Assembly (NCBI GenBank): GCA_018398765.1
Contig: JAHBMJ010004531.1
Span: 5,001 to 69,000 of the forward strand
Direction: 5' to 3'
Source: Chromera velia
Taxonomy: Eukaryota > Sar > Chromeraceae
Length of the DNA: 64,000 nt
Shown piece by piece: positions 1 to 64,000 of this stretch (positions are counted from its first letter, which is position 1; each line of letters opens with the position of its first letter). Made by a program: the position numbers and the translations under genes. The notes under the pieces are model-generated. The model had not been told where the DNA came from, made no database searches, and saw only the letters and a program-made list of their open reading frames with translations.

Positions 1-168
1 TCTCCCAAACTGAGCGGATGATGGTTGCATGTTATTGAACGTAATCTGCCTCCAGACATGCAGCACGCTAATGTTGAAGCAGACTAACGTTGCACGTGGA
101 CGACCATTTAGATAGGTGCGATTTTGATTCTGCTGTTCAGGATGGGTGGGTAGCATTGTGAGAAGAAA

Positions 169-786
169 TTAAGGATTGGGAGAAGATATGGAGAGCTGTC
201 TGTCCTTTTCCCCCTTCCATTCTGTATCTTTCCCATACTCGCACTTACAGTCTCCTACTGACTTGTAGTCGTATCCTGGCTGCGTCAAGGACGTCGCTTG
301 TGCATGTCCCGCAAATGCCTTCATTTCGGGTAGGTGCGCCCCGATGAATTCCGCCATCGCAGAGAGCCACTGGGGAGAAATCAAGTGTTGCACACCTTTG
401 CCTCTCTTCTCTCCGGGATACGGGTCCTGCTTTATTCCAACGCCGTAAATTCGCACCCCCCTCACATAATCAGGGTCAGGGGTCACAACCTCGTTCCGCA
501 CTACACCCTTTCGGATTCCCTCCTGTCTTGCGCATGTGCTCAAATTGCGAATGCGAATCCACCCAGAGCTTCCTGCGGGTTTCTGAACGTTCGCAAAGTC
601 TCCTGACACTTCCAAAACCGTCAACTCGGTATCATTGGGGACCCAAACTTTGTTGAATTCTGACTCTGCGCTTGGTGAGGCCCTCAGTCGGGTTCCGTCT
701 CTGTACTTGGGGTTCAGTGCCCACACAGTGGCTCCTTCTTGGACCCCACACTGCGAGGGGGGGGGGCACGTTGGTGTAACTGACAT
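169..786 (-). CDS. Intronless SH3b-like domain protein, 205 aa
   Basis: An open frame of 205 codons runs from an ATG at 786 to a stop at 169 with no sign of introns. Residues about 19-82 have the look of a bacterial-type SH3 (SH3b) domain: the segment DGTRLRASPS near residue 30 matches the usual G-x-x-L-R-x-x-P-S strand, followed by a valine-rich strand (ELTVLEVSGDFANVQ) and the terminal SGWIRIRNL strand. SH3b domains bind peptides or cell-wall material in known proteins, but no enzyme domain is attached here, so the role is unknown. The remaining ~120 residues are unrecognised and include a CKCEYG motif near the C-terminus. There is no clear signal peptide. It is transcribed away from the neighbouring oxygenase-like gene and shares its upstream region. 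Confidence 0.6.
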   Translation of the reverse strand: MSVTPTCPPPSQCGVQEGATVWALNPKYRDGTRLRASPSAESEFNKVWVPNDTELTVLEVSGDFANVQKPAGSSGWIRIRNLSTCARQEGIRKGVVRNEVVTPDPDYVRGVRIYGVGIKQDPYPGEKRGKGVQHLISPQWLSAMAEFIGAHLPEMKAFAGHAQATSLTQPGYDYKSVGDCKCEYGKDTEWKGEKDRQLSISSPNP

Positions 787-1471
787 GTCGGGACTCGGGA
801 AGTAGGACCGGGAAATCTGGAAATGTCTACAGGCTCTTTAAAGGATCAGTTCTAGGCACAGTCAAATCAAGTTGAGCGTGAGGCAGTCTGAAACATGGCC
901 AGCTCGGAAACTCTTGTAAAAGCGTAGAGTGCCCTCGGCCGTCAGAACACTTTCAGTCTACATGCAGTTTCAGACAAGAAAACAAACAACAACGGAAATG
1001 CAGGTCAGGCAAAACGTACTGTTTCCGGAGACGCATGCAGCGCACATGCATGCACCTCTGCATATATACGCGCGCAGAGCGCGCGAAGTAGTCTGCAGGT
1101 GAATGCATGCATGCAGTGAAACTGTGAAAAACATGCATGCATGCAGACCGATACGCGCGCGAATCGACGGACGGATGGATGGATGGATGTTGATTGTTGA
1201 TTGATCTCACAGATCTGCGAATCATGCAGGCTCCGATCGCATCGGATTGACCTGCAATGGTACGTATAGAGAGGCATATAGCTGGATTACAAAGATTCTG
1301 TGTGTGTTTCGCTCTTTGTTCTCCTGGTTCTCTGCAAGTGAGACAAATCCAGTCGGCAGTCGAGTCAAGCGAGCAGGGTTTCGGGAAAGGTATCAGCGCA
1401 TTGAGTGGCGTGTGTCCATCCGTCCATTCAACCTTCCCTTTCTCTTCTGTGCCTTCAAAGTTCTCTTGAAA
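787..1471. promoter_or_regulatory. Divergent promoter region with TGCATGCA cluster
   Basis: This 685-bp stretch separates two divergent start codons (786 on the minus strand, 1472 on the plus strand) and should hold both promoters. Between 1047 and 1145 the palindrome TGCATGCA occurs five times (1047, 1104, 1108, 1134, 1138, partly overlapping), with CG-alternating sequence at about 1070-1085 and ATGG repeats at 1170-1187. The same octamer is a known binding site of an apicomplexan AP2 factor; its use here is inference. No TATA box is evident. Confidence 0.45.
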
Positions 1472-3658
1472 ATGTACCGAGTCTTGGGCTTCTCTGCACT
1501 TTTTGGCACTGCTCTTCCAGGAGTGTCGGGAGCTTGGTTAAAGGAGCACCCTCTGCCCGACGACAATGCCCCTACATTCCTGCAGCAACGCCGCTCCTTC
1601 ACACACAGCCTCGGCGACACTCCCCACCACCAGTTCACAGCGTATAGCAACAAGACAAACACATACATTGACGACCCGAAAACACTCGACCTCAAGGTGA
1701 ACGTGTTGAACCGAGAACAGACGTCCAAGGGAGAAGTTAAGCTCAGCCACGATGTTGCCAATTACGGGTTCTCCTTCTTCTTCGTCGGGAATCCTGATGA
1801 CTACACCTCTGCCCTCGACACCACCCTGCAAAAGTTCAAGGCAGCCCAGGGCACTATGCAGTTCAGAGCTGCACGTGACTGGGCCAACGAAAACCTCTTC
1901 CCCCATATCGCCGACATGATCACGAACATGGTTGATGGTGTTGATGCTGTCTCGCTCATCGGGTCTGACCTCTGGCAGGACAACGCAGAGCGTGTGTGGG
2001 ACGACACCGAAGGAAAGAAGTTCATTGAGAGTCGGAGCGAAGGCTGGAATGAGTACAATGCACCGAAGTGGAGGCGCAACAAAAGACTATCGGCCGCCAC
2101 GGTATTCCGCAACGTTCTCGATCAAACCTGCTACGGTCACCCCTGCGGTGACGAGCGTCCGAAAAAAGATGATCCTCACAAGATCACGTGCCCCAAGAAA
2201 ACTTCGAATGGGGGGGGATGCAGTGATGATCTCTGCTGCAAACCCAAACCCAATGTGATGATGAGAAAATTCAAAAAAATGCAGGAAATGTGTGGAATTG
2301 GTGACGAAGTCCTGATTCCTCAGAGCTGCGCCATCGACGGGTCCAATCCCGCTAAGTCCTTCCCGGCCTTGCACGTTGACCACTTCCACTCCGTCACGCT
2401 GGAGCTTGACTTCGGATTCATGGGCATCATGGACATGCAGTCGAAGCAGCTGTCCGACACGCCCGTGTACTTCTACAAAGGGACTGAACGGAAAGGATAC
2501 CCCGCAACGTACAGGGTCCGTCAGTGCAATCACTGCCATCTGAGGGTGGGGGAAGTGAAGGAAATTAAGGCAGTAAGGCGGTAACTGTGCATGGATCGAT
2601 CAACAATTTTGGAAGGCGACACAAGAAAGGAAACAATGAATCGATCAACAATTTTGGAGGGCGACACAAGAAAGGAAACAATGAATCGATCAACAATTTT
2701 GGAGGGCGACACAAGAAAGGAAACAATAAAAATGGAAGGGCAGTCAGAAAGAATGTTGAAAGAAAGAAAGGAAATAGAAGTTCGAAGCGAAAAGGGAAGG
2801 AAGGAAGGGAGGAAGGAAGGAAGACAGGAAGGAAGGAAGGAAGGAAGGAAGGAAGACAGGAAGGAAGGAAGGAAGGAAGGAAGGAAAACAGGAAGGAAGG
2901 AAGGAAGGAAGGAAGGGGGGAAGGAAGGAAGGAAGGAAGGAAGGAAGGAGGGAGGGAAGGAGGGAGGGTCAGTAGGCAGAAAGACGGCAGGACAGCAACA
3001 CATCAGACGCAATCATGAACCAAACAAACACACCCCTCTCTCCCTCCCCCCCCTCCCTGAATTGCAGTTGGGAGGGATCTACAACGCCTGGGTTGTCCTC
3101 TCCGACGAGTTGTGCGGGAAGCCCTTGTCTGTGCTCGACAAACCCCGAGCCAACTGGAACTCTGTCAACGACATCACCCAATACCCAAACGAGCACGCCG
3201 ACGAGGTCACCATTTCTCCTCTGAACAAGGGGGACTTCATCTTCTTTGAGACCCTCAAGACCATGCACGGGGCCTTGCCCGTAGTCGACGACGACCACGA
3301 CCGATGTCCTTCCAAGTGCCGCAACTCGATAGAGTTCCGCTTCATCACCCTCGAGGAACGCGTCTTCCCATTGATGGATGAGCACGACAAGCAGTTGATG
3401 CACACGCCGGAAGAGAATGACGACGTCGAGCTTGAGCAGACCCCCGAGGACGTCTTGTCGATGAAGAAGGAGGAGCAGAGTGACGACAAGACCGTCCAGA
3501 CGGGCACGGGAAACGACGATCAGTCGAACGTCGACTTCGCCGAGATGTCCTCCAGCAGACTCGCACATACTCACCACGCACATGCTGTCGCACACCAGAA
3601 GAAAAGGATGGAAAAAAAGCCGCCAACTGAGGCGTCCGAAATTCTTGCAAGTGAGTGA
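1472..3658 (+). CDS. Secreted AsaB/CmcJ-like putative 2OG-Fe(II) oxygenase (2 exons)
   Basis: Exon 1 is 1472-2554 and exon 2 is 3068-3658. They join in phase 0 (donor GTGAAG, acceptor TTGCAG) to give 557 residues. The start is the first ATG before a hydrophobic signal-like segment (LGFSALFGTALPGVSG). The exon-2 sequence follows the AsaB/CmcJ/GA4-desaturase-type family: YNAWVVLSD, then GKPLSVLD, then LNKGDFIFFETLKTMHGA, then RNSIEFRF. Candidate metal and co-substrate ligands are H301 and D303 in a HVDHFH motif, H428 in TMHGA and R446/R452 in the RNSIEFR segment. Between the N-terminus and the HVD motif lies a Cys-rich insert (two CC/CxC clusters around residues 215-260) that the family usually lacks. 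The last ~100 residues are acidic and low in complexity, ending His-rich. The substrate is unknown. The family call is by pattern only and should be treated as moderate. Confidence 0.55.
2595..2729 (+). repeat. 45-bp minisatellite, three copies, in intron
   Basis: Three head-to-tail copies of a 45-bp unit start at 2595, 2640 and 2685. They are nearly identical (an A/G difference in copy 1 and one changed end base in copy 3). They lie wholly within the single intron of the oxygenase-like gene. The unit contains the palindrome ATCGAT and the stretch CAACAATTTTGGA. Confidence 0.9.
2790..2971 (+). repeat. (GGAA)n purine microsatellite in intron
   Basis: A tract of GGAA units with occasional GACA, AAACA and GGGG interruptions fills the second half of the same intron, on the sense strand. 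It keeps several frames open, which makes spurious Lys/Gly/Arg/Glu-rich and Pro/Ser-rich open frames on both strands. Confidence 0.95.
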
Positions 3659-3738
3659 GTAAGCAAGTAAGCAAGCCAAGCCGCCAACTGGGGCGTCCGA
3701 AATTCTTGCAAGTGAGTGAGTAAGCAAGTAAGCAAGCC
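3617..3738 (+). repeat. 61-bp tandem duplication over the gene's 3' coding end
   Basis: Bases 3617-3677 are repeated at 3678-3738 with one difference (CTGAGG versus CTGGGG). The first copy encodes the last 13 codons and stop of the oxygenase-like protein, and the second lies in the 3' flank. Each copy contains AAGTGAGTGAGTAAG, which resembles a strong 5' splice site, so an alternative ending cannot be excluded. Confidence 0.9.
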
Positions 3739-5403
3739 AGGGTCATGGGAGGAATTTTCCCTACACGATCGAGAGAACGAACGAAGAGAAGTAAAGAGAG
3801 AGCCTGAAATTCAATGCTGCTGCTGGGTGAGCTGCATGATCACGAAAGTACCAACATACCGTATGCATGCATGTCCACCCGGAGCGATACACCTGCCTTT
3901 TCTTGTAAAAGAGCCTCACTGCATAAGAAGAGAGGATGAAGACACAAGAACAAAAATCACGAGAAGAAAAGAAAACAGATGAGAAGAGAAGACAGAACGC
4001 GAGAAAAAGGAAGAGCAGAGATGCAAATAAGAGAAGAGGTCAAAAATGTATTCGCAATCGATCGATCGGTCGTCTGTTCATTCACAGACCTGTATGAGAG
4101 AACAAGCAACTGACTGAATTTGAATTGACTTGTCAAGCAACCACGCCTGAAAATGTAAATTTGATCGCGAAAGTACGCGGACGAAAAGTGAAAGATGAGC
4201 AAAACGAACACGCAGAGACACAGAGAGTTCCATTCATCTCAATAAGTTGTTTCACGAAAATTCATCAAACGCCTTGAATGATGAGGATCAACACAAGACG
4301 ACGAGAGCGCAGAGCTCATAAAAAAGCAGTTTGACAACTCAAATAAAGATACTCGTTCACACTATCTGAAAACGATCGATGCAAACATTCAGGCACACAT
4401 ACGGTGCAACTTGCACAGTGTAATACAAATTGTTCTAAAGCGACTGTATGCATTGTCAATGTATACAAGTTGAGCACAAACAAAAAAGCTGTGCATAGAT
4501 TAAAATTAATTCCAAAGCTATCTATATATACATTCAAATTCTATTATATTTATTTTATATTAATTGTGACTATATAATTCTAGATAGAATCTTCTTGAAT
4601 TATTAAATAATTACTCTACTTTACAAAAGCAGGTTAAATTTCTCAGGAATTTAGTAGAATTTATTGGAATTTATCCTTGAAATTTAATGGAATTTGAGAG
4701 ATTTTAGTGGAATTTACGGTTAAATCTACTCATCGATCTCGATTCCATTAAATTTCATAAATTTTTGAAGCTTATTTCTCGCATTCTAGAAAGAGTTGGA
4801 AGCTCAAATTAGCACTGCCAGTCGTTATATATTTTATATAGTTGAACACTAGTTTTATAGGCATTGGATATGAGAGAATTATTCAAGTAACATTTGAATC
4901 AAGTTAATTGACGAGACTATAGTTAATTACAGTTAATTCAAAACTAACATAATCAACATGCATTACCATGCATACTGTCATGAGCTAGTCATGACACTCA
5001 ATAGGATAGGCTAGAAGGTGGCGAAAAGACTCAGTTCTAAACTGATTGACTCCAGAAGGTTCAGAAGGTTTTAAGTAAAAATCGTCAAGATACCTCGATC
5101 AACCTGATCCGCATCTCATTCCCTCTAATCCAATCTCTCTCCAGAACAGTCGTTTTCATCCCCGCACTTGACAGAGAATCAAACATGATATGCAAACAGA
5201 CTGAATTCATACGACAGGATGAACTTAAGCTACAGGACAGCAGCTACAAGAGAACATCCATGTTCTAGAGCTAATTCATCTGTAAGGTAGTCACAGTGCA
5301 TAAGGACCAAGACCCCGGCACTTAAATTCCTGTAGAAAGGCCCGTGTCACATCGGAGCGTGTAGAATGCCTGAGCCCGTGCTGGTGTCGCCATCCGACTC
5401 GAG
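3739..5403. other. Intergenic, mostly AT-rich; no gene seen
   Basis: The first ~500 bases are mixed. From about 4320 to 5250 the sequence is strongly AT-rich, with a locally repetitive block at 4630-4760 where GGAATTT/AGTGGAATTT recurs in both orientations. No open frame with coding character or splice signals was found on either strand. Confidence 0.6.
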
Positions 5404-6254
5404 TCGTTCTGGCGCCGCCAGGCAGTTGAGGACAATATATAATCCGGCCAAAAATAAAAATCACTATCACAAAAAACGGATAAATACATGAAGGTCAGGT
5501 AAATAACTGTACAGATGTAAAAGCTGCAGATATAAAAAAAAAAACTGTATGGGGTTTATGCCGTTTACCCGCATCTTATACAGCTATAGAACATTAAAAA
5601 CTTGGTTCACAAAACTGTCGCAGGCAATTCCAGGAAAAATGCCTAACCGATTTTCACGCGCGCCGGTTGTTAAAAGCTATGCACGTCCCCAACCAGATCC
5701 ATTCGATGTGAAATTAAAAGTTCAATTAACTATCCAGATATAATGAATTTAGAAATTAATCGATACAGACAAAAGATACCCGATAAGTATCTGTAAGTTT
5801 AATTTAGTTTAATTTCAAAAGTTAACATCGTTCTGGCGCCGCCAGGCAGTCCAGGACAATATACAATCCGGCCAAAAATAAAAATCACTAACACAAAAAA
5901 CGGATAAATACATGAAGGTCAGGTAAATGACTGTACAGATATAAAAGCTGGAGATGTAAAAAAAAAGCTGCATGGGGTCTATGCCGTTTACCCGCATCTT
6001 ATGCAGCTATGGAGCGTCAAAAACTTAGTTCACAAAACTGTCGCAGGCAATTCCAGGAAAAATGCCCAACCGCGCGAAAATCGCGCGCGCGCGGTTGTTG
6101 AAAGCCATGCACGTCCCCAACCGGATCCATTCGATGTGAAATTAAAAGTTCAATTAACTATCCAGATATAATGAATTTGGAAATTAATCGATACAGACAA
6201 AAGATACAAATATACCGATAAGTATCTGTAAGTTTAATTTCAAAAGTTAACATC
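5404..6254. repeat. ~424-bp unit in direct tandem duplication
   Basis: Copy 1 starts at 5404 and copy 2 at 5828, each opening with TCGTTCTGGCGCCGCCAGGC and ending near AAAAGTTAACATCG. The copies differ by scattered substitutions and small indels. The unit contains a GC palindrome at the start, an A-run, and a CGCGCG-rich spot in its middle (5657-5670, 6071-6093). Short open frames inside it are not conserved between copies, so it is taken as non-coding. Its family is unknown. Confidence 0.85.
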
Positions 6255-6710
6255 GATATAATATATTTTTGCAGGTATATATATACATATCGGTCGACCG
6301 ACGGGGGAGGATCTCCAAGTGTATGTGTGTATACACGTCTTGTAGTACAGCTGCCGGATTCTTCTCTGAAAGCTGGGGTCGACCTCTCTGTGGTTCAAGA
6401 CGGAAGAAGCAAAGTTCGTTTTCCTTGATCGAGACGAGACTATCGACAGACAGTGAGATAAGAAAGGAGCTTTCCGCACGTGTGTGAAGGGAAGTGAAAC
6501 CAGACGAGACTGCCCCTTTCGATTGTTCGTTCTACGTAGGGCAATTCACTTCATCGGGTCTTCCGAGAAGTTGAGACGACCTTCAAGTTGAAACCTTTCT
6601 TTCGTTGTGAGGAAGAAAGAAGACCTACTTCTCTTTCTCTGTCCCTCCGTCGAAGATTTCAAGATAGAGAGACAAGAGCGGTGACCGAGCAAGAGAGAAA
6701 GATTTTCGCA
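6255..6710 (+). promoter_or_regulatory. Probable promoter and 5' UTR of the giant secreted-protein gene
   Basis: This is the 456 bases between the 424-bp repeat and the chosen ATG at 6711. A TA-rich start (6251-6285) is followed by more GC-balanced sequence. An in-frame upstream ATG exists at 6588, but it would bury the signal-like hydrophobic segment, so the region is read as untranslated. Confidence 0.35.
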
Positions 6711-7976
6711 ATGACGGAAGACGGGGCGTATCGCTGCAAGTCGTTGCGGAGGAACGCCTCGTTCCTTCTGCTGGTGGCATTCGCTCACGGGGGATCCAAA
6801 GCAGACGCATTTGCACAGGTAATTTCTTTCGGGAAGGGTTAGTCATGTGATACATGCATTTTTCAATTCAGAAAGCTTTTGCTTTTAACTGCTCCGCTGT
6901 GATGGTATGAGTCGATACAGGCATACACACACCGCCACTGACACATGCATGTAAGCACAAGAAGATGGACGAAGAGCACAACCGGCACAAACCGTGACGT
7001 TTGCACTCCGTCCCTTTCTTTTCATCCTCGGCATGCATTTTGTCTTTTCGGCCTTCCTGCATGCATGCAGAAATCATTGGCACTGAAGGTCAAACCACAA
7101 AAAGCCAATGAAGCAAGGGAAGCAGATTGGGTCAGTCCAGATCTTTCTTGCGTACTCTCCTTGACGCAATTTCCACAATTTAGACCTCTCACTCATCCGT
7201 ACCTCTCTTCTTCATACTTCATAGGTGCACTGTCGGTTTACATATCACGGGTTTACACCTTTGTTTTTCTGTCTTGCTAGCTCTCTGTGCACCCACTTGG
7301 ATGTTTTGGTATATTCACATGCTTTGCATCGCCCTTTATGAGGGAGCACGCCCTGTGTTTGTTCCTTTTCAAATGAGCACGCAGAGTGCGAACGCACATC
7401 CTCATACTTTCTCCATCTATGTGCAGAAGAGAGAGGTGCGGGACTTTGTGGCATCGAGCGAGTCCTCCCTTCTTTTGCCTTCCCAAGTGGAGCCTTCCCT
7501 GTTCAGCAAGGAGGACTCCGAGTGGAGAAAGGAACTCGAGGAGGCCTTCCTGCAACTCAGAGAGGTGAGTGAGTGCACGGGAATGCATGGCGGTTGGCAC
7601 GAATCACTTCACCGGAATTGACGGGAAACAAAAATCCCAAGCAAATTGAGAAAAACATGGTCATGCATGCATGGAAGGGCGCGCAGACAGAGAGAGAGAG
7701 ATGGCTACACCATATGCAGAAAAGAAAGGAAAATCTTTTGGGCTCAAGCAAAGAGCTCATAGAGAGATGGTAAGGATGCTTCATCAATAAAAAAGGGGAA
7801 AGGCAAGAAGCAGGAAACAAGGGACAAAATTTAGTGCAGTGCTGTTGTACTTGTGGGTGAGTATCTCCGCTAAGGAGAGCACCAATGTGAGCAGGCGCGA
7901 GAAGGAGCGCTAGCATTTGTGTATGCTGACGGATTGATCTGCAAGAATCGCCTTCTCTCTCCCCCCCCCCCCCCCN

Positions 7977-8007
<31 letters not shown>

Positions 8008-11000
8008 CAGGGTGCTGGAAGTTCAGCAAAGGTCGAGGCGTTTGACTGCTCAGCGGGAGTCCCAGGCGCACCAGGGGTCGCACCTATGTCGAAGGCCAAT
8101 TGTAAACAGGCGTGCGAGCAGACAAAAAGGGATCCATCCTGGTGCGACACTAAAGTAAAGGACTGCGATGATGACGACTGCAAGGCAAAGGCTGGCGAAG
8201 AGACTGTAGACTGCAGTAGCTTCTCGAAAGCAGAAGAATGCCAAGCCCAGTGCAAGGAGAAGGGGTTGAATTCGGAGATCTGCAAAACGGCAAAGGGGGA
8301 CCTCCCTGGAGGAGACTCCACCGACTCCGCCCCTGCCCCTACCGAAGAGGCCCCCAAGGTCGGTCAGAAAAACAGACAGACTGTAGAATCAAGCCCAACA
8401 AAATGGACATGCATGCAACATAAAAACAAAGACAGAAAAGGAGAGTTAGAGAGAACTAGGCAGGCAGGCAAACAGGGACCTCAGCATCCAGACAGACGGA
8501 CAAAGAGAGAGAGAATGCCACAGATAGAGGAAAACACAGGCACACACAAACAATCAGAGACCGGAATAGAGTGCAAAAATGCAATGACAAGTGGAGGGGG
8601 GGGGGGGCAGTTTGGGCAAAATTGACACTGACCAAGTAGGTCTGCGTGATCCTAGATCAATGCAAGCGAAAGAGCGAAGTACATTTCAAATTGGTTGGGA
8701 TCTTCTCTTCTCTTCCTGTACCGTGCCCCCCTTCCTCTTCTCTTCTCTCCTTGGCGATGTGATTGCCCGATACGCCTGTCAATAAATCCCTTCGACGATC
8801 GTCTCCCTCCCTGCCCCTCCTTGCGAATATAAACATGAGCTTCCTGTCAGGAAGGCTCTTTTCTTCCTGAGTCGTTGGACATCTCTTGCTCTTCTTTCTC
8901 ACTTCCTTTCACTTTCCTCACTTGGAGCATGGTCTGTTCTTTCACTCAAGCACCCGTCACCATTTGCTTCCATGTTGATTGATTACCTCCTCATTCTTTC
9001 TTCCCGCCTCCCCCCCCCCTCTCTCTCTTTCTGCAGACCGGGAGAAACCTCGAGCTCCCCGAGTTCGACTGTCCTAAGGCTGCCGATGACGCCACCGAAG
9101 AAGGAAAGGCGACTCACAAACTCAACTGCAAGAGGAAGTGCTACCTTGACTCCAAACGCTCCCACTCCTTTTGCGACGGACTCGACCCCGTCACGGCTGA
9201 GGTCAAAGAAGCTGCCGCCACGATTGAATGCCAGGACAAGACGCCCGAGGCGTGCGAGTCAGAGTGCAAAACGAAAAACGCAAATGAGATCGCGTGCATG
9301 ATCGCGAAGGTTCATCCAGATGCTGCGGTCAGTTTAGAATTCTTAGAGGAATCGCGTGTACACATGCCGTATGGGTTTTCACCCTTTGTATCTTTCAAAT
9401 CCTCTTCTTTCCTTTCCCTCGATCGCGTTCCTGCCACCTTCTTTTCTTCTCGGGCGCAACTTTCCACGACCCCTGCGTGTCGGCCTGTCATCTTGAGCGT
9501 CCCTCTGTCAGTCCGTGCAACTGTCTTCTGCTTGGCTTTCTTATCTTCCCTCTGAATGTGTCGCAGCTGCCCAAGGGGACCGACGTCAAGCTGGGAGGTT
9601 TCGAGTGCGAGAAAACGGCGGACGACGCGGAAGACGGGGCGAAGACAACCGCAAAACAGACGTGCGCAGCAGAGTGCCAGAAGACCAAATTGTCCCCTGT
9701 CTTCTGTACAATGAACACCGACCCCACCTCCGAGGCCGTCTCGAAACCCGAGACGACCCTGGAATGCTCTTCGAAGGAACCCGACGCTTGCATACAAGAG
9801 TGCAAAGACAAGGAAGCAAGTGAAGCAACGTGTGATGAAGCCATCCTCAATGGAGAGAAGGGAGTCAGTCGAACTGTCTGCATGCCTGTGTCTCTCTCTG
9901 GCTCTATGCCCGTCTGGGAGGTTGTCTGTCTTTCTCTGTGTCTGTCTATCGGGAAATGCGCCAGTCTGCTGGGCGCTTTCGTTTTTCTCCGCTCAGCATC
10001 TGTTTGAGCAGGCATGTTCTTAAGATGGTAGATTCCGTCCTCTTTGCACCATTGAACCTCCCCCGTGAGCCCCCCTCCCTCCCCCCCCCCCACATACACA
10101 CGCACACGCACACAAATTTGGAGGGAGGGAAAGGGATGGAGGGGGAAAGGCAGAGTGAGAGTGAGAGGGAGAGTGAGAGGGAGAGGGAGATAGAAGAAGA
10201 GGAACGGACAGTCAGAAAAGAAGAAAGGTGAACCTTTTCGTGCTTGCAGGCATCTGGCGGTGCTTCTGATGGTAAACCCAAGGTCTGTCTGTCTATCTGT
10301 CTGTCTGTCTGTCTGTCTGTCAGTCTGTCGGTCTGTCGGTCTGTCGGTCTGTCTGTCTGTCTGTCTGTCGGTCTGTCGGTCTGTCGGTCTGTCGGTCTGT
10401 CTGTCTGTCTCTCTGTCGGTCTGTCTGTCTGTCGGTCTGTCGGTCTGTCGGTCTGTCGGTCTGTCGGTCTGTCGGTCTGTCGGTCTGTCTGTCTGTCTGT
10501 CTGTGTGTCTACTCTTTCGTGCATTTCACTTCGGTTCCTTGGCTCTCTTTCTTCTCCATCCGTGGCTGTCTCATCTACCTGCTTTGGATTTCACTGGGGC
10601 CCTTTTGGGTTTTATCTGTCCTTCTGCATCTATCTGTCATCAAGTTTGCTTCCTAGAGTTTCCCTTTCTCGGCATTTCTTTCTTTCCTTCCCTCGTGCAT
10701 TCTGCGTTTCTGTCTGCTGACTGTTTTTTCCTCTTTTTCTAGCCATTGGTATCTGCAAACACATTGTCCAATCTGTCGATCAATCTCTCTCGTTTTCCCA
10801 AAAGCCAATATCCTCTTGACTCATGTCCCTTTCTTCAACTTTCTTTCCGTTCTGCTTTGCATGGGTCGATCATTCTCTTTTTTCCCTTTCGATCTGGCAC
10901 TCTCTCGACATTTTTGTCTGCAGGTCCAGGCGCTCTTCGACAAAACGGTTGGCCGGATGGCAAAACTTCTGCTTTTTCTGCCCTTCACTCAATTTTTCTC

Positions 11001-12759
11001 TCAGTCGTTCTTCCATCCATCCATCCATCCATCCATCCATCCATTCATACGTGCATTCATCCATCCATCCATCCATCCATCCATCCATTCATACGTGCAT
11101 TCATTCATCCATCCATCCATCCATCCATCCATCCATTCATACGTGCATTCATCCATCCATCCATCCATCCATTCATACGTGCATTCATCCATCCATCCAT
11201 CCATCCATCCATCCATTCATACGTGCATTCATTCATCCATCCATCCATCCATCCATCCATTCATACGTGCATTCATACGTGCATCCATCCACCGACACAT
11301 CCGTCGTCCTTTTTTCATCCAGCGAGTCCGTGCACAGAGTTTGCGGCAAAAAAAAGAAAAACTGAATCCGTACGTTGAGAGGGAAGATCTGAAAGTCCTA
11401 CGTACGGACACATAGATTGTCAGAGGACAAAACTGTAAGGACAGTTAAAACAACGAAATGAAGCATTCGAACAAGAGGGCTAGAAATCCAAAGCAGAGAG
11501 GGAAAGGGAGAAAGAGAGAAGTGAGGGAGGGTCGAAGAACGGAACGTCTGTTCATGTCTCATTTTTTGCCTGCTGAAAGGATAAGACAGGAATTTTTTCT
11601 GCCCACTGTCAGAGGATTTCCTTACTCGGCTTCTTTTGCCGGCATGAAGTCTAGATGACTGAAACAAGCTACTTGGAAGGAGTGCATTTGACTCGGATTT
11701 GAGTTAGTCCATCAGGAATGAAATGAATGATAAGACCACATTCGTTTTTCTTCTCTTGATTGGACGCTTCGATCTCTGCATTTCTGTTCTAATTCGCTTC
11801 TTTTTTTTTGTCCTTCCTTTGCATGCCTGCAGCCTGAAGAGCAAGCTCTGGAGGTCTGTTGAAACAAAGCAGAATCGAAAGACACCTTTTTCCTTCCTTT
11901 CTCCTTCGATGCCAATTTAAAAGGGAAAATCTTCTTTTCGTAGCGGTGCCTCTTGTTTTTCTCCGTTCTTTTTTTGTCCTTGTGCACGAACCCCCGTATG
12001 TGAAAGTGCTTCGTCCTCTTCACCCAAGGCATGTGTGTGCGATCATCTGGTCGTGTTTGATGGAAATCATCTGGTGATGTCTGTGTCTCTCTTGCAGGAA
12101 CCTCTCGGCAATGCGGTGAGTGAGTTGCTGAGTGAGTAAGGGAGTAACAGAGTGAGCTGCCGACTTTCTGAATCCACAAGAGAGAGCGGGATGTTAGAAA
12201 GCATTTTGAGACGGATGGAAGGGAAAGGAGTGAGGTCATATGCAAAGTGGCTGTCTGCGATTCAGGTCTCTCTCTCTCTCTCTCTGAGTGTGTGTACTTT
12301 TGCGGGTGGGAGAGGGTGTCAGGTGGTGTGTGAGGTTCTGACGTTGTGCGTTTGACGAGTAATGCAGAGAGGTAGCGACAGAGTGGTCCTGTCGCAACAC
12401 CTCCAGTGGGAACGTGTGCCCCTCTGTGAATTCATTGCTTTGCGATCATTGCTTATGTTTCCCCCCTTTCTATCTATTTGTACCTCCTTCCCTCCTTCCC
12501 TCTGATTCCTCTACCCCCTCTGTGAGCAGCCTGCCAAGGCCATGGCTTCGGTCAGTGCATCTCCCCGAAGACGCTCTTGGCACTGCACGCTTGTAGACGA
12601 GAGACCCTTGAAAACTTGAGATTTATTTGTTGTTTTGTTCTTGCTGCATTGGCCACGCACAGCTCTCTTGAGGTTTTTTTCTGCGTCTCCTCTTCTGCAT
12701 TCCCTCCCTCCCTCCCTGGGTTCTTCTTCGGTTCATGCGACCTGGCCTCAAAGACGCTC

Positions 12760-12800
<41 letters not shown>

Positions 12801-12801
12801 T

Positions 12802-12843
<42 letters not shown>

Positions 12844-15800
12844 TCTTGCCGCTGCCTCCCCCAACCTCTCTTTTAATGACAGCGTTAGACCCAGGCAGCA
12901 TTCAGCCCATGAGGCGCAAAAAGCGAATGCAATTTCCCTTTTGTGCTATTATTGGAATGGCCTGTTGCAATCCATTCAACGCGATGTGATGTGACGGTCT
13001 CCCATCCTCCATTGCATTGCATTGGATTGCATTGCAGGTCCATGGAATGATCAAGATGGGAAAGGTCAGCGATCGAGCTGGTCGGACAATTCATGTAACA
13101 GCAGATTTGAGGGTGGCATGACCTGAATTGAGGGGAAGAGAGGACAGACAATCCTATAGGCCATCTAAGCAAACTTACAAGGTGTTTTTCGTAAAACAGA
13201 ATTTCCATTCTCATCTCTGCTTCTACTGTGAGCACACAAACAGCATGGAATGCCCTTTCCTTTCCGTCAAATGAGGGCCACAGTCTAGGCAGAGCCAAGA
13301 CAGGGTGACCGTGAGATGGAATGAAGTGTTTCAGAAGAAAAACAGGAATGGAAACGAGAAGACGAGACAGGGAGTGGGCGGACGAAGCCGTACGACCTGT
13401 TCACGAAATGAAAAGATGGAGAGCAAAAATGGCAGCTGCGAAAGAGAATCAGAAGTTTGTAAGTAGGCAGGCAAAACTAGTGGGTACTGACCAAGTGCAT
13501 GAGTGAAAACGTGAGTGGATGATTTGGTGACTGAATGCAGAAAGCTCCCCCCAAACTCCAAAAAGCGGTCAGTCTGCCAGCCAATCATGGACTGAATTCA
13601 ACGAAAAACTCCGAGCTGTTGTGCTCTCACACACATAAAACAAAATGACGCGCTGTCCCTCCCTGTTTCCGTCCTCACTGCTTTCTTCCATTTTTGTCTC
13701 ACATCTGTTGCGTGCTACTCCCGTCATGTTTTTCTGCTGCTGTTCTCTTTCCTCTTGATCACAAGCGAATAAAAGAAAGGTTCTCATTATCCCACCCCAT
13801 CAGCACGGCCCCACTGTGTTTGTAGTGAATGCTCTCCTTGGCCTCCGTCTATTCGATCTTCGATTGCGCCCTGCAATGAACAAAAATTTTTCAAATGAAA
13901 TGTGACCCACTCTGCATGCATGAATTGTGCAGTTGAGAGGCGCTCTTTCAGCGGTAGGCGTTCGAACTCTGCTTCTTTCCCCTCCAAATCGATGGAGGGA
14001 TTTTTTTTTTTTGTTTTACAGAAAGTGCCTTTGTTCTTCGTCGCTCTTTTGAGTGGTGCGTCCGTTGGTGCCCCCGTCTGTTTCTTTGCCAGGTTGCTTT
14101 GATGGTTCATCTTTCATAGACAGCCAGAGTCACCAAATTGTCTCAATCTGTGTCTCAATCTGTGTCTCTTTGTTTCTCTCTTTCTTTTTGCCTCTCATTT
14201 TCTGTTTGTATTCGTGTCTTCACACTCATTTGTTCGTCGCTTTCTCTGTCCCCTTGCCCAGAATTCCTGTACGCATCTCGTCTTTGTCTTCCTGATCTCC
14301 GTATTTCCTTCCACTCCTTTCTCCGTTTCCTTGTTTCCCTCTTTCCTTCCCCCTCTCCATCTAACAGTTGGCCTCGAAGGTTGATGCCTCAGCACCGGTC
14401 AGTCTATCTCTTTGTGAAGACACATTCACCTCCTCAGACAGATCTGGTGCTGTTCTGAACGCGAAACAAAGAAACAGTGTAAATTACAATTCTACCAGCC
14501 TGTGGAGGGCAAGCTTTGTCTGTGCATCCATATGCAGATCTGTATTTCTTCTTTCAACTAAAGTAGCCGCCGCTGTCTTCCTGCCTCTTTATCGTCCATA
14601 TGTGCACTTTTCGCGGATATGTGAACTCTTCCACACATTTGTGTACGCAAAACTGGGCTTGATTTGCTTTTCACTAGCAGTCTGTCAGTCTGGGTTCGCT
14701 CTTTTCTCACTGCGCCTTTCTTCTTCTGGCCCTCTCCCTGCCTGCCTCCCTCTCAATGCAGCCTCCAGTCCCTGAGGTGAGTGGACCGGTGGACGGTGTG
14801 GAGTTTCACGGGGATGAAAAGGGCAAGAAAATAAAAAAGTCTTCCGTAGCATTATCAAGGTTTCTCTATTTTCTGCTGCTTTCGGGCGTAATTGCCGTAC
14901 TGAATGGCTCAATGGTGCTTCACTCTCTTCTTTTCTTTTCCTTCGTTTTCTGTTTCATTTTCTCCTCTCCTTTTCTTCTTTGTTCCCATTGGTGTCCCTC
15001 TTTGCCTCTTCTGATCGTCATATTTGTTCCAACCATCCCCTCCTTCCCTCTGGCAACTCGCTGTCGCCTGCAGGTAATCGCAGCTGATGAGTTGAAGGTG
15101 CGTCATTTCTTCTGTATAACTGCTGTGTCTCTCTCCCGCCAGCCTCCCGCTCTATCTTTTTGTTTGGTCATTTGTCAAATGTGTTGCTTCGACGACCTTT
15201 GAGCCGTCGTCTTCTCTTGTCTGCTAGACTTCCTCTTCATTCTGATTTGGAACATTCTTGCTTTCCGTTCTGTTGGTTTCAGCTGAAAGACTTCTGCATA
15301 CAAAAGGGACATGCTTGTTTGTTTGGAAACAGTCTTGATTTGCCCACTTTTCATTTTTGAAGCGGGCATCGGGAAAGGAAATTTTGCAGTTGCATCGAAT
15401 ATGTGAATAGAACCGATACCGAATCAAACCTTTTCTCAGTTCATGAAAGTCCTTTGATTGTCTTTCTTTTTGTTCTGACTGCAGAAGGGCAAACTTCAAG
15501 TCAGTCCTCAAACAAAGCAACTTGTCTGATGTTCCGTCTTTTGCTTTATCAACCTATCAAGAGCCTACATTGCTCTATGCGTCTTTTTCTTTCATCGTGA
15601 GCCTGAACAGAGAGAGGTGCTCAAACAGAAAGAGAGAGAGAGTGACCACCTCTTCTCATCTTGCGTTGCGTTGTGCCGTGGCCCTCAGGTCCTCCCTCAC
15701 TGTGCTCATTTACCAATCAGAATGTGGTCAGCAGGTGAAAAGTCAACGTTCTTTAGATGCCAAAAGACTTTCTTGTGTCCAAAAGCACGCATGGGTGGAC

Positions 15801-17252
15801 GGATGGAATGGTATCTCGATACATGTATGTATGTGTGAACAAATTTGTGGCTGCATGTATGTGTGGGTGCAGTTGGTGAAGTTGATCTTCGGCCTGAAAG
15901 ATGTGATGACTCCTGAGCCCAACTCCGTCCCGGACTTCCTCAAGAATCCCAATAACGGGGGAGCAGGATTCAAAAATGTCTGTCTGCAGTGGTCTTTGCC
16001 TGTTTGCTTGTGTTTTGCTGCTTGGAGTAATTGATTGATTTCCCTTTGAGTGGGGGGAACCGATTGATGGGTTCAACCAATGATGGTGCTGCTCAGTGCA
16101 TGTGCGTCAACAACGATCGAATTAATGGCTCAGCAGTCGTCCTTTGCTTGCCTTCCATGGGGTGTTTGCTTCTCTTGATCCTTTTTTGCCATCCGTTGCG
16201 TCTCTGCCATCCACACATATGCATGCGCGTTTACGTGTGTGTATCCTTCCTGCCATGCACATGCAGCTGGACTCAAAAGTTTTTGGAGACGAATTTCTTG
16301 ATGCGGTCAGTGTTCCTCGATTCCTTCCTTAGATGTGCCTGTCTTCTTGCCATATTTTTCACTACATGTTGGATCGTTTGTGGACTATTTATTTTTGCAC
16401 TGCTTTATGTAGATTCGATCCGTCTCCGCACATCGGCATCTCGACTTTCTGCAGGCCCTTTTGTTGCCTCATCTGCGTCCTTGCGTGCATCAATCGACTT
16501 TCTGCTCTTTTTTTGCCTCATCTGTGTACAGATTGATCTGCCCTTTTCCCCTTAATCTGGCTTTTTGTTTTGGCATTTCTCTTTTCATTCTTCTTTCTTC
16601 CTTCTCTGCAGGTTGCTGAAGCCTCAGGACCTTCGCCTGTTGGTCATGGAGGGGATTGCTTGCGAGGGAATTCAAAACAGTTGGAGGGAACTTGTTGCTC
16701 CATTTTGAAGTGTTTGATGAACAACAACGGACAAAGCGATCGAGGGAGATTGAGAAATGAACACACAAGTGACCACAGAACATCCAGAGAGAGCAAGAGA
16801 GAGAAAAAGAGAGAAAGATAAGCAGACAGCGGGACAAGGGGATCGATGGTATCGCTCTCGTCTTACAGAATCTTCTCTCATACACATCTCTCCTCTCCAC
16901 CAACAAATATAGGAAGGAAATCGATTCTTGATGTTGCAAGGAAAAGCTCGAGGAAAGATTATCTCATGCAGTTCGAAATAATGAAACAACGCAAACTGAA
17001 AATTCTCTACCCAACCCGATTCATGCATCTACTGATTCTCACAAGGGGTCTGTCTGTCTGTTTTTTGGGGTCTTTGTCTCTCTCTTTCTTATTCTGCTTG
17101 CAGCACTCCGGTGCAGCCCTACTGGTGGGCGCCGTTGTTGAGGTCTGTCTCTCTGTTGTTTGTATCAAAATATCTGCTCTGTGAATGAATGAAACAAAGA
17201 ATGAATGAATGAGTGAAGGAGTGGCTGAGTGAATGACGGAATCTGTGTGTGT

Positions 17253-17289
<37 letters not shown>

Positions 17290-18513
17290 AGTCAGAATTC
17301 TCTCTATCTCCCTCTGTCCCCCTGTTTGTACGTGTATGTTCGCATTGGTTTTAGTGATCCGGAGTTGTGTCCGCCCGCGAGACTCACTATGCAGCCTTTT
17401 GCAATACTTTCCTCCCTTTTTTGACTACCTGACTATACGCATCCCTGAGAATCCCAGGAAGCCCAGGAAAAAGTGTCCAGACAGCCGACAGAGGCAACAA
17501 AGACACAAACAAGTACAGAGAGACGGCATACGACCCATTGTCTCTGTATCCTGAATGAACGAACGTCCTGCAGGGGCTGCAAGATCAGTCGAACGATGAT
17601 CTTGTGAAGGGTTCCGCTCCCATCAGGTCTTTCCTCGAGAGCCCTAAGGGACCCGTCAAATCGGTAGGTCCACTTGGCAAAAAAAGACGAAACAACCAGG
17701 ACTGTGCTATTTGTTAGGAAAGATTTGCGGATGAAAGAAAAGAGAAATGACGCGGAGACCTACCAAAGAGTAGCGTGAGAACCAGTACAGAAACTAGCAC
17801 AGAACAGAAAGCACGGAAGAGGAAGGCAGAAAAGTTTGAAGATTCCGAAAATCTCTGCCACGGTTTTATTCTTCGGACAAAAATTTACGCAGAGAATTTA
17901 CAGTCTTTCGTCTCTTCTGTTTTCGTACAAAAAAAATCACAAAGGACGTGTGGTGTGCGTTTATCAAGTTCCGATTTACGAGAATGGTTTTCAAAAGTTT
18001 GAATACAAAAGACGCTTTACCCGAGCAATTGATCTCTATCTCTCTCTGTGCAGCTCGACCGCATCAAGGATCTTCTTTCAAAGGAGCCAGCAACAGGATC
18101 GTGGGATGTCGGTCGAGCACAGGACAGTCAGAGAGGGGGAAGGGGGTGTTGGATTCTTTCTTTCTTTCTGTCTGTCTGTCTGTCTGTCTTTCTTTCTTTC
18201 TTTCTTTCTTTCGTTCGTTCGTTCGTTCGTTTCTTTCTTTCTTTCGTTCGTTCGTTCGTTCGTTNNNNNNNNNNNNNNNNNNNNNNNNNNNNNNNNNNNN
18301 NNNNNNNNNNNNNNNNNNNNNNNNNNNNNNNNNNNNNNNNNNNNNNNNNNNNNNNNNNNNNNNNNNNNNNNNNNNNNNNNNNNNNNNNNNNNNNNNNNNN
18401 NNNNNNNNNNNNNNNNNNNNNNNNNNNNNNNNNNNNNNNNNNNNNNNNNNNNNNNNNNNNNNNNNNNNNNNNNNNNNNNNNNNNNNNNNNNNNNNNNNNN
18501 NNNNNNNNNNNNN

Positions 18514-18582
<69 letters not shown>

Positions 18583-21249
18583 TTGGGGTCGCCGATCGAA
18601 AAACTTTTGTTTTTAGTCATGTGTTGCTGCTTCTGGTAGCAAACGAAGTACAATTGCAAAATGTAGAGGACATGAATACGCTTATGCCTTGCTTTGTTCT
18701 CTGTCAGGCAATGTGACTCATTCAAATTGTTTTCTTTCTTCTCTGCTTAATGGGTTGCTCTCTGTATCCCTGTTCTTTCCACTTTTAATTCTGATTGGAG
18801 GCTGGAGGGGGAGGGTGTGGAAAATCGAGAAAAGAGGAGAGGATTGAGACGGCAATGATGATTTGAATTTTCCCCTTTTCTAGCTCCCTTCAACGGCCGC
18901 CCCCTCCCTCCTTATGCTTGTCATTATTTATCAGACTGATTGAATTCATCTTTATCTGCTTTGTCTTATCTTTCCGCTTTTCTGGCCGGCCGAAACTTTC
19001 TTTGTCTGACCGTCTTTCTTTTTTTTTGGCGACAATTTTAAAGGATGTCTGTCCATTGCTCTGCTCAGGCGAGTTGATTAAAAGACCCTTTTTCCCCTTT
19101 TGCAGGCCGTGAAGGAAAATGTGTTTGATGAAGCGCTAAAGCTCTTCCGCTTTGTCTACGTGAGTCTCTGTCCTTTTCCTTCTTGCACAAATCGGTTTTC
19201 CTTCAGTCGGTTTGTCGGTGTGTGTACGTGCGTGTCGTTCCACCAAGTACTTTACTGTCTGTGATTTTCCCTCCCCGAGGCGGATCAAGCTCATTCCGAT
19301 GTATCCGTGCACAATGTGAGTGTGTGTGTGTGTGTGTGTGTGTGAAACGAGTCGTCCGTCTTCATACGATTCAAACGAGAAACAAACAATTGTGTCGTCG
19401 CCTTTTTTGCTCTTCCTGTCCGTTTGCTTGGAAACACCTTCTTCTCTCTGCATTTGTTGTCTACATTCATTCCTGCTCACTTCCTCTCCCTTTCCCTCTC
19501 TCTTCCTTCTGGTGTTCTTGCAGATGGAGGTCTGTTTCTTAATTTATGGGTCCGACGACCTCTGCTTGTTTGTTTGTTTTTTTCATCGATGACATTTTTT
19601 TTCTCAGAAAAGAATTTTTCCACATGATTCTGTTCCCTGTTGCATTTGGGTGGTCGAATGCAGTGGGTGAACTCACTTTCCTTTCAATTATCCTTTGGTC
19701 TTTTGATTCTATCAGCAATCAGTCAACCGATCCGTCCGTCCATGAAGAGAATTCTCGACCCTCTCGCTAGACTACGAGTTCAGCTTTCACTTGCATCCAA
19801 GAGGAGGAACAAAAATGATTTCATCCCCGCACATCGGACTCTCCCTTCATTTTTTTTACTCTTCCACTGTATCCATCCATCCACATGATTGCAGTCAAAT
19901 CCCATGATTGCTGCCGACACGGAACTCGTCAGCGGGGTCAGCCGTCGCGTTTGTCTGCCTAGCTGTTTGTTTTGTTTGTCTGCTCCCTCGAATGGGAGTC
20001 TTTGTGGATTTTTCCTCCAGGGGAATTTTCTCTCGTTTTCCTTTTTTGTTTTTTCAATCGATCGGGTTCTGCATCCGGATGACCGCCTCTGTTCTTTTCT
20101 TTTCTTTTCTTTAGAGAGAGAGAGAGAGCAGGTGGAAGTTGCAATCAGACAACATTTCTCCGCAGACTCCCTCTGTGTCTCTTTCCAACTTTTTATTCAT
20201 CTCCCATGTCTCCCTCTTTCTCTCCTCTGGGACTCTCTCTTTTTCTCTGCAGTTTGAAAGCTTCTCGGACTCGGTCAGTCTTCATTGGAGCATGAGGAGG
20301 GCGAAGAGGACAGGGTCGATGGGAAAGATGTGAATGTACCAACGTTGTGCTTCGGAAAAGTGTGGTGTTGGTTTTGATTTTCTCAAAACGTCCAGCCTTC
20401 ATTTTCTGCCACTGAACTCGTTTTTCTCTTCCATTCCCCTTTTTCCTCTTCACTTGTTTTTGCTGCCTGCGTTGGTTTATTGCTCCCTGAGTCGCAGGGC
20501 ATCGTCAGGAGAGTCCGGAAATCAATGCCCGCCCGATCCCCTTTCATGCGTTCTTTTCAATCTTTCGAATTCGTCATCCGCCTATCTCCCCAGACAGAGA
20601 TGAATATATAACTCTTCTATGCTGATTCACGCATGTTCCTGCAGGTTGCCCACTTGGGACACGAAGGGTCGGACCCTGCAGAGCAGATGACGGCCGTGAA
20701 AGATCAGTTCAACAGTCTCGCACAGGTAAGCAGACAGGCAGACAGGCAGAAAGGTGGACAAGGTCGAGAAGTATTCGATGGGATTGATGTACCTTCCCGC
20801 GAGGTAGACGCACCTTCTGTTCTTCTTTCAGTGCTCTTTCAATTGGTTTTTCTTTTCTTTTCACTGGTTCTCTTTCCCATTCATCTCGGGGCCTTTGCCG
20901 AAAAGAGTTTTCCTTCCTTCCTTCTTTCCCTCCTTCCTTTTTTTTTTCCTTCCTTCCTTCCTTCTTTCTTTCTTTCTTTCTTTCTTTCTTTCCCTTTTTT
21001 GTTTTCTCTCATTGATTGATCCACCGTTGACCAGGTCCAAAAGAGGGCTTGTGAAAGTTCCCTGGAGATAGAGCTACTTGTTTTGGTTTTGACACATTGG
21101 TTTCTCGGCATTCCGTTGCCTCTTAGTCGATGCAATCTGTCACGATTTTGTTTGCCCATTCTCGGAAATAACTTTGCGCACAACTTTTGTCTTCACTTTC
21201 TTTCCCTCCCTTTCAACTTGTTTCCTCCTTCCTTGCAGAAATCGGGGGT

Positions 21250-21314
<65 letters not shown>

Positions 21315-24300
21315 CTGTTCCCATTACTTGTCTTCTATTTTCTGTCTGAATTACTGCGTCCTTCATGATCCCTGGTTCGTCTGTTCAAGGCTCTTTCAAG
21401 AGAGTACGTGTTCTTTCAAAGACGTGACAAAGGATTTGTGAATCGGATCACTCACCTATAAGCCTGTCCTATCTGTACTTAGAGAAACAGGGCCTGTCTT
21501 TGTTTTTGTCTCTTTTCGTTTCGGACCAAGATGCGATGATCTGTGGGCACCCTTGCCGCGGATGGATTCAGTAATGTGCATGTTGTGATCTCTTCTCGAA
21601 TCACCGTTCTTTGATGAGTTTCTTCCTGTGCTGATGCCCTACTATTCTCACGTCTGCAGGCAACTCCGGTCAGTTCGTGGATTGGTTGGGCGGTCTGCTG
21701 ATTTGTTCTCAGCATCGTTTGCGTCTGTCTGTGCGTGCTTTTCATGTTGTTCCCTTCCGTCTCTTTTTTTCTTGACATCGTCCTCGGCTCTTTAGGTTCT
21801 CTTCCGTGCAAGATTTACGTTTTAATTTTTGAGGGCATCTCTCTTTTTGGCCTTTGCAAAAGACCCTCTGAGCCCTTTTCCTATCAGTGTCGCTACAAGA
21901 ATGCTTCACACTTCTTTTTCCTCTTCTTGTTCTATGAGAGTGTTGTGACAGCATTAAGAGAGCATCGTCGACCCCTCAAGCTTCCATTGTCCATTACTTT
22001 TTCTCCCCTGTCTAACTTGCTCCCTTCTCTCCTTCTGTTTTCCCTCTGCACACATACGCAATTGGTGCAATCGGTTCATCTTCACTTGGCTCATCTCTAC
22101 TCAGGTGGTCAGTCAACTCTCTCAATTCATTCGGGCCCTTTTTTTCCTTCTGACTGCCTGTCACAAGTCGCATTCAGGCAGCCTCCAGTCGCTCTGCCTT
22201 TTTTGTTTTCCGCTGTTTTGTCATTTCAGTTCCATTTTTACCCTTTAATTTTCCTCTCAGGTAGGTGTTGGAGGCCTGCAGGCCAGCCACGTGCATGCTT
22301 GCATGGTCCCCTTCTTTCAATCCAGCGGAAAGACTTTTGAAAGTTGAATTGTAGTCAATGTCGTGCCCATGCCAGCAGCATGCTTTCGGTTCGACACTCC
22401 AATTTTTTCCACTGTATCATTATTTTCCTCCATGCGACTCTCGGTTGTTGCAGACCGGTGGAGCGGCCAAGAGTGCAGAGGGAGCAGATGCCAAGGGAAA
22501 GGACGTTGAAATTTTGCCGGCTTTCACCTGTGCAAAGGAGGACGACAAAACCAAATGCATAGAGAAGTGCAAGGCCTCGCGCCCCGATACCGATTCGCCC
22601 TGGTGCACAGAAAACGACGCCGAGTTGGACCCTGCAGGGAACGAGAAGGAGTTTCCTGCAGTCGTCCTAGAGTGCTCCAAACTCGAGAAGGACGCTTGCC
22701 AGGCCAAATGCACGGAACTGAAGGCACCCGCTGATAAGTGCCAAGAGGCGCTCTCGGGGTATCCGGCTGCAACCGAGGTAAGAAGGGAGATGGGAATTCC
22801 ATCGCGGCTCTGTTTCTGTGTCTCCTTTATGCGTCTCCACGTCTTTTTTACCCCCTTTTTTGGTTCTCAGGCAAATGAGGCTTTCTTTGCGTGTCCTTTG
22901 TAAGTCTGCTGAAGGCAAAGAGTCCCTCTTTGTTCTAGAAAGATTTTGCGCTCCAACCTGACGTTCTTTTCTTTTTCTGTACACGTGATCGTTTGCCTTC
23001 CACTGTTCCCCCCCCCCCGTGGGGTTCTTGCAGGTCTGCATGTTGATTGTGCATTGCATGTGGTTGCATGCCACCCACCCTTTTGTGAGGTTCGAAATTG
23101 AGATCCCGAGTTGTCCTCTTATTTCTTCTTTTCGTTCCTTTTCTCCCACTTTTTCCTCTGCTCACTTTCTCCCAACCTTATTCTGACCCATTGCAGCAGC
23201 AACAGAGTGACAGCGCTACAGAGGCTTGCCCCGGTGGACAGAAGGGCACGAAGTTCACACTGCCAGGCTTCGAGTGCCCTGTGGATACTACAAAGGAAGC
23301 GTGCATTGACGCGTGCAAGGACAACTCAGAGTTCATAGAGGACACGTGCTTTGAAGAATGGGGGAAGGGAACGAAGTCAGCGGACAAATCAAAACTGACG
23401 GAAAAGATGGAGGTTGCAGCGGTTCCAATTGATTGCTGCGAGAAGAGCAAGACTGAGTGCGAGAGCCTCTGCAAAGGCCGAGGAATCAAACCCGCCACGT
23501 GTACTACAAAATCAGAAGCCATCGGAGAATTCGTACGTCTCTTGGACTCTTCTTTTTTTTTTTTCTTCATCTTTTGGTTCTGTCTCCCGTCTGACTTCCT
23601 TCATTTTGGGGCATCTATGATGTCCTGTTCTGTAATCGCACAGGGAGAGAGAGAGAGAGAGAGTTCTCGTGTGTCCTCTGAAGAAGAAAAGCCATTCTGG
23701 AAGGAAGATGGAAGATGGACATATATGCACTTGTCGAAGTGCAAACGGCGCCATTCGACTGTGCCTTGCTGTATGTCTGCGACTGTCTGTCATTCTGTCC
23801 ATCCATTGACTTTGTTTCGAATTTGCATCTTCGTTGCCGCCTTGATCTTTCTTCTGTAAGTGTGTAAACAGTCCGCCGACTCACAGGAAAAAAAAAAAGG
23901 CCGAATGAATCATTGCGTATGCCTTCCGTCTGCCCGTCTTTCTGACTGTCTGTGCAGCTCCAGTTGGAGGACTCTGAAAAGTACACGTGGCCTGGAGCAA
24001 CACAATTGAGCACAAAGGTAGGGGGTGTCCGCATTTATTTGCAGGGGGGGGGCGGAGGGGGGTGGGCGCCTGCGTCTGTACATGTAACCTCCCTCTGAGA
24101 ACATTAGTGACGCTCAGTTGTTTGCCTCTTATGGTTTGATGATGTACAATGGCGTTTTTTTGAAAATTTGGTATTTTGCTCTTCCGTTTCTCTTCCTCTG
24201 GTCTCTCCATTCCGTTTTTCAATGTGTTCTTTCCCAATCTCTTCCTGTTGCTGAGACAGTGTAAGCATACATGTGCGTATATGCATTATTTCTGTATGCG

Positions 24301-27300
24301 AGAAGAAGAGGGAAAGAACGGATGCGTGCTCCTTCGCAATTGTATCCAAATCATGCATCCGACTGTTTCGTTTCTGTTGCCCTCTGTCAAAGAATACTCG
24401 CGCTGAAATCTGTTCCGTTGTATTCATTGTGCAGATGAACGAAGTCGGCCAAAAGATGCAAGAGGCCTATAACGAGGCCGCCTCCGAAATCAAAGCATTC
24501 GACGACGCCAAGGCCGAAGCAGCCAGTCCTACCAGTTTCGCCCCAGACACGATGACCGCCTCCAAGGACGTTCTTGGAGAAACCTTCGCAGGCAACCTAG
24601 AGTTGATGAAGTGGGAGATCACAGAGAGCCCCGTAGCCAAAGCGCAAGATCTCTTCATCGACGCAAAACCGATCCGAACCCTGAAGGACTTAAAGAAAAC
24701 CAAAAAGCTGCTCTCGGATGTTGCCACTGCTGTGAAGGAAGAGGAGACCAAAGCCGCTGCCACCACGACAGAACAAAACTTCCTCCAGGAATCCGCTGAC
24801 CCCCCTGAGACGGCTCTAGCAACCACACTCGACGATGAAACCCAAGTAGGCACTCCTATGGGAAATTTGTATGATGCCGTCAAGACCGCCATGGGCGCCT
24901 TGCACAAGGAGATACAGACAAAAGTCAAGGCAGCAGAGGCTTCAGGGGACGCCGTTAAGATTACCAGTTGGACCAATTTTGCCTTTTATGTTGATCATGG
25001 AGTCGGCCGGGCGATCAGCAAAGAGAAGAGGGCGTTGGAGAAGGAGGCGCTCTCAGCAGCAGAGCACGCAATTGCAGAGGGCGACCTAGACAAACTCGAG
25101 GAGGCCAGAGAATTGGTCGATCAAATGAATCCTCCCAACGCAGACGCCAAACCCCAAAACCCCCTGGTGGCCATGAAGAGCAAGGTAGAGATCATGATTG
25201 AGGACATCGAGCAGGCCGAATCCTCAGAAGAGAGAAAGGGAACAATCATCGAAAACAAGAAATTCAAGTGCAAAGCTACCGACCTTGCCAAATGCAAAGA
25301 AGAGTGCAAAGCCTTTGGAATCGCCGAAACGAAATGCGATGCAATCGCAGCAGACAGTATGGCAACTGAAATTGTGGTGAAGAAAGTCGATTGCACAACA
25401 GCGAAGAACAAAGAAGCCTGTGAAAAGATCTGCTCCGACGCCGGTACCGGCGGTGAGGCATCCCTGAACCCATCCGGGCCTCTTTGCAAGAAGGCCATCG
25501 GAAACCTTCGTCCTGGGCGCGGGGGTTCAGCCACCTTCGAAGTCAAGTGCACTAATATGAAACACGCAGCCTGCAAGACGGAGTGCGAGAAGGTCTTCAA
25601 AGGAGACTTCTGCGACCAGCAGCTCAAGGCAGAATACGGAGATCCCCCACCAGCAGACGACACCAAGACCTTGACGATCACACAGACCCCTTCTTGCAAG
25701 TTCCAAAAGACGGCTGCAGCTTGCGACGCTGCAATCGGAGGTCAAATCGACGTCGCCAAAGTGAAAGTAGATAGCGCTTCTCACAATGCACAATACAAAG
25801 AAACCATAGGTGACCTCCCCACATCTTTTCTGTCCCAAACCCAGGCCGAGACCGAAAAAGAAAACCACAGAGAGAAAGGAAGAGACTCACCAGATCCCAG
25901 CGTTGCCGATCAGTCAGTCGATCCCCTCGAAGACCTCTATGGAGACGGACTTACAGACGACTCAATTGACACCAACGACGTCTCCAAACTCAAGAAAGCA
26001 CTCGACAATCTCCGGATCGCCTACCGAATCAACAGCCGTCGTCCCCTCGACGTCGGTCGTCTGTTGAGTAAAATCAAGGCCTCCGCCACGCGCAAAGCCA
26101 ACCCAAAAGACAACCTTTTGAAGATGGCGGCAGTCCTTGCTGCTTACACAGGTCTCCGAAAACACTCCAAATTCGATAAGCACATGGAGATCACCTTCGC
26201 AGCCACTGAAGACCGTGCCCTCACATCCGCAGACATGCTCGACCTCTTCGGAAGCGTCCGACTCGATGAGGCGTTCCCCTTTCTGACTCAGTACTATTCC
26301 ATGGTCACTGAGGAAGAGCCGCGATTCACCACCCACACACTCCTCTCCAAGGTCGAGCAACAGCTCGACGAGATCAGAGAGGAGAAAGGCATGTTCGAGG
26401 ATGTCGATCTCGACGCCATCGCAGTAGACGAGGCCACATTCTTGGCTGAATTGAAGCAAAAGTGCGGGGCTGATCCGGATTGCGGCACCGAAATCGATGG
26501 CAGTGGCGCCTTAGCCACAGCGGCAAAGGCAGTCCGCACAGCGATCGACGCAGTGAACAAGAGGCACTTCAAGGCCATCGAGGACCGGAAGGCCGAGCTG
26601 CTCACAGACCGCACAGCCTTGATGTCAGGCGTCGAGGGCCTTACCGCAGAACTGATGAAGCTCCAAGTGATCCAACTGGCGAAAAGGGTCGGTTCGTAGA
26701 TGCGCAACAGAGACAGTGATCCAGGCACGCAGGCAGGCAGACCAGAAATCCTTTGTTCGTGAGGCAATCACTTCTTTCATCGCGTTGTTTTTTGTTCCTT
26801 GCATTGCAATCCGCTTATCTCTTTGATTTCGCTTCTTCTGGTCTCTCTTTTGCTCTAGTCTCTCTTTTGCTCATCTATCAGCTGCCTTTCTGCCCTCTGC
26901 AGCAGCTTGTTCAGTCATGAACTTGAGCCCAGACCAGAAACTGCGTCTTACCTTTCATGTCTAGAAGTAGGCTGGCTGTCCTTTCTTGGTTTTAATTTCA
27001 CATTTGATGGTTGCGTTATTTCTATCGGGTGAGTGGATGCAGAGAGACATGATCGAGAGGAAAATTGCGGCTGAAAAGCGTGCGGCCACCTCGACGGGGT
27101 TCCTGTCGATGAAGGAAAAGTCCACCACCGCCCTCACAGACCCTATCCCTCTAGACTCCGATATGTCCCCCCAAGTCCTCCAGAAGCTGCATGCCCTCGA
27201 CAGGGAGCTCCGACTGGTCAAACAGTTGATGAAGAAGAAAACAGTAGACCAAGAGGGGCATCAGATGGCCATGGCACAAATGAAAATGAAGGTAGAAGAA

Positions 27301-30300
27301 ATGAAGCTCTTCAAAGCTGGTATTCTTCACAGAAAACAAGCACTGAAGAAGCTCATTGACAGAACCAGTGACGACATTATCGACCTTCAACAAGAGAAGA
27401 AAGACACTCCTGCCGATCTGCAGAAGCATATCGACGCCAAAATTGCACAGAAGGACCTTCGTCTCACTGCTTTGAGGCAGAAGTACAACGATGCAAGTTC
27501 CAAGGAGGCCGCATGGAAGACAGCCAAAGAAGACCAGGCCGCCATGGCAAGAGAGCTAGACGAGGCAGCAAAAACCCGTGCCGCCTCAGGAGAGGACGAC
27601 ATCACAGAAGAAGAACTGAACGATCCGATGCTCTCATGGGCTCTTGAGAAGGAGCAAACCGCAAAGGATCTCACAGTAGCAATGCTCGCTCTGAATGACG
27701 ATTTCGAAATTGCGTCAATGGAGTGGGTCAGGGCCCGCCGTCGCCTGAATCAGGTGAGAGAGAAGCTCAGAGCAGAGCAGAAAAAGGACATTGTGGGCCT
27801 GGATCTTCATCATGATGAGAAGTGGCGCACTCTCCGTGAGGAGATCGAGAGGCTTCGAATGAAACTTCGAGAGAAAACACTGAAGATCCAGTTAGTCGAT
27901 CAGCAGCAGTCGGACGAACTCGATAAAGTCGTGCGTCTTCAGTCCCAGCTCGAGCTGCTGAACGCAGAGCAGTCAGCCATTGAGGCTAGAGACGACATTG
28001 CGCGAACACAGAGAGATCTTCAGAAGGAGAGCGTGAAGTCCGACAGCCCCCCTGGTGCGATCAACGCACTCGAGATCCAACTCGCCAATGACATCACCCA
28101 GGCCTCCAGGGCAGAGGCCGAGGCTGTCGGGAAGATGACCGCTGAGCTTTCAGAGCTAGTCGAGGATGTGCAGCGCGAGAAGGCCTCCCCTGCTTTCTTG
28201 TTGATGACTCCCACACAGCAGCAATCAGTAGAGATGGATCACGAAAATGAGATTCTCTTTCAACAGAAGATCCTGCAGGATTTTTTGAAAGCCAAAAATC
28301 CCCGCATGGAGAGAATGGTCATCAACAGAATCCTAGAGCTCGTGCAGAAGTCCGGTCTCTCCGATTTCACACGCGACACCGCACAGAGACAGATGGAAGA
28401 GACTATCAAAAACTCTCTCCGTCAGCAGATGATTGCAAAACTCCGCCAAGAGACCACCAAAGACCAAGTCGAGCTTCTCAACCGACAGTACCAGGATGCA
28501 AGGGACGCTGCCCGCTATGAAATTGAGAAGATTGCACGCAGAGAGGTGCAGATTCTCGATGCGCGAGATTCATCTGAAGGAGACGAGACCACAACAGCCC
28601 GAATGATCAGACACGGACCCCTCGTCGCACAGAAGATGGCCCAGATCGATAGGATTTATGACAACTACCTTGCAGGCAAACGTCAAGAATACGAGAGGGA
28701 CTTCATCGTCAAACCATTCAACGATGTCATCACAACAAAGATGCATCTCTGTGAGAAAGATTCATCCAGCCCTGATCCCCTGGCGGTCACTCCCATTAAG
28801 ACCAACCCTGTGTACAACAGAATCATTGAGAAGACAATCACAGGGTACAACCTAAGAGAAGAAGAGTTCGACAAGGAAGTACGAGTAGCCAAGTTCTACA
28901 TGAGTGCATACCCCCGAAGCATCGCCCGATTCGCCCCCGCCGCCCTTGACGTTGTCGCAGCCCCCGGAAAGCCTGAGGAGGGTGCCGACTTCAAGGGCTA
29001 CATTGACCAAGACTTCACCAAATGGGTCTCCACCGCCATCCACACAGCCCTCCTCTCCGAAACCGGAGACATCACTTCGTTCCTTGAGCTTGGCGCCGCC
29101 ACCCACTCCTTCCCTGACCCCTCAGGGCCCCCCGCCTCCTTCCTCGAACTCAGCCAGGGATCCCGCATAGAGAAGACAGTCCTCCCCAAATATCACCTTG
29201 AACATGCGGCAGAGAGGGAGGTGCTGCACTCAGCCATCGTGCAGCTGTCTGATGAAATCCAGGGACTCACGGAAGAGCTTGCGAAGATCACGCAGCAGCT
29301 GGAGGCCTACAAGACCAGAGCACCTCAAAACGAGTTTGAAGCAAGAACATTGAAGAGAGAGGTCGACGCTCTAGAGCAAGAACACAATAGCCTCCAGTCC
29401 CAGCTGGCCATCCGATCTGACAAGAAGTCGGCGCTCGAGAAGAAATTTGCCGGCCTTGCAACGAGAGACAACTCGGTGCAATCAGAGATGCGCACCCTGA
29501 AGACAAAGTTGGAGGATTGGCAAGACGGCATCGAGAAGGAAGAGGCAGCCGCAGTTCAGATTGATATCCTCAAGCTGCGTCTGGTCCTTTCGAGAAAGAA
29601 GGCCTCCATGGCCTCAGCCCAGACGATCATCGAGCTGGAGGCTCAAAAGCGAAATCTGAACGATCTGCTTCAGCAGCACAGAACAGAGCAAACAGCCATG
29701 AAGGGCCTATTAAAACGCTACCGGGCGTTCCCCTTCCTTGAACTCATGGCTCGTCAACTAACGAGACACATGGAGCAGGACTTCTACGAGCAGACCAACA
29801 GGTGTAAGCCCGAGAGCATCAAGGAAGTTCTCGACCAATACGTCTCAGCAGTCAAGGCCGCCCAGACAGCTGAGCTCACAGCCGCACCCCCCCCTCCCGG
29901 GGGACTTCCCCCCCGCGACGCAGAGAAATCCCTCATGCTCGCATTGAAATGGGACCGCATGAAGGAGGCAGAGGAGCTCACACTTGAGGACACCAGACAG
30001 TACATGGAACTCCGATCCAAGTTGACTGACGACGTCATCGATCTGTTTGCCAACGTTGCTTTGGACGCCATGCCCGACTCGAGGAAGATTGATGTCCTCG
30101 ACGAAGCCCGGACGTTCACAACAGACGAAATCGCATCAGCCAGACTCGAGGCAGGACAGAACAGAATCCGAAGAAAGGAGGCACTCAGAGATCCATCACA
30201 GGTCTGTCTGCCTTTTCCATTTTGCAGAAACAGATCCACGTCTGTGTCTATCTTTTCGTCTTGAGCACATATCTTCCTTCAGATCTGTGTCCTTGCGTCT

Positions 30301-33256
30301 GGCCGCTGAACAAGATTCTCAAAAAGTGACGGTCAGTGCAATCACCTCCACGCTCTCTCCACTTTGCCTGATTGTCTGTATGCAGGTGACTCTTCTGTTT
30401 GAGAAGTCTCAGACCCACCAGAAGGCCCTGAAGGATCTCGAGAAGAGAGCCGACGCCAACCAGAGAGCATTCCTCTCCCTCAGAGACGCTCTCCTTGACG
30501 CCGTGCTCGAGAGAGTGGACCCCGACATGAAGGCAGAGCTGGAGGCCCTTGCCCGTCGGAACGTCGACTTTCAGTTGGAACTCATCAAGGAGGCCATCTT
30601 CGGCAGACGCGCCTCTGATGACGCCGCCTCCATCGTCTCCCTCCAGGTCGGTCGGTCGGTCGGTTTTCTGACTTCCGTCCATGCTCTTCTTCATTGGACT
30701 GGTTTTTTTCTGTGACACCTTTTGGCTTTGTCCTTCTTGCCGTCACTCGGATCACCTTTCTCTTTAATTCAGTCTTGTGAAGATCTTTCGTTTTTTGCCT
30801 CTCCAGTTTCCTTCTGTGCTGTTTTTTTTTTGTCTCTCCTAACTGTCGGCTAGAATTCATATTTGTGTGAACAAATGAATGCTTTCGATCGTTCGACTGT
30901 GCAGGCTCTGTGTGAGGAGAGCCTCCACTCCTCTCTGAAGAGACAGAACGCACAGCTGGTCTACGCTCTGGAGAGAGAAGCCGTTGACAAGGAGAGAGAC
31001 ACGGTCACGCTGGCAAAGGTCTTCAGTCCCTCCACCACGATCCAGGAACTGAAAGCAGACAACCTGAGAATGAGGGACCATCTGATCAAACACATGCTCT
31101 ACCAACTCGCCTCGGGGGAGAGTGCAACCAGCTCGGCCTATCTCGTGGAGGTTGAACAGGTCAGGCAGGCAGGCAGGCAATCCGTCGACACACAGAGAGA
31201 GCTCTGAAGGAATCGGAGACTCAACTCAGAAAGCAGTGTGTGAAGTGACGAAATTTGTCGTCTTCTTCCCTTTCTCTGCCCGTGCATGTAGATGGAGGGG
31301 GGTCTGCATGCCCCTGCCCTTCTCTTCTCTATTCTGTTTTTGTCTGCGTGTGTGTGTGTGTCTTCATGGCTGTTGTTGCTGAACGATTCCGTCTTTCGCG
31401 TTCTGAACGTCCCTTGCATTTTTTGACTTTTCCGCAATTCATTTTTTCTATTTGGGTGCAGGTGAACAAAAAGCTGCAAAAGTTGAAGCTCTACTTCGGC
31501 CAGAAAGGACCCGATGAGCTCATCTACGACCTCCAGAGTGAGACCCAACTCCCCTCAGGCTCAGGAGAGTTCAACATGTTCTCGCAGGTCCAGAGTGCAA
31601 TCGACATGGTGCATGGAGAGATGCAGATCCCCAACATGGAGAGGGTACGTGGGTTGGTACGCTTGGCATGTGGGGGGAGAGGGGGAAGCGTGAAGAAGGG
31701 TGTAAAAAGACCATTGTCGATCTGCACTTACACGTCGTTCATAGGTTCTTGTCCTGTGGCCTTATGGGCCCTGACCTTACTTGATGATCCTTTTCGCCTC
31801 ATAATATATCTTGGCTGACCGTTCACTCCTCCTCCTTCTCCTCTCCTCTCCTCTCCTCTCCTCTATCTGCAGCTGGAGTCCAAGTGCATCCTCAAGCCTC
31901 TGCTTGAAGAATTGGTCAGTCAGTCGTACAGGCGCACAACAACTCTCATGCAGTCGTGGGAATTCGCACAATTTGAAGACCTCATTGATGTCCCTCCAGC
32001 ATTCAGTTAATTCTACGTAAACCTGCACTGTCTTGGTTCCTCTCTCGTAAACCTGTTCTCTGTTTCCCTCCTGCGTCCCTTTCACTCAACGTTATCTGCA
32101 TGGCTCTCTTGACTCCTGGATGCACAAACAAAAAAACATGAATGCATGTAGGCATGAATGAATGAATGAATGACTGCAGTACGACTGCGACATCAACAAC
32201 CCGATCAGCTGCGACAAGGCCTACAACGCCTACTACCAAGCGAGAGTCAGTCCAAACAAGGAAGAGAGAGACACAGGCAGGCAGGCACACGTTCACAAAC
32301 ACAGAGAGGCAGTCAGACAAATCGACAGAGAGGGAGACAGGGTCAATGTGAAACAAATGTTCAAAGAATTAATCGGCGTCTTGTCTATTGTGTCTGTTGA
32401 TTTCCTGCAGAGCGCCAGGATGTGTTTCCTCTTCTTACCCCATTCCATTTCCTCTTGCAATGATCCATCCACGTATGCAAAAACAGACAGCCGACTCACA
32501 AACAAGGAATACCTGCCACCCCCTTCTTTCTTTGTACAAGCTCTCTCCCTCTCTCCGACTCCTCCCTGCAGGATCTGGCCGTCCCGACCACAGGTTCTGG
32601 CCCCACTCTGACCCCGGGGTGCCACTATTCCCAGCTGTCGGACGACGAGAAGGACAAGAACGAGGACGGGTCTGCGATCTCCTCACGCTACGGTGGCTTC
32701 CTCGAGATCTCCGAGCAGGTCATCCAGCCGGCACAACAGCAGCAGCAGGCACTCGTTCAGAGCAGGTACGTAAGTTTGCATGAGGAGCAGCTGACAAGAA
32801 AATTCGAAGACGGAATTTCGAGTTGATAGTTCAGACAGGCAGAACTTGGAAAGGCTGACTGAATGAGAATATCGGAAGTTTGAATTGTCAGTCAAATAAA
32901 GAATTTTGCGAAGATACGTGAGGAGTTCAAATGTGGAAGATAGCCTTTCAAACTGTTCAGTGAGCAAAAAGAGGAAATTTGAAAGAGAGAAGAGAAAACT
33001 CCTTCTGCGCGTAAGCAAAGAAAAGAGAAGAAAACAAATCAAAGAATAGATTTTGAGGGGCTGAATTGGTTGAAAGATACAGACAGACAGATAGACAGAC
33101 AGACAGACAGACAGATAGATAGACAGACAGACAGATAGATAGACAGACAGACAGACAGATAGATAGACAGACAGACAGACAGATAGATAGACAGACAGAC
33201 AGACAGATAGATAGAGAGACAGACAGACAGATAGATAGATAGATAGATATACAGAA

Positions 33257-33287
<31 letters not shown>

Positions 33288-33465
33288 AAGACCGACAGAC
33301 AGACAGACAGACAGACAGACAGAGACAGTTGCTCAAGTTGCATCGAGAGTTTTGGCATTTTTCCCCTTGCGTTCTGCCTCCGTCTGCAGCTCTAACGCCT
33401 TGGTGAGGGCCCACTATGGACGGGGCAACATGAGGGGATTTGCTGGTCGTTGGGCCTCCAAGTGA
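6711..33465 (+). CDS. Giant secreted Cys-module / micro-exon / coiled-coil protein (at least 41 exons, ~3,091 aa)
   Basis: Exons by eye: 6711-6818, 7071-7130, 7427-7564, 8011-8358, 9037-9327, 9567-9863, a run of small exons from 10250 to 21668 (listed separately), 22454-22777, 23197-23532, 23958-24017, 24435-26687, 27043-30201, 30386-30646, 30905-31159, 31462-31644, 31873-31914, 32180-32245, 32572-32765, 33390-33465 (stop TGA). All joins are phase 0 except the last (phase 2). Residues 1-36 form a signal-like N-terminus ([11 protein letters not shown]...ADAFA). Thirteen four-Cys modules follow, most in two-module exons, then micro-exon-coded linkers, a 751-residue exon with three further intact modules and one decayed one, and a 1,053-residue exon that is largely charged helix with coiled-coil character. 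I recognise no catalytic domain. A secreted or vacuolar/structural role is plausible but unproven. Exons could be missing in the gap at 18265-18513. Confidence 0.7.
8011..9863 (+). other. Three consecutive exons each encoding a pair of four-Cys modules
   Basis: Exons 8011-8358, 9037-9327 and 9567-9863 (348, 291 and 297 nt, all phase 0-0) each encode two copies of a module whose shared core is C-x(3)-C-x(8-10)-C, preceded at variable distance by one more Cys. The second module of each pair is tighter, with C-x(6-8)-C-x(3)-C-x(8)-C. Examples of the second module are [31 protein letters not shown] and [15 protein letters not shown]. The first module starts with FDC or FEC. Spacing and phase suggest exon duplication of a helical-hairpin disulphide unit. 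I do not match it to a named family. Confidence 0.65.
10283..10505 (+). repeat. (CTGT)n/(CGGT)n microsatellite in intron
   Basis: Tetranucleotide CTGT units alternate with CGGT units and begin directly at the predicted donor of the exon ending at 10282, so the donor GTCTGT is itself the first repeat unit. Open frames through it (Cys/Leu/Ser/Val repeats) are artefacts. Confidence 0.95.
11014..11290 (+). repeat. Higher-order (CATC)n satellite with ATACGTGC spacer in intron
   Basis: Runs of CATC are punctuated seven times by TCATACGTGCAT (about 11045, 11089, 11140, 11173, 11217, 11262 and 11274). This gives a higher-order unit of variable length (about 33-50 bp for most copies). The frames through it (Ile-His-Pro-Ser repeats) are spurious. 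Confidence 0.95.
12760..12840 (+). repeat. (CTGT)n then (CT)n tract in intron
   Basis: A pyrimidine-rich sense-strand microsatellite lies inside the intron between the small exons ending at 12550 and starting at 13038. No coding content was found in it. Confidence 0.9.
18165..18581 (+). repeat. Pyrimidine microsatellites flanking an assembly gap
   Basis: (CTGT)n, (CTTT)n and (CGTT)n tracts run up to 18264, a gap of unknown bases covers 18265-18513, and (CT)n/(CTTT)n continues to 18581. The gap lies in an intron of the giant gene, between the exons ending at 18107 and starting at 19106. The true length is unknown and a further small exon could be hidden there. Confidence 0.95.
20919..20995 (+). 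repeat. (TTCC)n/(TTCT)n tract in intron
   Basis: A polypyrimidine microsatellite on the sense strand lies downstream of the exon ending at 20725. It has no coding content. Confidence 0.9.
22454..23532 (+). other. Second block of paired four-Cys exons
   Basis: Exons 22454-22777 (324 nt) and 23197-23532 (336 nt), both phase 0-0, carry two modules each: [16 protein letters not shown] and [15 protein letters not shown] in the first, [16 protein letters not shown] and [15 protein letters not shown] in the second. The same order (an F-x-C module, then a [VIL]-x-C module) holds as in the block at 8011-9863. This supports duplication of a two-module exon, split into two blocks by the micro-exon tract. 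Confidence 0.65.
25264..25746 (+). other. Third block of four-Cys modules inside the 751-residue exon
   Basis: Within the exon 24435-26687 there are three more intact modules ([46 protein letters not shown]) and a fourth decayed one ([15 protein letters not shown]) that lacks the later Cys residues. Here the modules are not on separate exons. They are flanked by long charged helical sequence. Confidence 0.6.
27043..31914 (+). other. Helical/coiled-coil region of the giant protein
   Basis: Exons 27043-30201, 30386-30646, 30905-31159, 31462-31644 and 31873-31914 encode charged, Leu/Ile-heptad-like sequence rich in Glu, Lys, Gln and Arg, with few Cys or Gly residues. It is broken around 28900-29190 by a Pro-rich, probably unstructured patch containing two FLEL motifs. 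This is typical of long coiled coils in structural or scaffold proteins; no named family is recognised. Confidence 0.6.
33083..33322 (+). repeat. (GACA)n/(GATA)n microsatellite in the last intron
   Basis: GACA and GATA units interleave in the only phase-2 intron of the giant gene. It is one of the few purine-rich tracts on the sense strand. The long Cys/Leu/Ser/Val frame on the opposite strand is a repeat artefact. Confidence 0.95.
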
Positions 33466-35246
33466 ACAAACAACTAAATAAAGAGACTAACTGCATGGTG
33501 GAAGAGTTCTCTCTGAGATGAATTCGGCACACAGAGGTAGAGGGGCAAAGAGGGGATAGGTTTCGAGAGAAAAGGTGGTGGAAAACTTCGTCGGACGAAA
33601 TTATTTCACAATCAAAATTGAAGAAACACAGAATAAGGAGAAAGCCCGTGGAAGGAATTAAAGAAAAGTCTCGTCTCGTCAATTAAGAATCATAAGAACC
33701 TTTTGGTCCATCTTTGTGGTGGATCAAGAAGGCATGCAGGTACGTCGGAGGGTGGAAGAGAAGGAAGAGAGCATGCAGTCAGCATGCGAGTTAAATATCC
33801 TGGGCGGAAGGGAGGTAAATAAAGAGACCCAAATAAGTGGAGAGAGGACGAAGCAGCGAAAAAAACTAAACAGACAAGCACACGATTTTTTCATAAAAAG
33901 ACTTCGTTCTATGCTCCTCCATTTCCTTCCTTCTTCTTAGAGCAGGCAAAGACCTGCATTGCATGACTGCATGCAAGGAGGGAAGAGAAGAAGTTAATCG
34001 AAGAATGTGCCGCCCTGGGCATCCACCAAGAAAAGGAATCAATCATGACTGAACAAACGCCCACTGGGACGAGCCAATGAGAAGTGATTGTTTTGGTTCA
34101 AACCAGATTCGACACACCCATAAGGTGCTTTAAAAAGTAATATTGGTCAAATAAACAAATTAAGAAAGTATATGCAAAAGGTTTGTCAGGAGGAATCTTG
34201 GTAAAACTTTGTCCTTGCTGGCATTCCTTCATAAGGGGCCCCTCCCTTCCTGATTTATCGAACAGCATGCTCTATAACTTTGTAAAAATCAGGTCGGGAT
34301 TGTTTGACCAGTGGCAGACCAAACTTAAACCACCATGACGTTGGAACTGATCGGACCTCAGATCGGTGACAGACTATACTATGATGAATTAATCATATCA
34401 AAATTTTTCAGGAATTTTTTTCATTTTTTTTAAAACAACTATAAAGAGTTAGCAGCTCAGAGAGATCACTAGTTGATTGCTATTAAAGCATTATCAGTTT
34501 GACTCTTTAAGTTTTTAACTCTTTACATTTAATCGAATTCAGTAAAAAAAATAAGATAAAACTTAAGATCTAGATTGACATAAATTTTGAAAAGCTAATG
34601 TACAAAAAACTGATATCAAATCATCCGATTATCATCAATATGTCAATTTCTGAAACATACATTTTTATAATGAATGCAAGCGCCTTGCACTACGCTTAGG
34701 CGTATCACTCCTTGCACTATACACTGCGCAAGGAGAGGTATGCTTAAAAGCATGTACCTCCCTTATACTAAGCTATGAACTTTTTAGAATCAATCAAAAT
34801 ACTGTCATCTTTGGCGGCCTACAGCCGTCTTCGATGAACACTAAGACTATCTTCGGCGCTCATTGCATTCTCACTAATACAAAAAAAAACTAGAACTAAT
34901 GCAACAATGATCAAGTCGTATAATCTGGCCGGATTCTAGCTTATAAATTTAAGTTATAATAATTTAGACGCAGAAACATATTCTATGATGATGATGATAA
35001 GGATCTCTATCTAAATTTCTCTTTTTAAAAAAATAGTATGTCACGCTTATATTATGATTCCTGGAACATAAATCCTATCCTATCCTATCTTATCCCATGG
35101 CCTTATAACAATTACTATGAACGAAACTAGGAACCAAGATATGCTTATAAAGAAAACGAGAACTATATTAAAGCTAGAAAAAACTAGTCATATTAAATTT
35201 TAGGGTCATAGCTTTAACTAAGTATGCTAGTTAGCATATACTATGC
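33466..35246. other. Intergenic; AT-rich from ~34100; no gene seen
   Basis: The first 600 bases are mixed, then the sequence becomes AT-rich. An imperfect inverted repeat at about 34703-34745 (GTATCACTCCTTGC against GCAAGGAGAGGTAT) could form a hairpin, and AATCCTATCC-type short repeats occur at about 35070-35095. No open frame with coding character was found. Confidence 0.55.
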
Positions 35247-36342
35247 TGCAGTTAGCCGTCGAAGCAAGAGATAGTCTTCGCAACAGCCAGGCAAACCGTG
35301 TTTCTCCGATCAGCCAAAACCTCGCCCTCCCCCCCCTTCTCCCTCCACTGCCCTCTTTGCAGATCGTCGTCGACGTCCTTCTTTGAGGCCCCGGGCCGAC
35401 CGACAGATACCAGTCTTCACGTGCACCCCCGGAGGCAAGCCTACCTGTATTCGCCTTCTGCATATACAGACAACCAGAAGGCCAGAACGAACGTACAAAA
35501 GGAGACAGGCCCCTGGGACGGAGGTACAAGAAACAGGAATGAGTCACACACAGAAAAAGTCGACGAAGAGAGGGAGGAAGAGACAAGGGCGAAAGACCGG
35601 ATTCATTTGATCAATCGATTATGCTCAGAGACTCTCACACGAGATAAACGAACAGCCGGACAGTAAAAGAAGAGCCGACAGACACACTAAGAGAGAGAAG
35701 AGAAAATTTAAACAGAGAACAGAAGAATAAAATCGAAAAAGACACCAAGACAGGGGCACTGAATGAGCACAGGGGTAGCCTGACCGAGGAAGAGGTGAAC
35801 TTAGGGAAAAATTAAGCGCCTCTATGGCCCATCAAAGTCTACAAACACTCACACACGCACATGACCCCCACACGATCCCTTCAAGCCCTTGCTTACACTC
35901 ATATGCACATCCACCCACCCATCTATCGATGAAGCCAGCAAGCCAGCAAGCCAACTAGCCAAGCAAAAAAGCAGCTCATATACAACACGGCACGCTCAAG
36001 ACGATCACTACAGAGTGTCTCCAAGTCTCTATTCATCAAGGCTTGTTGGAAGGGTATGAGTTAGCGGATCCACTCGTTTGATTGAAAACGCAGAAAGCCA
36101 CGAACAAGCAAGCAAGTGAGCAAACAAGCAAGTAACCCAACCTTTCCAATCGCCAGAGCTTCATACCCCTACAGAATGCTGGCAGGATAGCCTAGGAGAA
36201 ACCGGGGAGGCAGGAGACCTCAAAAGGCCATTCCTGCTTTCCCTTTGCCGCTAAAGAGAACAAAGGCGCAGCAGATCACAGCCTGTTTCCCTCCAGAGAA
36301 CACTCTCTCAACCTGTGCATCAATCAAACGTCTCTCTCTTCC

Positions 36343-36373
<31 letters not shown>

Positions 36374-38500
36374 ATACACACACATATAATACACATACAC
36401 ACATACACACACACACATACACACACACACATATACACACACAAACACACACACACACACATACATACACACACACACAAACTGACAGACCAACCAACCG
36501 ACTGACCAACCGAGGGCTACTCATGGATGCAATCCGTTTGCAGGAGACCAGAAAAAACCAAACGGGGCGAGGCCAGAAGGAACAGAATGTAAAAACTTGA
36601 AGCCAGCCGTAGAGGCAAGAGATAGGCCTTGTAATGGCCAGGCGAGCCACGTTTTTCCGATCAGCCAAGATCTTCCCCCCCCCCTTGAGGCTTCCTCTCT
36701 CCCTCTACTGCCCTCTTCACAGATCGTCGTCGACGTCCTTCTTCGAGGCCCCGGGCCGACCAACAGACACCAGTCTTCATGTGCACCCCCAGAGGCAAGC
36801 CTACTTGTATTCCCCTTCTGCATATACAGACAACCAGAAGGCCGGAACGAACGCACAAAAGGAGACAGGCCCCTGGGACGGAGGTACAAGAAACACGAAT
36901 GAGTCATACACAGAAAAAGTTGACGAAGAGAGGGAGGGAGAGACAAGGGCGAAAGACCGGATTCATTTGATCAATTAATTATACTTAGAGACTCTTACAC
37001 GAGACAAACGAATAGCCGGACAGTAAAGAAAGAGCCGACAGACACACTAAGAGAGAGAAGAGAAAATTTAAACAGAGAACAGAAGAATAAAATCGAAAAA
37101 GACACCAAGACAGGGGCACTGAATGAGCACAGGGGTAGCCTGACTGAGGAAGAGGTGAACTTAGGGAAAAATTAAGCGCCTCTATGGCCCATCAAAGTCT
37201 GCAAACACTCACACACGCACACGACCCCCACACGATCCCTTCAAGCCCTTGCTTACACTCATATGCACATCCACCCACCCATTCATCGATAAAGCCAGCA
37301 AGCCAGCAAGCCAACTAGCCAAGCAAAGAAGCAGCTCATGTACAACACGGCACGCTCAAGACGATCACTACAGAGTGTCTGCAAGTCTTTATTCATCAAG
37401 GCTTGTCGGAAGGGTATGAGTCAGCGGATCCACTCATTTGATCAAAAATGCGGAAAGCCACGAACGAGCGAGCAAGTGAGCAAACAAGCAAGTGACCTAA
37501 CCTTTCCAATCGCCAGAGCTTCACACCCCCACAAAATGTCGGTAGGATAGCCTGGGAGAAACCGGGGAGGCAAGAGACCTCGGAAGGCCATTCCTGCTTT
37601 CCCTCTGCCGCTAAAGAGAACAAAGGCGCAGCAGATCACAGCCCGTTTCCCTCTAAAGAACACTCTCTCAACCTGTGCATCAATTAAACGTCTCTCTTTT
37701 CCCTCTCTCTCTCTCTCTTATACACACACACACACATATAATACACACACACACACACATATACACGCATGCACACACACACACACACACACACATACAC
37801 ACACACACACACACACACATACATACACACACATAAACCGACAGACCAACCAACCGACCGACCGACCGAGGGCTACTCATGGATGCAATCCGTTCGCAGG
37901 AGACCAGAAAAAACTAAACGGGGCGAGGCCAGAAGGAACAAAATATGAAAACTTGAAGCCAGCCATAGAGGCAAGAGATAGGCCTTGCAACGGCCAGGCG
38001 AGCCACGTTTCTCCGATCAGCCAAGATCTTTTTCCCTCCCTTGAGGCTCCCTCCCTCCCTCCACTGCCCTCTTCGCAAATCGTCGTCGACGTCCTCCTTC
38101 GAAGCCCCGGGTCGACCGACAGACACTAGTCTTCACGCGCACCCCCGGAGGTAAGCCTACCTGCATTCCCCTTCTGCACATACAGACAACCAAAAGGCCG
38201 GAACAAATGTACAAAAGGAGACAGGGACGGAGGCACAAGAAATAGGAATGAGTCACATATAGAAAAAGTCAACGAAGAGAGGGAGGGAGAGACAAGGGCG
38301 AAAGACCGGATTCATTTGATCAATCGATTGCACTCAGAGACTCTCACACGAGACAAACGAACACTGGCTGCCGAACAGTAAAGGAAGAGCCGACAGACGC
38401 ACTAAGAGAGAGAAGAGAAAAACAGAGAACAGAAGAACAAAATCGAAAAAGATACCAAGACAGAGGCACTGAATAAGCACACGGGTAGCCTGACTGAGGA
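35247..38500 (+). repeat. Tandem array of a ~1.35-kb repeat (two full copies and a partial third)
   Basis: Copy 1 spans about 35247-36600, copy 2 36601-37956 and copy 3 37957-38500 (broken off). Matching landmarks recur at offsets of 1351-1356 bp: the TCCGATCAGCC start, GTCGTCGACGTCCT, the CAGACAACCAGAAGGCC box, GGATTCATTTGATCAAT and a (CT)n(CA)n microsatellite near the end of copies 1 and 2. The middle of the unit is nearly identical between copies, and the ends differ more. Open frames are present in several copies but look like by-products of composition. No transposase or polymerase sequence was found. The family is unknown. Confidence 0.85.
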
Positions 38501-39496
38501 TGCATCGATGGATGGGTGGGTGGATGTGCATATGAGTGTAAACAAGGGCTTGAAGGGATTCTGTGGGGATCGTGTGCGTGTGTGAGTGTTTGCAGACTTT
38601 GATGGGCCGTAGAGGCACTTAATTTTTCCCTAAGTTCACCTCTTCCTCAGTTAGGTTACCTCTGTGCTCATTCAATGCCCCTATCTTGGTGTCTTTTTCG
38701 ATTTTGTTCTTCTATTCTCTGTTTAAATTTTCTCTTCTTTCTCTTAGTGCATCTGTCGGCTCTTCTTTTACTGTCCGGCTGTTCGTTTATCTTATGTGAA
38801 AGTCTCTGAGTGCAATCGATTGATCAAATGAATCCAGTCTTTCGTTTTTGTTTCTCTTTCCCTCTCTTCGTCGACTTTTTCTGTGTGTGACTCATTCCTG
38901 TTTCTTGTGCCTCCGTCCCAGGGGCCTGTCTCCTTTTGTGCATTCGTTCCGGCCTTCTGGTTGTCTGTATGTGTAGAAGAGGAATGCAGGTGGGCTTGCC
39001 TCTGGGAGTGCGCGTGAAGACTGGTGTTTGTCGGTCGGCCCGGGGCCTCGAAGGAGGACGTCGACGATGATCTGCGAAGAGGGCAGTGGAAGGAAGGAAA
39101 GNNNNNNNNNNNNNNNNNNNNNNNNNNNNNNNNNNNNNNNNNNNNNNNNNNNNNNNNNNNNNNNNNNNNNNNNNNNNNNNNNNNNNNNNNNNNNNNNNNN
39201 NNNNNNNNNNNNNNNNNNNNNNNNNNNNNNNNNNNNNNNNNNNNNNNNNNNNNNNNNNNNNNNNNNNNNNNNNNNNNNNNNNNNNNNNNNNNNNNNNNNN
39301 NNNNNNNNNNNNNNNNNNNNNNNNNNNNNNNNNNNNNNNNNNNNNNNNNNNNNNNNNNNNNNNNNNNNNNNNNNNNNNNNNNNNNNNNNNNNNNNNNNNG
39401 GGGGGGGGGAGATCTTAGCTGATCGGAGAGACGCGGCTCGCCTGGCCATTGCAAGGCCTATCTCTCGCCTCTACAGCTGGCTTCAACTTTTCAATT
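38501..39496 (-). repeat. Inverted partial copy of the 1.35-kb repeat (fold-back)
   Basis: From 38501 the sequence is the reverse complement of the first ~680 bases of the unit (the segment matching 35250-35930 of copy 1), ending at about 39496 with the mirror of the unit's start. Copy 3 and this copy therefore meet head to head at 38500/38501. The copy is interrupted by a gap of unknown bases (39102-39399). A fold-back like this may be real or may be a scaffold join error. Confidence 0.8.
39102..39399. other. Assembly gap within the inverted repeat
   Basis: 298 undetermined bases. The flanks are (GGAA) on the left and a G-run on the right. In the direct copies the matching position is a C-rich/CCTCC stretch, so the missing sequence is probably low-complexity purine. 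Confidence 0.95.
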
Positions 39497-40841
39497 AAAA
39501 CCTTGTCTCGTTTATTATTTATATACATCTTTCATACACAACCTCCCCACTATGGGTTAGGTGTGTAGTAGTGTGTGGGGGGTGGGTAAACATATCCAAC
39601 CAGAACCCCTGGTAGCACCCGAGTGGAATCGAGGAGGGACGGGGAGGAAATGTGGAGCTAAATATGGAGGGGACTTGGTAAGGGAACAAATGAGAGGTCT
39701 GCGTTTATTTATAATTTAATGACCGATTATTTATGTATTCTTTTTTATCTTCATTTTTTTTTATAAGTTGTTAATGAAAGCTACTATAAAATTGCTAGAT
39801 GAAGAAGTAGTGAGTATTGGAATTTTCAGAATAAAAAGTTAAATTGTCTGTGGCATTGTTATGCATTGTTATTATTATAATATAATCTAGATTGAATATA
39901 TATAATATAGCATAGCATTAATAGGGTATCAAGGGTAGTATAATATAGATGATAAAGGGGGACAGGAGGGTGGAGAGGCAGGTCCTAGGGCAGGTCGTGT
40001 CTTCTTCAGAAGTTCTTCTGAGTGACTGCTGATCGTCCTGTGATGCCTTGTGTTGAAGTCAACAGCCAAGGGGTATCGTGTGTCGATCGAGCTAGAGAAT
40101 GCTTCTCTGAGGTGTAACTAGTTTTTGAATGCTATAAGCTCTAGGCCTAGGTTGTGAGCAATGCAATATGTTTTTAGGATTAGGATGAGGATTTATGTCT
40201 GGAGGATTGGCCTCCCGCCCCAAAATGGCCCCCAATGCCGAATGTTGAATGCATCTTGTATGACACAGACTGCCCTTGGCCATTGGGTCACGATGGCTGC
40301 CGGGTTAAGTCACCTCATCATCATCGTCATAAATTGTTTAACTATAGATCACTGAAAAAAAGAAAAAGTCAGTCTGCATGCATGACAATGATGCGCGCAC
40401 GCGCGCGGGCGATGCTCCACACGGGCCGCCGATCACAATGCTGCATGATCATGCATGGGCGCTCATCACTGCTTGAGTGTAACAGCAACCCATCAGCAAC
40501 CCTACAACGACCTTTCACACTGAAGGAGATGACAGGGTGGGCAGTCATGCAAGGAGTCTAAGAGTGATTGGTTACAGATCCATTCGTATATATTGTATTA
40601 TTATAGTGCCGGGCCACTTTAACCTTCGTGATAGAGAGCAAAGAACGATCTCTTGCTGTGGGGTAAGCAAAACACACTGACGTGTCTTGAAGGTTTCCCT
40701 GAACTCTCCCTCTTTTTTTTTCTTTTTCGGTCCGTCTACCTGAGCCTGTGGATCGTCCACTGAGAACGCCCTCACGTGTGAAACACCTCACAGTGAAACG
40801 GAAGGGGTTGGGCTGAAACGGGCGGCGCAAAGGAGCGAACG
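39497..40841. other. Intergenic spacer, AT-rich then mixed
   Basis: 39690-39960 is AT-rich with TATAATATA-like runs. 40370-40460 holds GCATGCATGAC and a GCGCGCACGCGCGCG alternating tract. The last part probably contains the promoter and 5' UTR of the Psf3 gene. No convincing coding frame was found. Confidence 0.5.
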
Positions 40842-42185
40842 ATGCAGTCGTCGTTGAAGAGGCAGACTGAAAGTTTGCACCGTCTCCGCGCAGAAGAGCA
40901 GGTCGGGACGCCTGTATCTCGTATGTTCTCCCGCTCCCCCTTTCCTCTCGCCCTGCACGGGGTCTTCCGGGTAGCCTACTTTCTTCCCCTTTAGTTGAAA
41001 AAAATGACTTCACCTCGAAGACCTGTGTTTTCTTATCTCTTTGCTTTTCTGCTTTCCGCATCCCTTTTTTTGCGTTTGTTCTCTTTTCTTGGTGCCCTTG
41101 GTTGTTTATGCATTCGTCTCGTGTGCGCGGATTTTTTCTCTGTCTGTCTTATGTCTGCGAGTGCACCCCGAAATGCTGCAGGAGGTCCAGGTCGAGTTCA
41201 TCATCGACGGGGAGAACGTGGGAGAGCTGCTCGACCCAAATGCACAGAACAACCCGAACCTGCAAACGGTTAGTCAGGTCCAGTGTAGCAACAAAGGCTG
41301 CCTCTGGGACTCCTTCCCCCCCCCCTCTCTCCCCGCCCATTCGCCTTTCGTCCCGTCGCTCTATTTTGACGGCAGAAAAGCAGCAAAGACGAGAAATGCC
41401 GTTGAATTAATCTGCCTGCCTGCCTGACTGCCTCCCTGTGCAGATTGAGAGAGGAAGGAAGTTGAAACTCCCCGCCTGGCAGGCATGTCAGCTCTCTAAT
41501 TGGGGGGCTGTCCAGATCCTCCGTCCCGAGTTTCTCTCCCCGACCGTTTTCGAGGACCTCAGGGCAGACCCCTCCAACGTCTCCGTGTCCAACAAGAGCT
41601 CGTACTTTTGGGAAGTGGGAATGAGACTCAGCACGCACATGTGAGTAGATGAAAGAGAATTCGCACAAATGCTTTATTGGGCTTACAAGTGAGGGAGTGC
41701 GGGAGTGAGGAAAGGATGAATGGAGCGAGCAAGCGAGTGAGAGAGAGAGAGTTGGACTGTGTGTGGTTACTCTCACGGAATGCCTTCTCTCTTTCATGCA
41801 GAATTTACAAACAGGAATGAAGGAAGGAAGGCATCGACCCCAGGAGGATGGACCCCCGGTGGCAATTGAAGATGCCCCCTTTCCTTTTTGCCTTCTCTTC
41901 CCTCTGGGATGGATCTGATGAGTCAAGGAGGAAAGGAGAAAGAAGACGAATCCGCCCTTGAATGCCTTTTTTTTTTTGCTTGCCAGGTCAACGGACAATG
42001 AGGTGAGATCCATCCAGCAGGGACTCCGCAGCGCTTTCCAGCAGAGATGGGCGGACCTGATCGATAGGAGCAGACCCTGTCTCCGTGTCGGCCAGGCCAT
42101 CAACGGAGGCATCACTGCGGAGAGAGGATTTGCACAGAAGTTGTCCATTCGGGAGGAAGCATGTCAGTCTGTCAGTCAGTCAGTT

Positions 42186-42227
<42 letters not shown>

Positions 42228-42454
42228 GGTCGGTCGGTCGGTCGTCAGACGACTGAGTTGACACTCTCAGTGTTGTCTTTTCCTTCTCCACCGGTGTGGT
42301 CGACTCTCCGCCCCTCTAATCGCTCTTCTGGACCTTTTTCATTGTTTCTTTCCCCTATTCCTTTTCGTCTGTCTCCGATCCCTTTGATCCATCAAAGAGG
42401 CCGAACAAGAGGCTGCACAGACGGGACGGTGGGGTGGATCCATCATTTGCGAGA

Positions 42455-42488
<34 letters not shown>

Positions 42489-42933
42489 CACACGCAGTCA
42501 TCTCATCTCCACCCAACTCACGCATATATAGAGGAAGAAGATTTCTGTGGTCTTTTCGTGGCCTCCTCTTTTCGTTGCCGGCTCTTTCTACCTGATTATC
42601 TGCCTGTCCGTCTTCCTGCCTCTCTGCTGATCATTCTGTGTGCGAACTGCTTTTCCTAAGTTACCGTCTGGCTCAGTGGCTGACGAATTGATCTGCTTGC
42701 TCTCAGGGTTTCAACAGGCACGGCAAGCTGCAGAGGAAAGTGATGACTGGCGTCGACTGTCAGTAGAGGGAAAAGAGGGAAAAGGGCACTCACTGCGTCG
42801 GTGCGTGGAGAGAAGCAAAGGATGCTGCACGATTCGCTGCTTGATCTTTGTGTTCGTATCTCTTTTGTTGCATCGACTGCCAGCCTTTCCAGGACTTGTG
42901 AATCCGTGTATCAACGAAGAAGACTTTTTTTGA
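40842..42933 (+). CDS. PSF3: GINS complex subunit Psf3
   Basis: Exons are 40842-40901, 41182-41268, 41444-41640, 41987-42162 and 42707-42933 (248 residues; joins phase 0, 0, 2, 1). GINS (Sld5-Psf1-Psf2-Psf3) is part of the CMG replicative helicase in the nucleus. Family features are the N-terminal LRAEEQEVQVEF (the usual ILxEEExVPVxF), RGRKLKLPAWQA (the usual KLxLPLWLA), DLRADPSNVSV followed by SSYFWEVG (the usual ADPxxVxL...FYxxG), and C-terminally FAQKLSIREEAWFQQAR followed by a DDWRRL motif. Length is near the family norm. The first exon has no family-specific residues before LRAEEQ, so it is less certain. The ~45 residues after DDWRRL look non-coding in character, and an unseen final intron near 42760 is possible. 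Confidence 0.8.
42189..42240 (+). repeat. (GT)n/(CGGT)n tract at the start of Psf3 intron 4
   Basis: The tract follows immediately after the donor region, where GTCAGT/GTCTGT units repeat (42163-42184), giving several overlapping candidate 5' splice sites. The first (42163) was chosen because it alone restores the conserved EEAWFQQAR reading across the junction. Confidence 0.85.
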
Positions 42934-44920
42934 GGTCCTTTTCTCCCTCTCCTAAAGAATCTTAGTTTCCTCCCTCCGTCCTCCAAGAATGATCAGCTCT
43001 CCTGTCTCATGCGCCTGCTTTCTATCTCAGCGCATGCTCGAACTCTCAGCTGTCTCTCTCCCCAAGCGCTCCTTGTCGCCTCTGCAAACCTCTCTGCCTC
43101 CCTCCCTCACACAAGTTTCTTCAGAGAGAGCGCGTGCGTGTGCGTATGTGCGTGAATGCGTGTCCTTTGGTATGTGAGTGTGTGTGAGTGAGTGAGCGAG
43201 CGACTGAGTTATCGTATCGACATTCTTCCTTCCCTGTTGTGCAGCGGCCAGTCGCGAAAGCGCACAAGGGAATGAAGGAAGAGAAAGGAGGCGTCGGGCA
43301 GGGAAGCCAACAGGAGACAGGCCCGGGTTCGCTCTAGGCTTTGCAGCAGGGACGGGGGGGGTCTGTACGTGTCTGCCTTTTTCGGAGCCTCGCTGTGACT
43401 GTCTCGAAGGAGGGCTCAGCCCTGTCCCTCATTTGGTGTTCCTCGCGGCTGGGCATGGCTGGGCCTGTGTCTGTGGAAATCTTCGGGGAAGTCTGAATTC
43501 AACATGGAAGGTCCTGGAATTTGCGGCCAGATTCGCTGGTTAATGAAAGTCCTGTCGATACTCGGATCCAATGTTTGACATCGCATATTGTACTGCAAGT
43601 CTGTCACATGTCGTTTCAACTGTCACATTGAAGAGTATCCGCTCTCTGCATTGAAAGGGATTCAATTTATCATTCCATAAGTCATTCTTGTTTTACTTCA
43701 AAACCTGATCATCCTGCAGGAGTGTAGCTTCCTGCTAGCTTTTAGATATCATCCAACACATACTTATAGTGATTTCTCTGGGCCAGCTAGGCACTAAGTT
43801 CTGCACTAAACAATACCATCATACTGGCTATCATACCAACATTGCTCAACAAATATTTCAAAAACATATTTTAATACGAAATGCATATGTGATTCTATAA
43901 TATGCTAGATAACATGTAACGTAATAATTTATAATATTATATGTTTTTTAAATGTTTTCACTGGCATTTTTATTAAAGCTCGACTGTGAGCCAATTTGAA
44001 GTTGTCAAGAATATTGCACTTAAAACTTTGAAGCACTGACATTAATTATTAAACTTGATTAAGCAGCTAGTTAAAAAGTTTGCAACTAGGTTTGCAAACA
44101 CCTAAAAAAGAAGATATCTGAATATCAGGAAGAATGTTTTAAAACTTGAAATCAATCGATTAAATGATTCCTAGTACAGGAGTAATCAATTAATCAAATT
44201 GAATCACTCTATCAATGGAATGAATATAAAAAGATTTTGTGGCTTAAATTAATATTTTTAAAACAGTTTCAAAACTATTATATGATCAGATGATATAATG
44301 TTTACTAGGATGTTTATTCATACACATTTTTTTTTTTTAATCATAGTCATACATCATTTTAAAACTTGAATAACTGTAGGAATAACTACTACAGTACTAT
44401 TTATCTAGTTTTATACCGGTTCACAGGCTTTTTAGGTGTTTGCATATCACGATATACGTAATGTTCAACTGCACCAGACTTGGTACGACTTAGATTTGCT
44501 TGTCCATCATTAATACACAAGTGCCTTTAAATGAGAAGAGACGTTAGAAGAGATGCCCTGGCACCCTTTTTGAGCCTCTTTGGGAATTAAGTCGTTCAGA
44601 CTATCTATGGAACTCGCTGACTGTTTGGATTTCTTCAGCAACCTTATGGGCCTCTGCATTCTTTCCCTTGCTCATTCATTCTAACTCCGAGTCGTCCCTT
44701 CCCTCCTTCCACCTTTTCACGATTACTGATTCGACTGGAGAACGGGAGCGCAGTCTCCCTGGAAAAAAACACAGAGGTGCATAAAATGGGGTGCGTGCCT
44801 GGTCTTCTGGTTCTCCCAATTTACCTCATTACTCTTTATGTTTTCTCTGAGCCCCCTTTCTACTCTCCCTCTCTCGTTTTCTTTCTTTGTGCAGTTTCTC
44901 TGACGAATGGGGCGCATGGA
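42934..44920. other. Intergenic; AT-rich 43660-44560; no gene seen
   Basis: 42934-43650 is mixed sequence that probably includes the Psf3 3' UTR. 43660-44560 is a marked AT-rich block with TTAATTAA-like motifs. 44560-44920 returns to average composition and runs into the 3' end of the convergent nuclease-like gene. No coding signal was recognised. Confidence 0.55.
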
Positions 44921-46348
44921 TCAGTGGCGTTTTATGATTGAATCGTATTTCTTCCTGAGATACCCAATTGCCTTCTGAGCAATGTTCTTTTTGGGTTTTG
45001 GCTCTGGCTCAGGAAGCTCAAGGACCGCAGTGACCAAAAAGTGGTCTGAAGGCCAAGCGCCATTGGGGTATCCTCGGGTTTCTGCAAGTTCTTTTGTACG
45101 GCCGTCGTCGAGAACCTTTTGAACCTTTCCTTCCGAGGTCATCTCCATAGGGAAAATAAAGGGTGAAGGGGTTTGTTGAAATGACAGAGGCTTTCTGACG
45201 GCTATCAGGTCCTCCTGCATGATTGTGCGATGCATGTTATTCAGAAGAGTCTCAGAGGCTACCGATTGGCATTTGGTGTCCGCACAACCGATTTCCTCGT
45301 AGAGAGTTTTGAGGTTGATCCCCTCTGCAAATGCTTGGAGGCCCGCTTCTGTGCTTCCAGCTGGGCCAGCAAGGACCTGCACCTCCTTCTTATTCTTTTT
45401 GTCTTGCAGTGCGCAAATGCGAGAGGCATACTTGCAAATGACCTTGTCGCCATCCACAAACTTATCCCCTTCGTTGGTCAAATCGCAACACTCATTCGTC
45501 TCATCCCCGACGCATTTGATCGCTGCGCAGGTGGCCTTCTCTTCCGGAACACCTTTGAAGGAGTCTGTGTTGTCTAGTGCCTGGCTGAGTTCTCGGTATA
45601 TGTACGCGTCTTTGGCCGTGGTGGCCAGGGCTTCATCAGGAGAACCTTTAGCAGGGAAGATCTCAAACCTTGCTCCTGGTAAGAAACTCATGTCGAGCTT
45701 GTTGCAGCTCTGATCGAGCTCAGATGCGTCCATGTTCATGTCCCCGATGATCATTTGCGCCTTCGTGACCTTGTCTAGCTTGTCTGTGAACAAGTTGGAG
45801 TTTTCCCCGGAGGAGGGGGCGTGACCAGCCAGGATGTTAATCGCCTCTGAACTGCCGATAGGTATGACGTTCTCGCACAGCATGAGCTTCCAGGGGTATT
45901 CCCCTATAGGCTCACACTGGGGGGGTGTCTGGAAGGAGGTTGCCTTCATAAGAACAACGGCGACATCATCGGGTTTCTTGGGGCTCGGTTTGGGGTTCTT
46001 TTGAGAGTGGAACGCTGTGTAACCGTTAGATGCTGCCCACGCAAGAACGTCGTCGAGAGACGAACTCTCTGTCTTTCCTTCTCCGCTTTTCTCTGAGATA
46101 TCTACCTCTTGAATGGTGGCGAAGTCGACGTTCGCATCTGCAATGTGCGTCTGGAGGGTGGCTTTCAGCCAGCGCTTCTTTGCTAAGATTTCGATATTCG
46201 TGAGACTAGGCATACCGGTGGGCTTGGGCTCGGCTTTGGATTGGGCAAGAGTGTTGAGGGTGACCACCTTGAAAGGGACAGCTGAGATCACTGTAAGATG
46301 CAAGGCTGCAAGCAGTGTTGCGAGACGGGAGGAGAGACGGGTGGCCAT
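44921..46348 (-). CDS. Secreted endonuclease/exonuclease/phosphatase-family protein, 475 aa
   Basis: Single exon. The start at 46348 was chosen over an upstream in-frame ATG at 46525 because it places a signal peptide (LATLLAALHLTVISAVP) at the N-terminus. The EEP superfamily (DNase I, AP endonucleases, sphingomyelinases, inositol phosphatases) is shown by its motif set in order: VVTLNTL near residue 28, QEVD with E81, GHAPSS with H176, GDMNMD with D203 and N205, and WPSDHF with D435 and H436. All expected metal and catalytic positions are present, so it looks active as a metal-dependent phosphodiesterase. Between the GDMNMD and SDH motifs lies an insert with several Cys residues (including a CC pair, residues about 280-330) not usual in the family. 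The C-terminal tail is basic (KPKKNIAQKA...KKYDSIIKRH). The substrate (DNA, phospholipid or other) cannot be told. Confidence 0.85.
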   Translation of the reverse strand: MATRLSSRLATLLAALHLTVISAVPFKVVTLNTLAQSKAEPKPTGMPSLTNIEILAKKRWLKATLQTHIADANVDFATIQEVDISEKSGEGKTESSSLDDVLAWAASNGYTAFHSQKNPKPSPKKPDDVAVVLMKATSFQTPPQCEPIGEYPWKLMLCENVIPIGSSEAINILAGHAPSSGENSNLFTDKLDKVTKAQMIIGDMNMDASELDQSCNKLDMSFLPGARFEIFPAKGSPDEALATTAKDAYIYRELSQALDNTDSFKGVPEEKATCAAIKCVGDETNECCDLTNEGDKFVDGDKVICKYASRICALQDKKNKKEVQVLAGPAGSTEAGLQAFAEGINLKTLYEEIGCADTKCQSVASETLLNNMHRTIMQEDLIAVRKPLSFQQTPSPFIFPMEMTSEGKVQKVLDDGRTKELAETRGYPNGAWPSDHFLVTAVLELPEPEPKPKKNIAQKAIGYLRKKYDSIIKRH

Positions 46349-47958
46349 TTTGTCCTTCGGGTTCACAATGGATTGACTTGCCTTCCAATTGCGTTGAAGA
46401 TCAGGAGACTTGGAGACACACAAAAATTCAGTCAGTGGGAGAAATTCGACATACGAAAGCCGGCTGGCAGTCAGGAAGAGCGTTATGCAAGTGCATGTGT
46501 TGACAATCAAGCATCTTGCATGCAATTAATTATTCGTCTCTGTATGCATGCTCGTTTCAAATTGTGCATGCACGTCTGACACCGCGGCCATCCGGTTGTC
46601 CATCTATAGTTATACCAAAAAAAAAAATCGAAAAAAATTAAAAGAAAAAAAAGTGTGAGAGTGGGCACGCATTGCGCGCCTATTTCGAATGCGTTACTGC
46701 GTATACGAGTAGACTACAGGCCGAAGTACACAAACTTTATGTTTTGTCAAGCGGTGCTACATAGTTCAACTCTGCAACACTCATTCAACACGAGTGGAAA
46801 TTACTGTGGAATCAAACGGGTCTGGAGAAAGCTGGACCATGGTATTGTAAGACATGCATACATGCACACAAAAATCATCTAACACAAATTGGAAAAAAAA
46901 AAAAATAATGAAGACGTATTGCAAGAAGATTGAAAGACACTCGAAAGAATACCCTAAACAACCTTCAGACAGACTTTCCCTCATTCACTTGTTTAATTAA
47001 CATATAGAACATTCATACCAGACTCGTGTAACCAGAGGCTTTTGCAGTTACTTGCAGTGCTAAGGCGAACAGTATATAAGATTACACGATCAATTCACTA
47101 GAACACAATTATTGAGATTATTAAGATTCAACACAATTCATTAGAACATAATACGATCAAAAGTAATAGAAACAATTAAAACTCGAATACAACTTGCATT
47201 TATCAGAGACTCAGAGTTTCAGTGTACGTACTGCATAAAAAAAAAAACTAAAAACTTATAGAATGAGGAATTAATTAATTAAGCTTCAAGTTGAAAGAAC
47301 TTCAAAGAAGTTCATTCAGCACTGCTCATAATTATAAGCTAGGCTCCTCACGATGATGGTGACTGAGACTTGAGTCTGAGAGTGATAAAATAAACAAAAT
47401 AGACAAAATGATTCGAAAACAAAAACTATGCATTACGGTACTATTACTATCCCTAGTACCATCCATCTTGAAATTTTATTCATCACTTTTTGTTCCCAGT
47501 TTTGTTTACTCTTTCTAACACTCTTTGAAAACTTTAAGCCTTTTGAAATGCGAAGACATCATTTTTAGTCTAATTTTTAGTTAACGTTTAGTTTTACCCT
47601 TAATGTTTGACTTCAAGTTCTTGCTCAACTTCTGGCCGCTTCAAGGATATTTTTCTTTTCACTGTTTTCAGGAAGCTACAAAAGGTGCATGAACAAACAA
47701 TTTTTTTTTTCCCCTTTCTTAAGCTTTTGTTTACTGTCTGTTTACTAGTGAAGGAAGAACTTGATAAAGAGTGAACAAAAAATCTAAACACTGGCATTTA
47801 ATTATTGTGGGTCTTTTGTGAAAGAAAAAAAATGCAGTTCAATGCACCAGTAGTTTATTGAGCTCTATATGTCAAACCTGCCGGACCGGCCTTAACGCTA
47901 GCTAAGTGTAATTGGCTGCCAGTGATAACGATTGTGAATGATAATGATAATGGTCACA

Positions 47959-47998
<40 letters not shown>

Positions 47999-49580
47999 CA
48001 CAGAGAAAGAGAGATGTGCACACACTTACACACTTAAGTAATGCTGCGGATTCATGCTGGATTATGCAATTTGCATCTGAAAAGATACGTGTGTTTTGAA
48101 TTGTTCACGTACAACTGCGGTCTGACTCCGTTCATGCAGGCCACACAAATGATCACAAAACTTTAAGTCACATGCAACTCTGTACAAGCGCCCCTTCTTG
48201 GGACGCAATCAATTCCATGCGCATGCATCGATCGACATGAGAACACTCAGACAGCCACGTAACCAGTTGAGCCGGTGGGCAGCCAGAAACACCGAGCGAA
48301 GTCGTCTGCCACGTGGTCAGCCGAACGGACAGCGACCTTGTCCTTCCCGGGCCGTCCCTCAAGTGCGCGGCTTTGACATTGCCGATCGATTAATTAGTGA
48401 ATTAGATGACAAACTCGACATGCATCAACGAACGTGTCAAGGAAGGATCAAAAGATCAAGGAGCAAAGTCACGAGCAGTCGACTGAACAGGCAATGAGGC
48501 AATACAGAATAAATAAAAAAGAGAAATGGGGAAGACAGAAAAGGGAAGACGGATAGAAGCCAAAAGAGTTTGATTGTCTGTATGACTTCTGTTGCGAACG
48601 TCTCTTCGTCTCGCCTTTCACTTCTGCATGAGCTCCTGCTGCTGCTGCAGGTTTAATTCTGCCCTGAGTCCACAAAGCGAGTGAGTGGCAAAAGAGCGGT
48701 GAGGTGAGGTGAGGTGAGGGGAATGATTTTAGTGTCCGTCTTGTCGAACGATAACCCGGCTGGGAGGCAGGTAGGCATACGGACAAAAAGATGGATGGAT
48801 GGGTGCGTCGGTGGAGATGCCAACGCAAGAAAGGCACTCTCTGGCGGGGGGGAAACGGAACATTTGTCAGTGCACCAACTGAACTCGTTCGAAGGTGACT
48901 GTGCGTGCCTGCCTGTTGAAAACCGTGCCTGTGAGGATGGTTTCTGTGCTCTGCCTGTTGAAACCTCCCACTCGTTCTTTTAAGCAAAAAGGGCAGAAGG
49001 AGGGCTACAGAGCAGAGAAATTGAGAAAAACAAATGGCGACGAGTTTCCCGGATCAAGAGTGCAATCGAAAAAGGAAGGATGCACACCAAGTCCGCTTCA
49101 GACCAAACACTCACTCACTCACTCACTGTTTGCCCCTTGAGGCAAAGGAAGGCTTTTCAATTCCCCTTGTCTGGCTGACTATCTGATTTCGAGAGGGAGG
49201 GAGGCATGGATGATTGAGTGCCCCCCCTCTCTCTCTGTTCTTCGTCTTCTGATCATGCTATAAAACCATGCGCGTGCACGCTCCCTCTCTCTCCAGGAAC
49301 AGACAGATGGATGGAAAGAGGGCGAGAGATGAGGCGACAGGGTGGCGAGAAAGTTGACGAAGGGCTGTCTGTCAGCAGGACAGAGGGGAAAAGCAAACAA
49401 ACAAAAACCAGCACACTCTTGTTGAGTGCATTCGCATTGAAGAGAGAGAGAGGGGGACGGGGGAGGCTGAAGAAGAACAAGGAGCCGAGTCATGCGAAGA
49501 ATTCCCTCCTTTCCTCTCCCGCTTTCCCTCTTTCCGCTCTCTCCTTGCCTCTCTCTCTCTGTGCACAGTTGTCTGTCCCT
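46349..49580. other. Intergenic; AT-rich 46600-47880; no gene seen
   Basis: 46349-46580 should hold the promoter of the nuclease-like gene and contains two GCATGC sites. 46600-47880 is AT-rich with A-runs. 47957-47998 is a (CA)n tract. 48190-49560 returns to average composition, with GGTGA pentamers at 48700-48720 and (GA)n near 49440. It probably includes the 3' UTR of the BRWD-like gene. An open frame at 48198-48497 has no family match and unconvincing composition. Confidence 0.5.
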
Positions 49581-51306
49581 TCAATCAGAGTCAAATTGTT
49601 CCTCCTCCTCATCGTCATCGTCGAACTCATTCACGATCGCCTTGTTGGCCTCGGACGCTCTCTGAGAGGCTGCACGGCGGGGGCGGGAGGAGGGACGAGA
49701 CGGCGCAGCGGCAGAGGAGGCAGATGCCCCCCCAGGCGGTTCTGCAAGCGGACAGGCAGGGCAGACAGGCAGGCAGGAAGGAAAAGGATGAGTGCAGGGT
49801 GGATGGGTGGGTGCATCCATTCGCGGAGAGAGAGATCTAGCTGAGGAGGCCTCTGTTTCCTCTTTTGTTCCCAGTCAATGTACAGGAAATAGCAGCAGAA
49901 AAAAGGAACAACAGGACGGGAACGAAGAGGCGGGAGGTGGGGGGGATGTGAAGCAGTGACGTGACCACACACAGAAAGAACCGCACACACTCATACGCAT
50001 GCATGCACACGCACACAGCCAGAGAGAAAAGAGGGAGAGAGAGAGAGAAGCAGAGAAAGGCGTTCAGTTGGAAAGCAACCAGACGCTCTTACCAAGAAAT
50101 CGCCTGCTGGACCCATTTCCTTGTTTGCCGGTATTCCGCGTGGTGCGTCTTGCCCTCTTTTCTGGTGGCGGCGCCACTGCACCAGCCTGAACTGCGGCCC
50201 CAGCGCGGCTGACGGCAGCAGCCGAAGGCCCAAAGGCTGATGAAGAGGACTGCAGGGCTGCAGCTGAGCTCCCAAAAGGCTGCTGCAGAACACGCAGAGA
50301 CGAGGACGACGCTGAGGCTGCGGCGGCAGCGTTTTCATTCGCGTAATCCCTGCCCCGCTTTCGTGTCGCCATTCGGTCCCCTTCTGAAGGCCCCCCCCAG
50401 ACTCCCCCCCCTAACCCCACTCCACCCGTACCCATGCCCCCGTATCCCCTGCTTTGGTGAGTCTCCTGCTGGGCCTCCTTTACTTCAACCACCCCACGGG
50501 GCCTGCCGCGAGTCCCCAGCGCTTCCCGTTGCGTGAGCATGCCCCCACCGGGAAGGCCCGCGCTCTCAGACACAAAAGGACCCTTGTCAACTTCCGTCTC
50601 CTGTTGATCCAACAACACCAACTCCCCCCTCGGGCGTCTCCTCGACACTTGAGGGCGGGGCCTGGCGTAGGGATCGTCGCTGTCTTCCCCTCCTGCACCG
50701 GCTTCCTGCGGGGAAAACAGATTCCTCGAAGAAGAGGCACATGGGCCTCCAGCCTCGAGAAGAGACCCCGGCGGGGGTGCCCTCGGGCGCAGATGCTGCC
50801 GGCGCAGGGCGGGGCCGGGCCCCCTACCCCTGTCTGTTTCTTGACTCCCCCCCTGTCCGTCTCTGAATAGGGTCTCTGGCCTTCGGTAATCGAGAACACC
50901 CCTGTCTGCTCGGTTTCTCAGTCCTTCCCTTCTGCTCACCACTCTTCCCGCAGCAGGCTGATGAGGCATGTGGCTGCTGAGATGGTTCTGGAGACGGAGA
51001 GGAACGAGACGCTTATCGAGGGGACTGTCCTCTCCCGTCTCGGCCTCACTGTCGGACTGGGGAGCGGAGGGATCGTAGAGACCTAAGGTACTACGGGGGG
51101 CAAATCCCATCTGTTGTGCGATAGGGCTCTGGGCCTCCATCTGTTGTTCTTCTCTGAAGGCAACCTTCTCGTCGGCCTTCGAGAGAATGAGGGCACACAT
51201 CGCTGCTGCTTCTTTTTTGAAGTTGCTGTTGATCCCGTGGAAGAGGTTACAATTCCACACGATCAGATCGAGATCAAAACGGAAGGCGATCTCTCTCCGA
51301 TAGAAT

Positions 51307-51350
<44 letters not shown>

Positions 51351-51921
51351 AGAGAGAGGGAGAGAGAACCAGAGAAGGGGAGAAACTGTCAAATGATGCA
51401 CATGGACGCAAGAAAAACAGACCGATGGAGGCAAGAAGAAGGCCGCAGTGTGGGAACGAGAAAGGGGAAACACTCATATAGTTTCTGCAGACTATGGGCC
51501 TTCGTCTTTTAGAAAACGCAGAGAACGCAACAATCAATTGCACTGCTGCAGCAGCCGTCGGGGAGGGGAGTTTGATTGATGCAGATTGGAGGAAGTCGAC
51601 ATTCCAAAATAATCAAGAATTCATTGATTGATCCATTTGGTCACCGAGCAGCCAGAGAGCTACCAAGTGGACGAGCGAATCGGTGAATTGTCAGACTAAG
51701 AAAGAGTCAGAACGGAACGGGAACCCATGCACCCACAGCACTTCCCCCCTTCTCCACTACTCCTCGCCTGCCTGCCTGACCCTTTCTTCAGCCTCGAGTG
51801 AATCAAGTCCAGGCAGATCGGGAGCGGCACTGTCCTCCAGTAGTTGACCACCCAGTGATCCCTCTGCTGCCCCTCGTTGGGCAGAGGGATCGGGTGGATG
51901 AAGTCCTCAAACCGTTTGCTC

Positions 51922-51955
<34 letters not shown>

Positions 51956-54900
51956 GAACGCTCTCACAATCAGACAGACGAACGGATTGAGAGAGAGAGA
52001 GAGAGACAGACAGAGAAAGAGAGTTTCACTCATAACTTCTCTCTCGCAGAAACACACACAGAGCGAGAGAGCCGCATGCACAGAAAAAAACTTTTGCGGT
52101 GCACAAGCCAGAGAGGGACGGCACAAGGAAAGGATACATCCCGACACGAACAAGAAGGCGCGAGGGAAGACAGGCAGAAAGAATGGAAGCAACGCCCCAC
52201 GTAAAGGTAAAGCTCAGGTAAAGCAAGCTTCGATGAGAGAAATTCAGATGCAGGGCACCAAAGAAAGAAGGGAGTCGAGGGGACCTGAGATTCTTTTTTT
52301 CCGCACTTCAGTCTGTAATTCTTCCTCGTCTTTCAAAAGTTTTGTCCAAACAGTTGATTGTAAAGAAAGGAAGAAAGAAAAGACAGACAGACAGACATTT
52401 GAGTGTCGCTGATGATCCACCCGACGGCTTCTTCCAGTGCCTTCTCTCGGCTCTTCTCGATCCTCTCTGTGCACACCAGACCCGACAAATCCTCCTCTTC
52501 GTGCTGTCCCTCAACTGAAAGAGGCAACGTCACAGAGGGAGGGGGGACAGCCAATGCGAGCGCCAGGGAGGCACCGCGAGAAGGAGAAGGAGCCTCCACC
52601 TTCAGAGCACTTCCCTCCTGAGGCTGCTGCAACTGGTGGTGTTTTATGTTCGCCTTCGCTTCATCCATCTGTCCCCCCCCAACCTGCAGACACTTCGCCT
52701 CCCCACTGCCATCCATCGGGTGGTCGGCACCCTCTGCTGCTGTCAGGATACTCCCTCCTCCCCCTCTCTCTTGGTTTCCCCCTGTCGGCTCCTGCATCAG
52801 GTCGTGAGTCGGAGGTCGGTTCTCCTGAGACGATTGGCCCCCCAGACTCCTGCTTCCTTCACTTCCCTCACCACCACCCTGCTCAGCAGGGACCTGGACA
52901 GAGACGGGGACTGCAGCTGCAGCCTCGGGACAGGGGGCGGGCGCATTGACGGGTTGTGCCGCAGTAGCGTCTGTGAGTGCGAGGCGGTTTTCTGTTACAG
53001 GGGGGAGGGCATCTGTGATGGGGGGGTCAGGGGGCACAGGGAAAACCTCCCATGCACACATCCACAGTTCGGTTCCATCGGATTGCCATCGGATCTTGAT
53101 GGAGTCCCATCCCTCGTTAGAAGGCACATGGTCCTGGTCGTCCCCCCCTTCTTCCTCCTTCTCCTCATCCACGTTCACGACAGTTGGGACGGGAACAATC
53201 GCCGAGGAGGAGCCGGCAGCACTGCTGCTACTGCTGCTGGTTGGGTTTTCGACCGTTGGCTCTTCTGCTGAGGTTCCTGGAGTGGGAAGCGGGAAGTGAG
53301 GCCACCTTCTTGAGGATCTGAGCTTGATGATCGTGGCGTCCCAAAACTCTCCGTCAACTTTTCCCTTGCACCTACTTCCCTTCTTCCACAAATTCCTCTG
53401 CCTCTGGAGACCTTTCAAGACCGAGGAGCGCAGAATCAGATAGTCAGCCTCCCCCGACGGCTTGTAGTGGATCGTGAAGACCCGTCCTGTCCAGAGAGAG
53501 AGAGATGAAGTGAAGAGGCACAGACACAGAATGAATACATGATCTTGGAGTGCAGAGAGCATAGCATGGGCAGGAAAAGAAGAGGGACAAACGAAGACGA
53601 CATGAATGCTCCTCAATTGCCCGAAAGAAAGCACGCAGCACAACACGAAGAAACGAAAGAGAAAGGGAAAAAAAGGACGACAAACGCCACAAACTCACTC
53701 TTTCCTTTCATCCAATTTATTCATTCTTTCCCACAGTGTGTTTTCTCCATTCAAACTCAGACGGCCATTCCTTCTCTTCTCCACCGCAGCCCTCCAATGT
53801 GCAGCGGAAGAAAATAGCTCCCCGTGTCCACAGAAAATCAAAGAACCCCCCATGCAATAAAAAGCTAGAAAGCTAAAACCTCCAACAGAAGACCAAAAAT
53901 CCAGCGCAAGCAACCACGCCCCTCCCTCCCCACCTGCATCTGGATGAGGCGCGAGGATTTTCATCGAGAGGACTGCCTCCACTGCCTGGTCGTCTTCCGC
54001 GTTGTTCCACTCAAGCAGACCTGCAGGCACACAGGCATACAGGCAGACAGACGCACAAGCAGACAAGCAGATGGATGATTTGCACCGGTCACAAAGCGAA
54101 CGAGAGAGGAACCACCGAACAAACAGAAAGATGGAACTACCGATTCTACTCAGAAAGAAACAGACTGCCTCATCTAGTCAGTGGAGAGCACAGCTGTCAC
54201 ACATCCCGACAAAGAAAGAGCAGCAACCCACCATGCAACAAGGAAGCAAACGAAGGAAGAAGTGCACAAAAAGAAGAATGGACGAACCAGGCAGCTCGAA
54301 GGTCATAGCGATGATCTGACAGTCTGCCGGGTGTCTGTTCAGAGAAGGGATCCAAACAGGGACGGCGTCGTTGAAGTACAGGCGGTTGAATCCGTCCGGA
54401 AAGAATCTGTAGCAGCAGCAGCAAAGGAAGCGAAAGAGTGAAAGCGAAAACACAGCTAGCAGAAATTATCGACGATGAGCAAACCTACTCACTCCAATAG
54501 GAAAAGGTCAACGAAAAGCCTCCCTCACCCCCCCCAATCGCGATCAACGGTTACTCATTCACCTCTCACGTGTCCCCACTCCTCCCACCAATCGAATCTC
54601 CCTTTTTGACCGTCCATCGATCCATGCATCCATCCATCGAAGCAACCAACCAACCCACTGACTGACTGACTGACTGACCTGACCACATCACCCAACTGGG
54701 GAACGAATCCACAGGGATCGAACGAGTCCGACAGAAGCCAAGACCGCAAGTCGGCATCCAGAAAAGCACGGCCAGTGATCAGTCGACTCAAGGTCAACCC
54801 CTGCCTCTCCTTCTTAAACGAGGCCCAACATCTGCAACCGAGCGAGCAACGGAGGGGAGCACAGAAAGAAAGAAAATGAATGCCCTCTCTCACCCCCAAA

Positions 54901-57545
54901 GGCAGACAGAGTGAACCAAAGAAACGACACTCACTCTTGGTGCTCTCGCTGACTAGTTTCCTCCCGAAACTTCAGTCAAAAGCCTAGGAGAGGCAACTCT
55001 ATTGAAAGCAACAGCAGTGCATTTCCTTGCGGCTCGCTCAGTCAGTCAACCATCAAGTACGCCAGCAAGCGAACCATCCAGCCAGTACCGGAGTGCCCAG
55101 CAAGCAAACTCCTTCTCCCCTCATTCCCTCCCCGTACTGCGTGACTCACTGACCGACCCAGTCTCTATCTCACCCCCCACTCATTCCCCCAATCCAATCA
55201 GAGACTGACTTGGAGCAGTAGAAGTAGTGGTGCTTGAGTGTGTCCATCATGTGGGGCTCTGCAGGGTTCCTCCGGTTCTCCTCCAGGGAGCACCAGTAGC
55301 AGAACGTCGCCTTGCAGTTCGGCCTCCAGCACCCCACGTGAGCGTTCTTTCGGTCGCACTGAGAGTTCTTACAGTCCAACCGGTGATGAATCTGTCAGAA
55401 GACGACAAAAAGAGAAGAGGGGAGGTCAGCTGGGGAGGAGAAAAAGGGTCAAAAGATCTCACACAGAAAGAGGCAGACTGCACATGTTTTCTGCAAATCC
55501 TTTTCCTTCTGAATCGAAATCGACGGAAACGCAGGCAGATCGACAGACTAACAGATTCGTAGAAAAAGCAGAAATGAATCATGACATCCTTACTTTCGCC
55601 TCCTTCTGCATCACTTGTTTTGTCTTTTCCTTTTCTGTCTTATTCCTGCGCACGGTGGAAGAGCGCACAGCTCAAAGGGAGCCCACAGAGCTTACTTCGC
55701 CTCATGGAGGGGTGCAATTCACTCTTCGCTTCCATAGCTTTTCTTTCTCTTTTGGCGTTCTTGATTGTCATGAAACAGACAGACACATAGTCAAACAGAT
55801 AAATGAAGAGGTAAAGAAAGAAGGACAGGGAGGGAGAGAGGGAGGGAGGGAGGGAGAAAAAGAGGGAGAGTCAAAAAACGGGCCATCGTCATGTGCCATA
55901 AATCGAATTACACAATAACTGAGACAGGCTGCCTTCCTGACTGACAGGAAGAGCCCAGAGCCCCCTGTTCAAAGGGTCCACATCGATGCCTGCCACTGCA
56001 AACAGACACGACTGGTGAAACCACCGAGGCTTCACCCCCTTCCGAATGGAGAAAGGTCCAATCAAGCCCTCTGTAGCCGCCTCTACTCGCGCATCAGGCA
56101 GAGAGCTGACTATCTTCTTCAACGGCCTCTCGTTCACGAAAGCCCCCCGCCCGCATTCGGCACACGTCTCGTCTTCGGGGGGTTTCTTGAACTCTTCGAT
56201 TACCGTCAGGGGGGGGATCTGATCAAACCTCTCATTGAAGGGCCCCGGCATGTCCTCCGCTACTTCTACAGAAGACTCGCCATCGCTTTCCTCCTCTTCT
56301 GCCTTCTCTAAAGACGACCTCCCACCCTCTTCGCCTCCAGCCGCAGCAGCGGCAGCTGCGACCGAAGGACGCCCCCCTCTGGCACCCCCCGGGCCCGGAG
56401 GCGGCAGACCGAGGCATTCTCGGAAAAGGGCCTCGTCAAAAGGCATGCCCCGAAGTCGAAACTCCCACTTGAACACATTGCGCATGTCCGAAGTGTTCAT
56501 GATCTCATCCTTGTAGCTCCACTGATCTGCACACACACATCGTGGTTCAAAATAATACATACGCAGCTCATGCATGTGCTTATCTTTATCCATCCTTGCA
56601 CCATTACATGTCTGTCTGCATTGATGAGTGTATGCGATAATAATCATCGATCCTGATTGCAAACGTGTGGCCACATCGATTGATAGGGTGAATGAACGTC
56701 TTCCTCCGTATTCCTCGCGTCTGCCGTTCATTTGTCTCCATCGTTCCAACGCAATCCCTGCCTGCCTCCATCTCTCTTTTTTCCCCCCCACGGAATCTTT
56801 TCTTTCCTTCACGCTGATCCTCCGTCCTCTTTCATTTCATACGGACCTCCCCTCCCCTCTCCTGTGCTTTTCTTTCCACTTGACTGACTGACTGCCTGAC
56901 CCACTTCCAGACAATTTGATCAAGGGTAGAGTCCTCAAGTCCGGCAGTAGATCCTCTGCGGAAGCTGCAGAAACACCACCGGCGACCACATCCACATCCA
57001 CCGGGACTGCACCCTCACTCGACGAAGGAAGGCCTGCAGCTGCCGCCGCGGCCGCCGCGCCCCGTGTGGGAGGAGAACGGGCGGGCGCGGGGACAACCCA
57101 GTGGTCTTCCACGGGGCGGCGGCGTCGCGGAACAGGTCGGTTGCTGACCCCCCCCCCACGGTTTCTCCCCCCTGCAGCTCCCTGCAGTACAGAAAATCAA
57201 CACAATGGGGAAATGGAGCAGAGAAATGCAAAAGAGACGAGACGCCTCTCAGTGACCAAACATAAGCAAAGGCACTACTTGTGACAAGCATGCGAACGAA
57301 GGTGGGGGCAATGCCGCGTCTTTTTTTTTTTTCTCGCTTCTTCAACTCTGGCCGAAAATCCTGAACCACAGTGTCGTGTTGCTTTCCTCTTATTCGACTT
57401 GTTTGCAGGTCGGCCTTTCAAAATGGGAGGACACAAGAAATCTGTCGCCCTTAGAGAACAGGCACGCACACACGCACGCACACACACACATACACACACG
57501 CACGCACACGCACACGCACACACATACATACACACATACATACAC

Positions 57546-57594
<49 letters not shown>

Positions 57595-60500
57595 ACGAGC
57601 ATCCGCACAAGCATACGAACCAACCAACCAAGCCACTGACCCTTCGAGTCCTTCTCCGAGTCCCTCCCTCCTCTTCCTCCGATCCTCCAATGTCCTCATC
57701 AGAATCAAAAAGGGAAGAGTCCCCATCGAACAACTCCGCGCCATCCAACACATCCTCCTCCTCCTCCCCTGCAGAGTCTCCATCCCCCCCCCCAGCAGCA
57801 GGGCGACGCCCCGGCCTCTCGGCACTCCACGAGGGGTCCACGTCGCTCCCGTCGTCCTCCGAATCCCTGTCCAGCCGCCTCTCTGCTGACATGAACGCAT
57901 CCCACCCGCTTTGCTGACGGTCTCGAGTCCGATACCGTCTCTCTCTCTGAGCATCTCCAGCAGCCACGGCGGCAAGATCCATCTGCAGGCAGGGGGGGGG
58001 ATACATTTGTGCGATAAACAGCGAGAGATCTGGTGATACAGATCGTAACGACAAAGCTCAGTCTGTCAACGTACATCACTTTTTCTTGCGACGTTCGCCC
58101 CTTGTTTTGCAGGGATATCGCTGATTGAGTCACATTTTGAAAGTCAAAACGACGACACCGACTTTTCCAAACCATTCTGGAAGCGGCCTCTTAAATGTGA
58201 ATCCAGCAAGATCGGCTTTCTGATTGCCCCCCCCCATGCACACTCCCCTCTCTTCCTTCTGTGTGGACGTGCACCAACAAATTTGTAATGAGCGTCTTTT
58301 GATCCCCCCTTCACAGCAACACGGAGCTAAATCGTAGAGTCATAACGACAAAATGGTCTATGCTTTTTGCTCTTAGAGCAACCAATTAATGACCTTCAGA
58401 AGAAAAAGAAAACTGACTGACCCTCGATCTTCCCGCTCTAGCTGATCCAGGAGGCCTTCCCCTTCGGCCCCTTTGCCCGCCGCCTCTTCTCCGACCGCCT
58501 CCCCTCTGTCGCTCCCGACGCCCTCCCATTCCAAGCCCCCCAACAGCAGCCCCCCCAGCGAGAGCGAGCACGCCGGGGGCGTCTGCCGGGCCCGGCTGGG
58601 CGTCGAGAGGATTTTCCCAGGCGAGGGAGGGGTCCACGCAGCCGTCGGTGTCAAAGCGTGCGTCAACAACCTGCAAGCGGTTAAGAAGAGAAAGAAAGAT
58701 GATTTGCTTCTTATTTGCCCCACTATTGTTTCACAGAGAAAGCTCTTCGATTTCTTTTTCTTGTACTCAATTTGTCTTTGAAGCACTCGTTATGCTCCAT
58801 GTCTCTCACTTTTCAAAATCCTATTGTGAATCTTCCTTGTCAGAAGAAGACACAAAAACGCGACGAGACAAATGAGGTAAGGCGAGAAGAGATCTCTCCT
58901 GTTCCCGTTAGAAGGAAGGAAGACAGAACCCTCATTCCTCCACACAAATCTCCTTCCGTCTTTGCCGCTTTCTTCACCTTCGCACCTGCGTCTTTCTTCT
59001 TTTGTTTCACAAACCTCTGGCCCATCCCCCAAAAGAAACAAAGACCTTGCAAGCGACCCACCTGCCTTCTCCTCAACAACCTTCCAACTTCATGTGCCTC
59101 CCCCGAAAGAACTCCCGACGCGCCAATCTGTTCAAGAATCTGGGTCGACCGCAGAGTGCCACCACGCGAGGGATCGAGACTCGTTGCAGCATTGACCAAA
59201 GCAAGAAAAGCGCCCTGACCCCCGCCCCCCAGGAGGTCATTTGCGCCCTGCACGTTGGACTGCGCATTCTCCTCATCCACCACAGGCACCACAGGCGACC
59301 CAGGAATCACCCCCGGTGGAATCTGATCCTGTGTCTGCGTCTCTGCTTGTATGGGCTGTTGAGCTCGGGGAGGTTCGAGGAATTGCCCTGCTCGCACTGC
59401 GGCTGCAAATCCCGGCAGGCGTCTGTCGGCCTGTTGGGCTTGTGCACGCGCGGGCCCAGCGGCATCCCGGAGTGCGGTTCTCGCTTCTCTGTAGAGCTCC
59501 CTTTCTCGAAAGCCGGCAGAGCCTGGGGGAGCAGTATGGGTAGCAAACGTAGCGGTGAGTGAGTGGTCTTCCTCGGGTTCTAAGATCGGAATGGGGAGAC
59601 GGCGGTCAAGGAGGGGGTCTCTGTTGGGATTTTCGTTTTCCTTTTTCTCGTCAAGATCCAACTCTTCGTCTTCTTCTATCCTTTCCATCTTTATTGTCTC
59701 TTTCCCCTTCTTGCCCTCCGCTCCTCCGTCTTCGTCTCTTTTGGCCTTTTCGGGGCTCTCGAGAGGTCCGTGAGAGGTGAGAATCGGGGGAGGAGGCTGC
59801 AGGGGGTAGGGGTTTCCGTGTGCTGTGCAGAGGGGGCGCTGATCTCTCGGGATCAGTTGGGGGGCTGTGGCCGTGTTCTGATCCTGCATCTGACCGTACC
59901 GATCGTGGACTAGAGGGGCGTAGTCATTGCTGAAGAATTGGGCATCGGGAGTACAGCTGAACGCCTCTTTACTTCCTGCACAGTCAGTCAAGGGATTGCA
60001 ATGGTCGAGAGAAAGAAAAAAAAGGGGGAAACAAGGGAGGGAAGGAAGGGTCCTGAAGAGATCAAACGGGGCAGCAGGAAAAGAAAAAAGAATGCGTACG
60101 GACGAGCATGCAAAAGTTGTGGATCACTTTTCTTTTCCCGGCAAAGAGCGAGGCACACCATTTTTCATTGATTGACTGAGTCTGTCTTTGTTTTCTTTCT
60201 TGTTTCTCACGAGGGTTCCGGTCTTCTTTGTATCCCACACACACAACACGCGAGGAAAGACAGAGACAAAGAAAAAGAAGACGGAAAGGAATGGACGGAA
60301 TATGTGCACAAATAAACGAACGAACGAACGAACAAACGAACGGACAAACGTACCTGCTCCAAACACAGAGAGGCAGCCCAACGAGTCCCCCAGAATGAAC
60401 TGGGTGCCCCGAGGATTCCAGCACCCGTCCCTGAATTCTCTCGGAATGACCCTGCCGTCCATTTTCTTTTTGAACGCCAGCCTCCCTTTCTTCAGATCCC

Positions 60501-60666
60501 ACACAGACACCCGACCGTCGAGGGAGGCCGTGAAAGCGAAATGGGAGGCCTCAGGGACCGGGTTGCCAACGAGGGCGAAGACGCGTGTGCGATGGAACTC
60601 CGGATGTTCCATGCGGTGGATCTGCTGACCTGCACACCCACGCACGCACGCACACACACACGCGCG

Positions 60667-60711
<45 letters not shown>

Positions 60712-62894
60712 CAGAGGAGACACAAAGGGGTATGCACATACAGCAGTTTCCGACAACACAATTTCAATCTCCATGAAGACTTTTCGGACACGAAGAAGAG
60801 GAACGGGGGAGGAAATCACAAAGAAGGAGCGAGAGGTAAAGCAACGAAAAGGGAAAGTCAAGATGCAAAGAGTGCCAGAGAGACAGACAGCAGACATCCA
60901 GACATGCATATAGATAGAGAAAAAGACACACAAACCTGTTTGAGGATCGAAAACGCTCACTGCGACCTTCTCGGGAGTGCAGTCGTCCGACTTCCTCGCC
61001 AGGCACTCAGCAACTGCCAGCAAACTGTCCCCAGCAGCCCAGGCCACGCCTTCAACGAAGTATCGGAGCTTCGCCTTTGAGGGGTTGGGGGCGAGACTGT
61101 CTACTTCTGCACGCACCCGTAGAGAGACAGACACACACAAAGCGCGCAAACTTGGATGAATAAGTCACAAAAGAGAGAGAGGAGAATGGGAGAGAGACAA
61201 AAGAAGAGAGAAGAGGAGAGGAAAGAGTTACGAAGGGAGAAGCAAAGCAGGCAGAAAGAAAAAGGAGCAGCGAGACAGAGCAGAAGGAGACAGAGAGGGT
61301 CACTTTTCTTTTCCTTCTCTCCCTCATTCCTGTGTACTTCTTGACCAGACGGGCAGACAAGAAGAGACAGGAAGGATATGACAGCACAAACGGATGAAAA
61401 AAAACGTACTCTCCCACACCCACCCTGAGCTGCGGCAACGGTCTCCTTCTCCCAGAAAAGGGTGGACTTCAAGCGGGTGGGGGGAGGCCAATCCTTCAAA
61501 GCCTCCTTCTTGCTTCCCCAGTACACCAATACTGCATCGTTCTCCGCAGCTGTCGCAAAATCCTTTCCGTTCTGTGCAAACAAAATATCCGTCACCCCCC
61601 CAGTGTGGTCTTCAAACTCCTTCTCTACATACTCGCTCATGTGCCTCCTCACACGCTGAAACCTCTCCTGAGCCAGGGTCAGATTCACACCACTGGCACG
61701 GGGGACCGGGGGGAAGGGGGACGGGGGGCCAGGAACGGAAGCTCTGGGCGGAGTTGGAGGGACGGCACAGAGCTGCTGGTTACTCTCATCACCGCTGTCG
61801 GCAAGACAGACCCCTGCGTAGCCTGCCCCCCCCTGAGATCCCTCTAGTATTTTCGACTGACGGCGTGGGAGGGTCCGGACTAGCCAGAGTTTCCTTCCGT
61901 TGGACCCTCCAATGGCCATCCAACAGTTTCCCGTGGAGGGGTCCTGAGGTGCTGTTGCTAGAGCAAATGCACACGTCTTCCCACGGCGCATCTCAAAGTC
62001 CAGTTGCACGTCTGCTTCGTGAGTGTACAGTTTTCCATCACAAGCCACCAGCTTCTGGACATCATACATGAACAAGGCGAGATCCTCTGTGACCACGATC
62101 AACCGCTCTTGACAGTCCGCTCCCGGACCTTTGCAGAAGCGGATGAAATTCGCAGGCCGGTCGTGCCTGATGACTGCCATGGGATCGTAACTGGTGTCAC
62201 CAAGACGCCAGAGGAGTACCAGACCTGTTTTGTCTGCAGAGGCAAGGAAGCGGTTGTCTAGGGAAATGGACAAGTCCAGAATCTCCCCTTGGTGCCCTCT
62301 GATGGTGTACACCAGATTGAGGGTCTGGGCGTTGTAAAGCTTCACTACCTTGTCCTCTCCTGCACTCACAATCGTCTTCCCTGTGCGGTCATACAAGGCA
62401 CAGAGGGTAGTGGCAGGAATCCCAGGGTCACTGGGAACTCTGTGGACCCATATGGTCTTCAGACGGTCCATCCTTTTGGCAACCAACTCCATGTCAAGCT
62501 CCCGTGAGTTGTTGACGAGAGGTACAAGACGAGACATCTTCTGTCTCATCACAGAAGACGTTCCGAGGCGCTTATGAAGGGAAGACAAGGTCTCACTGTC
62601 ATCAGCAAAAATGGGTGCCATCGCGTTCTCCTTCCTCTTCTCTCTGAAGCCTTCGAGCAGCTCGATGAAGCGTGGGAAGGACAGCGTTTGCAGCTGGTAC
62701 TGCGCCTCTTCAGATGTGGCTGTTCGGGAATTTCCTTGTAAGTCCCTGCGTTGAGGAAGCAGGTCTCTCTGTCTGAGTTCCTGCAGAAGAATTTTGCCTG
62801 TCTCTTCACAGGGTCCATTCTTGAGAATCTGGAGGATGAAGAAGTACAACTCTGGGAGGAGAGGCCCTCCCGGACTCAAGCTGGAGCCCTCCAT
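49581..62894 (-). CDS. BRWD/PHIP-like chromatin reader (LisH-like, WD40, ePHD, cryptic Tudor, bromodomain), 2,475 aa
   Basis: Sixteen exons, in transcript order: 62894-61424, 61106-60936, 60629-60354, 59975-59062, 58670-58422, 57982-57641, 57181-56905, 56526-55946, 55391-55210, 54831-54679, 54406-54288, 54020-53934, 53486-52397, 51921-51781, 51306-50093, 49741-49581. All joins keep frame. Residues 15-40 (ELYFFILQIL) are LisH-like. WD40 repeats run from about 150 to 640, followed by the family signature FFSNDYAPLVHD. An acidic region with RRYRTRDRQQ follows. An extended PHD (about 1335-1480) is CAEC...WFHQSCLFAVAG...CKNSQCDRKNAHVGC...YWC. A cryptic Tudor-like region begins GFVPQLGDVVRFFPDG and runs through GRVFTIHYKPSGEADYLILR. 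A bromodomain ends RREIAFRFDLDLIVWNCNLF. Relatives bind H3K4-methylated chromatin and act as CRL4 ligase receptors; both roles here are inference. Exon 58670-58422 is GC-rich and its frame is set only by its neighbours. Confidence 0.85.
57465..57592 (+). repeat. (CA)n-rich microsatellite in a BRWD-like intron
   Basis: A long tract of CA with CGCA and CATA interruptions lies on the plus strand, which is (TG)n on the sense strand of the gene. It lies in the intron between the exons 57982-57641 and 57181-56905. Confidence 0.95.
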
Positions 62895-63542
62895 TCTCAG
62901 GCGGGCACCTTCCTTCCTGAGGGTGCAGCCCTTCCTGTTACTCCACTAGGGCTAAACGAGGATATACAAGGACAAACACACAAAACGAAACACCCAGAGG
63001 CCCAAGTCGCGGATGCTGTCAGAAAAACAAAAATTCGGGCCTCACCTTAATCCACCAGAATTTTGTGGAGCGGTTTGCCAGACTGGGAAGCACTGCAGAT
63101 TTCACGCACGCCTTCTTTTGATCACGGCTACTGGAGGCCTGGGTCAAAGGACTTCCTTCTCTGTACCAGCTTCCTCTCGACACCTCTCGACTGATGTCAT
63201 CTGGAATTCTTGTGAAAAAAGAGACGGCGCGCGCGCGCGGAGTCCCGGAGAGCGGCACGCTCGGGCGGACCGGCCAGCCGCCGCATGCCGCCGCTGGCCG
63301 GCCCCAGGGCATCCCTCGAATCTTCGGCGGATTTCGGCGGTGACGACGTGACGTTTGACACATTTGGGCACAAGACTCAGATCTGACTTTTGGATTGCCC
63401 CCTCGTTCTCTTGAATCCTTCCACCCGCCTTTCATACCCCATGGTATCAGGCTTCGGGTGTTGATGGACTCACAAAAATCCAGCAGCAAAACCATGCAGA
63501 GTTCAGTCTGACATGTCTCTCGTCTCGATCTACTGATCGAGG
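62895..63542. promoter_or_regulatory. Probable divergent promoter upstream of the BRWD-like gene
   Basis: This region lies between the BRWD-like start codon (minus strand) and a possible plus-strand gene start at 63543. It contains a (GC)n run at 63228-63239, a GC-rich inverted element GCGGC...GCCGC around 63280-63295 and two close CGGCGGA/TCGGCGG boxes near 63325-63340. No TATA-like element was seen. Confidence 0.35.
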
Positions 63543-63959
63543 ATGCTCTGTCCTTCATTTCGTGGCGGTGTCATGCATCGTGCGATTTGCAGGGCTTGCC
63601 GGGGGCTTTGTTCCCTGCCTGTGTGTGGGGGCGCTCAGCATCAATGTTTGATGGGGGGGCGGTGCTCGGGGGATGTGTTATGTGGCATGAAACAAACATG
63701 GTGCAGTGGTGGAACCAGTATTGTGAGAGCGAGGCTGTATGAACCTCTCACAGCGGTGCAAAGACCCCGGTTTCGCTTGCAGGGACACATTCGATGCATG
63801 ACTGGAAGTTCCCGCCAAGTAGCTGAGCAGTCGGCCACCAGGGAGACGGTGCTTGGCCTGATCAACGAACAGTGGAAAATGGAGACGGCATTCAAAAAGG
63901 TGCACAGGGGGAGACGGCAAGTTGTTTCATGTCAAGGTTCAGATTTTCACCCTGTATGA
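63543..63959 (+). CDS. Possible single-exon or first-exon hypothetical protein, 138 aa
   Basis: An open frame from ATG 63543 to stop 63959. The N-terminal half is Arg/Cys-rich and has no acidic residues until about residue 44, as in an organelle-targeting leader. The C-terminal half (RETVLGLINEQWKMETAFKK) looks more like folded protein. I recognise no family. A splice acceptor-like GATTTGCAG ends at 63590, so the true start may differ, and the gene may continue beyond the window. It is weakly supported. Confidence 0.25.
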   Translation: MLCPSFRGGVMHRAICRACRGLCSLPVCGGAQHQCLMGGRCSGDVLCGMKQTWCSGGTSIVRARLYEPLTAVQRPRFRLQGHIRCMTGSSRQVAEQSATRETVLGLINEQWKMETAFKKVHRGRRQVVSCQGSDFHPV

Positions 63960-64000
63960 GAGTCAAAAAATGGCGGAAGGCTCGTCCTTCTGGGCGATCT

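What the first reader, a model, noticed from the sequence alone, without database searches (positions are those of the whole stretch)
10250..21668. A micro-exon gene architecture in a protist
The middle of the giant gene is readable as about 20 exons of 9-54 nt plus three of 81-105 nt, every one a multiple of three and every one phase 0, separated by introns of several hundred bases. This is the layout that defines schistosome micro-exon genes, which make secreted proteins varied by exon skipping. I know of no such gene described in algae or alveolates. Because all exons are symmetric, any subset could be skipped without breaking the frame. That could generate a very large number of linker variants between two Cys-module blocks and the coiled-coil tail.
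Basis: partly seen in the sequence, partly recalled or inferred. Interest (0 to 1): 0.88.

Follow-up and report, generated by a model that had tools for sequence, protein, structure and literature searches.

The report
Algal gene shattered into tiny exons
In the alga Chromera velia, part of a very large gene appears to be cut into about two dozen tiny protein-coding pieces, and a sister gene is cut the same way in a stretch that this gene carries whole, which points to real exons that are normally joined.

Summary
Confirmed as sequence anatomy; the proposed function is only partly supported. The window is Chromera velia CCMP2878. Between 10250 and 21668 lie 24 inner exons: 20 of 9-54 nt, one of 6 nt, three of 81, 90 and 105 nt, all multiples of three and open in phase 0. 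A frame-blind splice-site scan trained on a paralog finds 17 candidates at threshold 16; all 17 are listed exons, against 17 of 54 multiples of three in 380 kb of control. The deposited model, from a pipeline that used RNA-seq intron hints, runs through the region as one protein and has 5 of the 24 exons with the same borders.
New: a paralog on contig C3819 has its own run of short phase-0 exons. Its ab initio exons, joined, match a stretch that the window gene encodes without introns (score 228, shuffles 42 sd 7). Homology refines the run to 23 exons, 22 of them 9-45 nt. So the family exists in cut and uncut form, which favours joining over schistosome-like shuffling. It is not a member of the schistosome class: the inner microexons are 549 of 9276 coding nt, and skipping is not shown. 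No RNA reads were seen.

The parts
6711..33465 (+). Gene as modelled here: 42 exons, 9276 coding nt, 3091 aa plus stop; 40 of 41 introns phase 0 (last one phase 2)
   Evidence: the deposited model ends at about 26697 instead, so the part after 27043 could be a second gene
8011..9863 (+). Cys block 1: three exons (348, 291, 297 nt), two four-Cys modules each by eye
10250..10282 (+). microexon 1, 33 nt, [11 protein letters not shown]
10924..10947 (+). microexon 2, 24 nt, VQALFDKT (weak donor)
11833..11853 (+). microexon 3, 21 nt, PEEQALE
12098..12115 (+). microexon 4, 18 nt, EPLGNA (weak acceptor)
12530..12550 (+). microexon 5, 21 nt, PAKAMAS
13038..13064 (+). microexon 6, 27 nt, VHGMIKMGK; in deposited model
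13541..13567 (+). microexon 7, 27 nt, KAPPKLQKA
13933..13953 (+). microexon 8, 21 nt, LRGALSA (weak sites)
14368..14397 (+). microexon 9, 30 nt, [10 protein letters not shown] (weak acceptor)
14762..14776 (+). microexon 10, 15 nt, PPVPE
15074..15097 (+). microexon 11, 24 nt, VIAADELK
15485..15499 (+). microexon 12, 15 nt, KGKLQ
15873..15977 (+). inner exon 13, 105 nt; in deposited model
16267..16305 (+). microexon 14, 39 nt, [13 protein letters not shown]
17104..17142 (+). microexon 15, 39 nt, [13 protein letters not shown]; in deposited model
17574..17663 (+). inner exon 16, 90 nt (weak acceptor); in deposited model
18054..18107 (+). microexon 17, 54 nt, [18 protein letters not shown]
19106..19159 (+). 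microexon 18, 54 nt, [18 protein letters not shown]
19524..19529 (+). microexon 19, 6 nt, ME
19895..19936 (+). microexon 20, 42 nt, [14 protein letters not shown]; alternative phase-0 donor 9 nt upstream (19927); weak acceptor
20253..20273 (+). microexon 21, 21 nt, FESFSDS
20645..20725 (+). inner exon 22, 81 nt; in deposited model
21239..21247 (+). microexon 23, 9 nt, KSG
21660..21668 (+). microexon 24, 9 nt, ATP
22454..23532 (+). Cys block 2: exons 22454-22777 (324 nt) and 23197-23532 (336 nt; missing from deposited model)
24435..26687 (+). 2253-nt exon; its first part (24435-25271, most of linker B) is the uninterrupted counterpart of the paralog's microexon run on C3819
27043..30201 (+). 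3159-nt tail exon; uninterrupted also in C3819 (3171 nt), split by introns of mixed phase in C3820

Best explanation
The region is the intron-shattered linker of one large Chromera velia gene (four-Cys modules, long tail; signal peptide and coiled coil were not tested). About 25 spliceosomal introns, all phase 0, cut a roughly 275-residue linker into exons of 6-105 nt. The gene belongs to a small family: on C3819 the stretch before the last Cys block is cut into 23 such exons, while in this gene that stretch (linker B) is one uninterrupted piece. The normal product is most likely made by joining all or nearly all microexons into a continuous, probably helical linker. The uncut form most likely arose when a whole block of introns was lost at once through a spliced cDNA copy. 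Shown computationally: the exons, their symmetry, and the homology of cut and uncut linker B. Inferred: full inclusion in mRNA (for linker A only by analogy), direction of change, secretion.
For: Exons beyond chance. One protein through the region with 5 of the 24 exons in the deposited model. Paralog run found by the same ab initio parse, 31 of 36 introns phase 0; frame-blind scan of it, 16 of 17 symmetric. Clean test of homology: consecutive ab initio exons of C3819 from 6681 to 14876, joined, against linker B score 228; 500 shuffles mean 41.8, sd 7.2, best 72; with exon order shuffled, best 98 of 1000. Homology-guided run: spliced alignment 299.5 against 176-207 for 10 shuffled queries; genome-wide search with 219 joined residues (196 from the 23 microexons, 23 from the next large exon) hits window 24597-25271, E 1.9e-22, 34% over the full query; 11 consecutive microexons give 76 residues aligned without a gap, 27 identical, 48 positive, score 148 against at most 44 in 2000 shuffles. 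Borders do not avoid helices in a low-confidence model of linker B: 19 of 23 inside helices, helical fraction 0.77. Loss as one event against at least 23 gains: parsimony only. No intron family: among 41 window introns only matches of 25-43 nt, none among 66 introns of both genes at E 1e-5, so not a recent tandem exon duplication.
Against: No RNA reads were examined. The deposited model joins only 5 of the 24 and drops the 336-nt exon, so skipping remains possible. No uncut counterpart of linker A was found in the genome (8 candidates scored), and linker A shows no detectable similarity to linker B or to the paralog run; the direct homology evidence concerns the paralog's microexons. Four of the 11 exons in the ungapped block were placed, re-ended or re-phased with help of the homology, in place of other ab initio exons at 15601-15660 and 15898-15931, so the figures are not fully independent of it. 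Plain tblastn with linker B found no hit inside the C3819 run, as expected for such short exons. At a lower exon penalty the window parse leaves phase 0 around 15873-16642. Direction is unsettled: the window intron 30646/30905 is absent from both C3819 and C3820, which fits gain. No annotated protein was found for the C3819 gene (7976 candidates, 1155-3677 aa).
Confidence: 0.62

Rival explanations
1. Schistosome-like use: the symmetric microexons are skipped in many combinations, giving a large set of linker variants between Cys blocks.
For: All 24 are symmetric in one phase, so any subset keeps the frame. The deposited model, from a pipeline with RNA-seq intron hints, joins an in-frame subset of 5 (27, 39, 81, 90, 105 nt) that is neither the longest nor the best-scored set. 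Two phase-0 donors lie 9 nt apart at 19927 and 19936.
Against: In the paralog the joined run equals a continuous stretch of this gene. Borders fall inside predicted helices as often as chance would put them (low-confidence model). Symmetry extends to nearly all introns of the gene, large exons included. Short-read mapping of 2015 can miss very short exons (general knowledge; that TopHat has a separate microexon search option is seen in a passage of PMC3274533).
Confidence: 0.2
2. Mass intron gain: linkers were once continuous, and phase-0 introns were inserted in large numbers into linker A here and linker B in C3819.
For: Window and C3819 introns are nearly all phase 0, while the ab initio C3820 model has introns of mixed phase (11 of 20 phase 0) and splits the shared tail where the other two have none. 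The window intron 30646/30905 is absent in both other copies. The ungapped 11-exon block means the change left the coding sequence there unaltered in length.
Against: Needs at least 23 separate events in C3819 and about as many in the window gene, all in one phase. The introns share no sequence family (41 window and 25 C3819 introns compared).
Confidence: 0.3
3. Artefact: chance splice-like motifs in one long intron, or in the gap between two genes.
For: Five listed exons have weak sites. At exon penalty 13 the parse extends 15873 to 15991, reads 16267-16305 in phase 2 and adds an unlisted 16612-16642.
Against: 14 of 14 and 17 of 17 symmetric in frame-blind scans; codon score; deposited model; paralog.
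Confidence: 0.03

Closest known systems
Schistosome micro-exon genes (MEGs)
   Same: Runs of very short symmetric exons
   Different: There most of the coding region is short symmetric exons (36 bp or less), all products have a signal peptide and splicing makes variants (PMC4350168, PMC8293314, passages). Here microexons make 6% of the coding length, beside exons of 2253 and 3159 nt, in a photosynthetic alga, with no shown skipping. No sequence comparison with MEGs was made.
VAL-6 of schistosomes (gene with a MEG-like portion)
   Same: A portion of very small symmetric exons in an otherwise different gene (passage in PMC4350168)
   Different: Other organism and gene; no uncut counterpart is mentioned in the passage read
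Aphid bicycle genes
   Same: Many small internal exons, nearly all of one phase; putative effectors (PMC9168663, passages); Cys motif recalled
   Different: Phase 2 instead of 0, about 17 exons on average; small exons throughout as far as read
Fibrillar collagen triple-helix exons
   Same: Dozens of small exons, ancestrally 45 or 54 bp, making one continuous rod-like domain (PMC4450265, abstract start and passages); their common phase and constitutive joining are recalled
   Different: Collagen exons code one repeated sequence; here exon peptides differ and introns are unrelated

Membership tests
Schistosome MEG class | short exons of 36 bp or less that are symmetric | tested here: met
   16 of 24 inner exons are 36 nt or less; all 24 are multiples of three, phase 0
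Schistosome MEG class | most of the coding region made of such exons | tested here: not met
   the 21 inner exons of 54 nt or less make 549 of 9276 nt
Schistosome MEG class | signal peptide | tested here: inconclusive
   the modelled N-terminus [28 protein letters not shown] has a hydrophobic stretch by eye; no predictor was run, and the deposited model has another start
Schistosome MEG class | protein variation by exon skipping | not testable with these tools
   no RNA reads; only the deposited model joins 5 of 24
Aphid bicycle genes | internal exons nearly all phase 2 | tested here: not met
   40 of 41 introns phase 0
Collagen-like repeated small exons | exons coding one repeated sequence | tested here: not met
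   exon peptides differ by eye; introns unrelated

The most novel reading that the evidence does not exclude
A photosynthetic relative of apicomplexans makes a combinatorial set of Cys-module proteins by independent inclusion of some two dozen phase-0 microexons, in at least two paralogs, as schistosomes do, having arrived at the layout independently; the deposited 5-of-24 model would be one such isoform.
Probability: 0.2. Interest if true: 0.92.

Novelty: new variant of a known kind. Interest (0 to 1): 0.74.

Why it matters
Genes with runs of microexons are described in flatworms and aphids; the searches made here (listings of an open-access library, few papers opened) showed no such gene in an alga or alveolate. 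This family holds, in one genome, the same protein stretch both cut into some two dozen pieces and uncut. That gives a direct test of two open matters: how dozens of introns come or go while the protein is kept, and whether a spliceosome of this lineage reliably joins exons of 6-30 nt. It also warns that annotation from short reads may drop real coding sequence in such genes.

Tried and rejected
Homology between linker A and linker B: local score 46 against shuffles of 39.4 (sd 6.3; 77 of 500 reached it), global score below the shuffle mean, hhalign probability under 1%; not supported, although the lengths are alike (275 and 299 aa). Tandem exon or intron duplication and an introner family: among 41 window introns only matches of 25-43 nt, none among 41 plus 25 at E 1e-5; matches to random loci were short. 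Unsupervised retraining of the gene finder on random loci seemed to drift to over-prediction; its results were not used. Transcript-like fragments of the region: none at E 0.1 among proteins of about 265-843 aa (only the 7995 candidates sharing most words were scored). Annotated protein for the C3819 gene: none (7976 candidates scored). Pfam at E 0.001: no family for 8 of 9 proteins scanned, P0001 included; the ninth is the WD40 neighbour. The Cys-module profile against PDB gave three weak hits, best E 0.029. Structure of linker B from a single sequence: mean pLDDT 55.9, helical, not searched further. Rfam at gathering scores and tRNA scans of the window found nothing. My first coordinates for three exons (13935, 14369, 17575) were off by one or two bases and were corrected. 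In the spliced alignment the paralog exon 9901-9909 came out as 9907-9909 and ab initio exon 11626-11652 was not used; I keep 9901-9909 among the 23 and leave out 11626-11652 and two weak upstream pieces, 5727-5783 and 6155-6208. One search lists one paralog border as 175 that one search lists as 173; both lie in the same predicted helix, so the count of 19 of 23 stands.
Full report
Source. The window is G000:C3565:5001-69000 of a 178 Mb genome in 4040 contigs. A search with a protein joined from the predicted exons returned one match among 7985 scored candidates, P0001, which is UniRef A0A0G4HZS1 of Chromera velia CCMP2878, 1372 aa. The genome paper (PMC4501334; passages read) says that genes were predicted with Augustus using strand-specific RNA-seq mapped by TopHat2 as intron evidence.

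Gene model. A Viterbi parse free in phase, with splice matrices seeded from introns of the gene (one inner acceptor, 10250, among them) and codon scores from its two largest exons, gave 36 exons at exon penalty 16, with 18 of the 24 inner exons, all phase 0. At penalty 13 it gave 39 exons but extended 15873 to 15991, read 16267-16305 in phase 2 and added an unlisted 16612-16642; at penalties 10 and 19 it gave 41 and 32 exons, not printed. A whole-window gene finder with no phase preference gave this gene 34 of 36 introns in phase 0, with exon lengths that fit 17 of the 24 in order; its start and end differ from the hand model. The hand-completed model has 42 exons from 6711 to 33465, 9276 nt, and 40 of 41 introns in phase 0. 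For comparison, the ab initio models of the neighbouring WD40 gene on the other strand (5 of 23 introns phase 0) and of the paralog on C3820 (11 of 20) are mixed. So uniform phase belongs to this gene and its closer paralog, and covers large exons as well as microexons.

The 24 inner exons. Twenty are 9-54 nt, one is 6 nt, three are 81, 90 and 105 nt; the introns are 244-998 nt. In frame-blind scans for pairs of acceptor and donor 6-60 nt apart, matrices trained on exons of the gene outside the region gave 14 candidates at threshold 16, all 14 symmetric and open, against 44 candidates (14 symmetric, 9 open) in 380,000 control bases (19 random loci, both strands) and one, not symmetric, on the antisense strand. 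At threshold 14 it was 14 of 16. Matrices trained on the paralog gave 17 of 17 at threshold 16, all identical to listed exons, against 17 of 54 symmetric in control; at threshold 12, 19 of 24. Shuffles within 120-base blocks gave a mean of 0.68 candidates, at most 5, in 200 runs. Joined codons score +54.4 bits in frame 0 against -135.6 and -150.4 in the other frames; open chunks of the surrounding introns of the same lengths score -173 (sd 31, best of 500 -64). Five exons have weak sites and are the least certain.

The deposited model. P0001 runs from Cys block 1 through the region into linker B as one protein. It contains 13038-13064, 15873-15977, 17104-17142, 17574-17663 and 20645-20725 with the borders found here, joined directly to one another and to the flanking exons, and none of the other 19. 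It also lacks the 336-nt exon 23197-23532. Whether this reflects skipping or missed tiny exons cannot be told without reads.

Paralogs. Searches of the whole genome with large exons found two relatives: C3819 (35% identity over the Cys block 3 part, 41% over the tail) and a remoter one on C3820 (30-48% over three pieces of the tail). The single exon 8011-8358 found only itself. In C3819:1-20000 the same phase-free gene finder gave 36 introns, 31 of them phase 0, with a run of short exons between the first Cys block and the last. The consecutive ab initio exons from 6681 to 14876, joined, align to linker B of the window gene with score 228 against 41.8 (sd 7.2, best 72) for 500 shuffles; shuffling the order of the intact exon peptides gave at most 98 in 1000. 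A spliced alignment restricted to phase 0 then placed 27 exons (score 299.5; ten shuffled queries 176-207). I count 23 exons of the run, 6681-16092, 22 of them 9-45 nt and one of 99 nt. A whole-genome search with these joined, plus the first 23 residues of the next large exon (219 aa), hits window 24597-25271 over the whole query, E 1.9e-22, 34% identity. In the block 12403-16092, 11 consecutive microexons spread over 3.7 kb give 76 residues that match linker B without a gap, 27 identical. Of these 11, seven have the borders of the ab initio parse, one has another end, one the same borders in another phase, and two came only from the homology-guided step; so one search is the clean test and lean partly on the homology. 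Plain tblastn with linker B found no hit in the run, as expected for exons this short.

What this means. A stretch that is continuous in one gene is cut into microexons in its paralog, with nothing lost or added in the best-aligned part. The paralog's microexons are therefore coding sequence of the ordinary kind, and joining them makes the homologous product. Linker A of the window, the subject of the finding, has the same anatomy, but no uncut counterpart was found in the genome (8 candidates scored) and it has no detectable similarity to linker B, so for it full inclusion is argued by analogy. In a low-confidence helical model of linker B (mean pLDDT 55.9), 19 of 23 paralog borders fall inside helices, about what the helical fraction 0.77 predicts: exons do not follow structural units.

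Gain or loss. Window and C3819 share phase-0 introns after 26687, after 30201 and probably after 31159. They differ in the whole run in linker B (C3819 only) and at 30646/30905 (window only). Both have the tail as one exon of about 3.2 kb, which the C3820 model splits with introns of mixed phase. One loss of a block through a spliced cDNA copy explains linker B most cheaply; gain is favoured by the intron at 30646, absent from the two other copies. This is open.

Known systems. The schistosome class is described as having most of the coding region in very small symmetric exons, with splicing variants (PMC4350168 and PMC8293314, passages); the first is not met here and the second not testable. 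Aphid bicycle genes are phase 2 (PMC9168663, passages). Collagen shows that dozens of small exons can make one continuous domain (PMC4450265, passages; common phase and constitutive use recalled). Searches for microexons with protists, alveolates, Chromera or apicomplexans showed no such gene in the listings; of the papers listed there I opened only one, on Tetrahymena, which only names a mapping option (PMC3274533, passage).

Limits. No reads were seen. Control sampling is 19 random loci of 10 kb, where the highest count of symmetric open candidates per strand was 3 at threshold 16 and 5 in a looser scan.

Noticed in passing
window 8011-25700: At least 13 four-Cys modules (C-x(n)-C-x3-C-x(n)-C), two per exon by eye in the five exons of about 300 nt; no Pfam family for P0001, best PDB profile match only E 0.029. 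UniRef calls the protein 'PH domain-containing', which the Pfam scan of P0001 does not bear out.
   Followed up: partly
window 18265-18513: Assembly gap of 249 N inside the intron 18108-19105; a further microexon could hide there.
   Followed up: no
window 19927 and 19936: Two phase-0 donors 9 nt apart would add or drop three residues.
   Followed up: no
window 23197-23532: A 336-nt exon with two Cys modules is absent from the deposited model, which also stops at about 26697, while the hand model splices on at 26687.
   Followed up: partly
G000:C3820 about 8624-22000, minus strand: Third family member whose ab initio model has mostly ordinary exon sizes and mixed intron phases, splitting what is one 3.2-kb exon in the other two.
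   Followed up: partly
G000:C3819:1954-3105: Further short phase-0 exons upstream of the first Cys block of the paralog, near the contig end; possibly the end of a linker A counterpart.
   Followed up: no
window 49581-63558, minus strand: Neighbouring gene with matches to WD40 and a BRWD1-like N-terminal domain and mixed intron phases in the ab initio model.
   Followed up: no
window 10283-10510, 11010-11290, 33080-33330: Long four-base repeat arrays inside introns.
   Followed up: no
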